A stretch of 50,401 nt of DNA, from contig CANQOY010000008.1 in NCBI GenBank assembly GCA_947625605.1, forward strand, positions 1 to 50,401. Reading direction: 5' to 3'. How positions within the stretch are numbered: the stretch's first letter is position 1; the number at the start of each line of letters is the position of its first letter. The position numbers and the translations under genes were made by a program. The notes below the pieces were generated by a model. The model saw only the letters and a program-made list of their open reading frames with translations, ran no database searches and was not told the origin of the DNA. The stretch is from an uncultured Clostridia bacterium (GTDB lineage Bacteria; Bacillota; Clostridia; Christensenellales; Borkfalkiaceae). Shown piece by piece: positions 1 to 50,401 of this stretch.

Positions 1-73
1 GGGGCGGGAAGGTTATCCGCATTGAGGGGTTTTGCGCGCTTTCACAGCGCCGGAAAGACATGCCTCGGAGCAG

Positions 74-102
74 AAAAAGGAAAGGAACGCTTGAAGCGTT
101 CC
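74..102 (-). terminator. Terminator after rplQ
   Basis: An 8-bp GC-rich stem (arms 84-91 and 95-102, loop of 3) lies just downstream of the rplQ stop. On the minus strand it is followed by a T-rich run (TTTCCTTTTT). This fits an intrinsic terminator ending the whole ribosomal supercluster. Bases 1-73 beyond it show no gene that I can support. Confidence 0.75.
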
Positions 103-119
103 CTTCTTGGGGATCTCCC

Positions 120-626
120 TTAAATCAGTTCGATGATCGCCGTCTCGGAAGCGTCGCCGCGGCGCTGCCCGAGCAAATAGATGCGGGTGTAGCCGCCGCC
201 CTGACCGAGCTCTTCCTTCCTCTCGGCATACTTGGGCGCGATCTCATTGAAGAGCTTTTCCATGAGGGGGTGCTGGATCTTGCCCGTGCGCTTCTTGAAA
301 TCGCTCTTCTTTTCGGCAAACGGCTTGATCTCCTGCAAATCGTACGTCTTAGCCATGATGGCGCGGCGTGCGGCGAGCTTCTTGGGGCCGTCTTTGTAGG
401 AGGTCGTCTTGATCTCCTTGCCCTTCTTGTCTTTCGCGATGACCTCGATCTCCACCACGTCTTCATAGGTGTTGATCGCCTTCGTGATCAGCTTTTCGAC
501 GTAAGGTTGAAGTTCCTTCGCGCGAGCCGCCGTTGTTTCGATTTTTCCGTACCACAGGAGCTGCGAAGCCTGATTCCTGAGAATCGCAAGCCTTTCCTTT
601 GTGGGTCTGCCCAATTTACCCGGCAT
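120..626 (-). CDS. rplQ: 50S ribosomal protein L17
   Basis: This is a large-subunit protein located near the exit tunnel. The N-terminus (MPGKLGRPTKERLAILRN) and the C-terminal GGYTRIYLLGQRRGDA stretch are characteristic. At 168 residues it is longer than the roughly 115-130 of most L17 proteins, because about 45 extra charged residues sit between the two conserved halves (around residues 55-115). It is the last gene of the alpha operon, 3 nt after rpoA and directly before a terminator. The identification is secure. Confidence 0.97.
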   Translation of the reverse strand: MPGKLGRPTKERLAILRNQASQLLWYGKIETTAARAKELQPYVEKLITKAINTYEDVVEIEVIAKDKKGKEIKTTSYKDGPKKLAARRAIMAKTYDLQEIKPFAEKKSDFKKRTGKIQHPLMEKLFNEIAPKYAERKEELGQGGGYTRIYLLGQRRGDASETAIIELI

Positions 627-629
627 GAT

Positions 630-1583
630 TTAATCCTCCTTTTTTTCGAGTGAAAGCCCGTATCCTTCCAACTTCTGAATGACTTCGTCGAGGGACTTCT
701 TCCCGAGGTTGCGCACCTTGAGCATGTCCTCCTCCGTCTTTCTGATGAGGTCCTCCACGGTATGAATGTTCGCTCTCTTCAAGCAGTTGTAGGAACGGAC
801 GGAAAAGTCCATATCCTCAATCTTCATGGAGAGAATCTGCTGCTGCTTGTCGTCGTCCGTCTTGACCAGAATGTCCATATCCTTGATGGAATCCGAGAGG
901 TTGACGAACAGGTTGATGTGATCCTGCATGATCTTTGCGGCCAAAGACACGATCTCCTTGCCCGAGAACGTCCCGTCCGTCCATACCTCGATGGTGAGGC
1001 GGTCGTAGTCGATGTTCTGCCCGACGCGTGCGGGCTCGACATTGTAATTGACCTTTTTGACGGGGGTGTAGATGGAGTCGATGGGGATATAGTCGATGGT
1101 GGGCTGCTTATTGTCCTTGGCGGGATGATAGCCGCGGCCACGGCCGAAAGTGATCTCCATATCTATCTTGCCGCCCGCGTCGATCGTGCAGATATACTGA
1201 TCCGAATTGATGATCTCCACTTCTGCATCCTGCGAGATGTCCGCCGCGGTGACGCGCGCGGGCCCCTCCTTGGTGAGGCGCAGCGTCTTGGTATAATCCT
1301 TATCGGTCACCCTCGTCTTGACGGCGAGGAGTTTGAGGTTGAGGATGATTTCGGTAACGTCTTCTTTTACTCCCGGAATGGCGCAGAACTCATGCTTGAC
1401 AGTTCCGTCCATAAATCTGATCCCCTGCGCGGCGGCGCCGGGCAGCGCCGAAAGCAGAATTCTTCTCAGACAGTTGCCTATCGTAAGACCGAAGCCCTTT
1501 TCGAGCGGTTCGACGACGACCTTCGCATAGCTCTTGTCCTCGTTTTCCACTACGTCGATTTTGGGCATATCCATTTCGATCAT
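630..1583 (-). CDS. rpoA: DNA-directed RNA polymerase subunit alpha
   Basis: The 317-residue alpha subunit nucleates RNA polymerase assembly and contacts UP elements and activators. The N-terminal dimerisation domain spans roughly residues 1-230, with the conserved GFGLTIGNCLRRILLSALPG stretch near residue 30. The C-terminal DNA-binding domain (about 245-310) contains the NLGKKSLDEV helix-hairpin-helix motif. It lies between rpsD and rplQ, as in most bacteria, so its level is tied to ribosomal protein synthesis. Length is normal. Confidence 0.98.
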   Translation of the reverse strand: MIEMDMPKIDVVENEDKSYAKVVVEPLEKGFGLTIGNCLRRILLSALPGAAAQGIRFMDGTVKHEFCAIPGVKEDVTEIILNLKLLAVKTRVTDKDYTKTLRLTKEGPARVTAADISQDAEVEIINSDQYICTIDAGGKIDMEITFGRGRGYHPAKDNKQPTIDYIPIDSIYTPVKKVNYNVEPARVGQNIDYDRLTIEVWTDGTFSGKEIVSLAAKIMQDHINLFVNLSDSIKDMDILVKTDDDKQQQILSMKIEDMDFSVRSYNCLKRANIHTVEDLIRKTEEDMLKVRNLGKKSLDEVIQKLEGYGLSLEKKED

Positions 1584-1607
1584 TTCGCGACCTCCTTTTT
1601 TGAATGA

Positions 1608-2231
1608 TTACTTGGAGTACAACTCGACGATCATGTGCTCCGCGATCTGGCTGTCGACATCCTCTCTGGTCGGAAGCGCCAAAATCTTCCCTTCAAGCTT
1701 TTCGGGATCGAATTCCAGCCACTTGGGCAAGTTGGAAACTTTCGACGTCTTGACCTGTTCGAAGAACTTATTGTTCCTCCTGCTCTCCTTGACGGCGATC
1801 ACATCCCCCACCTTCACGATATAGGAGGGAACGGTGACCGTCCTCCCGTTGACGGAGAGGTGCGCGTGATTGACGATCTGCCTTGCCTGCGTGCGGGAAA
1901 CGCCCAGCCCCATGCGGAACACGACGTTATCCAGCCTGCGCTCCAAGAGGGAGAGCATGTTCTCGCCCGCGACGCCCTTCTGGCGCGCGGCGACCTCGTA
2001 GTAGTGGCGGAACTGCCCCTCCTGCACGCCGTAGATGCGCTTGGTCTTTTGCTTCTCGCGAAGCTGCTGTCCGTATTCGGAGACCTTCTTCCTGCCCGCG
2101 CCGTGCTGGCCGGGAGGGAGAGGCCGCTTGTTGAAGGGGCACTTATCGAGGTAGCACTTGTCGCCCTTCAAAAAGAGCTTGGTGCCCTCTCTTCTGCAAA
2201 GTTTGCATTTCGCTTCTCTGTAAACTGCCAT
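1608..2231 (-). CDS. rpsD: 30S ribosomal protein S4
   Basis: S4 is a primary 16S rRNA-binding assembly protein and, in many bacteria, the translational repressor of the alpha operon. The 207-residue protein has an S4 RNA-binding domain in the middle ([20 protein letters not shown]). Four cysteines at residues 9, 12, 26 and 31 indicate the zinc-binding form of S4. A clear ribosome-binding site precedes the ATG. It sits 14 nt after rpsK. Confidence 0.97.
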
Positions 2232-2245
2232 TTATCTTACCCTCC

Positions 2246-2644
2246 TTAAACTCTTCTGCGCTTGGGCGGACGGCACCCGTTGTGCGCGATCGGGGATACG
2301 TCGGAGATCAGCGTAACTTCGAGATCGCAGCCCGCGAGCGCGCGGATCGCGGACTCTCTGCCTGCGCCGGGGCCCTTGACGTAGACCTCGACCGAGCGGA
2401 GACCGTGCTCCTTCGCTGCCTTTGCGGCGGTTTCCGTTGCCATCTGCGCCGCGAACGGCGTGCCCTTCCTCGAACCCTTGAACCCGAGGGAGCCCGCGCT
2501 CGACCACGAGATCGCGTTGCCGCTCATATCCGTGATCGTGACGAGGGTATTGTTGAAGGTAGACTGGATATGCACCTGCCCCTTATCTACCTTTTTGAGT
2601 TCTCTGCGCTTACGCGAAACATTCGTTCTTTTCTGACCTGCCAT
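2246..2644 (-). CDS. rpsK: 30S ribosomal protein S11
   Basis: S11 forms part of the platform of the small subunit. The 132-residue sequence shows the expected family features, including [20 protein letters not shown] and the C-terminal [16 protein letters not shown]. It lies between rpsM and rpsD with short gaps, in the standard alpha-operon order. Nothing unusual is seen. Confidence 0.97.
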
Positions 2645-2656
2645 ATTCCGCTCTCC

Positions 2657-3025
2657 TTACTTCTTCTTGTTTGCGACCGTGCGGCGCGGGCCCTTGCGGG
2701 TCCTTGCGTTGCGCTTGGTGCTCTGCCCGCGGACGGGAAGCCCCTTTCTGTGGCGCACGCCGCGATAGCATCCGATCTCCATCAGACGCTTGATGTTCAG
2801 GGAAACTTGTCCTCTGAGTTCGCCCTCGACCGTGAGATTGTGGTCGATGTACTCTCTGAGTTTGGATACGTCGGTCTCGTCGAGATCCTTCACGCGCGTG
2901 TCGGGGTTGATCCCCGTTGCCGCAAGAATCTGCTTGGACGTTGCAAGACCGATCCCGTAGATGTAGGTGAGGCCGATCTCCACCCGCTTTTCTCTCGGTA
3001 AATCCACACCGGCAATACGTGCCAT
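2657..3025 (-). CDS. rpsM: 30S ribosomal protein S13
   Basis: S13 sits in the head of the small subunit and contacts tRNA and L5. I chose the ATG at 3025 ([14 protein letters not shown]) because it matches the family N-terminus and follows a GGAGG about 10 nt upstream. The open frame continues upstream but that part is leader sequence. The product is 122 residues. A strong promoter 220 nt upstream suggests that rpsM starts a sub-operon. Confidence 0.96.
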
Positions 3026-3133
3026 GTACTTTGTAACCTCCGTGTATTCGGTAATGATTTTTTCTATTTCGTCCGCTCCCGCGGCGGCGCAGTGGAAAAT
3101 GCGGCTCGCCCTCGGGTGGGTTATTTTCGGATT

Positions 3134-3149
3134 TGGCGTAATTACGCCA
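3134..3149. other. 16-bp perfect palindrome in the rpsM leader
   Basis: TGGCGTAATTACGCCA is a perfect palindrome in the 216-nt leader between the rpsM promoter and its start codon. It could be a protein-binding operator or, in RNA, a short hairpin contributing to autoregulation of the alpha operon by S4. No function is established from the sequence alone. Confidence 0.45.
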
Positions 3150-3220
3150 TGAAAGCGCAAAGGAAACCGACTCCCCGCACCGTTTTTTTGCGGAAATTCA
3201 GTCTCTTTTACGCTGATTTC

Positions 3221-3240
3221 GCGGTTTTATCAAAAGCCGC
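3221..3240 (-). other. 5'-terminal hairpin of the rpsM leader
   Basis: GCGG and TTTT on one arm pair with AAAA and CCGC on the other, leaving a one-base bulge and a short loop. The hairpin starts at the predicted first transcribed bases. Such 5' hairpins can protect mRNA or form part of a regulatory fold. The rest of the 257-bp gap to rpmJ shows no coding region. Confidence 0.4.
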
Positions 3241-3247
3241 AAGTATC

Positions 3248-3276
3248 ATTTTATCATGTCTTGGAACAAAAGTCAA
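3248..3276 (-). promoter_or_regulatory. Internal promoter for rpsM-rpsK-rpsD-rpoA-rplQ
   Basis: On the minus strand TTGACT and TAAAAT are separated by exactly 17 bp, and TGA directly precedes the -10, giving an extended -10. The predicted start is near 3241, leaving a leader of about 216 nt before rpsM. It would let the alpha-operon genes be transcribed apart from the upstream S10-spc cluster. Confidence 0.7.
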
Positions 3277-3282
3277 CTGTTT

Positions 3283-3399
3283 TCAGCCCTGTCTCTGCTT
3301 GTGGCTCTTGTTTTTCGAACAGATGACCATGACTTTTCCGTTCCTCTTGATGACCTTGCACTTATCGCACATGGGTTTTACGGAAGGTCTGACTTTCAT
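3283..3399 (-). CDS. rpmJ: 50S ribosomal protein L36
   Basis: This 38-residue protein is the zinc-ribbon L36 of the large subunit. The translation begins [15 protein letters not shown] and contains the zinc-ligand set Cys-x2-Cys, a third Cys and a His near residue 33, so it is the zinc-containing type. It lies between infA and rpsM, its usual place in Bacillota. The AGGTAAC region upstream gives a ribosome-binding site. Confidence 0.95.
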
Positions 3400-3498
3400 A
3401 GATGTTACCTCTTTTTGTTGATGTCGGTGGTGCGGGCGGAACTGCCGTCCGCGCTTGGCGGGGTTGCGCCTTTCTGCGGGCGGCGCCCCTGCCGAAAT

Positions 3499-3720
3499 TC
3501 AGTTCTTGCTTCTCCAAGTGATCCTTCCCTTCGTGAGGTCGTAGGGGCTCATTTCGAGCTTGACGTTGTCCCCCTCGATGATGCGGATATAGTTCATTCT
3601 CAGCTTCCCCGAGATATAGGCGGTGATCACATGCCCGTTGGAAAGCCTCACTTTGAATGTTGCGTTGGGAAGCGCTTCGATCACTCTGCCTTCCGCTTCG
3701 ATGACGTCGTCTTTCGACAT
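3499..3720 (-). CDS. infA: Translation initiation factor IF-1
   Basis: IF-1 is a 73-residue OB-fold protein that binds the ribosomal A site during initiation. The sequence [19 protein letters not shown], the central [18 protein letters not shown] and the C-terminal [11 protein letters not shown] are diagnostic. It sits 12 nt after map and upstream of rpmJ. The 99-bp gap to rpmJ shows no further gene. Confidence 0.97.
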
Positions 3721-3732
3721 AATTCCTCCGAT

Positions 3733-4476
3733 TTAGAGTGTCAGGATCTCTACGCCATCCTCACGGATGACAACCGTGTTTTCGTAGTGTGCGGCGGGCC
3801 GCCCGTCCGTGGTGACGGCCGTCCAGCCGTCCTCCGCGACGCGCACGCGCCAGGTCCCCGCGGCGATCATCGGCTCGATGCAGATGACGGCGCCCGCAGG
3901 CAGACGCATGCCCGTTCCCCTCTTGCCGTAGTTGGGTACGGAGGGATCCTCGTGCATTTCCCGCCCGATGCCGTGCCCCGTATAGGCGCGGATGACGGAA
4001 AAGCCGTTCGCCTCCGCATGCTTCTGCACGCGATAGCCGATATCGTAGAGCGGAGCGCCGGCTTTGAGGCCCTCGATGCCCCGGAAGAAACATTCCTCCG
4101 TGACACGCACGAGTTTGCGCTTCTCGGGGCTCACTTCCCCGACGCAGAACGTCCTCGCGCCGTCGCCGTGGAATCCGTTCTTATAGGCGCAGAGATCGAC
4201 GCTCACGATATCGCCCTCGCAGATGACCCGATCGTCCGGAATGCCGTGGACGACGACCTCGTTGACGGAGACGCACGCCGAGGCGGGGTAGCCGCAGTAG
4301 CCGAGGCAGCTCGGCTCCGCGCCGCTCGCCTTGATGAAGTCGTAGACGAGCGCGTCCACCTCCTTCGTCGTCATGCCCGCATGAATGCGGTCTCCCACAA
4401 ACTTCAAGCAATCGCGGACGATGGCGTTCGGCTCCCGCATCAGCGCGATGTCTTGTTCGCTCTTGATTTGAAGCAT
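3733..4476 (-). CDS. map: Methionine aminopeptidase, type I
   Basis: This metalloenzyme removes the initiator methionine from new proteins. The 247-residue protein shows the pita-bread fold motifs: the two Asp ligands in VSVDLCAYKNGFHGDGA, the His in GHGIGREMHEDP, the Glu in CIEPMIAAG, and the final Glu in HYENTVVI. It follows adk by a single base and precedes infA, so translation is probably coupled. No SEC-C zinc extension is present. Confidence 0.96.
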   Translation of the reverse strand: MLQIKSEQDIALMREPNAIVRDCLKFVGDRIHAGMTTKEVDALVYDFIKASGAEPSCLGYCGYPASACVSVNEVVVHGIPDDRVICEGDIVSVDLCAYKNGFHGDGARTFCVGEVSPEKRKLVRVTEECFFRGIEGLKAGAPLYDIGYRVQKHAEANGFSVIRAYTGHGIGREMHEDPSVPNYGKRGTGMRLPAGAVICIEPMIAAGTWRVRVAEDGWTAVTTDGRPAAHYENTVVIREDGVEILTL

Positions 4477-4477
4477 A

Positions 4478-5113
4478 TCAGCGGAACCGTCTGTCGAGCG
4501 TCTCTCTGATCTCCTCGAAGAGCACTTCGGGCGGAGCCTCGGTGCTCGTGAAGTTGAGAATGACGCCCTTCTTCGTATAGTAGTCGATGAGCGGTGCGGT
4601 CTGCTCGTTGTAGACGCTCAGGCGGCTGGCGACCGTTTCGGGATTGTCGTCCTTTCTCTGGTAGAGCTCACCGCCGCAGCGGGCGCAGACCGTCGCGCCG
4701 CCCAGCATGGAGACATGGTAGCTCTCTCCGCATTCCCTGCACACCCTTCTGCCGCAGAGACGGTCGAGGAGAAGGCTCTGGTCGATATTGATGTTTACGA
4801 CGCCGTCGATCTCGGCAAACGTATCGAGCGCTTCCGCCTGAAAGAGATTGCGGGGGAAGCCGTCGAGAAGGTAGCCCTTCGCGGCGTCCTCCCATGTCAG
4901 CCGATCCTTGACGATGTCGCATGTGACCTCATCGGGGACGAGCTCGCCGCGGTCCATATAGGACTTCGCGAGAAGGCCGATCCGCGTTCCGTTTTTGAGA
5001 TTGGCGCGGAAGATATCCCCGGTGGAGATATGGACGATTCCGTACCGCTCCGAGATCTTGGTAGCCTGCGTTCCCTTGCCCGCGCCGGGCGCCCCGAGCA
5101 GGATCAATTTCAT
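4478..5113 (-). CDS. adk: Adenylate kinase
   Basis: The enzyme interconverts ATP plus AMP and two ADP. I chose the ATG at 5113 (MKLILLGAPGAGKGT), because the P-loop GAPGAGKGT at residues 7-15 must lie at the N-terminus and an AGAGAGG site precedes it. The 211-residue product has the long LID with a Cys4 zinc site (CRECGESYH and CARCGGE), typical of Gram-positive Adk. The gap to secY is filled by repeats. Confidence 0.96.
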   Translation of the reverse strand: MKLILLGAPGAGKGTQATKISERYGIVHISTGDIFRANLKNGTRIGLLAKSYMDRGELVPDEVTCDIVKDRLTWEDAAKGYLLDGFPRNLFQAEALDTFAEIDGVVNINIDQSLLLDRLCGRRVCRECGESYHVSMLGGATVCARCGGELYQRKDDNPETVASRLSVYNEQTAPLIDYYTKKGVILNFTSTEAPPEVLFEEIRETLDRRFR

Positions 5114-5190
5114 ATACAACCTCTCTTCGCACGTTTGCGTGCGGTTGGCGTCTCTTATAGAGCTTGCAAAAGCAAGTTTCTGACCTTTAC

Positions 5191-5662
5191 GACGATTTCT
5201 TGACAAAAGAAATCGTGTGAACCCGTGCCTTGTCTTTGAGATCGGACATGGGTGCGGGCGACGAGGCTTTGAGATGTACTCTCTTTTCCCCTCACGACGA
5301 TTTGTTTGCGTAGCAAAGAAATCGTGTGAACCCCTTGCCTTAGGCGAAATTCACTTCCGCCGTGGGCGACCCCATTTGCCGAACCCTTTCGGCTTCTTGC
5401 CTTTGAGATCGGACATGGGTGCGGGCGACGGGGCTTTGAGATGCACTCTCTTTACCCCTCACGACGATTTCTTGACACAAGAAATCGTGTAAACCTCGTG
5501 CCTTAGGCGGAATTCACTTCCGCCGTGGGCGACCCCATTTGCCGAACCCTTTCGGCTTCTTGTCTTTGAGATCGGACATGGGTGCGGGCGACGAGGCTTT
5601 GAGATGTACTCTCTTCACCCCTCACGACGATTTGTTTGCGCAGCAAAGAAATCGTGTGAACC
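5191..5662. repeat. Hairpin-bearing tandem repeat between secY and adk
   Basis: About 2.6 copies of a unit of roughly 165 bp fill this gap. The core (copies at 5231-5332, 5398-5495 and 5561-5662) contains the stretch TCTTTGAGATCGGACATGGG and ends in an imperfect hairpin. Four hairpins (5192-5216, 5297-5325, 5464-5488, 5627-5655) share ACGATTT...AAATCGT arms but alternate between a short TTCTTG type and a longer TTTGCG type. A linker (5333-5397 and about 5500-5560) is nearly identical in its two copies. Related elements lie at 46.8-47.25 kb. No long reading frame is present. Confidence 0.85.
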
Positions 5663-5665
5663 TCT

Positions 5666-7018
5666 TTACTTCAAAAATCCCTTGTAGTTCTTCATCATGA
5701 TCTGCGACTGCAATTCCTTATCGAATTCCAGCGCGACCGAGACGACGATGAGGATCCCCGTCGTGGAGAACACGTTCACGAGGCTCGCCGAGTTCGCTCC
5801 CGAGATCTGGCTCACCCAGCTGAAACCCGCGGACGGGATGAACGCAACAAGGGTGAGGAAGATGGCGCCGAAGAGCGTGATGCGGCGGTTGATCTTCCTG
5901 AGATACTGCGCCGTAGGCTTCCCGGGACGGATGCCCTGAATGAAGCCGCCGTTCCCCTGGATCTGCTTTGCCACATCGTCCGGATTGAACTCGATCTGCG
6001 CATAGAAGAACGCAAACAGGAAGATGAGCAAGGCGAGCGCCACGGAGTAAATGAGCTGGCCGTACCAATACGGCGAGGAACCCGAGAACCAATTCGCCAG
6101 ATTCTGGTGCGCGGGATTGTCCGCGGGGACGAAGAGGCTGATGATCATGGACGGGAAGGAGAGGATGGCGAACGCAAAGATGAGGGGCATGACGCCGCTT
6201 CCCGTGATCTTCATGGGGATCACGGAGCTCTGGCCGCCGTACATCTTCGTGCCGCGCACCTGCTTCGCATACTGCACCGGGATCTTTCTCTCCGCAAGGT
6301 CAACATAGACGATGCAGAAGAACAGGATGACCGTAAGCACGATGAAGAGGGCGATGTTGAGGAGGCTGTTGAGGTTGCCGCCGAACAGGTTGCCGAACTC
6401 ACCGACAATGGAGATACCCGCCGTGGAGAGGATACCGATGAAGATGATGAGCGAAATGCCGTTGCCGATCCCGTAGTCCGTAATGCGTTCGCCCAGCCAC
6501 ATGACGAGCATGGCGCCCGCCGTGTAGACGATGGTCATGTAGATGCCCGCAAACCACGCGGAACCGAAGAAGAGATCGGTTTTGAGCGCGCCGCTCGAAT
6601 TCGCAAAGTTGACGATGATACCGACGGACTGCACGATCGCGAGTACGATGGTGAGCAGACGGGTGAGGAAGGTGATCTTCTTTCTTCCCTCTTCCCCTTC
6701 CTTGCTCCAACGTTCAAGCGCGGGAATGCCCACGGTGAGCAGCTGGATGATAATGGACGAGTTGATGTACGGCCCGATACCGAGCGCAAAGAGCGTGCCG
6801 TTTGCGAGCGCATTGCCCGTGATGCCGCTCATGAGTTGCAGGAAGGCGTTCCCACCGCTTCCGTTCGTTCCGTTGATGGCGTTCAGAAACTGCCCTCTGT
6901 CCAAACCGGGGACCGGAATATAGCACCCCAAACGGAAAATAAGCAGGATGAGAAGCGTCATTAAGATCTTCTTCCGGATTTCCTTGTTCCGGAAGGCGTT
7001 TTTCAACGTTTCAATCAT
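5666..7018 (-). CDS. secY: Preprotein translocase subunit SecY
   Basis: SecY is the ten-helix channel of the Sec translocon in the cytoplasmic membrane. The 450-residue protein starts MIETLKNAFRNKEIRKKI, has the plug-region glycine-rich stretch after the first helix, and carries the conserved IGNGISLIIF and FNPDDVAKQIQGNGGFIQGI segments. It follows rplO by 35 nt in the usual spc-operon order. Length and features are normal. Confidence 0.97.
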   Translation of the reverse strand: MIETLKNAFRNKEIRKKILMTLLILLIFRLGCYIPVPGLDRGQFLNAINGTNGSGGNAFLQLMSGITGNALANGTLFALGIGPYINSSIIIQLLTVGIPALERWSKEGEEGRKKITFLTRLLTIVLAIVQSVGIIVNFANSSGALKTDLFFGSAWFAGIYMTIVYTAGAMLVMWLGERITDYGIGNGISLIIFIGILSTAGISIVGEFGNLFGGNLNSLLNIALFIVLTVILFFCIVYVDLAERKIPVQYAKQVRGTKMYGGQSSVIPMKITGSGVMPLIFAFAILSFPSMIISLFVPADNPAHQNLANWFSGSSPYWYGQLIYSVALALLIFLFAFFYAQIEFNPDDVAKQIQGNGGFIQGIRPGKPTAQYLRKINRRITLFGAIFLTLVAFIPSAGFSWVSQISGANSASLVNVFSTTGILIVVSVALEFDKELQSQIMMKNYKGFLK

Positions 7019-7053
7019 GATGTACTCCTTTCAATCCCGAGCCGCAGGCGGAA

Positions 7054-7503
7054 TCATTCTACGACTTCCGCCGTACCGCCCGCACCCTCGATCGCGGACT
7101 TGGCCGCCGCGGAGAACTTGTTCGCCTTCACGGTGAGCGCCACCGTGAGTTCGCCGCTTCCAAGCACTTTCAGCCCGGCGTTGTTCTTCACTTCCTTGGC
7201 GAGACCGTTTCCGAGGACAAATTCGTAATCCACGACCGTCCCTGCGGGAAGGTTGTTGAGCAGGGAAATGTTGACGATCACATAGTCCTTGCCCCACTTG
7301 TTGTGGAAGCCGCGCTTGGGGATCCTGCGCGCAAGCGGCATCTGGCCGCCTTCGAAGCCGGGTCTTACCCCGCCGCCCGAACGCGCCCACTGGCCCTTAT
7401 GGCCCTTGCCGCTCGTCTTGCCGAGGCCCGAACCGATGCCTCTGCCCAAACGCTTTTCCTTGGTTCTTGCTCCCTCTGCGGGAGATAACGTATCTACTCT
7501 CAT
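7054..7503 (-). CDS. rplO: 50S ribosomal protein L15
   Basis: L15 is a late-assembly 23S rRNA-binding protein. I chose the ATG at 7503, giving [20 protein letters not shown] and 149 residues, because GAGGAG lies 8 nt upstream. The in-frame TTG two codons earlier would sit too close to that site. The glycine-rich N-terminal tail ([18 protein letters not shown]) is typical. It lies 2 nt after rpmD and before secY. Confidence 0.96.
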
Positions 7504-7505
7504 TT

Positions 7506-7679
7506 TCAAATCTCCTCAACCTTCACGAGGTGCGCGACCTTTTTAATCTGCCCGCGGAGCGCGGGGCTGTCCTCAAAGGTGTTTGCGGAGCGGATCTTCC
7601 TGAGACCCAGCGCGGCGACGGTATCCTTGACGGACTTCACCTCGCCGATGGTGCTCTTGACAAGCGTTACTTTCACCAT
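7506..7679 (-). CDS. rpmD: 50S ribosomal protein L30
   Basis: This 57-residue protein begins [20 protein letters not shown] and has the family motif [21 protein letters not shown]. It is the short bacterial L30. It lies between rpsE and rplO, 13 nt after rpsE and 2 nt before rplO, which is its normal spc-operon position. The longer open frame upstream of this ATG overlaps rpsE and is not used. Confidence 0.95.
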
Positions 7680-7692
7680 GTTCGATCCCTCC

Positions 7693-8211
7693 TCAGCCCA
7701 CGATCTCTTCGACGGTCTTCCCGCGAAGGGCGGCGATCTCTTCCGCCGTTTTGAGCTCGGCAAGCCCCGCGACCGTTGCCTTGATGCAGTTGCCGGGGTT
7801 CTGCGTGCCGTGCGACTTCGTTCTGATGTTCTTGATGCCTGCGGCCTCCATGACCGCACGGACGGGACCGCCCGCGATGACGCCCGTACCTTCGGCGGCG
7901 GGGAGCATGAGCACCGCGCCCTTGCCGAACTTGCCGAGCACCCCGTGCGGGATCGTCGTATCGACGATGGCCACGCGGATCATGTTCTTCTTTGCGGCCT
8001 GCGTCGCCTTTTCGATGGCCTCGGGAACTTCCTTGGATTTCCCCGTGCCGTAGCCGACTCTGCCGTTTCCGTCGCCGACGACGACCAGCGCCGCAAAGCG
8101 CATGTTCTTGCCGCCCTTGACCGTCTTGCTGACGCGGTTGATCTGAATGGTCTTTTTGATGAGGCCGTCGTTTTCTTCCTGCCTTCTCTGAGGTCTGTTT
8201 TCTCTTGCCAT
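7693..8211 (-). CDS. rpsE: 30S ribosomal protein S5
   Basis: S5 contributes to decoding fidelity and mRNA unwinding at the entry site. The 172-residue protein contains the S5 double-stranded RNA-binding region ([20 protein letters not shown]) and the C-terminal domain with [19 protein letters not shown]. It sits between rplR and rpmD with 13-nt gaps. No unusual features are seen. Confidence 0.97.
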
Positions 8212-8224
8212 AAGTCTACTCCTG

Positions 8225-8593
8225 TCAGAATTTCAGTCCGGCTTCCCGTGCGCCGTCCGCAAGCGATTGGACCCGCCCGGTGTAGTTGTAACCGCCTCTG
8301 TCGAACACGACGGTCTCGATCCCCTTCTCCCGGGCGCGCTCCGCCGCGATCTTGCCGACGATCTTGGCGGCTTCCTTCTTCGTCTTTCCGGCGACTTCGC
8401 TCTTCACGCCGCTCTCCAACGTGGAAGCGGAGGCGAGCGTCACGCCGTTGACGTCGTCGATGAACTGAACGTAGATATTCTTCGAGCTTCTGTAAACGTT
8501 CAGGCGGGGCCGTTCGGGCGTGCCCGAGATGAGCTTCCGGACGCGCAGATGGCGGCGCTGCCTGACCGCGTTTTTATCAATTCTTGTTATCAT
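8225..8593 (-). CDS. rplR: 50S ribosomal protein L18
   Basis: L18 binds 5S rRNA together with L5. The 122-residue sequence has the [20 protein letters not shown] segment and the C-terminal [20 protein letters not shown] motif typical of the family. It is positioned 13 nt after rplF and 13 nt before rpsE, in the conserved order. Confidence 0.97.
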
Positions 8594-8606
8594 GATTCAC
8601 GCTCCT

Positions 8607-9155
8607 TTACTTCTTGCCTTTGCCCGAAGTCTTGCCTTCCTTGTGCTCGACATGCTCGCCCTTGTAGCGGATGCCGTAGCCATGGTAGGGCTCGGGGGTG
8701 CGGATGGACCGAAGGTCCGCGGCGACCTGCCCGACGAGGATCTTGTCGATCCCCGAGACGGAGATCTCCGTGGCGGAAGGGCACTCGATCTTGATGCCCT
8801 CGGGCTGGATAAATTCGACGGGATGGGAAAATCCGACGTTGAGCACGAGCTTATTGCCCTGCATCTGCGCCTTCCAGCCGACGCCCTTGATTTCGAGGCC
8901 GCGGACGAATCCCTCGGAAACGCCCTTGACCATGTCCGCGATCAAGGCGCGGTAGAGGCCGTGGAATGCGTTCGTCTCCTTGCCCTCGTCGAGCGCGACG
9001 ACGTGCACTTCGGCGCCTTCGTTCTTTACGTCGATATTCCCCTTGATCTCACGCGTGAGCGTGCCCTTGGGGCCCTTGACGGTGACGACGCGGTTTTCAA
9101 ACCCGACCGTGACGCCTGCGGGGACTGCGATCACCTTTTTACCGATTCTCGACAT
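8607..9155 (-). CDS. rplF: 50S ribosomal protein L6
   Basis: L6 lies near the factor-binding stalk base. I chose the ATG at 9155 (MSRIGKKVIAVPAGV), which matches the family start and follows GAGGGG. The open frame begins 16 codons earlier inside the end of rpsH and is not used. The 182-residue protein has both L6 repeats and ends with the TPEPYHGYGIRYKGE signature. Confidence 0.96.
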   Translation of the reverse strand: MSRIGKKVIAVPAGVTVGFENRVVTVKGPKGTLTREIKGNIDVKNEGAEVHVVALDEGKETNAFHGLYRALIADMVKGVSEGFVRGLEIKGVGWKAQMQGNKLVLNVGFSHPVEFIQPEGIKIECPSATEISVSGIDKILVGQVAADLRSIRTPEPYHGYGIRYKGEHVEHKEGKTSGKGKK

Positions 9156-9168
9156 ATTTCCCCTCCTC

Positions 9169-9561
9169 TTAATAGACGTAGCAGAGCACTTCGCCGCCCA
9201 CATTGGCCGCCTTTGCCTGCCGATCCGTCATGATGCCCTTGTTCGTGGAGACGATGGCGATGCCATAGCCGCCGAGCACTTTGGGCATGGTCTTGGCGCC
9301 GGTATACGTTCTGAGGCCGGGCTTGGATACCCTCCTGAGCCCGCCGATGACCGACTTGCCGTTCTCGGTATATTTGAGCGTGATCACGATCTTGCCCTCA
9401 TAACCGTCCTCAACGAATTCCACGCCGGAGACATACCCCTCTTCGAGGAGGATGCCTGCGATCGCCTTCTTCATGTTCGAAGCGGGGATCTCCACCGTCT
9501 CCTTGCGGACCGTGAGCGCGTTCCTGATTCTTGTGAGCATATCTGCAATGGGATCTGTCAT
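9169..9561 (-). CDS. rpsH: 30S ribosomal protein S8
   Basis: S8 is a primary 16S rRNA-binding protein and, in enterobacteria, the repressor of the spc operon. The 130-residue protein starts [20 protein letters not shown] and ends with the [18 protein letters not shown] motif. It lies between rpsN and rplF with short gaps. The identification is certain from sequence and position. Confidence 0.97.
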
Positions 9562-9572
9562 CTCTCGCCTCC

Positions 9573-9758
9573 TTACCAGCTCGCCTTCTTCACGCCGGGG
9601 ATCTGGCCCTTATAGGCAAGTTCCCTGAAACAGATACGGCAGATGCCGTACTTTCTCAGCACCGCGTGAGGTCTGCCGCAGATCGAGCAGCGCGTGTAAG
9701 CTCTGGTCGAAAACTTCGGCTTCTTCTGCTGTTTATTGATCATTGATTTCTTTGCCAT
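9573..9758 (-). CDS. rpsN: 30S ribosomal protein S14, zinc type (type Z)
   Basis: The 61-residue length and the Cys-x2-Cys, x12, Cys-x2-Cys pattern ([20 protein letters not shown]) mark the short zinc-binding form of S14. It belongs to the small-subunit head near S3 and S10. Some Bacillota also have a zinc-free paralogue elsewhere, which cannot be judged here. It lies between rplE and rpsH. Confidence 0.97.
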
Positions 9759-9770
9759 GTCCGTCTCTCC

Positions 9771-10364
9771 TTACTTTTTGAAGGGCATCCCGAGCGCTCT
9801 CAACAGCTCTCTGGCCTCTTCATCCGTCTGCGCCGTGGTGACGATCGCAACATCCATGCCCCTGATCTTCTCCACCTGATCGTACGTGATCTCGGGGAAG
9901 ATGAGCTGCTCTTTGAGACCGAGGGCATAGTTGCCTCTGCCGTCGAACGACTTATCCGACACGCCGCGGAAGTCGCGGACGCGGGGAAGCGCGATGGAGA
10001 CGAGCTTATCGAAGAAGTCGTACATTCTTCTGCCGCGCAACGTCACTTTGAGGCCGATGTTCATGCCCTCGCGGAGCTTGAAGTTCGCGACCGACTTCGT
10101 CGCCTTCCTGTAAATGGGCTTCTGGCCGGTGATGAGCGCGAGCTCCTTTTCCACCGTCTGCATGGACTTCTGGTTGTCCTTGATATCGCCGAGGCCCGTG
10201 TTGACGACGATCTTTTCGAGCTTGGGTACCTGCATGATCGACTTGTAGCCGAACTTCTTCATGAGCGCGGGCACGACCTCTGTCTCGTACAGCACCCTCA
10301 CTCTGCTCGGTTCCGCAGGCTTCGCGGGAGCGGGTGCGGCTTTTGCTTCATTTTTCTTTGCCAT
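9771..10364 (-). CDS. rplE: 50S ribosomal protein L5
   Basis: L5 binds 5S rRNA and forms a bridge to S13. The 197-residue protein carries the conserved [10 protein letters not shown] and [20 protein letters not shown] segments. An Ala/Pro/Lys-rich extension of about 20 residues ([20 protein letters not shown]) precedes the usual start of the fold, making it longer than the common 178-180 residues. It lies 12 nt before rpsN. Confidence 0.96.
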
Positions 10365-10381
10365 GACCTATTTCCTCCCGA

Positions 10382-10801
10382 TTATTCCTCAGCCTTCTGG
10401 CTGCGCTTTCTCGTGCGCTTCTTGGGCGCTTCTTCCGCTGCGGCGGGAGCCGCCTCGGCCTTGCCGCGCTTCTTGGCTGCGCCCTTGTCGAGCGAAGCCC
10501 CGCAGCCCTTTACGCCGCCGTGGATCCTCACCTTCTTCCCGTCGATGACCGCGTGATAGACGCGGGTCGGCTTGCCGCATTCGGGGCATACGAGCTCCAC
10601 GTTGGATACGTCGATGGGGCTCTCTTCGGTGACGATGCGCGAGGTCTCGTTCGCCTTGCGCGCCTTCTCGTGCTTGTGCACGATCGCCACGCCCTCGACG
10701 ATGACCTTGTTGTTCTTGGGGTCGGTCTTTAAGACCTTGCCCTGCTTGCCTTTGTACTTGCCCGTGATGACGAGCACGTTATCGTTGACCTTGATATCCA
10801 T
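10382..10801 (-). CDS. rplX: 50S ribosomal protein L24 with basic C-terminal tail
   Basis: L24 is an early assembly initiator carrying a KOW domain (residues 3-33, DNVLVITGKYKGKQGKVLKT). The CPEC pair is present, but the second cysteine pair usually seen in the zinc-ribbon form is reduced to a single Cys (KGCGASLD). An Ala/Glu/Lys-rich tail of about 35 residues brings the length to 139, against a usual 100-110. It follows rplN by 3 nt. Confidence 0.95.
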   Translation of the reverse strand: MDIKVNDNVLVITGKYKGKQGKVLKTDPKNNKVIVEGVAIVHKHEKARKANETSRIVTEESPIDVSNVELVCPECGKPTRVYHAVIDGKKVRIHGGVKGCGASLDKGAAKKRGKAEAAPAAAEEAPKKRTRKRSQKAEE

Positions 10802-10804
10802 GGC

Positions 10805-11173
10805 TTACAGCACCTCCGGAGCGAGGGAGATGATCCTCATGTAGTCCTTCTCTCTCAGTTCTCTCGCGATGGGCCCGAAAATACGGGTGCCCTTGGGTTG
10901 TTTCTGGGAGTCGATGATGACCGCGGCGTTATCGTCGAACCGGATGTACGTCCCGTCCTGGCGGCGGATCCCTTTCGAGGTCCTCACGATGACGGCCTTC
11001 ACGACTTCGCCCTTCTTCACTGCGCCGCCGGGGTTTGCCGTCTTGACGCTTGCCACGATCACGTCGCCGATGTTGCCGCTCCTTCTGAAACTGCCGCCGA
11101 GCACGCGGATGCACATGATCTCCTTCGCGCCCGAATTGTCGGCTACTTTGAGTCTCGTTTGAGGTTGAATCAT
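10805..11173 (-). CDS. rplN: 50S ribosomal protein L14
   Basis: L14 lies at the subunit interface. The 122-residue protein opens with [20 protein letters not shown] and contains [19 protein letters not shown], both family hallmarks, with normal length. It sits between rpsQ (18 nt) and rplX (3 nt). Confidence 0.97.
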
Positions 11174-11191
11174 ATTCTTCTATGCCTCCCC

Positions 11192-11446
11192 TTACTTCGC
11201 CTTTTCGACGATCTCGGCGACGCGCCAATTCTTGTCCTTGGAGAGCTTCCTCGTCTCGACGATGCGTACCTTGTCGCCTACGCCGCATTCGTTGAGCTCG
11301 TCGTGCGCCTTGAACTTCTTCGTGCGGGTGATCGTCTTCTTGTAGACGGGGTGCTTGCGCTTGTCCGTCACCGCGACGACGACCGTCTTATCCATCTTGT
11401 CGGAGACTACCACTCCGACTCTCTCTTTTCTCAAATTTCTTTCCAT
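11192..11446 (-). CDS. rpsQ: 30S ribosomal protein S17
   Basis: S17 is a primary 16S rRNA-binding OB-fold protein. The 84-residue sequence has the [16 protein letters not shown] start and the [20 protein letters not shown] end expected for the family. It lies 12 nt after rpmC and before rplN in conserved order. Confidence 0.97.
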
Positions 11447-11458
11447 CTGCCTGCCTCC

Positions 11459-11653
11459 TTATGCCTTCGCACGGCGTGCGCGGATCTCGGTGTTCACTCT
11501 CGCGATATCCCGTTTGCACGTACGGATGGAGAGGGGATTTTCAAGCTGGCCGCTCGCATGGCGGAAGCGGAGATTGAAGAGCTCGCTCTTTAAGTCCTGC
11601 AATTTCTTCGTGAGCTCGACGTCGGACATTGCGTGGAATTCATTTCCTTTCAT
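11459..11653 (-). CDS. rpmC: 50S ribosomal protein L29
   Basis: L29 is a small two-helix protein near the tunnel exit. The 64-residue sequence contains the QDLKSELFNLRFRHASGQLE core. Its ATG overlaps the rplP stop by one base (TGATG), so translation is probably coupled to rplP. Confidence 0.96.
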   Translation of the reverse strand: MKGNEFHAMSDVELTKKLQDLKSELFNLRFRHASGQLENPLSIRTCKRDIARVNTEIRARRAKA

Positions 11654-12102
11654 CAGTCTTCACCGCCTGTCTCTGTATTTTGGGCGGGTTCCGCCGCCTC
11701 TTTCTTGATAAATTTGCACTTGATGGGCAACTTGTGCGACGCAAGCCGCATTGCCTCGCGCGCAACCTCCTCCGGAACGCCCGCCATCTCGAACATGACC
11801 CGCCCCGGCTTCACCACGGCGACCCAGAACTCGACGGCGCCCTTCCCGGAACCCATACGGGCTTCGGCGGGGTGACGGGTGATGGGCTTGTGGGGGAAGA
11901 TGTCGATCCAGACTTTCCCGCCGCGCTTGATGAAACGCGTCATGGCGATACGGGCCGCCTCGATCTGGTTGGACTTGATCCAGCCCGCCTCTTCGGCGAC
12001 GAGGCCGTACTCGCCGTACGCGATCACATTTCCCTTATGCGCAGCGCCCTTTAAGGAACCGCGGTGCTGCTTTCTTCTCTTGACTCTCTTGGGAATTAAC
12101 AT
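11653..12102 (-). CDS. rplP: 50S ribosomal protein L16
   Basis: L16 helps form the tRNA-binding and peptidyl-transferase environment. The 149-residue protein begins [15 protein letters not shown] and has the conserved [16 protein letters not shown] and [18 protein letters not shown] stretches. Both ends overlap neighbours by one base (rpsC upstream, rpmC downstream). A short Glu/Asp-ending tail follows the fold. Confidence 0.97.
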
Positions 12103-12755
12103 TATCTGCCTCCTTCCTTCTTCGCGGTGAGGACGTCGCCCTTATAGATCCAGCACTTGACGCCGATCATGCCGAACGTCGTATGCGCTTCCGCGAAGCC
12201 GTAGTCGATATCCGCGCGCAGCGTTTGCAGGGGGATGGACCCCTCGTTGTAGTGTTCGGTGCCCGCGATCTCGCGTCCGTCGAGACGGCCCGAGACCTGC
12301 ATCTTGACGCCCTTGACGCCCGCGCGCATCGTCTTGCCGATGGCCTGCTTCATCGCCCGTCTGAAAGAAGTGCGCTTTTCGAGCTGGGCCGCAACGCTCT
12401 CCGCCACGAGCTGGGCGTCTGCGTCGGGCTTTCTCACTTCGATGACGTTGATGATGGTCTGCTTGCCCTTGGTGAGCTTGGCAAGATCCTTCTTGATGAC
12501 CTCAATCTCCGAGCCCGCCTTCCCGATGAGCACGCCGGGGCGGCCCGTGTGGATGGTGACGACGATCTTGCCCGCCGCTCTCTCGATGAGGATGCGGGAG
12601 ATGGCCGCCGCGAAGTACTTCTTCTTGATGAAGGTGCGGATGGTGTGGTCCTCTTTGAGATACACGGCGAAGTCCTTCTTATCGGCGTACCACTGCGTAT
12701 CCCAGCTCTTATTGATCCCGACTCTGAGGCCGTGAGGATTTACTTTCTGTCCCAT
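12102..12755 (-). CDS. rpsC: 30S ribosomal protein S3
   Basis: S3 guards the mRNA entry channel and contains a type II KH domain (about residues 40-110, with [20 protein letters not shown]). The 217-residue protein starts [20 protein letters not shown]. One-base start/stop overlaps (TAATG) join it to rplV upstream and rplP downstream. Confidence 0.97.
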
Positions 12756-13156
12756 TACAGTTCTCCCTCCGCTTTCTTCACGTCAAGAATGACGGTGATA
12801 TGGCTCGTTCTTTTGAGAATGGCGTGCCCTCTGCCCTTGGATACGGGCTGCATGCGTTTGAGATGGGTGCCGCCGTTGGCGAAGCACTCGGCAACGAACA
12901 AGTCGTGCCTGTCCATGCCCCGGTTGTGCTCTGCGTTCGCGACCGCGCTCATGAGCACTTTGAGGGTGGGAGCGGCGCCGCCGTTCGTCATGTTTTCGAG
13001 GATGGCTTCGGCCTCCTCCACGTCCTTGCCGCGGATGACGTCCAGCACCGTTCTCACCTTGTAGGGAGAAACTCTGATATACTTTGCGACCGCATAGGGG
13101 CGCTTTTCCCTGCGCTCCTCCACTCTTTCGGCCTTTTTCTTCATATTACCTGCCAT
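12755..13156 (-). CDS. rplV: 50S ribosomal protein L22
   Basis: L22 lines the exit tunnel through its long beta hairpin. The 133-residue protein contains the [20 protein letters not shown] core and the hairpin end [19 protein letters not shown] charged 20-residue N-terminal extension ([15 protein letters not shown]) precedes the fold. It lies between rpsS and rpsC. Confidence 0.97.
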
Positions 13157-13167
13157 GATTTTTCTCC

Positions 13168-13446
13168 TTATTTCCCGGGCGACGTGCTCTTCGCCGTGTG
13201 CCCTTTGAAGGTTCTCGTGGGCGCGAACTCGCCGAGTTTGCAGCCTACCATGTCCTCGGTAATGTACACGGGCACGTGCTTGCGGCCGTCGTAAACTGCG
13301 ATCGTGTGGCCAACCATCTGAGGGAAGATCGTCGATGCTCTCGACCAGGTCTTTAAGACTTTCTTCTCGTTTGCTTCGTTCAACGCCTCGATCCTCGCAA
13401 GGAGCTTGGCTTCGACGTAAGGCCCTTTCTTAACACTTCTCGACAT
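13168..13446 (-). CDS. rpsS: 30S ribosomal protein S19
   Basis: S19 pairs with S13 in the head of the small subunit. The 92-residue sequence starts [16 protein letters not shown] and contains [20 protein letters not shown], both diagnostic. It lies 16 nt after rplB and 11 nt before rplV. Confidence 0.97.
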
Positions 13447-13462
13447 TTCCTGTTCCCTCCTT

Positions 13463-14290
13463 TTAGTTGATCCGCTTCAAGATGAACTTGCTCGTCGGAT
13501 TCTTCTTCTTTCTCGTCTTATAGCCGAGAGCGGGCTTGCCCCAAGGAGTCTCGGGCCCCGCATGGCCGACGGGAGATTTGCCTTCGCCGCCGCCGTGAGG
13601 GTGATCGTTGGGGTTCATGACCGAACCGCGCACGGTGGGACGGGTGCCGAGGTGCCTCGTCTTGCCCGCCTTCCCGATGCGGATGATCTCGTGCTCGACG
13701 TTGCCGACCTGCCCGATCGTCGCCCTGCACACCACGGGAATGAGCCTCATTTCCCCGGAGGGCATCCGGATGGTGGCGTAGCTGCCCTCGCGCGCCATGA
13801 TCTGCGCGGAGATGCCGGCGCTTCTGGCCACCTGACCGCCCTTGCCCGGCTTCATCTCGATGTTGTGGATCATCGTGCCGACGGGGATCTCGGAGAGAGG
13901 CAGCGCGTTGCCGACCTTGATGTCGCTGCCCGTGCCGCTCGTCACCTTGTCGCCGACGTTGAGGCCGACGGGAGCGAGGATATAGCGCTTTTCGCCGTCC
14001 GCATAGGCGAGGAGGGCGATGTTCGCGCTGCGGTTGGGGTCGTATTGGATGGACTTCACCGTTGCGGGAATGCCGTCTTTATCGCGCTTGAAGTCGATGA
14101 TGCGGTACTTGCGCTTGTTGCCGCCGCCGATGTGGCGCACGGTGATGCGGCCCGCATTGTTTCTGCCGCCCGACTTGCGCTGGTCTTCGAGAAGGGCGCG
14201 CTCGGGCTTTGCCTTGGAAATGTCTCCGTACTGCGGGACCGTCATCAGACGGCGCGCGGCGGAAGTCGGTTTATATCTCTTGACTGCCAT
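13463..14290 (-). CDS. rplB: 50S ribosomal protein L2
   Basis: L2 is needed for subunit association and peptidyl-transferase activity. The 275-residue protein begins [18 protein letters not shown] and has the conserved C-terminal region [18 protein letters not shown] with its functionally important His. Length is normal and the position in the S10 cluster is standard. Confidence 0.98.
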
Positions 14291-14305
14291 GTCTGTTTCC
14301 CTCCG

Positions 14306-14596
14306 TTACTGCAACGCGCTGAAATGCTCGATGGCCTTGCTGCTCTCGTCAAGGGTGACGATGGCCTTCTTGGTGGTAGGCGTGTACCCTTCGTTCCGCC
14401 CCATCCTTTTGAGCTTTCCACGCTGTGTGACCGTGTTGACGCTCTTGACCTTGACGCCGAACATCTTCTCGACGGCGATCTTGATCTGCGTCTTGTTCGC
14501 CGTCCTCAAAACGGTGAACGTGTATCTCTTGTCCGCAACGCCGTCCATCGCCTTCTCGGTGAGAACGGGCCTCAATACGATATCTTCGGGTGTCAT
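14306..14596 (-). CDS. rplW: 50S ribosomal protein L23
   Basis: L23 lies at the tunnel exit and is the docking site for trigger factor and SRP. The 96-residue protein contains LRPVLTEKAMDGVADKRYTF and the loop leading to KVKSVNTVTQRGKLKRMG. Its start overlaps the rplD stop by four bases (ATGA), indicating translational coupling. Confidence 0.96.
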   Translation of the reverse strand: MTPEDIVLRPVLTEKAMDGVADKRYTFTVLRTANKTQIKIAVEKMFGVKVKSVNTVTQRGKLKRMGRNEGYTPTTKKAIVTLDESSKAIEHFSALQ

Positions 14597-15219
14597 GCCA
14601 AATAGACCTCCTCAATCTTTTTCACCGAGCCCTTCGTGAGAACGACGGCTGCGTTCGCAACGATCTCGTACGTGTTGATCTCGGAGACGGAGATCGTCTT
14701 TAACGTGGGAAGGTTGCGCGCCGCAAGGATGACGTCCGTATTCGGCTCGTCCATCACGACGACGGTCCGCTTATCCAGCTTCAACGCCTTCCGGAACGCC
14801 TCCATCTCCCTCGTCTTGGGCTCGGACACGGTGAGTTCGTCCACGACGAACAGCTCGCCGTCCGCGACTTTCTTGGAGAGGGCGGAGAGCAGCGCACCGC
14901 GCTTGGCCTCCTTGTTCATCTTCTTGGAGAAGTCACGGGATTTCGGCGCGAACACGACGCCGCCCTTGGTCCACTGGGGTGCGCGCGTGGAACCCTGGCG
15001 CGCTCTGCCCGTGCCCTTCTGGCGCCACGGCTTTACGCCGCCGCCGCGGACTTCCGTTCTCGTCAGGGTGGATTTCGTACCCTGACGCTGGTTGGCAAGA
15101 TAGGTGACGACCGCCTGATGAATGAGCGGTTCGTTGTATTCGGCGCCGAAGATCTCGTCGGAAAGTTCGAGAGACCCGACCTCCGCGCCTTTCATATTAT
15201 ACACTTTCACGTTAGCCAT
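14593..15219 (-). CDS. rplD: 50S ribosomal protein L4
   Basis: L4 binds 23S rRNA, extends a loop into the exit tunnel, and in some bacteria represses the S10 operon. The 208-residue protein contains the tunnel-loop region GGGVKPWRQKGTGRARQGS. It lies 14 nt after rplC and overlaps rplW by 4 nt. Confidence 0.97.
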   Translation of the reverse strand: MANVKVYNMKGAEVGSLELSDEIFGAEYNEPLIHQAVVTYLANQRQGTKSTLTRTEVRGGGVKPWRQKGTGRARQGSTRAPQWTKGGVVFAPKSRDFSKKMNKEAKRGALLSALSKKVADGELFVVDELTVSEPKTREMEAFRKALKLDKRTVVVMDEPNTDVILAARNLPTLKTISVSEINTYEIVANAAVVLTKGSVKKIEEVYLA

Positions 15220-15233
15220 TTTTCTCTCGCTCC

Positions 15234-15866
15234 TTATTTGCTATGCTTCACGCTCGTTTTGAGCGTGACGACGCTCCCGCGCGGGCCGGGGATCGCACCC
15301 TTCACGAGGATGGCGTTTCTCGCCGTATCCACGCGGACGACTTCGAGATTCTGGATGGTGACGTTCTCAACGCCGTACTGTCCGGCCAGCTTCTTGCGCT
15401 TAAAGACACGGGACGGGCTCGAATTCGCGCCCATGGAGCCGGGCTCGCGGTGTACGGGGCCGACGCCGTGCGTCTCTTTGAGGCGGTGCTGGTTCCAGCG
15501 CTTGATGACGCCCGTGTAGCCGTGGCCCTTCGTGACGCCGCAGACGTCCACTCTGTCGCCCGCGGCAAATACGTCCGCCTTGACCTCGTCGCCGACCTTG
15601 TAGCCGTCCATGCCCTTGACTTCCCTGAGCACCTTGCAGGGCTTGACCCCCGCCTTCTTGAACTGCCCGAGATCGGGCTTGTTCAGCGCCTTTTCCTTGA
15701 CAGTGCCGAAGCCGAGTTTGAGCGCCGCATAGCCGTCGGTCTCCACCGTCTTGACCTGCACGACGGGGCAGGGCCCTGCCTCGACGACCGTGACGGGAAT
15801 GACCTTCCCGTCCTCCGCAAAGATCTGGGTCATACCCACCTTGCGGCCAATGATTGCTTTACTCAT
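15234..15866 (-). CDS. rplC: 50S ribosomal protein L3
   Basis: L3 is an early 23S rRNA-binding assembly protein. The 210-residue sequence starts MSKAIIGRKVGMTQIFAEDG and carries the central GVTKGHGYTGVIKRWNQH and REPGSMGANSSPSRVFK stretches. It is separated from rpsJ by 83 bp, in which I see nothing beyond a ribosome-binding site. Confidence 0.97.
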   Translation of the reverse strand: MSKAIIGRKVGMTQIFAEDGKVIPVTVVEAGPCPVVQVKTVETDGYAALKLGFGTVKEKALNKPDLGQFKKAGVKPCKVLREVKGMDGYKVGDEVKADVFAAGDRVDVCGVTKGHGYTGVIKRWNQHRLKETHGVGPVHREPGSMGANSSPSRVFKRKKLAGQYGVENVTIQNLEVVRVDTARNAILVKGAIPGPRGSVVTLKTSVKHSK

Positions 15867-15949
15867 CGATAAAGTTCACTCCTTATTTTTATTTGTGAAT
15901 ACCGCGACCCCGCAGTATTACATTGACTTGTTTTGTCTGCCGCGCGGCG

Positions 15950-16249
15950 TCAAAGTTTGACTTTGATGTCTACGCCGGCGGGAAGATGGATGCTGTCGAG
16001 CAGTTTCGCGTTGGGCGAATAGATGTCGATGATCCTCTTGTAGGTGCGGAGCTCGAACTGCTCGCGCGAATCCTTATCTTTATGGGGGCTCCTCAGGATG
16101 GTGACGATCTCCCGCTCCGTGGGCAGGGGGATGGGGCCCGAAATCTTTGCGCCGCCCTTCTGCATCGTCTCCACGATGCGGCTTGCGGCCTGGTCCACGA
16201 GTTCGTGGTCGTATGCGGACAACTTGATCCTGATTCTCTGACTTGCCAT
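15950..16249 (-). CDS. rpsJ: 30S ribosomal protein S10
   Basis: S10 is a small-subunit head protein that also joins transcription antitermination complexes with NusB. The 99-residue protein begins [20 protein letters not shown] and has the loop segment [20 protein letters not shown]. It is the first gene of the supercluster, about 255 nt downstream of a strong promoter. Confidence 0.97.
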
Positions 16250-16322
16250 TTTTCTTACACTCCTTTTTTTCCGAACTGATTTATCGCGTCAACGTGTCCG
16301 TGCGTGTCGAGGTCTCTCCATC

Positions 16323-16350
16323 AAAAAAACACTCGTTTTGCGGTGTTTTT
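16323..16350 (-). terminator. Possible attenuator in the rpsJ leader
   Basis: On the minus strand an 8-bp AT-rich stem (arms 16343-16350 and 16325-16332) with a 10-base loop runs straight into a T run at 16329-16323. It lies about 75 nt upstream of rpsJ, inside the leader of the S10 cluster. The stem is weak, so it may act as a pause or conditional terminator rather than a full stop. Confidence 0.35.
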
Positions 16351-16511
16351 CGCAAAAGCCTCGGTTCGTCGCAGGAATCTCGTCCCACACTTGTCAGCGG
16401 AAATTATCTGCCGAGGGGCTTCTCGCCTCGATTTTTCAGTAACTTCCCGCCTCAACCCAACACGCAGCGAAGGCGCGGCAAACTCTGCCGCATAGACGCG
16501 CAGCTTCTATC

Positions 16512-16540
16512 ACTATATCACATTGTCAACCCCGTGTCAA
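16512..16540 (-). promoter_or_regulatory. Main promoter of the S10-spc-alpha supercluster
   Basis: TTGACA and TATAGT on the minus strand are spaced by exactly 17 bp, nearly perfect for the housekeeping sigma factor. The predicted start is near 16505, giving a leader of about 255 nt before rpsJ. The stretch 16541-16644 up to the next gene holds no coding region. Confidence 0.85.
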
Positions 16541-16644
16541 CGATTTGACGGCGGTTTTTACAAATTTTTCCCCTGCCGAAGCAATTTTTCCGTCGATTTT
16601 TTCCGAATCGCGGCGGTTTTTCGCAAACGCCGCACGGCCGCGCG

Positions 16645-17508
16645 CTATTTCTGCCTCTTGTACAGGGGGAGCAGCATGCGGGTGTTTGCCCGATACGCCG
16701 CGAAGCCCTCCTTCCTTGCCTGATGCCCGTCCGCAAGCGGAATGCTGACGAAGAGGAAGAGGAGCGTGTTTGCGGCCGCGCCCGCGAGAAGATACCAGCG
16801 CGACGGCATCACGCAGACGGCGGCGAGCCCGACGCCCCACCACATGAGGATCTCCCCGAGGTAGTTCGGGTGCCGCGCGAACTTCCACAGCCCCCGGCGG
16901 ATGAAGCCGCCCCTCCCCTCTCTGCGGAACTTGTGCATCTCGATGTCCGCCGCGCCTTGCAGGATGACCGCAAGAACGGAGAGGCCGAAGAACACCGCGC
17001 TGCCAGCATTGAACGCGGGCGCCTCGATCACGGTGTACACGGCGGGGAGCACACACCCGTAGACGACGAGGGTGGGCACCATATGGATACCTACGAAATT
17101 GACGATGGGATAGAGCTTGCCCGTCTTTTCCGCGAGCATGGTGTACCGCCAGTCCTGCCTGTCGAGGCCGCGGAAGGTGTACGCCCAATTCGCGGTGAGC
17201 CGCACGCCCCACACGAGGATGGCGACGAGGGGCAAGATCTGCACCGCGCCGAGCGGCCTTCCGATGCAGAAGGCGACCATGATCACGATGGGCTGGACGC
17301 TCCAATAGGGGTCGTATACGGAGGCGTTGGAAAAGGCCACGCTGAACAGAAAGACGAAAACCGTGGCACCCATGTCCGCGATCAGGAGCGCAGACCAGAC
17401 GGGAAGCGGGAGCGCGAGGAAGATCCCCGCCCCCACGGCCGCCGCGAGGAGATAGACCGCCGCAACCACGGCGAAACTCGCCGCGCGGGACCGAGTGATC
17501 CCTTCCAT
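16645..17508 (-). CDS. DUF1295-family integral membrane protein (steroid 5-alpha-reductase/ICMT-like)
   Basis: This 287-residue polytopic protein belongs to the DUF1295 group, whose C-terminal half resembles steroid 5-alpha reductases and isoprenylcysteine methyltransferases. Evidence is the membrane segments through the first 200 residues, the ARHPNYLGEILMWWG motif, and the YRANTRMLLP end. I chose the ATG at 17508 because AAGGAGGG lies just upstream. Substrate is unknown; a NAD(P)H- or SAM-dependent reaction on a lipid is possible. It stands alone between the GGGtGRT pair and the ribosomal promoter. Confidence 0.75.
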   Translation of the reverse strand: MEGITRSRAASFAVVAAVYLLAAAVGAGIFLALPLPVWSALLIADMGATVFVFLFSVAFSNASVYDPYWSVQPIVIMVAFCIGRPLGAVQILPLVAILVWGVRLTANWAYTFRGLDRQDWRYTMLAEKTGKLYPIVNFVGIHMVPTLVVYGCVLPAVYTVIEAPAFNAGSAVFFGLSVLAVILQGAADIEMHKFRREGRGGFIRRGLWKFARHPNYLGEILMWWGVGLAAVCVMPSRWYLLAGAAANTLLFLFVSIPLADGHQARKEGFAAYRANTRMLLPLYKRQK

Positions 17509-17577
17509 TTCTCCCTCCTTTGACCGTTTAAGGGCCCTTCTCCTCAACCCGAGGGAAGGGCCCGCCGCGATCTTATC

Positions 17578-18579
17578 TTACTTGTTCATGCCTTCCTGTA
17601 CGGCCACGGCCACCGCGACCGTCGCGCCGACCATGGGGTTGTTGCCCATGCCGATGAGGCCCATCATCTCGACGTGCGCGGGCACGGAAGAGGAGCCCGC
17701 GAACTGCGCGTCCGAGTGCATGCGGCCCATGGTATCCGTCATGCCGTAGCTCGAAGGACCCGCCGCCATGTTGTCGGGGTGGAGCGTCCTGCCCGTGCCG
17801 CCGCCGGAGGCAACGGAGAAGTACTTCACGCCGTTCTCCACGCACCACTTCTTGTACGTCCCCGCGACGGGGTGCTGGAAGCGCGTGGGATTGGTGGAGT
17901 TGCCCGTGATGGACACGCCCACCTTTTCGAGCTTCATGATGGCCACGCCCTCGGGAACGTTGTCCGCGCCGTAGCAGTTGACCTTCGCGCGGGGCCCGTC
18001 CGAGTACGCGATGCGGTTCGTCACCTTCACCGTCTCGGTGTACGGGTCGAACTCCGTCTCGCAGAACGTGAACCCGTTGATGCGGGAAATGATCATGGCC
18101 GCGTCCTTGCCGAGCCCGTTGAGGATGACGCGCAAGGGATTCTTGCGGACCTTGTTGGCGTTCATGGCAATGGAGATCGCCCCCTCCGCCGCGGCGAAGG
18201 ACTCATGCCCCGCGAGGAAGCAGAAGCACTCCGTATCCTCGGAGAGGAGCATCATGCCGAGATTCCCGTGCCCGCGGCCGACCTGCCTGTTCTCGGCAAC
18301 CGAACCGGGGATGCAGAACGATTGGAGACCGATCCCGATCGCCTCCGCAGCGTCCGCCGCGCGGGTGCAGCCCTTCTTGATGGCGATCGCCGCGCCCACG
18401 GTGTATGCCCAAACGGCATTCTCGAAGCAGATGGGCTGGGTGCCGCGCACGATCTTGTCGCAGTCCACGCCCTTGGCGAGGCAGATGTCCCTGCACTCCT
18501 CCACGGAGCCGATGCCGTATTCTTTCAATGTCGCATTGATCTTGTCGATCCTTCTTTCATAACCTTCAAACAGTGCCAT
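17578..18579 (-). CDS. GGGtGRT protein
   Basis: This 333-residue protein matches the family named after its GGGtGRT motif, present here as GGGTGRT at residues 259-265. The family is widespread in anaerobic Bacillota and has no settled biochemical function. It is typically adjacent to a NifU-like scaffold gene, as here (12 nt apart). Other features are many Gly-rich segments and a dozen cysteines, including DICLAKGVDC near residue 35. A role in iron-sulfur metabolism is inferred from the pairing. Confidence 0.8.
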   Translation of the reverse strand: MALFEGYERRIDKINATLKEYGIGSVEECRDICLAKGVDCDKIVRGTQPICFENAVWAYTVGAAIAIKKGCTRAADAAEAIGIGLQSFCIPGSVAENRQVGRGHGNLGMMLLSEDTECFCFLAGHESFAAAEGAISIAMNANKVRKNPLRVILNGLGKDAAMIISRINGFTFCETEFDPYTETVKVTNRIAYSDGPRAKVNCYGADNVPEGVAIMKLEKVGVSITGNSTNPTRFQHPVAGTYKKWCVENGVKYFSVASGGGTGRTLHPDNMAAGPSSYGMTDTMGRMHSDAQFAGSSSVPAHVEMMGLIGMGNNPMVGATVAVAVAVQEGMNK

Positions 18580-18591
18580 TTCGCGCCTCCT

Positions 18592-19293
18592 TTATTCCTT
18601 GCGGGGGTCGATGTACTTCACCGCGCCCTGTTCTTCGCCGAATCTGCCGTAGCGGCCCGTCGCCTTCTCCCACGCCTCGTTGGGGGTAAGCCCCTTCTTG
18701 ACGAAGTCCGTCATTTTACCGAGAGAGACAAATTCATAGCCGATGACCTGATTGTCCTTGTCGAGCGCAAGACGGGTGACATAGCCCTCCGCCATTTCGA
18801 GATAGCGCACGCCCTTAGCCGCAGTCCCGTACATGGTACCCACCTGCGACCTCAAACCCTTGCCGAGATCTTCAAGCCCCGCGCCGATGACGAGCCCGTC
18901 GTCCGAGAATGCGGACTGCGTTCTGCCGTACACGATCTGCAAGAAGAGCTCGCGCATCGCGGTGTTGATCGCGTCGCATACGAGGTCGGTATTGAGCGCT
19001 TCGAGAATGGTCTTGTGGGGCAGGATCTCCGCCGCCATGGCAGCGGAATGCGTCATGCCCGAGCAGCCGATCGTCTCGATGAGCGCCTCCTGGATGACGC
19101 CGCCCTTGACGTTGAGCGTGAGCTTGCAGGCGCCCTGCTGCGGCGCGCACCAGCCAATGCCGTGCGTAAAGCCGTTGATGTCCGTGATCTGCTTCGCGCA
19201 TACCCACTTGCCCTCTTCGGGGATGGGCGCGGGGTCGTGCTTCGGCCCCTTTGCCACGCAGATCATGTTTTCCACTTCGCGTGAATATTGCAT
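18592..19293 (-). CDS. NifU/IscU-like iron-sulfur cluster assembly scaffold protein
   Basis: The 233-residue protein resembles IscU/NifU N-terminal scaffolds. The IGCSGMTHSAAMAAE stretch near residues 75-90 and the Cys in NTDLVCDAIN at 106 correspond to scaffold cysteines, and further cysteines at 49 and 56 sit upstream. It is longer than classical IscU, with an extra C-terminal region ending in the GRYGRFGEEQGAVKYIDP segment. It is first in a two-gene operon with the GGGtGRT gene and has its own promoter and a palindromic leader. Confidence 0.75.
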   Translation of the reverse strand: MQYSREVENMICVAKGPKHDPAPIPEEGKWVCAKQITDINGFTHGIGWCAPQQGACKLTLNVKGGVIQEALIETIGCSGMTHSAAMAAEILPHKTILEALNTDLVCDAINTAMRELFLQIVYGRTQSAFSDDGLVIGAGLEDLGKGLRSQVGTMYGTAAKGVRYLEMAEGYVTRLALDKDNQVIGYEFVSLGKMTDFVKKGLTPNEAWEKATGRYGRFGEEQGAVKYIDPRKE

Positions 19294-19313
19294 TTGAAAC
19301 CCTCCGATTACCT

Positions 19314-19328
19314 TTTCCCTATGGGAAA
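19314..19328. promoter_or_regulatory. Candidate operator in the leader of the NifU-like gene
   Basis: TTTCCC-TAT-GGGAAA is a perfect inverted repeat placed between the predicted promoter and the ribosome-binding site. Its position just downstream of the transcription start suits a repressor operator. The binding protein cannot be named from the sequence. Confidence 0.4.
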
Positions 19329-19341
19329 CTTTTTCTGTACT

Positions 19342-19370
19342 ATTTTAGCATAAACATTTGGAAAACACAA
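19342..19370 (-). promoter_or_regulatory. Promoter of the NifU-like/GGGtGRT operon
   Basis: TTGTGT and TAAAAT are spaced by 17 bp on the minus strand. The -35 is weak but identical to that of the agmatine deiminase operon. The predicted start near 19335 leaves a leader of about 42 nt that contains the palindrome. Confidence 0.55.
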
Positions 19371-19386
19371 GGATTTGAAGCCATTT

Positions 19387-20079
19387 TTATGATAGATCTG
19401 CCGTTGTTTCATCCAGCGCTCTCAAAAGTACGCTGAACTCGCGATAATTTTCGGGGAACTTATTTTGCCCGCGATATTCGATCGCGTCCTCGCCCTTCTT
19501 TTGAATGGAGACGTGATAGCACATCCCGTCCAAAATCCTATGATCGACCATCTCATGCTCCCACGATGAGACGATTTCTTTCAGCCGCCGTACGAAATTG
19601 GGAATATCCATCGAGAGGAGAGAATAGGAAACGCCGTTTTCCGAGTTCACGCGCTTGTACGCGATATCTTTTCCGTAGTCGATAAAGACCCTTATCCCAT
19701 AGCCGAACGCGGCATATTCTCCAAGTGAAACAGTCATATCCTCCCGCTTCTGCGGAGCATCGGCCAAAATCCGATCGATCTCCTCCTGCGAACACTTCCG
19801 CGCGGGAGCGCTGACCTGAAAACGGCTTTTCTCCCCGCCGCCATTGCGCCCGAACATTTGGTCCATCAGCTCCCTCAAAATTTGGGCGCGTGCCGCATCC
19901 TCCCGTTTCGTCCCGTCGACCGGATACCCCAAATCTTTCATCTGTTGATAAACATTTTGGGCACGGAAAAACGAAATGCAGCACTTCTGCATAATGCTCG
20001 CGATGGTTATTTCTCCCTTTCCCTTGAAAATTTCCACAGCTTGATCCAATACGGGATCGCGCTCTTCCCCTTCCGCCAC
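19387..20079 (-). CDS. Protein with FtsK-gamma-like winged-helix domain and unknown C-terminal domain
   Basis: I chose the GTG at 20079 (230 residues), which follows GGGAGG by 7 nt and lies 25 nt after a strong promoter. An upstream in-frame TTG lies within that promoter's -35 and cannot be used. Residues about 8-52 (DPVLDQAVEIFKGKGEITIA then a helix pair ending MKDLGYPVDG) resemble the gamma winged helix that guides FtsK translocases on DNA, but no motor domain is present. The C-terminal half (from about residue 110) is unrecognised and ends with a YRGQNKFPENY motif. A DNA-binding regulator is the simplest inference. Confidence 0.6.
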   Translation of the reverse strand: MAEGEERDPVLDQAVEIFKGKGEITIASIMQKCCISFFRAQNVYQQMKDLGYPVDGTKREDAARAQILRELMDQMFGRNGGGEKSRFQVSAPARKCSQEEIDRILADAPQKREDMTVSLGEYAAFGYGIRVFIDYGKDIAYKRVNSENGVSYSLLSMDIPNFVRRLKEIVSSWEHEMVDHRILDGMCYHVSIQKKGEDAIEYRGQNKFPENYREFSVLLRALDETTADLS

Positions 20080-20110
20080 TTCTGTTCCTCCCGATTTGCA
20101 TGGTAATGGT

Positions 20111-20139
20111 ATTATAGCATGGGTTTGTCTTTCTTGCAA
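20111..20139 (-). promoter_or_regulatory. Promoter of the FtsK-gamma-like gene
   Basis: TTGCAA and a perfect TATAAT are 17 bp apart on the minus strand, with TGC directly before the -10 (extended -10). The predicted start near 20104 places the GGGAGG-GTG start correctly downstream. The stretch from 20140 to the terminator at 20282 shows no gene. Confidence 0.8.
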
Positions 20140-20281
20140 CTGGGAGCCAAATAAATTTGTCTGCGTGAAAAGGCAACCGATTTTTTCCGTTTTGAAAAAT
20201 TTTCAATGATGCCGCCCACATAGGAAATGCCCGAGTCTGCGCCCGTATTTGTCATGATCTCAATCCGCATCAATAGTATAA

Positions 20282-20328
20282 AATAACCTCTCCGCCCGCG
20301 GCATAGCGCCGCGGGCGGAGAGGTTATT
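20282..20328 (-). terminator. Strong terminator of the agmatine deiminase operon
   Basis: A perfect 21-bp stem (arms 20282-20302 and 20308-20328) with a 5-base loop starts 4 nt after the stop of the last operon gene. On the minus strand it is followed by a T-rich TTATTTTATACTA stretch. The GC-rich core makes it the strongest terminator-like hairpin in the window. Confidence 0.85.
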
Positions 20329-20332
20329 CATC

Positions 20333-21862
20333 TTATTTCGAAGCCTTTCTTCTCATACGTTTGCGTTTCCTGCGGAGACGGTCTGTCTCCACGAGTTCGT
20401 CCTTGACCTCGTCTTTCAGATCGAGAGACATTAAATGGATCTCCCGCGCCTGGATGAAAACATCGACCGCGACGGTGATCACGGGCAAGAGGATCGCGAC
20501 GACGGCGGCCAGCACTTCCACCGAGAAAAAACTCACCGCATGCCCGGAGATCTTCTCGATGATCCCCCAATACGAATTGAGAAGCGCTGCGACCGAGACC
20601 ACCGTGCCGAAAACGGAGACAAATACGCCGATGCGCGCTTTCCTGCGGGCACGGAGCTTTTCTTCGCGCGCCTTGATGCGGACGACATAACTGTCGCAGA
20701 TCTCCCTCACCGCCTGCAAATCGTTGGAGAAGCTGTCGTAGATCGCCTTGATCTGAAAGGTGCGGTAGAGCAGGTTGAAATAATCGTTGACGTGTTCGAT
20801 CCCCGAAGGCATCAGAAAGAACGCACGAAATTTGAGATTTGCGGCCGCCGCACGGTAAGCGTTGGCCTTTTTCAGCTGTTGTTTCATCACGCCGTAATCG
20901 AGCGCAAGTTTATCCAGCGTGCCCATTTCGCCGATAAACTTCAACAGGGCATGGCGTTGGTGCAGGATGTGCAGAAAGAGAGAGAAATACGTCGCATGCA
21001 GTTTGGGCGGAAAGCTATCGCGGAAAAACGAATCCGTTGTCTCCTCCCCCGTAAGCCAACTGACGTTGACCGCGCCGTTGAAGGATGCCGCCCAATAAGA
21101 GTTTTCAAACTGTTGACGGACGTAGGGATCCGGCTTACCCTCCGCGGGGCGGGGAAATCGGTACGATTCCTTATAATTTTTGCGTGCGTGGAACAAAAAA
21201 TCCTCGAAATCCTGCGGCTTCCGGTCGAGCAAGAGATAAGAATATATGATCCCCTTTTCTTCCTTATACGCAGGCGGCCCGTCGTGCTTCATGTCTCTGA
21301 CGCCCTCGACGTATCCGAGGACGGCATGGATGAGTTCCAGCATGGAAAATCGATACGGTTCGTCCTGTTTTTGCTTGATGGTATCGTTCCAGATTTGACG
21401 CTTCCCTTCGAAACGGTTCGCCTCCGATTTCATTTCACAGAGGAAATAATTGCAGTTGATATAGTCCTCCGCCGAATCGCTCTTGTATCTGCATTCTACG
21501 TCGACAAAGCCCACGCCCGATTCGAAGAGATAGAGTTTGATCCCCTCGATCGCAACGCCGTACTCTTTCCCCTCTCTGCTGAGAAAGACAAGCGGATCGG
21601 AGAGCCGACGCGGGAGCCCGAAGTGTGCGCGGGCATTGTTGGAGAGACGGAAGCAATCTGCGATTTTTGCGGATCCGCCGTCTTCGGAAAGAAGATCGGA
21701 GATGCCTTGGCGCAGTTCACGGCTCTCTTGGCTGAACCGTTCGAAGAGCTTGACTGATGCGCCCTTTGCCGAGGTGAACGCCGCATCCCCGGGATCCGAT
21801 CCGATTTGATAGCGGAACGGAAAAACAAAGTCGGTAAATTGATAGATGATCTTTTCTTCCAT
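20333..21862 (-). CDS. Membrane protein with two C-terminal helices, CorA-like in layout
   Basis: The 509-residue protein has a large soluble N-terminal part, a long helical region (about 300-405, rich in Lys/Arg/Ala), two membrane helices at about 410-432 and 445-470 joined by a short loop, and a very basic C-terminal tail ending RKRKRMRRKASK. This plan resembles CorA-type channels and the CorA-like effectors of some defence systems. The Gly-Met-Asn filter motif of true CorA is missing, so magnesium transport is not supported. Last gene of the six-gene operon, 3 nt after the SpeD-like gene with no clear ribosome-binding site, so translation is probably coupled. Confidence 0.5.
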   Translation of the reverse strand: MEEKIIYQFTDFVFPFRYQIGSDPGDAAFTSAKGASVKLFERFSQESRELRQGISDLLSEDGGSAKIADCFRLSNNARAHFGLPRRLSDPLVFLSREGKEYGVAIEGIKLYLFESGVGFVDVECRYKSDSAEDYINCNYFLCEMKSEANRFEGKRQIWNDTIKQKQDEPYRFSMLELIHAVLGYVEGVRDMKHDGPPAYKEEKGIIYSYLLLDRKPQDFEDFLFHARKNYKESYRFPRPAEGKPDPYVRQQFENSYWAASFNGAVNVSWLTGEETTDSFFRDSFPPKLHATYFSLFLHILHQRHALLKFIGEMGTLDKLALDYGVMKQQLKKANAYRAAAANLKFRAFFLMPSGIEHVNDYFNLLYRTFQIKAIYDSFSNDLQAVREICDSYVVRIKAREEKLRARRKARIGVFVSVFGTVVSVAALLNSYWGIIEKISGHAVSFFSVEVLAAVVAILLPVITVAVDVFIQAREIHLMSLDLKDEVKDELVETDRLRRKRKRMRRKASK

Positions 21863-21865
21863 ACG

Positions 21866-22669
21866 TTACAAGATATTTTTCTGCCATTTATTATAGCGGT
21901 CAACGATCTCTTCGCGTTGCGCGACTTTGCTGGCATGCTTACTGCCGCGGCCGATGAGGACGCACTCGCAGGGGACGCCCAGCTCCTGCTCCACGCGGCG
22001 GGGCAGATCGTCGCAATCGATGAAACTGCACGAAAAGACGTCGATGTAAGCGAGTTTGGTTTCGATGTTATAGTGAAGCGCCAGATGGCTCTGCGCAATC
22101 ACGTTGATGCCCGAAATGATCGTAAAGTTCTCGATCTTATCCGTGGCGACAATGGGGCGCAGAATGGAATCCATGTGGATCTTTGCAGGGAGAGTATCGA
22201 GAAAACGGTAGATCTTCCCGATATCCAGCTCGCACGGTTCCAACGTCTTGATGAGATAATGCGGCCCAAAGTCGGCGTTCTCGTCGATGGACTCCATCTT
22301 GTTGAGCTGCTCCTGGATGTCGAAACGTCTGTCGACGGTATGGATCCTACGGAGCTCGAAGGGAAGCTCGCGGGACAAAGTTTCGAGGAGCTTGTCCTCC
22401 TTGACAAATCCGTCATACAGCAGATCGACGAAATAACACTCGCGCTCGGGGAATGTGTGGATGGTAAAATGCCCCCCTTTCAAGAACACAAAGGCGCTGA
22501 TTCCGTCGTCCTCCTTGACACTCCCGTAGTAATAAGGGACAAGAATGGGCGGCATGACCGTTTTCACGCCGAGCTCGTTGGTCACTTTGTAAATGGTCTC
22601 GTAAACTGCCCGCAGATCGTCCAGCCTCTCTGTATCCGATCCGTAGACATCCAACATGACATGAAGCAT
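21866..22669 (-). CDS. Tandem-duplicated S-adenosylmethionine decarboxylase-like (SpeD-fold) protein
   Basis: This 267-residue protein contains two SpeD-like halves. SpeD enzymes cleave themselves at a Ser to make a pyruvoyl group and decarboxylate SAM for spermidine synthesis. The C half (about 150-267) keeps the catalytic pattern: Ser194-His195, His199 and Cys214 with the correct spacing (S-x4-H-x14-C). The N half (about 1-110) has GGHFTIHTFPE, with Gly66 where Ser should be and Asp86 where Cys should be, so it should not process. AAGGAGG lies 7 nt before the ATG. No spermidine synthase gene is nearby; the product may feed polyamine synthesis or serve another role. Confidence 0.7.
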   Translation of the reverse strand: MLHVMLDVYGSDTERLDDLRAVYETIYKVTNELGVKTVMPPILVPYYYGSVKEDDGISAFVFLKGGHFTIHTFPERECYFVDLLYDGFVKEDKLLETLSRELPFELRRIHTVDRRFDIQEQLNKMESIDENADFGPHYLIKTLEPCELDIGKIYRFLDTLPAKIHMDSILRPIVATDKIENFTIISGINVIAQSHLALHYNIETKLAYIDVFSCSFIDCDDLPRRVEQELGVPCECVLIGRGSKHASKVAQREEIVDRYNKWQKNIL

Positions 22670-22681
22670 CCGAGATCCTCC

Positions 22682-24892
22682 TTAGGGATTGGTATTTTCG
22701 TTTTCCGATTCGCTGCCGCTGACAATCTCGTCGTATTTCCGGCAACTGATGAGGAAAGGCTCGATCCACCAGCGGCTGTTGGACGTGGAGACATTGGGAA
22801 TGCAGTAGTATTTTTCGTTGATCTCGTATTCCCGTTCGGAGAGGATCTTGATCTCGCGCTCCCCCGTATCTTCCGCATAGAACACCGAGAAGCTGTTGAT
22901 ATCGTAGCCGTCCCTGTTCTCGCTGCGTTCCGTGTAGCGGACGACATAGGGATAAATGGGATCGTATGAGATCTGTTGGCCGAGCAACATCTCGCGTTGG
23001 TAGTCCTCGTTGTAGATCAAGAAGTACATGAGTTTCTTTACATTGAGGAGGAACCGGTTGAACACGGCCGCCTTGAAGCCGGAATTCTGTTGTCTGGAAT
23101 GCTTGGTGCCGTTGATGAAACTGACGATCGTCGGCGGCTTCTTCTTGCTTACGTCGAGCTCTTCCTCATCATAGTCGCGGAGGTTCAGGATCTCGTTAAA
23201 TGTTTTCAAAGAGCAAAAATACAGGCGCCCGATGGCCGCTTTCAGGAGCCTGCCTTCGGAAGAGATGACCGTCTTGTGCCCCTTGGTCTGCGTAAGCGAT
23301 TTGGCGAACGCACGGAACTCCTCAATGAGCGGGCCTATCGCGAGGCGGGAGATCGCATGGCTCTTCTCGCGCGCCGCCGCATAGAACTGCTCCTCGCACT
23401 TTTCGTAGATCGTCTGCTTATCGAACTCCGCTTCCCCATTCTGGATACTGCGGATATCGATATTGGCGAGCGCCCGCTCCTTGTATCCCTCATAGGCGAT
23501 GATGCCGTAGTAGAACGGGATAATGTAGCGGAACGTCTTTTCCAACGCCTTGTTGATCTTGATGACCTTGCTCTCCATCGACTCGTTGGACATGATGACC
23601 TTATCGATGCTGCGGATGCGCATGGGAAGGCTCTCGACGAACTGCGTGTTGGAATGCTTCTTGTTGTTTTCGAGCTCGGCAAGGCCGTCGATGATGCACT
23701 TTGCCATGAGCGTTTTGTTGATGGAAATGATATTCTTGACGATGGAAGAGTTGTCGTCGAGATATTTGCGCAAGAGTTCCATCTGCTCGGTCTGCGCCGC
23801 CTCGTACGCCAGCTTGATCTTTCTTACGAAACCCGCCTCATTGTAACGGATTTCGAGGTTTTTCAGGATCAGCTCGAAATAAAATCCGTCCGAATCGAGA
23901 ATGAACTCCAAAAGCTCGGAAGGTCCCTCCTCGAACATGAGGATGGTGAGCACATTGTCCCAGTTGACCTCTTCGAAAGAGCGGTAACCGAGCTGGTCGA
24001 ATACCTCGCTGTGCAGACGGGAATAGTGCTCATAGAATTTTTGCTTGGTCGCCTTGGTGATGGTATCGGACACCGCAAGAGAAAGATTCTTGATATACTT
24101 GAATCCGATGGAGAAGAGCGATTTCGCAAAAATCGACTTCGGGATATTTTCGTTATTGGTTATGTAGGATTTTTTTTTGAACTCGCGGAGAGGCATCTCC
24201 TTTCTCATCACTTCGCTGCCGTCGAGAAGATAGTACGCCAGCTTGGCGTTGTTGTTCTCCGTAGCCTCGTAAGAGCCGAGATAGTAGAAGTTGTTTTCCT
24301 CATCCACCATGAAGAGCCCGTAGCCGGGGATGAGTTCCCCCGTGGGCAGGAAGCGGAACATGAGTTCCTCCCCTCCCTGCACGACTTCCACATTGCGGAG
24401 AACGTCGAGCGCTTCATACAGCCCAACGAAATAGTTCAGAAGTTTTGCATTGTCCTTTTCCGCAAACTTTGCGCTGTGAAGCCACGTTTTGATGACCCCG
24501 CGGAGAATGGGGATTTGGAGCGCATTCTCCCTGTTGCTGCAAATCCCGTAGAAGTAAGACTTTCTGTCGTAATTCAGGACGTCGAGCTGGATCTCCGTCA
24601 TGATATAGATGATGAGGTCGAGCCCTACGTCCTCCCCGTTGAAAATGCAGTCGTAGGAATCAAAGACGCGCTTGGCATTGGGCAACTCCGTTCTGATGCC
24701 GTCTGTCTGCATGTCGTGTTTGTATTTTGCATAGGAAAAGATAAACCCGAACGTGAGCATCCGGTATAACACGTCGATGCCTTTGATATCGTCACCTTCA
24801 AGGCAGTCGCTCCTGAAAAGGATCCTCTTCAAGTTGGCGTCCTTGATCTCACGGTCTACTCTCCCCGCGACTTCGGAAAATTTCATTGCCAT
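22682..24892 (-). CDS. Unknown 736-residue protein encoded next to the ParA-like ATPase
   Basis: I do not recognise this protein. I chose the ATG at 24892, 1 nt after the ATPase stop and 6 nt after GGAG; the open frame continues upstream only inside the ATPase gene. It is predicted to be mostly helical and soluble, with many charged residues, no signal peptide and no clear membrane segment. The C-terminal part includes ISYDPIYPYVVRYTERSE and an acidic end (SGSESENENTNP). The near overlap with the ATPase gene suggests that the two products are made in fixed ratio and may interact. Confidence 0.75.
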   Translation of the reverse strand: MAMKFSEVAGRVDREIKDANLKRILFRSDCLEGDDIKGIDVLYRMLTFGFIFSYAKYKHDMQTDGIRTELPNAKRVFDSYDCIFNGEDVGLDLIIYIMTEIQLDVLNYDRKSYFYGICSNRENALQIPILRGVIKTWLHSAKFAEKDNAKLLNYFVGLYEALDVLRNVEVVQGGEELMFRFLPTGELIPGYGLFMVDEENNFYYLGSYEATENNNAKLAYYLLDGSEVMRKEMPLREFKKKSYITNNENIPKSIFAKSLFSIGFKYIKNLSLAVSDTITKATKQKFYEHYSRLHSEVFDQLGYRSFEEVNWDNVLTILMFEEGPSELLEFILDSDGFYFELILKNLEIRYNEAGFVRKIKLAYEAAQTEQMELLRKYLDDNSSIVKNIISINKTLMAKCIIDGLAELENNKKHSNTQFVESLPMRIRSIDKVIMSNESMESKVIKINKALEKTFRYIIPFYYGIIAYEGYKERALANIDIRSIQNGEAEFDKQTIYEKCEEQFYAAAREKSHAISRLAIGPLIEEFRAFAKSLTQTKGHKTVISSEGRLLKAAIGRLYFCSLKTFNEILNLRDYDEEELDVSKKKPPTIVSFINGTKHSRQQNSGFKAAVFNRFLLNVKKLMYFLIYNEDYQREMLLGQQISYDPIYPYVVRYTERSENRDGYDINSFSVFYAEDTGEREIKILSEREYEINEKYYCIPNVSTSNSRWWIEPFLISCRKYDEIVSGSESENENTNP

Positions 24893-24893
24893 A

Positions 24894-25796
24894 TCAGTCT
24901 CCGAGGCTTGCGATGAGTTCCGCAAGTTTGCGGTAGCGTTCGCATGCCTTCTTTTCATCCTCTATGAGTTCTTGTTCCTGCGCGATCTTATAGAGCACGC
25001 CCTCTTTCCACATGAACCGCTGCACTTCGTTGATGCCGAACATCTCCTCGGAGATAAAATCCGTATAGACGGAGAGCCCGCGGGCCAACAATTTTTCGGT
25101 GCGTTTCAGGATATTGGAGATGGCGTTCTTCTTTTGGTACTCGCCGTCGATGATGACATCCCGCTCGGGTACGACGGTGGGCAGCAAAATGAGATTGTTT
25201 TCCGCGTTGTTGTTGGCAAGACGATTCAGATAGTTGAACGTACCGAGGCGGAACTGCATCGTGGGGCGCATGCAACAGACGATCTCTGTCGAACATGCCG
25301 TTGCGAGAACGGCGGAATATTGGTCGCCGGCGGCACTGTCGATGACAAAGCCGGGAAGATTGTTCTTGCGGCAGAAGAGTTTGAGCTTTTTGAGCGCGAC
25401 CTCCTTGGTGCCGTCCATCTGGTTGTTGTCGATGGGCATTTCGTCGTTGTCGCCGAGAAACAGCACGGCGCCCTTTTCCACGCCCAACAGATCGCCGACG
25501 GGCAGGAAATGCCTCAAAAGCGCATGGCCTGCAAGGTCGTTCGTCGGATTTTCCGACCACTTCTCTTCGCCCAAGAGAAATTGCTTTACATCGTAATTGC
25601 TCTGGAACCAGCTGTCGCAGCCGAGCAGATACGTCATGCCCGCGCTGTCGAGATCCATGTCAAGGAGCAGAAGAGGGCGTTTTTCGGAAGCGCCGAGCGT
25701 CTTGACAAGAAAAGGAAGGGTGTTCAGGGTCGTCGAACTTCTGCCCGCGCCGCCCTTATAGGAATAAAATGTGATCACTTTCGTCGGAATAGCCAT
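24894..25796 (-). CDS. ParA/MinD-superfamily ATPase
   Basis: The 300-residue protein has the deviant Walker A motif KGGAGRSST at residues 14-22 (preceded by ITFYSY), a DMDLD segment at 46-50 and a Walker B-like VIDSAAG at 151-157. ATPases of this group dimerise on ATP binding and position proteins or DNA. There is no partner ParB gene and no parS-like site in view, so chromosome or plasmid partitioning is not supported. It sits between two large unknown genes in the six-gene operon, suggesting an ATP-driven switch or scaffold role. Confidence 0.8.
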   Translation of the reverse strand: MAIPTKVITFYSYKGGAGRSSTTLNTLPFLVKTLGASEKRPLLLLDMDLDSAGMTYLLGCDSWFQSNYDVKQFLLGEEKWSENPTNDLAGHALLRHFLPVGDLLGVEKGAVLFLGDNDEMPIDNNQMDGTKEVALKKLKLFCRKNNLPGFVIDSAAGDQYSAVLATACSTEIVCCMRPTMQFRLGTFNYLNRLANNNAENNLILLPTVVPERDVIIDGEYQKKNAISNILKRTEKLLARGLSVYTDFISEEMFGINEVQRFMWKEGVLYKIAQEQELIEDEKKACERYRKLAELIASLGD

Positions 25797-25819
25797 TTCG
25801 TTGCCTCTTTTTCTCCTGT

Positions 25820-27868
25820 TTATTTCTCTTCGTGCCCGAAGACGAGATCGGAAAGCCGCTTGGGCACGCGCTGGTTGGAATTGTCTGCAATAAATTCAAA
25901 ATAATTTTTGATGAAGTCCGCAATATCTTCGGCGATCTTGCCCTCGAACTTCGGGAGTTTGATCTCGCGGTCATCGGCGATGGCCGTCATCTTTGCGGCA
26001 AATTTGCTGCGGATATAGGCGTCCACGGCGTCTGAGAGCGCACGGTCAAACTCGCCGGTCGCTCCGCCCGCCGCAATACGTTCCAGCCCGCCGATGAGAT
26101 AGTTCCTCATCATCTCTTCCGATTTCGCCGCGAGGATCTCCCCGATCTTCTTTTCGATCTGGGGCTCGATGATGTACTCGCCGCGGATGCTCCCCTCGAT
26201 CTCGGCGCGGATGGCCCGCCTGTCCTCTTCCCGGCGGATGGCTTCCGCTTCGGCGCGCCGTTTCAGCTCTTCTTCCATGCGCTTCTCATACTGCTTATCG
26301 TACTGCTTTTTGAGCTTGGCGCGTTCTTCCTCGCGGACAGTCTTGTTGTCGAACCGCTTGGCGGCGTAATTCTTCTCGTGCTCGTCGTAATAATCAAAGT
26401 AATCCGCGATGGCTTCGAGATAGCGCTCCGTGGAAAGAAGATCGAACTTGCGGTTTTCCCAAAGCCACTTGCCCTCCATCTTGACGGAGAGCGCCTCGTC
26501 GAAGAGTTCGGTCATCGACTGTTGCGGGAATTTCAGGATCCAGAGTGCAACCAGGTTGTTCGCCTTCACGAGCATGGGAAGGAGGGACGACGCCTGGATG
26601 GATTCCTCGTTGAGCATTTTGGAAAACTCGGGGGTCCTTCTGTTGTGCTGGTTGAAGGAAATGATGTGCTTATCGACGATGCTCTCGTTGCCTTCCGTCT
26701 TGAGGTCGTCGTAGAAATTCTGCACAAGTTGCAGGCCGCGCGTGACCGCATTGACGATCGTCTGGCGCTCCGCCTCGCTCCTCGTCGCCCCCTCTTCGTC
26801 GTAGCGCTTCTCGCGGATATTGGTATAGGAATAGAGCAGGATAAAGATGACGTAAATAGTATTGAACAGAACGGACGAGCGGCTCGTATTGCGGATCTCG
26901 GACGGCGTGACGGGAACGACATTGCCGTCGAACTTATCACTGAAAAAGCTCGTTTTGAGATAATCCTTATAGGCGTTCCACGTCTTGTCTCCGATGCGGT
27001 AGCAAAGGTTGCGGTAACGGATCTCCAAGTGGTCCTCTTCGTTTGAAATGCCTGCGTTGAGATAGTCGAGGAGTTCGTCGTCGCGGTCGATCACGACATT
27101 ATCTTCAAAGTCGGAATATGCCTCGATGACGGAGTAGGTGAAGAAGAGAGAGGGCTCCACGCAGTCGTTCGCATAGCCCCATCCGAATCCGTTTTCATCA
27201 TCTATGACGTTTTCGAGGAAAAACGTGATGATCTGTTTGATCTGGAAGTAGAGCCGTCCTTTGAGCTCGGCAAGTTCGCGGTTGGCCTCGGCAACGCTGC
27301 TCTCCGAAATGAGCTTGCGGAAATCAATGGTCCCTGTACGCATTGCTTTCACCGTAGAAACAAACAATGAAAGCGCCCATGTCATAGCGCCGATGTATTG
27401 GTTTGCTCTGTTCTCGTTGTGGAAAAGATGGGCGTTGGTCTGCTCGTCGATATAGGGGTTGAGATCGTAGCCGTTGTTCTCTACATAGTCGAGAACGTCG
27501 AGAACAGCGCTCTTGATGCTCGTTCTGAGGGCAAACGCTTTCTTGCTGTTGTTGTCGTCGATCGCCGACATGACATTGTAACGGTTGACGAGCGCAAAAA
27601 GCCCCGTTGCGCCGTAGAGCTGGCTCATAAGCCCGACTTCTTTGCTTCTGTCGTTGAGATAGAAGCCCTGATAATCATGCCCGCCCTTATGGTAAACGCC
27701 GTCGCGTTTGGCATTGAGATCTTCGAGGATCTTCAGCCCGAGATAGGAGCGGTCTTTATAGATGCGAAACGTTTCGCCCGAAGCTTCCCCCTCTCCGTTT
27801 TCCGCATCTGTTTCGACGAAACTCTCCTCTTCGAGCAGGTCTTTGAATTCTTCCGCAATTTTTTTCAT
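25820..27868 (-). CDS. Unknown 682-residue protein with coiled-coil region
   Basis: I do not recognise this protein. I chose the ATG at 27868 (MKKIAEEFKDLLEEES), which follows GGGAGA and lies 13 nt after the agmatine deiminase stop. The N-terminal 400 residues contain patterns such as GLMSQLYGATGLFALVNRY (80-97) and GFGWGYANDCVEPSLFF (227-243) that recall helical alpha/alpha-toroid folds, but this is only an impression. Residues about 510-560 form a highly charged coiled coil. No signal peptide is present. It is the second gene of the six-gene operon. Confidence 0.75.
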   Translation of the reverse strand: MKKIAEEFKDLLEEESFVETDAENGEGEASGETFRIYKDRSYLGLKILEDLNAKRDGVYHKGGHDYQGFYLNDRSKEVGLMSQLYGATGLFALVNRYNVMSAIDDNNSKKAFALRTSIKSAVLDVLDYVENNGYDLNPYIDEQTNAHLFHNENRANQYIGAMTWALSLFVSTVKAMRTGTIDFRKLISESSVAEANRELAELKGRLYFQIKQIITFFLENVIDDENGFGWGYANDCVEPSLFFTYSVIEAYSDFEDNVVIDRDDELLDYLNAGISNEEDHLEIRYRNLCYRIGDKTWNAYKDYLKTSFFSDKFDGNVVPVTPSEIRNTSRSSVLFNTIYVIFILLYSYTNIREKRYDEEGATRSEAERQTIVNAVTRGLQLVQNFYDDLKTEGNESIVDKHIISFNQHNRRTPEFSKMLNEESIQASSLLPMLVKANNLVALWILKFPQQSMTELFDEALSVKMEGKWLWENRKFDLLSTERYLEAIADYFDYYDEHEKNYAAKRFDNKTVREEERAKLKKQYDKQYEKRMEEELKRRAEAEAIRREEDRRAIRAEIEGSIRGEYIIEPQIEKKIGEILAAKSEEMMRNYLIGGLERIAAGGATGEFDRALSDAVDAYIRSKFAAKMTAIADDREIKLPKFEGKIAEDIADFIKNYFEFIADNSNQRVPKRLSDLVFGHEEK

Positions 27869-27881
27869 CTTTATCTCCCTG

Positions 27882-28892
27882 TCATAAATTTTTCGTGATG
27901 CAATGCAGTCCGCCGCCGCCGAGAATGATCTCCCGCGCGGCAAACGGAACGACTTCCCTGTCTTTGAAGAAACGTCGGAAGATCTCCAACGCCGCGGCGT
28001 CGCAGGCATCGCCGAATACCGGAACGATCACGCCGCCGTTGACAAACACAAAATTGATATAACTCGCCTGCATGGGTTCGCCCAAAAGGCGGTTCTTGCT
28101 CGCATGGGTCGTTTCGAGATCCTCGCAATCTTCTTCCGTTCTGTAAGAGACGGCAGGCAAGGGAACTTTGATGATGGTGAGCGGATCGCCGTCTGCATCC
28201 CTCGCCGCCCCGAGGACCTCCGCCGCACGGTGCACGGGACCATACTGTACATTCTTTTCGTCGTCCGTCCATGCAAGCATGACCGTTTTCCTCGCGACAA
28301 AGGCGCAGAGGTTATCGACATGCCCACCCGTTTCGTCGTATACGAGCCCTTCATCCAACCAGATGACCTTGCGGGCGCCGAGCGCTCTGCCGAGTTCCGC
28401 CTCGGCTTCCTCCGCACCGATGCCCGGATTGCGGTTCTTGTTGACGATGCAAGGGCGGACGGCGATCAGCGTTCCCGCCCCGTCAGATGTGAGATTTCCG
28501 CCCTCCGCGACGAGCGGGCTCCCGGCAAGCGGGATCCCCGCGATCTCCGCCATTTGAACGGGCACCGTCAGATCGTCCGACCAATCGTTATAGAGCCCTT
28601 CGTCGCCGCCCCATGCGTTGAACCCGAACCGTACTCCGCCGCGCTCCGTGGGGATGACGCCCGTATCGCGCGCCCAGATATCGTTATATCGTGCGGGGAA
28701 AACGTGCACGTTTGCGCCGAAACGCTCCGACATGGGAACGTCCGTGCCCAAAAATACGGGCTCAAAGCGCGAAATGATCTTACAGAGTTCCGCAACGCAT
28801 CTGCGTGCGGGGATCGCCCCTTTGCGCCAGACATCTCGGCGGGACGGATACAGTAGAAATGTACATTTGTGCGTCTGGAAATCTGCTCTCAT
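27882..28892 (-). CDS. aguA: Agmatine deiminase
   Basis: The enzyme converts agmatine to N-carbamoylputrescine and ammonia on the way to putrescine. The 336-residue protein shows the guanidino-modifying fold motifs: NDIWARDTG (70-78), AEGGNLTSDG (129-138), GGHVDN (189-194, with the catalytic His191) and GGGGLHCIT with the nucleophile Cys331 near the end. It is slightly shorter than the usual 360-370 residues. It is first in the operon, about 128 nt downstream of the promoter. The N-carbamoylputrescine amidase gene usually found nearby is absent. Confidence 0.9.
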   Translation of the reverse strand: MRADFQTHKCTFLLYPSRRDVWRKGAIPARRCVAELCKIISRFEPVFLGTDVPMSERFGANVHVFPARYNDIWARDTGVIPTERGGVRFGFNAWGGDEGLYNDWSDDLTVPVQMAEIAGIPLAGSPLVAEGGNLTSDGAGTLIAVRPCIVNKNRNPGIGAEEAEAELGRALGARKVIWLDEGLVYDETGGHVDNLCAFVARKTVMLAWTDDEKNVQYGPVHRAAEVLGAARDADGDPLTIIKVPLPAVSYRTEEDCEDLETTHASKNRLLGEPMQASYINFVFVNGGVIVPVFGDACDAAALEIFRRFFKDREVVPFAAREIILGGGGLHCITKNL

Positions 28893-28958
28893 GGCCTCGC
28901 CGCGGCGCGCTCATCGCGCGCATCTCTTGTTCCATTTCAGGAAACAAATAGAAATTTT

Positions 28959-28996
28959 AGTTTGTTATGGAATAACAAACTGCCCCCATGGGGGCA
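28959..28996. repeat. Hairpin-pair element in the aguA leader (single unit)
   Basis: A 10-bp inverted repeat AGTTTGTTAT-GGA-ATAACAAACT (28959-28981) is followed directly by the palindrome TGCCCCCATGGGGGCA (28981-28996). In the aguA transcript these would form two adjacent hairpins about 65-100 nt before the start codon. Nearly the same unit occurs twice in tandem in the leader of the Hint-domain gene at 42338-42410. Confidence 0.8.
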
Positions 28997-29026
28997 AAAA
29001 TTCCCGAATTATTTGGTTCTATCTAC

Positions 29027-29055
29027 ATTTTAACATATTTTATGAAAAAACACAA
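29027..29055 (-). promoter_or_regulatory. Promoter of the agmatine deiminase operon
   Basis: TTGTGT and TAAAAT are 17 bp apart on the minus strand, and TGT precedes the -10 (extended -10). The predicted start is near 29020, giving a leader of about 128 nt with the hairpin pair. The surrounding sequence strongly resembles the promoter region at 42441-42469. Apart from a terminator at its right end, the gap 29056-29311 holds nothing that I can support. Confidence 0.65.
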
Positions 29056-29221
29056 ATCTTTTCAGGTATTTTCAAGGGATTTGTCAAATTTTCTTTTGCT
29101 TACCAAGGGAAAACGTCCCAAGTCAACCTGTCAAACAAAATTTCGGCCCATAAAAACAGAAACGTGCTTTTCGGCAAAAATGCCATTTGCTTCCATAAAT
29201 CCCACGATCCTTCCCGATCGT

Positions 29222-29256
29222 TATAAAATGAAACAGCCAAGGAAAAAATGGCTGTT
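29222..29256 (-). terminator. Probable terminator of the obgE-yhbY operon
   Basis: An 8-bp stem (AACAGCCA 29232-29239 with TGGCTGTT 29249-29256) has a 9-base T-rich loop on the minus strand and is followed by ATTTTATAA. It lies 56 nt downstream of the yhbY stop. Confidence 0.5.
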
Positions 29257-29311
29257 CCAAAGAAGATACAACGAAAATGGCCATACCATGTCCGAAGGCA
29301 AATGGTCAAAT

Positions 29312-29605
29312 TCAGAAGTTGATGTGCTCGACGTCCTTGCGGGACGAGCGCCTGTAAAAGATCGCCTTCCTGCCGATGACGGCGACCACCTCGGCATGCA
29401 GACGCTGTGCGAGCTCTTCCGCCAGCGCGCCGCCGTCCTCCCCCGCCGCGGGGAGAAGGGTCACCTTGATGAGCTCGCGGGCTTCGAGCGCGTCGGAGAG
29501 GCTCCCGATCAGATTTTCGCCGATCCCCTCCTTTCCCACCTGCCCCACCGGCTTCACGGTAGAGGCCAGCGACCGCAGATTTGCCCTTTGTTTGGATGTA
29601 AACAT
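29312..29605 (-). CDS. yhbY: YhbY/CRM-domain RNA-binding protein
   Basis: This 97-residue single-domain CRM protein belongs to the YhbY family, which associates with pre-50S ribosomal particles. The sequence starts MFTSKQRANLRSLA and has the GKEGIGENLI loop and the VVAVIGRKAIFYRRS end. AAGGAGGGA precedes the ATG. It follows obgE by 64 nt; linkage of obgE and yhbY is common in Bacillota and fits a joint role in large-subunit assembly. Confidence 0.92.
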   Translation of the reverse strand: MFTSKQRANLRSLASTVKPVGQVGKEGIGENLIGSLSDALEARELIKVTLLPAAGEDGGALAEELAQRLHAEVVAVIGRKAIFYRRSSRKDVEHINF

Positions 29606-29669
29606 GTTGATCCCTCCTTAAAATTCCTCTTGCGGGATCGCCCGCGCGCGGCGGTGCGACCCCTTTGCC

Positions 29670-30944
29670 TTAAACGTATTCAAATTCGACTTCGCCGACC
29701 ACGACGGTATCGCCCGCTCTGCAACCCGCCTTTTCGAGCTCCTTGAACACGCCGCGCAGTTTGAGCACGCGCTGGAAATAATTCATGCTGTCCGGGTTAT
29801 TCAAGACGACGTTGCGGCATAGCGTGTCCACGAGCCCCCCCACAACGACGTATGCGCCGTTCTCATCCACGAAGATCTCGAACTGCGTGTTGTCCGCCTC
29901 TTCGAGTACGAACTCATCTGCGGGGATCCGCTCGGCGGGAGGCAGCGTTTTCAGCTTTTCCGCGAGCGCCTTCACGAGTTCCTCCGTGCCCTCCCCTTTC
30001 AGGGCGGCGAGCTCGTGGATCTCGTATTTCTTGCCGTATTTCCGCCGAAACCGTTTGAGATTTTCCTCCGCGCCGTACACGTCGCACTTATTGAGGGCGA
30101 CGATCTGAGGGAGGGAGGCGAGCTTCTCCGAATACTTTTTGAGTTCGGCGTTGATCGTCTCGAAGTCCTCGATCGGGTCGCGCCCCTCGACGCCCGAAAT
30201 ATCCACGACATGGAGGATCATTCGAGTGCGTTCGATGTGGCGCAAAAAGTCGTGCCCGAGGCCCGCGCCCTCCGCCGCGCCCTCGATGAGCCCGGGAATG
30301 TCGGCCGCGATGAAGCTCTCTTCATAGAAGCGCACCACCCCGAGATTGGGCGAAAGCGTCGTGAAGTGGTAGTCCGCGATCTTCGGCTTGGCCGCAGAGA
30401 CCTTGGAAAGAAGGGTGCTCTTGCCCACATTGGGAAACCCGACGAATCCGACGTCCGCGATCACCCGCATTTCGAGCACGATGGTATGGGGCTGAGTGAC
30501 GACGCCCTTCTGCGCAAAGTTGGGGGCATGGCGGCGCGCCGTTGTGAAGCGCACGTTGCCCTTGCCGCCCCGTCCGCCCGTGAGGATCTTGACGGTCTCC
30601 CCGTCCTCATAGACGTCGGCGAGGATCTTTCCCGTATCCATGTCGCGGATCAGGGTGCCGCAGGGGACTTTGATGAAGAGGTCCTCCCCGTCCTTTCCCG
30701 TGCACTGATTGCTCCCTCCGCGCGCGCCATCTCCCGCGAGATATTTGGCCTTGTAGCGGAAGGCGAGCAGGTCGTGCATGTCCTTATCGCCCACAAAAAA
30801 GATGCTGCCGCCGTCGCCGCCGTCGCCGCCGTCGGGACCGCATGCGGGCTTGCCCTTGTACGCCTTGAAGGAGTTCATCCCGTCTCCCCCGTTGCCCGCC
30901 TTGATGGTAATTTTCACCTTATCGGTAAAGCCGTTCGTTGCCAT
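29670..30944 (-). CDS. obgE: GTPase Obg
   Basis: Obg is a large-subunit assembly and stress-linked GTPase. I chose the ATG at 30944 (MATNGFTDKVKITIKAGNGG), giving 424 residues. The glycine-rich Obg domain (1-158, with ACGPDGGDGGDGGS), the G domain (GFPNVGKSTLLSKVS, DIPGLIEGA, NKCD) and a C-terminal OCT domain are all present. A strong promoter lies so close that the transcript should start at or within a base of the ATG, with no ribosome-binding site. It heads an operon with yhbY. Confidence 0.95.
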   Translation of the reverse strand: MATNGFTDKVKITIKAGNGGDGMNSFKAYKGKPACGPDGGDGGDGGSIFFVGDKDMHDLLAFRYKAKYLAGDGARGGSNQCTGKDGEDLFIKVPCGTLIRDMDTGKILADVYEDGETVKILTGGRGGKGNVRFTTARRHAPNFAQKGVVTQPHTIVLEMRVIADVGFVGFPNVGKSTLLSKVSAAKPKIADYHFTTLSPNLGVVRFYEESFIAADIPGLIEGAAEGAGLGHDFLRHIERTRMILHVVDISGVEGRDPIEDFETINAELKKYSEKLASLPQIVALNKCDVYGAEENLKRFRRKYGKKYEIHELAALKGEGTEELVKALAEKLKTLPPAERIPADEFVLEEADNTQFEIFVDENGAYVVVGGLVDTLCRNVVLNNPDSMNYFQRVLKLRGVFKELEKAGCRAGDTVVVGEVEFEYV

Positions 30945-30950
30945 ACCCGA

Positions 30951-30979
30951 ATTATAGCAGGTTTTTCCCGAGTTTGCAA
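30951..30979 (-). promoter_or_regulatory. Promoter of obgE (leaderless transcript predicted)
   Basis: TTGCAA and a perfect TATAAT are 17 bp apart, with TGC before the -10. Counting 7 nt from the -10 puts the transcription start at 30944, which is the A of the obgE ATG. Confidence 0.75.
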
Positions 30980-31055
30980 GAGTTTTCGCGCCGACGATGG
31001 GATCGGAAGAAGATCTGTTCCCCAAAAAATTTTGTGTTAAAACTCTCCCGTTTTG

Positions 31056-31064
31056 TGGTAAAAT
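31056..31064 (+). promoter_or_regulatory. Possible extended -10 promoter of the zinc peptidase gene
   Basis: TGG-TAAAAT on the plus strand is an extended -10 element, with a predicted start near 31071, 10 nt before the ATG at 31081. No good -35 is seen at the right distance. The element lies between the divergent obgE and peptidase genes. Confidence 0.4.
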
Positions 31065-31080
31065 AGATATGAGGTAAAAT

Positions 31081-31800
31081 ATGTACGATTACTTTTTGTT
31101 TCTTCTCATTCTCATCCCCTTTCTTGCGCTCTCGGCATGGGCGAGCATGAAGGTCAACTCGACGTTCTCCGCCTACGATAAGGTGCCCAATTCCTCGCGC
31201 ATGACGGGGTACGATACGGCGGTCCGCCTCATGCAAAACCGCGGCGTGCGCGATATCGGAGTGGGGCGTGTACAGGGGAGGCTCTCCGATCACTTCCATC
31301 CCTCGAAGAAGATCGTCAACCTCTCCGAGAGCACCTACGGTTCGGCCTCCGTGGCCGCGGTCGCCGTGGCCGCGCACGAGGTCGGCCACGTCATGCAGAG
31401 CAAGAAGGGCTATGTCCCGTACAAGATCCGCAACGTGCTCGTGCCCATCGCCAACATCGGCTCGCGGCTCGCCCTTCCCCTCATCCTCGTCGGGATCATC
31501 CTCGATATCATCCTCTTTTCGACGGGCTCCGTCGCGGGGCAGGTGCTCATGTATATCGGGATCGCGCTGTACGGCGCCTCGGTGCTCTTTATGCTCGTGA
31601 CCCTGCCCGTGGAATTCAACGCCTCACGCAGGGCAAAGAAGATGCTCGTGGAAGATGGGATCCTGCGCAGCGACGAAGTTGCGGGAGCGAGCAAAGTGCT
31701 CTCCGCCGCCGCGATGACATATGTCGCCTCCATGCTCATCTCCCTCATCTACTTCCTGCGGTTCTTCCTCATCGTATTCTCCTTTTCGAGGAACAGGTAG
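31081..31800 (+). CDS. YugP-type membrane zinc metallopeptidase
   Basis: The 239-residue integral membrane protein belongs to the neutral zinc metallopeptidase family typified by YugP. It has an N-terminal membrane helix (MYDYFLFLLILIPFLALSA), the zinc-binding HEVGH motif in AVAAHEVGHVMQ (about residues 99-103), and two or three further helices toward the C-terminus. The substrate is not known. It is one of only two plus-strand genes and ends at a terminator shared with the convergent ddl gene. Confidence 0.88.
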   Translation: MYDYFLFLLILIPFLALSAWASMKVNSTFSAYDKVPNSSRMTGYDTAVRLMQNRGVRDIGVGRVQGRLSDHFHPSKKIVNLSESTYGSASVAAVAVAAHEVGHVMQSKKGYVPYKIRNVLVPIANIGSRLALPLILVGIILDIILFSTGSVAGQVLMYIGIALYGASVLFMLVTLPVEFNASRRAKKMLVEDGILRSDEVAGASKVLSAAAMTYVASMLISLIYFLRFFLIVFSFSRNR

Positions 31801-31836
31801 TTTTCCGCTCGGGCGCAAAGGAATATAAAAAGCAGT

Positions 31837-31866
31837 AAGATCTCCGCACATCGCGGAGATCTTTTC
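31837..31866. terminator. Bidirectional terminator between the zinc peptidase gene and ddl
   Basis: An 11-bp stem (AAGATCTCCGC 31837-31847 with its complement 31853-31863) and a 5-base loop lie between the convergent 3' ends. T runs flank it on both strands (TTTT on plus, GCTTTTTATA on minus), so it can serve both genes. Confidence 0.75.
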
Positions 31867-31902
31867 ACGTATTTTGAGGCGACCATGTCCGAGATGAACG
31901 GC

Positions 31903-33000
31903 TCATTTTCTGCGTTTTCCCAAAAATAAATTCTGTTCGAGGACCCCCGTTTCGAGCACCTCCTTTTCGGCAAGAGGGGCGGAAAGCGCTTCATGGATGA
32001 GGGAGATGAGAAACTCGCGGCTCTCGGAGAGGCTCCCGCCGAAGAGGTAGCACGAGAGGGAACCCGGCACCGTGTTCAGCTCGTTGAAGAACACCTCGCC
32101 CTCGGAAATGAGAAAGTCCGCCCGCACTACGCCGTTGCCCTCGAAAGCCTCATAGATACGCTCCGTATAGCCGCGGATGCGCGCGGCGGTCTCCTCGGGG
32201 ATCTCGGCGGGTAGGCGGGACGTCCTCCCCTGCGTCCGCTCGTACTTTTCCGAAAAGGTGAGGATCTCCTCGTCCGAAAACACCTCTTCCGTCGGGGAGA
32301 GCACGATCTCTCCCCCTCTGCGGTATGCGGCGCAGTTGATATCCCGCTTGTGCGCGAGATACGCCTCGATGAGCGCGGCGGTATCCAACCGAAAGGCGAG
32401 ATCGAGCGCCGCGGCGAGCTCTTCGGCGTCTTTCGCAACCTTTATGCCGATGCTCGAACCCAGCCTCGCGGGCTTCACGACGAGGGGGTACCCGAACCGC
32501 TCCGCCTCGGCAAGGACGTCCGCACGCCCCTCTTCCCACGCCCTTTCCCGCACGAAAAAGCTGCGCACGGTGGGGACCCCGAGGCCGCGCGCGGCGAGCT
32601 TCGTGAGGATCTTATCCATAAAGATCGCGGACATGGGTATCCCCGGTGAGGCGGAGGGGATCCCATTGTAACTTAGGATCGCGGACATGGTACCGTCCTC
32701 GCCCGCGCCGCCGTGGCAGCAGTTGAGCGCGCAGTCCAGCGTGCAGAGCGGCTTGTTCCGCTTGATCCGCACCACCTTTTTCCCCTCCAAGCGAATAGGA
32801 ATATGTACGGTTTTCGACTGCTTTCTGAAATCGGCGGGGCTCCGATATTCCCCCGTCGTCATCCCGCCCTCGGGCGAAAGATAGACGGGGATCACGCGGA
32901 AGGCACTCCGCAGCAGGTTGACCGCGAGCATCCCCGTGATGACGGAGATCTCGCGCTCATTCGACCTTCCCCCGAAGAATACGGCGATCGTTTTGGGCAT
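31903..33000 (-). CDS. ddl: D-alanine--D-alanine ligase
   Basis: This ATP-grasp enzyme makes the D-Ala-D-Ala dipeptide for peptidoglycan. The 365-residue protein has the FFGGRSNEREISVITG opening (usual form EHEVS), CCHGGAGEDGTMSAILSYNG, MDKILTK, the central PLVVKPARLGSSIGI and the metal-binding FNELNTVPGS. The deviations in the first and last motifs fit a divergent clostridial branch. The omega-loop and the exact second substrate (Ala or Ser/lactate) cannot be decided here. It follows murF by 61 bp. Confidence 0.88.
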   Translation of the reverse strand: MPKTIAVFFGGRSNEREISVITGMLAVNLLRSAFRVIPVYLSPEGGMTTGEYRSPADFRKQSKTVHIPIRLEGKKVVRIKRNKPLCTLDCALNCCHGGAGEDGTMSAILSYNGIPSASPGIPMSAIFMDKILTKLAARGLGVPTVRSFFVRERAWEEGRADVLAEAERFGYPLVVKPARLGSSIGIKVAKDAEELAAALDLAFRLDTAALIEAYLAHKRDINCAAYRRGGEIVLSPTEEVFSDEEILTFSEKYERTQGRTSRLPAEIPEETAARIRGYTERIYEAFEGNGVVRADFLISEGEVFFNELNTVPGSLSCYLFGGSLSESREFLISLIHEALSAPLAEKEVLETGVLEQNLFLGKRRK

Positions 33001-33061
33001 AAAAAAACACCTCCGAAGAATTTTTCCTCTTTGGTGCTTTGCGATCCGCCCGCCCCTGCGG

Positions 33062-34651
33062 TTACAGATATTTGTCGGGCAGATCGTTCAAGAACAAGAC
33101 CGCGTCGCCGGGGCCGAGCTCGCCTGCGAGCAGCTCCTGCGCCTTTTTGAGCGTGGGCACGATGCGCAGCTTTTCCTCCTCCCCGCCCGCCGCAAGATAG
33201 CCGCTGCGCACGGCGAGGACAAGGGTCTCTCCGACTAAGATGACGCCGTCAAGGCCTACCATGGCCGCGCCGAGGGCGGCATTTTCCTTTTCCTCCAACT
33301 CACCGAGCTCCACGAGCCCGGGCGTCACGGCGTACTTTTTCCCCTCGAAGAGGCGGAGCGTCTCCACCGCGTTTCTTGCGCCGACCACGTTGGAATTGTA
33401 GGAATCGTCGAGGATGACGAGGCCGTTTGCCTCGATCTTTTCGAGGCGGTGCGGCACGGGCCTCAGCCCGGAAACGGCCGAGGCGATCTCCTGCAAAGAC
33501 ATGCCTAAAAGGTGCGCGAGCGCGGCGGCGAGCGCGATGTCCTCCGCGGCGTGACGGCCCAGCACGGACGTGCGCACCGCGACGCGCTCTTTCCCCAAGC
33601 GGAGATCGAAACGCGTCCCCTCCCCGCTCAGCTCGACGTTCTCCGCTCCGAATTCTCTCCCCTCAATGAGCATGCCGTCCTCTTGAAGCATGGCCGCCGT
33701 CTCGCCGAGCACCGTGTGCTTTGCGCGCTTTGCGAGGACGCCTTTCTCCTTCACGATGGCGCCGAGCGTGCCGAACGTTTCGAGGTGTTGCGCGCAAATC
33801 CCCGTGACGACGGCGTATTCGGGGCATACCATGTCGCAGAGTTCGGCGATATCTCCCGTCTGGCGCGCCCCCATCTCGGCGAGAAAGATCTCGCAGTCCA
33901 ACCCGCCCTTGGAGACGCAGCGCGCGATCCCGATGGGCGTATTGTACGAGGCGGGCGTCGCGATGACCTTGAATTTTTGCGAGAGGATCTCCGCGGCAAA
34001 GTGCTTGACGCTCGTCTTGGCAAACGAGCCCGTGATGCCCACTTTGATGCAGGGGCTCTCCGCGAGCATGCGTTTTGCGCGCACCAGAAAGCGGCGGTTG
34101 TGCGGGTTTTCGTACAGCTTCATGAGGCCGTTGGACGCGGCGAGCAGGAAGCTGAAAAGGAAGGGCGCGAGCGAGAGCGGAACGGAGCGCAGCAGAACAT
34201 TCGCAAGCGGCGTGCCGATCGCCTCCGCCGCATAGCGGAGCGCCGTTTCCATACCGAAGAGGAGGGCGATCTGCAACAGGAGGAAACAGACGGAGAGGCG
34301 GATCGCACGGGTCGTAAAGCGGAAAGGCACTTTGAGCGCCTCGCGGAAGGAGTAGGCGAACAGCACGCATATGCCCGCGTACCCCAGCGCGGCGCACAGG
34401 AGTGCGATCTCCGTCCCCGCAAAGGAAAAGCAGAGTGCGAGCAGCGCCGTCACAAGGATGAGGCACAGCACGAGGATGGAGTAGCGCTTCCGCAGGATAT
34501 TCCCCCTCTTGAAGAACCACTTGAAAAGCGAGCGGCTGCTGTACCCCTCCTGTTGAAGGATCCCGAACAGGGGCTGCGCCGTGAAGAAGAGCAGCGCGCC
34601 GAGCGCGACCGAATAGGCGGCGATGATGAGAAAAAATTCAGAGTCCGGCAT
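33062..34651 (-). CDS. Membrane-anchored MurF-type Mur ligase
   Basis: The 529-residue protein has an N-terminal membrane domain (about residues 1-190, five or six helices) followed by a Mur ligase module of the MurF type, which joins D-Ala-D-Ala to UDP-MurNAc-tripeptide. Mur motifs include GITGSFAKTSVK, TPASYNTPIGIA, EMGARQTGDIAEL and VILDDSYNSNV. The ATP loop reads AKTS rather than the usual GKTT/S. The ATG at 34651 overlaps the end of the hydrolase gene by 14 nt. Its position before ddl supports a D-Ala-D-Ala adding role. Confidence 0.82.
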   Translation of the reverse strand: MPDSEFFLIIAAYSVALGALLFFTAQPLFGILQQEGYSSRSLFKWFFKRGNILRKRYSILVLCLILVTALLALCFSFAGTEIALLCAALGYAGICVLFAYSFREALKVPFRFTTRAIRLSVCFLLLQIALLFGMETALRYAAEAIGTPLANVLLRSVPLSLAPFLFSFLLAASNGLMKLYENPHNRRFLVRAKRMLAESPCIKVGITGSFAKTSVKHFAAEILSQKFKVIATPASYNTPIGIARCVSKGGLDCEIFLAEMGARQTGDIAELCDMVCPEYAVVTGICAQHLETFGTLGAIVKEKGVLAKRAKHTVLGETAAMLQEDGMLIEGREFGAENVELSGEGTRFDLRLGKERVAVRTSVLGRHAAEDIALAAALAHLLGMSLQEIASAVSGLRPVPHRLEKIEANGLVILDDSYNSNVVGARNAVETLRLFEGKKYAVTPGLVELGELEEKENAALGAAMVGLDGVILVGETLVLAVRSGYLAAGGEEEKLRIVPTLKKAQELLAGELGPGDAVLFLNDLPDKYL

Positions 34652-35345
34652 TGTAAAACTCCTCCGCCGCAAGCTGAAAGGCAAGCGGGTCGTCGAGATG
34701 GGCAAAGTGGCCGCAGTGTTCCAATATGAGAAGGCGGGAGCCCTCCACGCACGCATGCAGGATCTTCGCGGTCGAGACGGGCGTCTCGCGGTCCCGCTCC
34801 CCGTACACAAAGAGAACGGGGCGGGTGATGCGCTTGGCGTCCTCCCTGAGATCCTCGTTGACGATCTTCTTGTAGCTCTCCCGCATGACGGGGGAGAGCG
34901 TGCGGTACTCCGGGCTGCCGAATTTGCGCTCCGCAAGGGCGGGCGCGATCCTCTTTACGAGGCGATAGCTCCCCACGCGGAGACGGTATTTCACCCCGCG
35001 CCGCGGGACGACGCCCGCACACCCGGTGAGGACGGCGCGGTCGATCGCTTCCCCGCGGGAGAGGAGTTTGAGGGCCACCCGTCCCCCGAAAGAATGGGCA
35101 AGAATGTGGGGAAACGTGATCCCCAGCTCCGCGAGCGCGCGGTGCGTCCACGCGGCATAATCTCCCACGGAAAATGGCTCTGTGAGCGCTTCCGCCCCAC
35201 CCATGCCCGGGAAGTCAAGTGCAGTTACACGATAAAATCGGGAAAAATATTCGATCTGCGGGTAAAAACTTTCCTTGGAGGCGAGGTAGCCGTGCAGCAT
35301 CACAAGGTCCTTCCCCGTCCCCCTTTGCAGGTAAGAAAGTTTCAA
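34638..35345 (-). CDS. Alpha/beta-hydrolase fold protein
   Basis: The 235-residue protein has the hydrolase fold landmarks: the oxyanion region VMLHGYLASKES, the nucleophile elbow AHSFGGRVA with its Ser, the Asp in FVYGERDRETP and the final His in EHCGHFAHLDDP. I chose a TTG start at 35345, which overlaps the rimI stop as TTGA and follows AAGGAG. The substrate is unknown. It is translated with rimI and murF as part of the tsaE operon. Confidence 0.78.
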   Translation of the reverse strand: MKLSYLQRGTGKDLVMLHGYLASKESFYPQIEYFSRFYRVTALDFPGMGGAEALTEPFSVGDYAAWTHRALAELGITFPHILAHSFGGRVALKLLSRGEAIDRAVLTGCAGVVPRRGVKYRLRVGSYRLVKRIAPALAERKFGSPEYRTLSPVMRESYKKIVNEDLREDAKRITRPVLFVYGERDRETPVSTAKILHACVEGSRLLILEHCGHFAHLDDPLAFQLAAEEFYNAGL

Positions 35346-35776
35346 GCGAACTCCTTCACCATGACGATGGCGTCCTCCCCGTCCGGATAGTAGCGGGTGC
35401 GGCAGTACAGGCCGACGAACCCGCATCCGAGATACAGCATCTGCGCGCTCGCATTGGAGACGCGCACCTCCAAAAACACGCGCTTCGCCCCCATCTTCTC
35501 CGCGTGCTCCAAGAGGGCCTCGACGATCGCTCTGCCCCGCCCGCAGCGCCGATACATCTCGCTCACGGCGACGAGTTCGAGCTCCGCCTCTTCAAACCCC
35601 ATGGCGATCCCCCCGTATGCGACGATGGCCGCGTTTTCCTCCATGAGGACCCCGTAAAAGCGCTCGGAGAGAAAGGTCTGGGCGAGCAGACGGCGCGACC
35701 ACGGATCGGAAAAGCACTCCGCTTCGAGCGCGGCGATCGCGTCGATATCCTCCATCGTCCAACTTCGCAAACTCAT
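35342..35776 (-). CDS. rimI: GNAT N-acetyltransferase, RimI-like
   Basis: RimI acetylates the N-terminal Ala of ribosomal protein S18, and related proteins act on other N-termini. The 144-residue GNAT fold has the acetyl-CoA loop RRCGRGRAIVEALL (about residues 76-89) and the EVRVSNASAQMLYLGCGFV segment. It overlaps tsaB by 4 nt (ATGA), matching the common tsaE-tsaB-rimI arrangement. Confidence 0.88.
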   Translation of the reverse strand: MSLRSWTMEDIDAIAALEAECFSDPWSRRLLAQTFLSERFYGVLMEENAAIVAYGGIAMGFEEAELELVAVSEMYRRCGRGRAIVEALLEHAEKMGAKRVFLEVRVSNASAQMLYLGCGFVGLYCRTRYYPDGEDAIVMVKEFA

Positions 35777-36369
35777 CGGCCTTCCTCCGCATTGGATTTT
35801 CTGAGGTAGAGCGCGGCAAGCTCCTCACCATCTTCCACCTCCGCGCGCGCCCGCGCCGCGTTCCGAAGCCCGACGGCAACGTCCACGACTTTGGCGGGAA
35901 AGGCGAGCTCCTGCGCGCTCAACAGGGGTGCGGAAGTCCTCTCTGAGAGCGCGAGGACCTCCTCCGCGGGATAGTAACCGCGTGCAAGCGCGGCCGCGCC
36001 GAAGCCTTCGGCGTACAGATAGCCGTGCCCCGCGTCGACGACGGCGATTTTATCCGCGCTCTTTTCAGCGTATGCGAGCGCGTCGAAAGAGGTGACGGCG
36101 ACCGCCCTCTTCCCCGCGCCGAAGCACAGCCCCTTGACGGCCGAGATCCCGATGCGGATGCCCGTAAAGGAGCCCGGTCCCACGACGCAAGCGATGAAAT
36201 CCAGATCGGCGAGCGCAACGCCCGCCCGCGAGAGCACGCCGTCGATCTCGGGAAAGAGGCGGACGGAGTGCTGCATCGCGCAGTCGCAGTCGGACGCGAC
36301 AAAAACTCCGTCGTTTTCACAGACGACGGTGAGGCGCTTCCCGCTTGTGTCGATCGCAAGAAACTTCAA
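35773..36369 (-). CDS. tsaB: tRNA threonylcarbamoyladenosine biosynthesis protein TsaB
   Basis: TsaB is the scaffold partner of TsaD and TsaE in t6A modification of tRNA. The 198-residue protein opens with KFLAIDTSGKRLTVV and contains GPGSFTGIRIGISAVKGL, the family signature. The start is a TTG at 36369 overlapping the tsaE stop (TTGA), with GGAGA upstream. A TsaD gene is not in the window. Confidence 0.92.
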   Translation of the reverse strand: MKFLAIDTSGKRLTVVCENDGVFVASDCDCAMQHSVRLFPEIDGVLSRAGVALADLDFIACVVGPGSFTGIRIGISAVKGLCFGAGKRAVAVTSFDALAYAEKSADKIAVVDAGHGYLYAEGFGAAALARGYYPAEEVLALSERTSAPLLSAQELAFPAKVVDVAVGLRNAARARAEVEDGEELAALYLRKSNAEEGR

Positions 36370-36764
36370 AACACGATCTCCCTTCTCTCCCCGCTGCCCG
36401 CGATCGAAACGCGCTTTACCCCGGCGGGAAGAAGTCCCTTGATATTCTCGCTCCATTCGATGAGGCAGATCCCGCCCCGTTCGAGGAGATCGGCAAGCCC
36501 GAGCCCGAGCGCCTGCGCCTCGCTCTCGATGCGGTAGCAGTCGAAGTGAAACACGCGGCCCTCGTATTCGTTTACATAGGCATAAGTAGGGCTTGTGACG
36601 GGTTCCGTGATACCCATGCCCGCGATCATACCCTTTGCAAGCACGGTTTTGCCCATCCCCATCTCCCCATCGAGGAGCACGATATCGCCCGGTTTGAGCG
36701 CCGCGCCGTAGCGCGCGGCAAAGGCGAGCGTCTCCTCTTCGGAATGAGAAATAAACGTTTCCAT
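36366..36764 (-). CDS. tsaE: tRNA threonylcarbamoyladenosine biosynthesis ATPase TsaE
   Basis: TsaE is the small P-loop ATPase of the t6A complex. The ATG at 36764 gives 132 residues with the P-loop GEMGMGKTVLAKGM, the TSPTYAYVNEY switch region and VFHFDCYRI. The promoter is placed so that the mRNA should begin one base before the ATG, and no ribosome-binding site is seen. It heads the tsaE-tsaB-rimI-hydrolase-murF-ddl operon. Confidence 0.92.
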   Translation of the reverse strand: METFISHSEEETLAFAARYGAALKPGDIVLLDGEMGMGKTVLAKGMIAGMGITEPVTSPTYAYVNEYEGRVFHFDCYRIESEAQALGLGLADLLERGGICLIEWSENIKGLLPAGVKRVSIAGSGERREIVF

Positions 36765-36771
36765 ATCAAAT

Positions 36772-36800
36772 ATTATACCGCTTTCCGCGCCTTTTGGCAA
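36772..36800 (-). promoter_or_regulatory. Promoter of the tsaE operon (nearly leaderless)
   Basis: TTGCCA and TATAAT are 17 bp apart on the minus strand. The predicted start is 36765, one base upstream of the tsaE ATG, so the first gene would be translated from an essentially leaderless mRNA. Confidence 0.7.
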
Positions 36801-36850
36801 GGGTTTTCTCAAAGAAATCATTCGGGAACGGCGGAGGGAGTGCGGTACCC

Positions 36851-36950
36851 TGTCATACCGAGCACGCGAAGCGGGCGAGTGTATCCCCTTGGGCGGTAAG
36901 GGACTTCGTATATGGGGATTCTCTCGGGGCAAAAGCCCCTCGGAATGACA
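36851..36950. repeat. 100-bp palindromic intergenic element (REP/MITE-like)
   Basis: The element begins TGTCATACCGAG and ends with CTCGGAATGACA, a 12-bp terminal inverted repeat with one mismatch. Its interior has a further hairpin (CTCGGGGC ... GCCCCTCG). It has no coding capacity. Its right half recurs at 47010-47058. Elements with TGTCAT/ATGACA ends are widely dispersed in many genomes. Confidence 0.7.
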
Positions 36951-36971
36951 GCGAGGGACGAAGCGGGTAGA

Positions 36972-37001
36972 ATTGGAAAGGGCGGCGCGAAAGCGCCGCC
37001 C
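36972..37001 (-). terminator. Terminator of the Hint-domain lipoprotein gene
   Basis: A 9-bp GC-only stem (36980-36988 with 36993-37001) and a 4-base loop lie 16 nt after the stop codon. On the minus strand TTTCCAATT follows. This fits an intrinsic terminator. Confidence 0.7.
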
Positions 37002-37017
37002 TGTTCTCATTCCGTCT

Positions 37018-40000
37018 TTAATTCCAACCCTGTGCCTCCCATTCGGAGTGGAAGAATTGGATATTCCAGATGATATCGTACCATGTGACCAAGCCTTTCC
37101 CTACGGCAACCTTGTAGTACTTCCAAGGCCCTGCCTCGAATTCCTCTTCCGTCATGTAATCGGCAAAGTCCTCATAGGTGTAGAGCCCGTACGTCTCGAT
37201 ATCCGCCTGCATCTTTTCCTCGTTGTACTTCAAGCCTTCGCCGTACTCGAAGATATTCGCCGCGCCGTGTACGAACTCCTCGCCGTTGATGACTTCGGTG
37301 AAGCTCAAAAGGCCTTCCGTCACCACATTGAAGAGGCCACTGACCGGAGAATATCTTCTCACGAATTCTTCTTTCACCTCGAAGCCCGTGAGCGTGACCT
37401 CGCCGTTGACGAATTCTCCGCCGACGCTCTGCACCTTGACGAACCTGTGCCCGATATAGTTGGCCGCATTCTCCTCGCCGATGAATACATACTCATTTTC
37501 GTCGAGATCGAAGAAGGCGTGCTCGGTGATGACGCCGATCTTGGTGCCGTCCGAGAAGGTGAGGTAGATGACGCGGCAGTTCATGGCGGGATCCGCCGCA
37601 TGGATATTCACCGCGAGCGGGCTCGCCTCATACTTGCCCGTGAAGTGGTTGAACGCAAGGAGCATATCGCCCTGTGCAAGGTCTTCCACTTTCTTCTGTG
37701 TGCCGTCGGCAAGGGTGACAAGCGTGCCCTCGACAAGGCAGACAATACCGCCTGTGGCCTTATCAAGCGTTCCTCCACACTTAAATTCAACATCTTTCCC
37801 TTCTTCAAGAACGAATTCTCTGGATGCTTTCGTCTGCGATGTAGGAAGGTTGACACGTCCCTCTGCGACGCCGCCTATGGTGACTTCGTACCATACATCC
37901 TTATAACCATCATTTGCCAAGCCACTGTTATCTACGAGTATGTACTCTATCGTAATTGTGACTGACGTACCCTCCATAAAATAGGCGACCATTTTGTCAA
38001 CGGTCTTCGCCTGTGAGGCTTCATCGGTTTTGATCCACGAGAAAGCTTCCCCATTGCTTTTTACACCTTCCGCTGCAATAGAATATATAGACTTACTGTT
38101 TCCCCAATACTCTTTCGCACTGCTGTCTCTTTCGATCGTAACGGCGACCTTGTTTTTACGGTACGCGGTGATTTCGAGCGTATCGCCCTCGTAGTCGGAG
38201 GGAATGAATTCGAGCAGGTTCTCTGTATCTCCATTCATCATCCAACCAACAAAATAGGTTGAAACATTGAGATCGTCGTTGCCGCTTACATAGTTGTCGA
38301 ATTGGATGATGTTGCCGGGCACATAGTAGCCCTCCGCATTGAATTTGGCCACTGTATCCGTAAACGTGGCGCGGATCTTATTCTTGCGGAGCGCCGTGAG
38401 CGAAACTTCCGCGCCGTCTGCCGTTCTCGCGGGGATGGGATAGCCCTCGACATATTCGGTGGAATCGTCTCCTCCGATCACCCATTCCGCAAAGTAGGTA
38501 AGAATTGCGGAATCGTTGTTTCCGTTTTCGTAGCCATCGGGCTTGGCGATGGTGCCCGCCATGTAGTAGCCGTCGAAGCTGTAATCCCCATCCGTAAAGG
38601 TGACGTGCACCTTGGCGTTGCGGGAAGCGGTGAGGGCGATCGTCGTGCCGTTTTCGGCTGTCTCGGGGACCGTGTAGGAACCCGCGGAGAGCGCCTCGTC
38701 CCCCGCCGTCCAGCCGACAAAGTAGGTGAAGACGGTGACGTCGCTGTTCTTGTTGTCGTATCCCACGGGCGAGACGGAGCTGCCCGCCATGTAGTAGCCG
38801 GCGTCGTAGGTGTATTCCACGGCGGCGTCCGCAAAGGTGACATGCACCTTTTGCGCCCAGACCGCGTAGAGGGTCACCGTGACGTCCTCCGAGAGCGACC
38901 CGTAAGCATTTTGGAGCGCCTCGGCGCTGTACGCCGTCCACGCGCCGTCGTGCTCAAAGTACCAGCCGAGGAAGTAGAGCGGCTTTTGGGCGTCGCCGTC
39001 CTGTGCGCGGATGCCGCCGTCGTAGGAAAAGGCGTTGAGCTTGCTCTCGGAGACGGGCACGGGATTGATCTCAATGCCGCTCGAAGAATCGCTCGTCTCG
39101 ACCGCGTTGCCGCTGAGCGTATTATAATTGGTATTGAACTCGAAGTTATAGACGTTGACCTGCTCGAAGAGCCCGTACGCGGTGTGGTCGGTAAGATCCA
39201 ACCCGTCGATGGCGTAGATGCTCTCGGTGCACGCTTCGTCCGCATACCAGCCCGTGAACTTGTAGCCATCCGCATAGGTAAGCCCCTGAGAGGAGAGCAT
39301 AAACGCTTGGTCAGGCGTGACAAATGTCGGGTTGCCGCTCCCGTCCGTCGCCTCTGCCTCGTGCAGTGCGCCGTCCTCGCCGCGATAGTAATATTTGTAG
39401 GTGACGCTGAACTGCGTATCGCCCGCGATCCACTTGGTTCCGTCGTGATAGTAGGACATGCCCGCCGTAAGTTCGCTGCCGCCTGCAAGCGCACCCGTTG
39501 CGGCACGCGTGATCAGATCCCCCTCAAAGGAAACCTCGACTTGAAGCGAAGAGCGGTTGGCCCAAACGTTTCCTGTGCCGCCGATGTAACCGCTCGCGGA
39601 AGTCGTTCCCTCGCGGAGGGTGATCTTTGCGCCGCGCTCGCCCGAAATTTCGCCGCCGAACTTGCCGCCGACTTCGAGAGAGCAGCCCGCTCCCACGGTG
39701 AGCTTTGCGCCCTCGTAGAAGATGATGCCGTCGTCCGCGTTCTCCAAAATGACGTTCGCGCCCTCTTTCAGGGTCAGGGTCGAACCCGAAAGCAGAGTCG
39801 TCGTGCCGGTCGGCCTTCCGACATAGTTGTCAAGCTCGGTCGTTCCCATGAACTCATAGCCGTGCTCCGATTCAAAGGTGCCGTTCTTGACGACGATGTC
39901 GAGGCACGCAGAGACGGGAAGTTTGACCGTCTTGGAGGTCGCCACGAAAGTTGCGAAATAGATTTGCAGGGCGAGGTTGACAACTCCGCCGACCGCGTCG

Positions 40001-42243
40001 CCGTCGATCTCGATCGAGAACCTGCCCGCCTCGGGATCGGCCGTCTTTGTGAGCACCGTGCCGTCTTTGAGGAGGAAGATGCCTTCGTCCTCCGCGCCGC
40101 CCTTGTAGGGACCCGCAATCGTGATCTGCGAGACGATGAACTGTTGGTTGGCAAAAAACGAAGTTCCGGTGTTGTTAAATCTCTCACTGGCTGTATCGAC
40201 GCGGACATCCCCCATATAGGTCGCGCCGCTGTGAACGCGGAGCACGGCGGAGATCGCCACAAGCCGATAGTTTTCGAGCGGGAATTCATTGGGATTATCG
40301 ACCCCAAGCGTCGTCAGACCATTGCCGTCCCCGATAACTTGACCCGGGGAAACATTTTGATTTCCGACATATCTGCCGATCGCAGACTTGGTGTTTGGCC
40401 AATCGAGTGCTTCGAAGCGTTCGAGCACCGTGCTATCCTTGTATGCTTCAATGGTGCCGTTGCCCGTGATGTCGCCATAGGCCTCGACCGTGCCGTAGCT
40501 CTCGATCGTCCCTTCGAGAATGAGGTGCGACCAATTCGCGGAGATCTCGTTGAGACGCACGCAGCGCGCCTGATCGGAGCTCGTCTCCACTGCCGCACCC
40601 GTGACGGCGCCCACCGTGAGCGTGCCGCCCTCTGCGACGGTCAGCGTAACGCCCGCGGGGATCACGAGTTCGGAGAAGGGATTCGCCGCCTTGTTATATG
40701 CTTCGGGAAGCGCGGCTCTGGTACCCTGCGCAGGCGTTGCATTAAAGCCCGTGACGGCACCCTTGTAGGTTTGGTTGGTGCCCGAAGTGTACGCATACTC
40801 GGCATCCACCGCCGCGACGGGAAGAAGCAACGTCACGCCGTCCTTTACCGTGAAGTAGCTCGAATCGGTATAGCCCGTGACCGCGGGATCGAGCCGCGAA
40901 AACTCCGTTCTCACCGTATTTTCGCCTCCGTTGAGGTAGATCACCGTCTCATAGCTTCCGCCGATCGCATTTGCCTCATGCAGCGCCTCTTCGATCGTGT
41001 ACCACTTCGTCCAATCCGAGGTGCTGTGCCATACATTATTATTATTGGGGTCACGGACGCCGATCTGCACCGTTCTCACCCGGACGAGGAGCTCGACTTC
41101 CGCCTCGAAGGCATACTCGCCCGTATCCGCCGCCCTGAGCGCATAGCGCCCGCGCGCAGACGTCGCAAGGCTGAGCGTGCCGTGCGCAATGTATGTGCTC
41201 CCGACGACGGGCTGCGTCGTGTCGCCCTTTTCGAGACCGCCGACTTCACCCTCGTCGGCATCGCCATAGTAGATCGTGCCGTTCTCGATATAGCTGAGCG
41301 TGAACGCATAGGCGCTCGGATCGACCTTCACCGTCTCGTTCTCGACATTCTCAAATTCGAGATTGGCTTGCAGCTCTTGCTTGAATGCCTCTCCCCAATA
41401 GGGATCCTCGTTGAGATCGACCTCGTCGCCAGCAACGTGGAGGACTTCCGCGTCGGGGTCAAGCGTCTCCGTCCATGTGGCGGTGAAAGTGATCGCCTCG
41501 CCTGCCGCATACTGCACCAGATCCTTGATGGCGACGTCGCTGCCCGCCTTGAAGCGTTCGCCCAAGACCTTCCACGAAGAGAAGGCGTAGCCCGATTCCG
41601 CGGCGGGAGCTTCGGCAAGCGCCAACGTCTCGCTCACGTCATACCTCTCTGCGGCGGGAGCTTCGCTTCCCGCGGCATGGTCGCCGAGTTCATAGGAAAC
41701 GGTATAGGGCTCGGCGGATTCCGCCCCGCAGAACGCGCACTGCGCATGCGAATAGAGGTGATCGGTGCCATTGGCGGGGATGACCTCCGCAAAGGACTCG
41801 CCGCAATCCGTGCACGTTCTCACGCCGATGCCCGGCACGACGCAATACGCGGGATACACGGTATACAGTTCGCCGAGGTTCGCATGATCGCACCCGCCCT
41901 CCTCCGACGCGGCGGCCATGACGTATCTGCCGACCGTGTCGTCCGAGAAGGTGACGACGAGCGCATCGCCCTCGAACCTGTACTCCCTGTATGAGACGCG
42001 TTCCCACGACGTCTCCGTCGCCTTCCGCCATAGCGTGCCGCCATCGCGGGTGAGGCAGATATCGCCTACCTTGCCCAAGGCGGCCTCGGGCATGCCGTCT
42101 ACGATGACGAGCACTTCACCCGTAGAGGGCGCGGGGAGGGAGATCTCCCTCTTGCCGTTGCCGCAGGCGGCCGCTCCGAACGCAACCAAGACGCCGAGGA
42201 CAGCCGCTCCGAGCGCGAGGAAAAAATACCTAACTTTCTTCAT
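37018..42243 (-). CDS. Giant repeat-bearing lipoprotein with C-terminal Hint domain
   Basis: The 1741-residue protein begins with a signal peptide (MKKVRYFFLALGAAVLGVLV) ending at a probable lipobox Cys (FGAAAC), so it is likely surface-anchored. Two CxxC pairs follow (CTDCGESF, CAFCGAES). Then come bacterial Ig- or InlB-like segments, a beta-helix-like glycine/threonine-rich middle, and three adjacent repeats of about 78 residues (38150-38850), each with GYY(M/V)xG and a GW/EW core. From Cys1502 a Hint (hedgehog/intein) domain starts (VCLVEGTLVTLADGT) with a TEH motif near 1573-1575. The family ending DIETYGLYTYEDF is common in gut Clostridia. AGAGGAAA supports the ATG at 42243. Confidence 0.82.
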   Translation of the reverse strand: MKKVRYFFLALGAAVLGVLVAFGAAACGNGKREISLPAPSTGEVLVIVDGMPEAALGKVGDICLTRDGGTLWRKATETSWERVSYREYRFEGDALVVTFSDDTVGRYVMAAASEEGGCDHANLGELYTVYPAYCVVPGIGVRTCTDCGESFAEVIPANGTDHLYSHAQCAFCGAESAEPYTVSYELGDHAAGSEAPAAERYDVSETLALAEAPAAESGYAFSSWKVLGERFKAGSDVAIKDLVQYAAGEAITFTATWTETLDPDAEVLHVAGDEVDLNEDPYWGEAFKQELQANLEFENVENETVKVDPSAYAFTLSYIENGTIYYGDADEGEVGGLEKGDTTQPVVGSTYIAHGTLSLATSARGRYALRAADTGEYAFEAEVELLVRVRTVQIGVRDPNNNNVWHSTSDWTKWYTIEEALHEANAIGGSYETVIYLNGGENTVRTEFSRLDPAVTGYTDSSYFTVKDGVTLLLPVAAVDAEYAYTSGTNQTYKGAVTGFNATPAQGTRAALPEAYNKAANPFSELVIPAGVTLTVAEGGTLTVGAVTGAAVETSSDQARCVRLNEISANWSHLILEGTIESYGTVEAYGDITGNGTIEAYKDSTVLERFEALDWPNTKSAIGRYVGNQNVSPGQVIGDGNGLTTLGVDNPNEFPLENYRLVAISAVLRVHSGATYMGDVRVDTASERFNNTGTSFFANQQFIVSQITIAGPYKGGAEDEGIFLLKDGTVLTKTADPEAGRFSIEIDGDAVGGVVNLALQIYFATFVATSKTVKLPVSACLDIVVKNGTFESEHGYEFMGTTELDNYVGRPTGTTTLLSGSTLTLKEGANVILENADDGIIFYEGAKLTVGAGCSLEVGGKFGGEISGERGAKITLREGTTSASGYIGGTGNVWANRSSLQVEVSFEGDLITRAATGALAGGSELTAGMSYYHDGTKWIAGDTQFSVTYKYYYRGEDGALHEAEATDGSGNPTFVTPDQAFMLSSQGLTYADGYKFTGWYADEACTESIYAIDGLDLTDHTAYGLFEQVNVYNFEFNTNYNTLSGNAVETSDSSSGIEINPVPVSESKLNAFSYDGGIRAQDGDAQKPLYFLGWYFEHDGAWTAYSAEALQNAYGSLSEDVTVTLYAVWAQKVHVTFADAAVEYTYDAGYYMAGSSVSPVGYDNKNSDVTVFTYFVGWTAGDEALSAGSYTVPETAENGTTIALTASRNAKVHVTFTDGDYSFDGYYMAGTIAKPDGYENGNNDSAILTYFAEWVIGGDDSTEYVEGYPIPARTADGAEVSLTALRKNKIRATFTDTVAKFNAEGYYVPGNIIQFDNYVSGNDDLNVSTYFVGWMMNGDTENLLEFIPSDYEGDTLEITAYRKNKVAVTIERDSSAKEYWGNSKSIYSIAAEGVKSNGEAFSWIKTDEASQAKTVDKMVAYFMEGTSVTITIEYILVDNSGLANDGYKDVWYEVTIGGVAEGRVNLPTSQTKASREFVLEEGKDVEFKCGGTLDKATGGIVCLVEGTLVTLADGTQKKVEDLAQGDMLLAFNHFTGKYEASPLAVNIHAADPAMNCRVIYLTFSDGTKIGVITEHAFFDLDENEYVFIGEENAANYIGHRFVKVQSVGGEFVNGEVTLTGFEVKEEFVRRYSPVSGLFNVVTEGLLSFTEVINGEEFVHGAANIFEYGEGLKYNEEKMQADIETYGLYTYEDFADYMTEEEFEAGPWKYYKVAVGKGLVTWYDIIWNIQFFHSEWEAQGWN

Positions 42244-42337
42244 TGTATTTCCTCTATCTGGCGCTGTGGGATTTTGAGCCGCGGGGCTCATCAACGCCAA
42301 TGTTTCCGGTTTTTGCGAATCAATTAGGAATTTTTTT

Positions 42338-42410
42338 AGTTTGTTATGGAAATAACAAACTGCCCCCGGGGGCAGTTTGTTATGGAAATAACAAACTGCC
42401 CCCGGGGGCA
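42338..42410. repeat. Two tandem 36-bp hairpin-pair units in the leader of the Hint-domain gene
   Basis: Each unit is AGTTTGTTAT-GGAA-ATAACAAACT followed by TGCCCCCGGGGGCA. The two copies (42338-42374 and 42374-42410) are identical. A single variant copy lies in the aguA leader at 28959-28996. Because 36 is a multiple of 3 the unit reads through as codons, but this stretch is upstream of the true start. Confidence 0.85.
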
Positions 42411-42440
42411 AAATTTCCCGCATGATCGGATTTTATCTAT

Positions 42441-42469
42441 ATTCTAACATACTTTATTGGAAAATACAA
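42441..42469 (-). promoter_or_regulatory. Promoter of the Hint-domain lipoprotein gene
   Basis: TTGTAT and TAGAAT are 17 bp apart, with TGT before the -10 (extended -10). The predicted start near 42434 gives a leader of about 190 nt containing the tandem hairpins. Similarity to the aguA promoter region extends on both sides of the core elements. Confidence 0.6.
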
Positions 42470-42518
42470 ATCTTTTTGAGGAAATTTCTAAATTTTTTGT
42501 GTAAGAAATCAGGAAATA

Positions 42519-42544
42519 CGCCTCCGTCGTTTGCGGCGGAGGCG
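42519..42544 (-). terminator. Terminator after malQ
   Basis: An 8-bp stem (CGCCTCCG 42519-42526 with CGGAGGCG 42537-42544) lies 8 nt after the malQ stop. The minus-strand tail TATTTCCTGATTT is only moderately T-rich. Confidence 0.5.
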
Positions 42545-42552
42545 CGGAATTT

Positions 42553-44028
42553 CTATTCGAGCCGTCCGCTCCGTTCGGCGAGGGCGCGGAGCTTCGCCTG
42601 CAAGGATGCGGAAAAGTCGCGCGAGACAAAGCGGTACGTCCAATTTTCGGGGGAGACGGTAGACGGCTTGTTGATCCGTCCCTCCTTTGCCACGGGGAGC
42701 GCGTCCTGCAACGGAAAGATGACGGTCTCCGCTCTGCTTGCGTACAAGAGGCGCAGCATGGTATTGCAGATCGCCCGGTCCGAGCGCGTGTCGCAGCGCA
42801 CGCCTGCACGCTTCGCTTCCTCCCGCAAGGAGCGCTCCATGACGGTGCGCTCTCGGCCATGGGTGGCACTGACGCGTTCAAGGAGCGTCTCGTTGTCGTG
42901 CGTTCCCGTGTAGGCGACGATGTGCGTCTCATAGTTGCTCGGCTTGTGTTCGTTGTAGGGATCTTCGTTGAATGCGTGCTGTAAGATCTTCATGCCGGGA
43001 TACCCCGTCTCGCGGATCGCGGCGCGCACTTCATCCGTAACGATGCCGAGATCTTCCGCAACGATCTGCGCGGACTCGAAGCCCTTGAAGAGCGCTGCGC
43101 CGGGGCCGCTCCGCATGACGCCCTCGGTCGCGTCCCGCGCACCGTCCGGAATGCAGTAACAGCGCACAAAGCCGATGAAGTGATCGATCCTGAGGATGTC
43201 GTACAGCTCAAAGGCCCGCGCAATGCGCCTGTGCCACCAGCTGTATCCGTCCCGCTTCATCCGTTCCCAATCGTAGAGCGGGTTGCCCCAGAGCTGCCCC
43301 GTGGCGGAGAAGTCGTCGGGCGGGACGCCCGCCTGCCCCCGCGGAAGAAAGAGCTCTTTGCCGTACTTCCACATCTCCACACTGTCGCGGGCGACATAGA
43401 TGGGCATATCCCCCATGATCTCCACGCCGCGGGCGTTGGCATACGCTTTGAGCGCCCTCCACTGCGCGAAAAAGAGGTACTGCGTGAACTGCCAGAATTC
43501 CACCTCGTCGCGATGCTCCCGAGCGAATTGCTCGGCACCATGTCCGTAAGAGGACAGCGATTTCCACGCTTCATGGGGTGCGCCGCAGAAGTGCTGCTTG
43601 ATGGCCATGAACAGCGCAAAGTCGCGGAAGCGCCCCTCTTCGAGAAAGGCCCGCCATTCGGGCGCGGTGCGGTCGAAGCGGGAAAACGCCAAATGGAGCA
43701 CGGGGATCCGCCGCTCATAGAGCTTGCCGTAGTCCACGCGGCGCTTATCGCTCCCCCAGTCCGACGCGGCATACTCGCTGCGCCGCAAGAGCCCCTGCTC
43801 CGCGAGCAGATCGAGATCGATAAAATAATAGTTCAGCGCGTCCGCCGCGCAGGAGGAATACGGGCTGTCCCCGTAAGAGGTGGGCTGCAACGGAAGGACC
43901 TGCCAGATCCTGCACCCTGCACCCTGCAAAAAGTCCACAAAGCGGTACGCCTCCCTCCCCAGCGTGCCGATCCCATAGCGGGAGGGCAGCGAGGAGACGG
44001 GCATCAGCACCCCTGCTCTTCTGTTCAT
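42553..44028 (-). CDS. malQ: 4-alpha-glucanotransferase (amylomaltase, GH77)
   Basis: The enzyme transfers alpha-1,4-glucan segments and works in maltodextrin or glycogen metabolism. The 491-residue protein starts MNRRAGVLMPVSSLPSRYGI and contains the GH77 motifs RIDHFIGF with the nucleophile Asp near residue 281, AEDLG with the acid/base Glu near 325, and GTHDNET with the third carboxylate. It is a single-gene unit with its own promoter. No maltose transporter or phosphorylase gene is nearby. Confidence 0.95.
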   Translation of the reverse strand: MNRRAGVLMPVSSLPSRYGIGTLGREAYRFVDFLQGAGCRIWQVLPLQPTSYGDSPYSSCAADALNYYFIDLDLLAEQGLLRRSEYAASDWGSDKRRVDYGKLYERRIPVLHLAFSRFDRTAPEWRAFLEEGRFRDFALFMAIKQHFCGAPHEAWKSLSSYGHGAEQFAREHRDEVEFWQFTQYLFFAQWRALKAYANARGVEIMGDMPIYVARDSVEMWKYGKELFLPRGQAGVPPDDFSATGQLWGNPLYDWERMKRDGYSWWHRRIARAFELYDILRIDHFIGFVRCYCIPDGARDATEGVMRSGPGAALFKGFESAQIVAEDLGIVTDEVRAAIRETGYPGMKILQHAFNEDPYNEHKPSNYETHIVAYTGTHDNETLLERVSATHGRERTVMERSLREEAKRAGVRCDTRSDRAICNTMLRLLYASRAETVIFPLQDALPVAKEGRINKPSTVSPENWTYRFVSRDFSASLQAKLRALAERSGRLE

Positions 44029-44055
44029 ACTTCATCTCCGAACGTAACTGAATGT

Positions 44056-44084
44056 ATTTTACCACATGTTGCGGAAAAACGCAA
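44056..44084 (-). promoter_or_regulatory. Promoter of malQ
   Basis: TTGCGT and TAAAAT are 17 bp apart on the minus strand, immediately downstream of the ribU stop. The predicted start near 44049 leaves a 21-nt leader that includes the GGAGATGAAG ribosome-binding site. Confidence 0.55.
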
Positions 44085-44088
44085 TCGG

Positions 44089-44715
44089 TTATGTATCCGA
44101 TCCGTTGGGTTTTGCATGTTTTCGGCGGGCGGCGATCTTCTCCGCCGTCTTGCGGATGACCTTTGAGAGCGGCTTGTAGATGAGAAAGACGATGACGCTC
44201 ACCGCGGCGCCCTTGATGAGGTTGAAATAGATGACAAAGGGCCAGAGGGTCTGAAAGAGCGCGGCGCCGTCGAAGCCGAACAGCGCGCCGTAGACGGGGA
44301 AGTTGATGTAGCGGTTGACGACGACGCCCACGCCGACCTGCATGATGCAGGCAAAGAAAAGGTAGAGTGCGACCCACCATCTGCCCTTCTTGAAGCGGTA
44401 GACGACGGAGGGGATGACGATGTACGCCGAGGACATGAGGAAGTTCGCGAGCTCTCCCACGCCGCCCGTGGAGGACTTGGTAAGGCACAGAAGTTCCTTC
44501 GCGAGGATGGACACCACCGCCTCGACCGGCCCGAAGATGAAGCCCTCGATCATGAAGAACACGTTCGCGAAATCGAGCTTCAAGAACGACGCGGCGGGAA
44601 AAATGGGAAATTCGAGGAAGGTGACGGCGAACGCAAGCGCCGTAAAGAGCGCCATGTAGGCGATATTGACGGGCGCAAAGTGCGCGCGTAAAATAGATCT
44701 CGTTTTTTCTTTCAT
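44089..44715 (-). CDS. ribU: ECF transporter S component, riboflavin type (RibU)
   Basis: S components bind vitamins in the membrane and are energised by a shared EcfA/T module encoded elsewhere. The 208-residue protein has about six membrane helices and the segment FPAASFLKLDFANVF (residues 39-53), close to the RibU pattern. The FMN riboswitch immediately upstream makes riboflavin the likely substrate. I chose the ATG at 44715, after GGGAGGAAA. A basic cytoplasmic tail ends the protein. Confidence 0.88.
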   Translation of the reverse strand: MKEKTRSILRAHFAPVNIAYMALFTALAFAVTFLEFPIFPAASFLKLDFANVFFMIEGFIFGPVEAVVSILAKELLCLTKSSTGGVGELANFLMSSAYIVIPSVVYRFKKGRWWVALYLFFACIMQVGVGVVVNRYINFPVYGALFGFDGAALFQTLWPFVIYFNLIKGAAVSVIVFLIYKPLSKVIRKTAEKIAARRKHAKPNGSDT

Positions 44716-44770
44716 GGGCTTTCCTCCCGCGTTCCTCCGTGCGCCCCGCGGGCGAAGAGCGGAGGAGCGC

Positions 44771-44800
44771 AAAAAATAAACGCGCTCCAAATGGGGCGCG
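44771..44800 (-). terminator. Riboswitch-controlled terminator upstream of ribU
   Basis: On the minus strand an 8-bp GC-rich stem with one C-A mismatch (arms 44793-44800 and 44781-44788, loop 44789-44792) runs into TTTATTTTTT (44780-44771). It lies just after the FMN aptamer and before the ribU ribosome-binding site, so FMN binding would favour premature termination. Confidence 0.8.
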
Positions 44801-44807
44801 AAAAAAG

Positions 44808-44919
44808 CTCTTTTCTCATCCGGACTATAACCGTCGGTACGGGAATCGCACCCGTTCGGGCCCATCGGGCTTCGCAGACTATACTGCCGGTGGAGACTTT
44901 CACTCCGCCCCAAAGAAGA
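44808..44919 (-). ncRNA. FMN riboswitch (RFN element)
   Basis: The minus-strand RNA contains the conserved RFN blocks in order: GGGGCGGAGUGAAAGUC, CCACCGGCAGUAUAGUC, UGCGAAGCCC, GAUUCCCGUACCGACGG, UUAUAGUCCGGAUGAGA. These match the aptamer core that binds flavin mononucleotide. It precedes ribU and a terminator, so riboflavin uptake is turned off when FMN is plentiful. Confidence 0.95.
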
Positions 44920-44931
44920 TCGACTGCATCA

Positions 44932-44960
44932 ATTATAGCGCGGCGCCGCGCGAAATGCAA
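44932..44960 (-). promoter_or_regulatory. Promoter of the FMN riboswitch-ribU unit
   Basis: TTGCAT and TATAAT are 17 bp apart on the minus strand. The predicted start near 44925 lies right at the 5' edge of the FMN aptamer, which supports both calls. Confidence 0.75.
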
Positions 44961-45021
44961 GCGTTTTGAGGAGAAAATTTTTTCCCGGCCCGATACGGCG
45001 GCGGAACGAGCTCGGAAAACA

Positions 45022-45086
45022 TTATTTCGAAGATTATCGAAATAAAGCGAAAAAGAAAGGATTTACCGAAAAAATCCGATAAATCC
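45022..45086 (-). terminator. Terminator region after the hisS-trx operon
   Basis: A 9-bp stem (45078-45086 with 45059-45067) is followed on the minus strand by TTTCTTTTTCGC. A second 9-bp inverted repeat (TTATTTCGA 45022-45030 with TCGAAATAA 45037-45045) follows it. Together they lie 34-98 nt downstream of the trx stop and resemble a double terminator. Confidence 0.6.
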
Positions 45087-45119
45087 GACAAAAATCGCTG
45101 TTTTTTATGGCAATGCCGC

Positions 45120-45434
45120 TTACAGGTTCTGTTCGAGAAATTCGCGCATCATGGCCTCTGGGACATACCCGAGATTGTGCGTCTTGACCCGCCCCTCCGC
45201 AAAGATATACACGTCGGGGATGGAAAAGACGCCGAGCGACGCCGCCAGGTCGCCGTTCTCGTCAACGTTGACCTTTACAAATTCCGCCCTGTCTCCGAAT
45301 TCCTCGGAGAGCTTTTCCATCACGGGGCCGAGCATGCGGCACGGGCCGCACCAACTCGCCCAAAAGTCGCACACGACGAGTCCCCCTTTCTCCACAAGTT
45401 CATCGAGCTCCTTGCCCGTCATTTCCTTGATCAT
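45120..45434 (-). CDS. trxA: Thioredoxin
   Basis: The 104-residue protein has the redox motif WASWCGPCRM (Cys pair near residues 29-32), the cis-Pro segment FSIPDVYIF and the thioredoxin fold length. Asp after the cis-Pro replaces the usual Thr. It overlaps hisS by 4 nt (ATGA) and ends that two-gene operon. Its reductase is not in view. Confidence 0.92.
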   Translation of the reverse strand: MIKEMTGKELDELVEKGGLVVCDFWASWCGPCRMLGPVMEKLSEEFGDRAEFVKVNVDENGDLAASLGVFSIPDVYIFAEGRVKTHNLGYVPEAMMREFLEQNL

Positions 45435-46705
45435 TTTTCCTCCCTCCTGCCGAGACGTCCCTTGATATATTGCGCAAGCGCTTCGAATTTTACGCGTTCC
45501 GAGCTCGATCCGCTCATATCGCGCACCTCGGCCGCGCCCTCTTCAAGCTCGCTTTCGCCGATGACGGCGACGAACGCCGCCCCGAGCTTATCCGCATACT
45601 TGAACTGCGCTTTCAGGGAGCGGTCCATGAGGTCGCACTCCGCGATGAGGCCCTCTCCGCGCAGCTGTTCGGCAAGGAGGAGCGCACGCCCGCGCGAGGC
45701 CGCGTCGAGCCCCGCGAGGTAGACATCGGAGGTCCGCTCCGCAAGCGGAACGCCCTTTGCGTCCATCACGAGAATGAGCCGTTCGAGGCCCGCCGCAAAC
45801 CCCACGGCAGGGGTGGGCTTCGCGTCCATCTGTTCGAGGAGGGTATCGTATCTGCCGCCGCCGAGCACGGTGGATTGCGCGCCGATGAGGTCGGTGGTGA
45901 ACTCGAACACGGTGCGGCTGTAATAGTCGAGCCCGCGCACGATGCGCGGATCCACGGTGTAGGCGACGCCCGCACCGTCGAGGATCCCTTTGAGCGTCTC
46001 AAAGTGCGCGCGGCAGTCGTCGCAGAGGTAGTCGAGCATGCGCGGCGCCCCCTCGGTGAACCGCTTACAGCCCTCGTTTTTGCAGTCGAGAATGCGGAGC
46101 GGATTCTTCTCATAGCGGGTACGGCAGTCCTCGCACATCTCGGAGAGGTGGGGTTTGAAGTACGCGCGGAGCGCCTCCCCGTAGCGGGCGCGGCACGTCT
46201 TGCAGCCGATGGAGTTGAGGCGCAGTTCCACGCGGTCGCCGATCTGCAACTCGTTCAAAAAGCGGGAGGCGAGGAGGATGGCCTCGGCGTCCGCCGCGGG
46301 CGAGGCCGCCCCGTAGAGTTCGGCCCCGAATTGGTGGAACTCGCGCAGTCTCCCCGCCTGCGGCCGTTCATAGCGGAAGGCCGAGATGAGGTAATACGCC
46401 TTGAAGGGAAGCGCGCCGCCTTGAAGGCCGTTTTCCACAAAGGCCCGCGCGACCCCGGCCGTCCCCTCGGGACGGAGCGTGACGGAGCGGCCGCCCTTAT
46501 CGAGGAAGGTGTACATCTCCTTCGTCACGATATCCGAGGCGTCGCCCACGCCGCGTGCAAAGAGTTCGGTGTGCTCGAAGGTGGGCGTGCGGATCTCCTT
46601 GAAGCCGTAGAGCTCGGCCGTCTCGCGGGCGGCATTTTCCACGGTATGCCAAAGGCATGCCTCCGAAGGAAGCATGTCTTTCGTACCCTTGGGGATCTGG
46701 ATCAT
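45431..46705 (-). CDS. hisS: Histidyl-tRNA synthetase
   Basis: This class II synthetase charges tRNA-His. The 424-residue protein starts MIQIPKGTKDMLPSEACLWH and shows motif 2 (FRYERPQAGRLREFHQFG), the histidine-binding RGLDYYSRTVFEF, GGGRYDTLL and a C-terminal anticodon-binding domain. A small hairpin (arms 46738-46744 and 46720-46726) lies in its leader before the GGAGAA site; no T-box is seen. It is coupled to the thioredoxin gene. Confidence 0.96.
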   Translation of the reverse strand: MIQIPKGTKDMLPSEACLWHTVENAARETAELYGFKEIRTPTFEHTELFARGVGDASDIVTKEMYTFLDKGGRSVTLRPEGTAGVARAFVENGLQGGALPFKAYYLISAFRYERPQAGRLREFHQFGAELYGAASPAADAEAILLASRFLNELQIGDRVELRLNSIGCKTCRARYGEALRAYFKPHLSEMCEDCRTRYEKNPLRILDCKNEGCKRFTEGAPRMLDYLCDDCRAHFETLKGILDGAGVAYTVDPRIVRGLDYYSRTVFEFTTDLIGAQSTVLGGGRYDTLLEQMDAKPTPAVGFAAGLERLILVMDAKGVPLAERTSDVYLAGLDAASRGRALLLAEQLRGEGLIAECDLMDRSLKAQFKYADKLGAAFVAVIGESELEEGAAEVRDMSGSSSERVKFEALAQYIKGRLGRREEK

Positions 46706-46837
46706 AACATTCTCCTTTGCCGCCGACGATGCGATCCTCGGCGGGGAAATTTCTTCTTTGATATGGTTTGGACACCCTCACCCTCGGACATGGGTGGGTC
46801 GTTTTACGTCTCGCTTTCGCACTGCGCTTTTGAAACA

Positions 46838-46912
46838 ATTGCGCGAGCAAAACCACGCTTTTGCGCTGCGCGCCTCAATTTGCGCATTCATGCGCTTCTT
46901 GTCTTTGAGAAC
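46838..46912. repeat. 75-bp direct repeat, copy 1
   Basis: This sequence is identical to 47089-47163, with 176 bp between the copies. Its right end (CTTCTTGTCTTTGAGA) is also present in the 5.2-5.7 kb repeats. On the minus strand it reads as part of a short open frame, but no gene is recognised. The gap 46706-46837 beyond it holds only a degenerate fragment (CGGACATGGGTGGG) of the same family. Confidence 0.85.
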
Positions 46913-46962
46913 AGAACAGTCCAGCGGGCGATACATTTGAGAGATGAAAATTCTTTACCCCT

Positions 46963-46996
46963 CGCCCGATTTCTTGGGTCAACAAGAAATCGGGCG
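46963..46996. repeat. 14-bp-stem hairpin of the intergenic repeat family
   Basis: CGCCCGATTTCTTG (46963-46976) pairs perfectly with CAAGAAATCGGGCG (46983-46996) around a 6-base loop. The arms match the hairpin arms of the secY-adk repeats. There is no T run on either side, so a terminator is unlikely. Confidence 0.8.
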
Positions 46997-47009
46997 AAAA
47001 ACTTCTCGT

Positions 47010-47058
47010 GGACTTCGTATCAGGGGATCCTCTCGGGGCGTTGCCCCTCGGGATGACA
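47010..47058. repeat. Half copy of the REP/MITE-like element
   Basis: This matches the right half of the element at 36851-36950, including GGACTTCGTAT, the CTCGGGGC-GCCCCTCG hairpin and the ATGACA end. It lies between the two copies of the other repeat family, as if inserted there and then truncated. Confidence 0.65.
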
Positions 47059-47088
47059 AGGTAGTACCCCTTAATTTGCATTCCCCTC

Positions 47089-47163
47089 ATTGCGCGAGCA
47101 AAACCACGCTTTTGCGCTGCGCGCCTCAATTTGCGCATTCATGCGCTTCTTGTCTTTGAGAAC
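47089..47163. repeat. 75-bp direct repeat, copy 2
   Basis: This is identical to 46838-46912. It is followed by a second, less perfect hairpin of the same family at 47212-47245, which ends 8 nt before the hslU stop. The whole 46838-47245 block therefore consists of two copies of one composite unit. Confidence 0.85.
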
Positions 47164-47211
47164 GGCACCGCTTGCAGGCGATACGGTTGAGAGATGAAAA
47201 TTTTTACCCCT

Positions 47212-47245
47212 CGCACGATTTGTTGTGTCAACAAGAAATCGGGCG
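47212..47245. repeat. Second hairpin of the intergenic repeat family at this locus
   Basis: The arms CGATTTGTTG and CAAGAAATCG with flanking bases form an imperfect stem. It ends 8 nt from the hslU stop codon, the same position that the last 5-kb copy has relative to the secY stop. Confidence 0.65.
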
Positions 47246-47253
47246 AAACCCCC

Positions 47254-48561
47254 TCACAGCACGTATTTCTTCAAATCGCGGTCGCGCGTCATGCTCCTGA
47301 GGTGCTCCTCAACATAGGCGCGGTTGATCTCGACCTGCGTCATGGGATAGTCGCCGCCCGCATTGTACGAGATGTCTTCGAGGAGGTACTCCATCACGGT
47401 GTGCAGTCTGCGCGCGCCGATGTCCTCGCTGGTGAGGTTGATCTCTTCCGAGATCTCTGCGATGGCCTCGATGGCGTCCGGCGTGAATCTGAGGTCGATA
47501 TTGTCCACCGCGAGGAGCACTGCGTACTGTTGGGTGAGGGAGTGCTCCGTGTTCGTGAGGATGTTGACGAAGTCCTCCTTAGTGAGGGATTTGAGCTCCA
47601 CAGAGACGGGGAACCGCCCTTGAAGCTCGGGGATGAGATCCTCCACCCGCGCCACATGGAAGGCGCCCGCGGCGATGAAAAGCATATAGTCCGTCTTGAC
47701 GGGGCCGTATTTTGTCATGACCGTGCTGCCCTCGACGATGGGGAGGATGTCCCTCTGCACGCCTTCGCGCGAGACGTCCGCCCCCGAGGTGTTGTTCTTC
47801 CCGGCGATCTTGTCGATCTCGTCAATGAAGATGATCCCGTCGTTTTCCGCCCTGCGCAGGGCCTCGTCTTTGACGGCGTCGTCGTCGATGAGTTTCTCCG
47901 CCTCCTCGGCGATGAAGAGCTTCATGGCCTCCTTGACGGTGAATTTGCGCTTCTTTTTCCGCGGAGGAAGCATTTCGCCGAAAATGGAGCCGAGGTTGAT
48001 GGCGGCGCCACCGGGCACGAGTTCCATGGACTTGGGATCGTCCCGCACCTCCGCCTCGATGGCGAGATTGTCGAACGCGCCCTGCCGCAGCGATTGCAGC
48101 AGGTTGTCCTCGAAGATCTTCCGGTCCAGCTCGCCGCGCTCCCCTTTCTTGACCTCGGCAAGGATCTTGACCATGCGCAGCTCGGCTGCCTCGGTCGCCT
48201 TGACGGAGACCTCCGCCGTCTTTTCGTCCTTGACGAGACGGATCGCGCACTCCACAAGGTCGCGCACCATGCCCTCGACGTCCTTGCCGACATAGCCGAC
48301 CTCAGTGTACTTCGTCGCCTCCACCTTGATGAAGGGAGCCTTGACGAGCTTGGCCAGCCTGCGGGCGATCTCCGTCTTGCCCACCCCCGTGGGGCCCTTC
48401 ATGATGATATTCTTGGGCGTGATCTCCTCGCGCAGTTCCGCGGAGAGCTGCGCCCTCCTGTAACGGTTGCGGAGCGCGATGGCAACGGCCTTTTTCGCCT
48501 CGTCCTGCCCGATGATATGCCTATTGAGTTCGTTTACGATTTGTTTGGGTGATAAGTCCAT
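47254..48561 (-). CDS. hslU: ATP-dependent protease ATPase subunit HslU
   Basis: HslU unfolds substrates and feeds them to the HslV peptidase. The 435-residue AAA+ protein has the Walker A GPTGVGKTEIARRLA, Walker B GIIFIDEIDKIAG, a central I domain, and the C-terminal tail DLKKYVL that docks into HslV. I chose the ATG giving MDLSPKQIVNEL, which follows GGAGGAG. It lies downstream of hslV in the usual hslV-hslU order. Confidence 0.95.
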   Translation of the reverse strand: MDLSPKQIVNELNRHIIGQDEAKKAVAIALRNRYRRAQLSAELREEITPKNIIMKGPTGVGKTEIARRLAKLVKAPFIKVEATKYTEVGYVGKDVEGMVRDLVECAIRLVKDEKTAEVSVKATEAAELRMVKILAEVKKGERGELDRKIFEDNLLQSLRQGAFDNLAIEAEVRDDPKSMELVPGGAAINLGSIFGEMLPPRKKKRKFTVKEAMKLFIAEEAEKLIDDDAVKDEALRRAENDGIIFIDEIDKIAGKNNTSGADVSREGVQRDILPIVEGSTVMTKYGPVKTDYMLFIAAGAFHVARVEDLIPELQGRFPVSVELKSLTKEDFVNILTNTEHSLTQQYAVLLAVDNIDLRFTPDAIEAIAEISEEINLTSEDIGARRLHTVMEYLLEDISYNAGGDYPMTQVEINRAYVEEHLRSMTRDRDLKKYVL

Positions 48562-48646
48562 AGCTCCTCCTTCCACTCTTTTCGAGTGCCCAGATGCGTG
48601 CGGGAAGCGGGCTAACGCGCGTTCCCCGCAGAATGCGTTACCGCGC

Positions 48647-49180
48647 TCAGACCACTTCGCAGATGATATGATCGTTGGTGTACACGCAGATCTCCGAAGC
48701 GATTTTGAGGGACTTCCTCGCGATCTCCTCGGCGCCGTAATCCGTGTTCTGCGCGAGCGCGCGGGCCGCGGCCAAGGCGTAGTTCCCGCCGCTCCCGATG
48801 GCGCAGATGCCCTCGTCCGGCTCGATGACCTCCCCCGTGCCCGAAAGGATGAGGAGGGTGTCCTTATCCGCCGTGATCATCATGGCATCGAGCTTCCTGC
48901 CGATCTTGTCCGAGCGCCACAGGTCGGCAAGTTCCACCGCCGAGCGCATCAGGTTGCCCGCAAACTTGTTGAGCATGGCCTCGAAGCGCTCCGAGAGCGA
49001 AAACGCGTCCGTCACCGAGCCCGCAAAGCCGAGAATGACCTTGCCGCCGTAGATCCGCCGCACCTTGACGGCCGTATTTTTGAACACGACGCTCTCGCCC
49101 ATGGTGACCTGTCCGTCCCCCGCGATGGCCGTGACCCCGCCGCGCTTGACCGCGCAGATCGTCGTTCCGCGAAATTCCAT
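48647..49180 (-). CDS. hslV: ATP-dependent protease peptidase subunit HslV
   Basis: HslV is the proteasome-like N-terminal-nucleophile peptidase. The 177-residue protein starts [15 protein letters not shown], so the catalytic Thr would be exposed by removing five residues, as in Bacillus Cod[18 protein letters not shown] and [16 protein letters not shown]-type segments are present (read here as [17 protein letters not shown]). It is about 85 bp upstream of hslU and 77 bp after the trmFO-like tail. Confidence 0.95.
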
Positions 49181-49257
49181 AGTTGATCTCCTTATGTTCA
49201 GAGCCGCCGCCCCTCTCCCGCTGCGGGAAGACGCGGGCGCGCACTTCTTCTATTTAT

Positions 49258-49384
49258 TTACCCAAGCGCAAGCGTTTTGAAACGCTCGATCTCCGAAAGC
49301 GCGCGTTCGGCGAGGAGTTTCTTGCGCTCCGCCTTGTCGCGCACGTTCTCGAAGCCGCCCGCGAGGCTGGCATTGATATCCCCA
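49258..49384 (-). pseudogene. trmFO: 3' fragment of a probable trmFO (tRNA m5U54 methyltransferase) gene
   Basis: About 42 codons ending at TAA 49258-49260 read FENVRDKAERKKLLAERALS and then EIERFKTLALG. This resembles the C-terminus of TrmFO, where a RxKxxRxxxxxxRAL pattern follows the last motif. A trmFO gene upstream of hslV is common in Bacillota. The similarity stops near 49350-49385, where an oppositely oriented hydrogenase gene begins. The rest of the gene is absent, so the piece is either a truncation or the edge of a chimeric join. The family call is moderate. Confidence 0.5.
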
Positions 49385-50401
49385 CCCTTTGCTTCCTCAA
49401 GGACTTGAACGAGATCGGCGCCTGCCGTATGTGCATGGTCGAGGTGAAGGGCGCGCGTTCGCTGGTGGCCGCCTGCGTGTACCCCGTCAACGAGGGCATG
49501 GAGGTCTTCACCAACACGCCGAAGGTGCAGAAAGCCAGAAAAATGACGCTGGAGATGCTCCTTTCCGTCCACGATAAGTCCTGCCTGTCCTGCAAGCGCA
49601 GCGGCAACTGCGAGCTGCAGCGCCTCTGCAACGAGATGGGCATTGAGGACGTGAACCGCTATTCCGGCTCCATCCCCGCCGGCAAGAAGGATTATTCCAC
49701 GCTGCACCTCGTGCGCGACAACGCGAAGTGCATCCTGTGCCGCCGCTGCGTGGCAGCGTGCCAGCAGCAGTATGTCGGCGTCATCGGCGCCAACAACCGC
49801 GGCTTTGACACCGAGATCGGCTGCGCGTTCGAGCAGCCGCTGGGGAATGTCTCCTGCGTTTCCTGCGGCCAGTGCATCGTCGCCTGCCCGACCGGCGCGC
49901 TCACCGAGAAGGACGACACCCAGAAGGTCTTCGACGCGATCAACGACCCGGAGAAGGTCGTCATCGTGCAGACGGCTCCGGCGGTCCGTGCAGCGCTCGG
50001 CGAAGAGTTCGGCGAGCCCATCGGCACGAACGTCGAGGGCAGAATGGTCGCGGCGCTCCGCCGTCTCGGCTTCGACAAGGTCTTCGACACCGACTTCGGC
50101 GCCGACATGACGATCATGGAGGAGGCCCACGAATTCATCGACCGTGTGCAGAACGGCGGCAAGTTGCCGATCATCACCTCCTGCTCGCCCGGCTGGGTCA
50201 AGTTCTGCGAGCACTATCATCCGAACCTCATCGAGAACCTGTCTTCCTGCAAGTCCCCGCAGAACATGGCGGGCGCGCTCATCAAGACCTGGTACGCCGA
50301 GAAGGAAGGCATCGATCCGGAGAACATCGTCTCCGTCTCCGTCATGCCCTGCGTCGCGAAGAAGTTCGAGATCCAGCGCGACGATGAGGACGCGGCGGGT
50401 G
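49345..50401 (+). CDS. [FeFe] hydrogenase catalytic subunit, 5' and 3' partial
   Basis: The frame encodes VLEAAREAGIDIPTLCFLKD onward, i.e. from within an N-terminal [2Fe-2S] domain (PTLC, GACRMC, VAAC). Then follow a His-Cys3 [4Fe-4S] site (HDKSCLSCKRSGNC), two [4Fe-4S] ferredoxin sites (CILCRRCVAAC, CVSCGQCIVACPTGAL) and the first H-cluster motifs TSCSPGW and MPCVAKKFE. This is the layout of NADH-linked or electron-bifurcating group A hydrogenases. The true start (about 20 codons) is missing at the left and the gene runs off the window at the right. Confidence 0.9.

Follow-up and report, generated by a model that had tools for sequence, protein, structure and literature searches.

TIR domains commonly serve as immune effectors, and Thoeris consists of ThsA plus the TIR protein ThsB. 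ParA partition systems have a ParB partner and a canonical KGGxGK P-loop. Further systems sharing parts with the operon presented here are described in three reports. The CorA protein of type III CRISPR systems binds SAM-AMP and is accompanied by degrading enzymes (PMC10600005). NTP-dependent conflict systems have a MoxR-vWA or GTPase core, and MinD-like domains are listed there with the effectors and predicted to be inactive (PMC7159879). Three SpeD1-SpeD2 fusions were tested and had SAM decarboxylase activity, including one without C-half active-site residues (PMC10407285).

An operon in the window (the whole 50,401-nt stretch of DNA that was analyzed) and its relatives at other loci were compared with these systems. 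As judged from sequence, the operon has a conserved core, consisting of a 682-residue protein (U682), a KGGxGR-type ATPase, and a 736-residue protein (U736), together with two variable places: one for the effector, which is either CorA or TIR, and one for an enzyme of one of four types. Like Thoeris and other TIR-effector immune systems, the operon had a TIR domain at 24 of 31 loci; unlike Thoeris, it had no ThsA-like partner among the scanned proteins, its core was U682-ATPase-U736, and CorA occupied the place of TIR at six loci. The six window proteins matched neither TIR nor ThsA. A conserved core with varying effectors and MinD/ParA-like domains is shared with NTP-dependent conflict systems (PMC7159879), in which, unlike here, the ParA-like protein is not described as a core member. 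The gene set, carried by gut bacteria and partly swappable, is apparently undescribed; among the papers listed by literature searches, none was seen to describe this operon.

Organization of the operon in the window

The following features were located, all on the minus strand.

20283..20327, minus: intrinsic terminator, 20-pair stem plus T tract
20333..21862, minus: putative CorA-like membrane effector, 509 aa (PADLOC CorA profiles)
21866..22669, minus: SpeD-like pyruvoyl decarboxylase of two fused domains, 267 aa (PF02675, two stretches)
22682..24892, minus: U736, 736-aa core protein (27 of 31 loci by HMM)
24894..25796, minus: KGGxGR-type ParA/MinD-like ATPase, 300 aa (NF047398, 1.4e-11, below cutoff)
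25820..27868, minus: U682, 682-aa core protein (found at 31 of 31 loci)
27882..28892, minus: AguA-like agmatine deiminase, 336 aa (PF04371, 5.7e-94)
29037..29065, minus: weak candidate sigma-70-type promoter, CTGAAA-17-TAAAAT, 9 of 12 matches

The six genes and their spacers of 13, 23, 1, 12, and 3 nt were confirmed, as was the strong terminator proposed in the initial annotation. The single promoter proposed with it was unsupported, since the best site was weak and promoter-like sites were no more numerous than in shuffled sequences (6 versus 5.8 expected). The GC content of the operon was 53.1%, compared with 58.2 and 59.7% in its flanks.

Conservation and part exchange across loci

The comparison covered 31 loci with the modular operon; 28 lie in the window's taxonomic order, and the other 3 come from Clostridia metagenome-assembled genomes of unchecked order. 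The gene order U682-ATPase-U736, with all recognized genes cooriented, occurred at 31/31 loci (U736 was fused to TIR at three and not found at L025). Intact loci carried CorA (6, including the window) or TIR (24) and never both; one locus was cut. The enzyme place held a fused SpeD-like protein (22 loci), an Orn/Lys/Arg decarboxylase (3 loci), a GNAT protein (3 loci), or a radical SAM protein (3 loci). These counts are not independent events, because near-copies occur among the loci (L059/L061/L062, L056/L057, and L002/L003). Gene content was taken from HMM reannotation for the window, L025, L057, L059, L061, and L062. Three stretches with CorA and without the core in the stretch taken (L030, L031, and L032, the last a 4.7-kb contig) lie outside the 31.

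The ATPase tree required at least five effector changes, three enzyme changes, and three hydrolase changes. One ATPase clade (support 97/97) held both effectors, CorA at five loci and TIR at three, all with AguA and SpeD, and three versions of the operon occurred within a single genus. Enzyme types mostly tracked ATPase clades, and the exchange of parts was not frequent.

Within the order, an ATPase match was present in 26 of 396 genomes; the core was found in 24 and was absent from one (L075 in genome G305, which had neither U682 nor U736), and the remaining genome (G187, E value 7e-4) was left out of the locus set. The fused SpeD was present in 16 of the 396 genomes. Every one of these belonged to the 26 ATPase-matching genomes, an overlap with a chance of about 4e-22 if the two genes were distributed independently, and in each the fused gene lay no more than 3 kb from the core ATPase; the SpeD profile was built from ATPase-adjacent members and so favors finding such members. 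This linkage, the joint occurrence of the core at 31 loci, and a membrane protein of a type held in a defense library that alternates with TIR domains all bear out the earlier proposal of a self-contained system.

Core proteins

The two large proteins had been annotated as unknown, and neither U682 nor U736 had a Pfam or NCBIfam family above a cutoff or a PADLOC match. AF2 models made from four-sequence alignments were poor (pLDDT 46 for U682, which was largely helical, and 52 for U736), and Foldseek searches of these models against the PDB returned nothing at an E value of 0.001; no fold was therefore assigned. Profile searches against PDB sequences likewise gave no credible match for U682, U736, the ATPase, or CorA. 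U682 was split into two frames at L073. U736, detected by HMM at 27 of the 31 loci, was split at L003 and short at L022, L056, and L057. At L028, L029, and L073, the N-terminal part of the TIR protein belonged to the U736 family (hhalign probability 96.6, E value 5e-10).

The kinship of the third core protein with ParA/MinD-like ATPases held, with the correction that it is a KGGxGR variant. K14, G15, G16, R19, D46, and D48 were invariant across the 31 sequences; Arg thus stood at the usual P-loop Lys in every one, and the canonical P-loop of ParA partition proteins was lacking. The same substitution characterizes the NF047398 “AAA_KGGVGR” family and PADLOC PDC-M28B, to which the profile matches were weak: NF047398 gave 1.4e-11 and 45.1 bits against a cutoff of 90, and PDC-M28B, the only PADLOC match among the five non-CorA operon proteins, was confined to the P-loop region (aa 5 to 75). 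Phylum-wide, the ATPase profile matched 43 of 398 genomes, the window's own gene at 6e-114 and the next best at 1.2e-9; the matches other than the window's, most of them P-loop sized, were read as ordinary ParA/MinD kin and set aside.

Amine-related enzymes and their replacements

The duplication noted in the SpeD-like protein was upheld by two AdoMet_dc stretches (PF02675, 2e-23). The pyruvoyl Ser (S194), C214, and H71 were present in 19/19 SpeD-like rows and H199 in 18/19 (positions identified as in T. maritima; PMC10407285), so the pyruvoyl Ser, catalytic His, and Cys of S-adenosylmethionine decarboxylase are retained in sequence. In the N half, the Cys was lost and the Ser nearly always so, with Gly in its place in 18 of the 19 rows and Ser kept in a single row; the C half retained both. 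Glu at position 75, after His-Thr-x-Pro, which we take to be the ribose-binding residue of SpeD, occurred in only 2 of the 19, one of them the window protein. The initial annotation calls for a correction here: SAM is probably not the substrate of this SpeD-like protein, which would most likely decarboxylate arginine (or ornithine), as predicted from the single intact pyruvoyl site and the poor conservation of this presumed ribose-binding Glu. Like the published SpeD1-SpeD2 fusions, the protein joins two class 1b SpeD domains with changed substrate-binding positions, and like some SpeDA genes, it has an agmatine hydrolase nearby; unlike the tested fusions, it has a degraded N half, a C half that keeps Cys and Ser, and a genome without SpeE (PMC10407285).

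The identification of AguA was upheld by its PF04371 match and by alignment with agmatine iminohydrolase 1vkp (1.1e-70) with motifs aligned, so that family profile and catalytic motifs agree; its scores lay below both agmatine deiminase cutoffs (TIGR03380, 307.6 of 381.8; NF010070, 316 of 483). All four motifs sought were present in seven of nine AguA members; L056 and L057 each lacked one of the four. Throughout the assembly, speE was missing and no AguB scored above its cutoff, in line with the missing partners noted from the operon: Spermine_synth had 0 matches, and the AguB model reached 22 bits at best (cutoff, 410). The window's genome also had no second SpeD and no second AguA. The operon is therefore not the housekeeping polyamine pathway, and its genes were not found to be seldom together, the two outcomes that would have spoken against the initial reading. 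That ordinary polyamine genes lie beside unknown genes by chance is scarcely credible: AguA and SpeD do belong to polyamine-pathway families, but the genome's lack of the companion genes and the 31 codirectional loci already contradict it.

All six CorA loci carried an agmatine-type hydrolase (AguA at five and an unrelated agmatinase-like protein at L023), and 20 TIR loci carried none; the agmatine-hydrolase step is therefore not general. An immune operon whose enzymes act directly upon infection, by consuming arginine or altering a polyamine pool that phages need, with CorA or TIR as a second line, is a distinctly improbable account. Arginine would be drained if a decarboxylase worked together with an agmatine hydrolase, and there are phages that carry genes for polyamine enzymes and depend on spermidine (PMC9992855), but the 20 TIR loci without a hydrolase do not fit, and versions with radical SAM or GNAT proteins would not drain arginine.

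Unrelated enzymes of similar chemistry appear, by sequence family, to substitute for one another: AguA and the agmatinase-like protein (L023), and SpeD and the Orn/Lys/Arg decarboxylase (L028, L029, and L073). The proteins at the last three loci were rejected as SpeD, and the SpeD alignment was remade without them. A PLP protein beside L023 that matched the decarboxylase model (4e-8) was instead a LegC-type aminotransferase. Neither the radical SAM proteins nor the GNAT proteins are plainly amine chemistry. The radical SAM proteins were nearest to peptide maturases (PapB/SPASM-like and MSMEG_0568-like); a weak viperin match (2.8e-9) was set aside because peptide maturase models scored better (7e-25). 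These proteins, the GNAT protein, and a PEP-synthase-like protein also found at the loci would suit a cluster for small-molecule or peptide biosynthesis with self-protection or killing, the core modifying or exporting the product. This reading is very unlikely: CorA and TIR are not biosynthetic, and the six window proteins match no exporter or peptide-maturation family.

Occurrence and genomic context

Occurrence was patchy (9 of 151 in one search), and the operon was absent from the yhbY site in the nine congeners examined. No ATPase relatives were found in plasmids, no U736 relatives in phages, and no ATPase-profile matches in viral contigs.

No known defense gene was seen in the window, where 37 proteins scanned around the operon matched 0 PADLOC families at 1e-8, and matches elsewhere were few. 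Among 104 neighbors of 26 other loci, a sample scanned without a control and perhaps containing some wrong reading frames, 13 PADLOC families, including mads and Cas9, were matched by one to four members each, and Pfam TIR_2 and RyR occurred twice each; the neighbors look mostly ordinary. The operon resembles type III CRISPR systems in joining a CorA-like membrane effector to a small-molecule-degrading enzyme (PMC10600005). It differs in its recognized partner enzymes, which are SpeD-like and AguA or agmatinase-like proteins rather than the NrN, DEDD, or SAM-AMP lyase of that text, and in its core of an ATPase plus two unknown families; within the window, the 37 proteins gave no PADLOC match and positions 14000 to 35000 held no CRISPR-like repeats, so no type III CRISPR-Cas locus was recognized there.

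At L059, L061, and L062, a Na+/H+ exchanger gene lay 3′ of SpeD (by Pfam for L062 and by HMM for all three). This gene and the absence of known defense genes around the window operon would suit a membrane or envelope stress operon rather than immunity, in which CorA or the exchanger moves cations, amines stabilize membranes, and the ATPase regulates; phage-shock-protein operons that respond to envelope stress repeatedly include polyamine genes (PMC11237479). We consider this account unlikely, as TIR replaces CorA at 24 of 31 loci and occurrence is patchy.

Effectors and proposed mode of action

The membrane protein of the initial annotation could be specified further as CorA-like (PDLC01043, 6.7e-12, aa 245 to 466; PDLC01175, 3.2e-9). 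CorA relatives were found at five further core loci. The PADLOC CorA profiles, which presumably originate from CRISPR loci, matched three of the five core-linked CorA proteins tested (L003 was outside the test) and all three other CorA proteins, missing those of L002 and L023. TIR was confirmed by Pfam on four representatives (the L056 type was below cutoff) and three members of one alignment (A10), the others being assigned by our own HMMs. The 21 TIR sequences displayed all align at the Glu of the V-x-x-E stretch, which we assume to be catalytic, except L067, where it is shifted by one.

The initial proposal was partly supported: the operon is a self-contained system, and polyamine sensing or consumption, an ATP switch, and anti-phage action are conjectural. 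From gene content and comparison, an immune-type role is reasonably probable. Our preferred reading, held with modest confidence, is an immune operon of the abortive-infection type that would have been acquired horizontally and whose parts can be exchanged; its CorA would be under the control of an arginine-derived amine. U682, U736, and the ATPase would form a nucleotide-dependent sensor and switch; the sensing role is a guess, given the poor models of U682 and U736. U736 may pass the signal to the effector, as its fusion to TIR at three loci suggests. In the window, the effector would be a CorA-like pore that arrests or kills the cell by opening the membrane. AguA would hydrolyze the agmatine made by the SpeD-like enzyme, and the arginine-derived amine would decide CorA opening, with AguA (or the agmatinase) as the off-switch, by analogy with the ligand-degrading enzymes that accompany CorA in type III CRISPR. 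This amine-ligand step is doubtful. More speculative still is a general immune messenger, an arginine-derived amine made by a pyruvoyl decarboxylase, removed by an agmatine hydrolase, answered by a CorA pore or TIR, and controlled by the KGGxGR ATPase and its two partner families. The operon ties polyamine-type enzymes to TIR and CorA by gene order, place-for-place replacement, and gene fusion. If the preferred reading is true, the system would add two core families without a Pfam match here, CorA effectors would act outside CRISPR, and an amine as an immune messenger would become directly testable.

Several further effector matches were recorded. TIR-model matches at L004:728-3154 and L066:2987-4276 and in genes beside the L028 and L071 operons were read as leucine-rich-repeat matches and were rejected. 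Weak TIR matches at L065:5122-6525 (1e-7) and L066:4488-5792 (2e-5) may be second TIR proteins, and one TIR-fusion relative had a weak ThsB_TIR match. In three genomes that had no ATPase match, a similar CorA lay next to a protein that may be STAND-like.

Conservation of the core across related genomes

The window operon comprises six co-directional genes on the - strand (20333-28892) encoding AguA, a 682-residue protein (U682), an ATPase, a 736-residue protein (U736), a fused SpeD-like protein, and a CorA-like membrane protein, separated by the gaps of 13, 23, 1, 12, and 3 nt given in the initial annotation. The very strong terminator reported there was recovered as an intrinsic terminator with a 20-pair stem; the single promoter was not borne out, as the upstream candidate was a weak match, not above chance. 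GC content was 53.1% in the operon versus 58.2 and 59.7% in the flanks. Both polyamine-type enzymes claimed were recognized, namely, an AguA-type product (5.7e-94 to Pfam PF04371) and a protein with two AdoMet_dc domains (Pfam, 2e-23), as was the ParA/MinD-type ATPase, a KGGxGR variant (NF047398, 1.4e-11, below the cut-off). The membrane protein matched PADLOC CorA-like profiles (6.7e-12 and 3.2e-9), and no family was matched over a cut-off by U682 or U736.

Comparison of related loci established a core, two places for further genes, a TIR fusion, and alternation of effectors; the window operon represents one form of a modular system. ATPase relatives were looked for in genome contigs (three loci, from Clostridia MAGs), in the family (9 of 151 genomes matched, own included), and in the order (26 of 396 genomes matched, own included). 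Loci were extracted, genes were called, and these were re-annotated with HMMs built from protein clusters. The core (U682, ATPase, and U736) was carried by 31 loci: the window, L002 to L004, 8 recovered in the family search, and 19 more in the order search. With L075, which lacks the core, and G187, a genome with a weak ATPase match, left out, 24 of the 26 order-search genomes carry it.

Recognized genes were co-stranded in all 31 loci, and the gene order was U682, ATPase, U736 wherever all three were seen. U682 was present throughout (split in L073), and U736 was detected by HMM in 27 loci (split in L003; short in L022, L056, and L057). In L028, L029, and L073, U736 formed the N-terminal part of a protein running on into a TIR domain, and the first 585-residue parts of these fusions aligned with U736 over 492 columns (hhalign probability, 96.6; E, 5e-10). 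The U736 position of L025 held a 200-aa frame without a match. The fused-SpeD profile matched 16 of 396 genomes, all within the 26 with the ATPase and at most 3 kb from it, a co-occurrence expected by chance at 4e-22 if independent and favored because the profile was made from ATPase-linked loci. Of the four non-enzyme genes that the initial annotation proposed to test for staying together, the three core genes do so at these loci.

Effector and enzyme places

The effector was CorA in six loci (the window, L002, L003, L004, L023, and L058) and TIR in 24 loci, in four architectures; L060 ends at a contig end, with its effector cut off. CorA and TIR were never found together in any of the 31 loci, and each locus had exactly one of four enzyme types.

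Enzyme type at the enzyme place, from HMM re-annotation
Fused SpeD: 22 loci
GNAT: 3 loci (L063, L065, L066)
Orn/Lys/Arg decarboxylase: 3 loci (L028, L029, L073)
Radical SAM: 3 loci (L026, L071, L072)

AguA was found in nine loci (five CorA loci and the TIR loci L022, L025, L056, and L057). The arginase-family protein of L023 best matched agmatinase TIGR01230 (158 bits versus a cut-off of 174), and its closest PDB entry was an agmatine ureohydrolase. Agmatine-type hydrolases were present in 6/6 CorA loci, 4/4 loci of one TIR type, and 0/20 other intact loci.

A phylogeny of the ATPases from the 31 loci contained an eight-member clade (support, 97/97) in which every locus has AguA and SpeD, five with CorA and three with TIR; the effector thus varies within an otherwise constant operon. 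At least five effector, three enzyme, and three hydrolase changes are required by the tree; since most types track ATPase clades, exchange is real yet infrequent. The genus holding the window's CorA version also contains two TIR versions (L025 and L027).

Further genes were observed in TIR loci. A second type of radical SAM protein and a PEP-synthase-like protein were added in five, L027, L067, L069, L070, and L074, which make up one TIR lineage; there, SpeD is followed by the radical SAM protein (MSMEG_0568-like in L070) and the PEP-synthase/PPDK-like protein. A Na+/H+ (CPA2) exchanger after SpeD in L059, L061, and L062 (one TIR lineage; e.g., L062:7295-8623) could be a further effector. Weak TIR-model matches beside the GNAT-type systems, at L065:5122-6525 and L066:4488-5792, are possibly second TIR effectors. 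Upstream of the TIR gene, L056:15176-15556 encodes a 126-aa MGS-like (methylglyoxal synthase) protein, with a similar ORF in L057.

Amine enzymes

In the C-terminal half of the SpeD-like protein, the processing serine S194 and C214 were conserved in 19/19 aligned members and H199 in 18/19. In the N-terminal half, H71 was conserved in 19/19, the Cys position was Asp in 19/19, and the Ser position was Gly in 18/19 (Ser in L068); presumably, each half supplies what the other lacks, as happens in the human enzyme. The residue following HTFP was Glu in only 2/19, the window among them; SAM decarboxylases in the comparison alignment have Glu, which we take to bind ribose, directly after HTFP. Arginine decarboxylation is predicted from sequence as the best guess for the fused enzyme, because AguA or agmatinase stands alongside and a PLP Orn/Lys/Arg decarboxylase replaces SpeD in three loci. 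A model built on agmatine alone does not accommodate the GNAT versions or those with a peptide-maturase-like radical SAM protein. In PMC10407285, S63, H68, and C83 of T. maritima are named as processing and catalytic residues. The same paper reports fusions of SpeD, as well as homologues of it that became decarboxylases of arginine or ornithine, a subset of which belongs to genomes that encode agmatine hydrolases.

The window operon is not housekeeping polyamine synthesis, the absence of the pathway being counted as established. The window's own genome (97% complete) had no match to spermidine synthase, no AdoMet_dc besides the two halves of the window gene, one AguA copy, and no AguB over the cut-off (22 versus 410 bits), which extends to the whole assembly the lack of aguB and speE noted initially. 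PF04371 occurred in 3/81 genomes of the order, the window's included.

Putative effectors and mechanism

The Glu of the TIR V-x-x-E stretch, which we take to serve NADase activity, was aligned in 20 of the 21 sequences shown (off by one in L067). CRISPR-associated CorA is described in PMC10600005 as a SAM-AMP-binding protein that presumably opens the membrane and is accompanied by a degrading enzyme. By analysis of sequence, the core would act as sensor and switch and CorA or TIR as effector; arginine would be the substrate of the SpeD-like enzyme, and the amine may be the signal controlling CorA, with AguA as a putative off-switch.

Three genomes that lacked an ATPase match had a two-gene unit made up of a CorA-like gene (465-483 aa) and a gene for a 1075-1085-aa protein:
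L146:5755-10421
L147:9060-13728
L148:9193-13840
Among the larger proteins (two of three scanned), weak AAA_22, NPHP3_N, or NACHT matches fell under cut-offs, and one had zinc-ribbon and weak TPR matches. The unit may be a STAND-sensor and CorA-effector system, and such units would support a general effector role of CorA.

Several results weigh against an immune role. Clustering near defense genes, a check suggested initially, was not seen in the window, where PADLOC matched 0/37 scanned proteins. The 104 neighbors of 26 other loci included 13 PADLOC families (1 to 4 members each, mads and Cas9 included) and two each of TIR_2 and RyR domains, all raw counts with no control set; of the 89 Pfam families matched by locus neighbors, many among the first 25 were ordinary. 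PADLOC CorA profiles missed the L002 and L023 CorAs, and no relative of the proteins tried was found on plasmids, phages, or viral contigs. Among titles and abstract starts listed from one paper collection (KGGVGR, TIR, CorA, SpeD/AguA, polyamine, and defense topics), no description of the gene set was found; the nearest context, in excerpts, was polyamine genes in phage-shock operons (PMC11237479) and polyamine enzymes borne by phages (PMC9992855).

Putative insertion site

A yhbY match was present in 21 other congeners; the yhbY regions of nine were taken, and neither the operon nor the adjoining 250-aa protein was found in these nine stretches. In one of them (L141), yhbY lies ~700 bp from the next window-shared gene; in the window, the distance is 10 kb. 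Further window features were as follows:
19387-20139: 250-aa protein adjoining the operon, weak FtsK-gamma winged-helix match (0.0018)
37018-42423, - strand: very long open frame, ~1800 aa, within the PADLOC scan
17578-19293: two adjacent genes
The first may belong to the same insertion as the operon. The adjacent pair had 91-94% identity in five congeners, where yhbY and obg had 58-79%, and would be either unusually conserved or recently exchanged; in one of the five (L137), the pair is inverted relative to yhbY.
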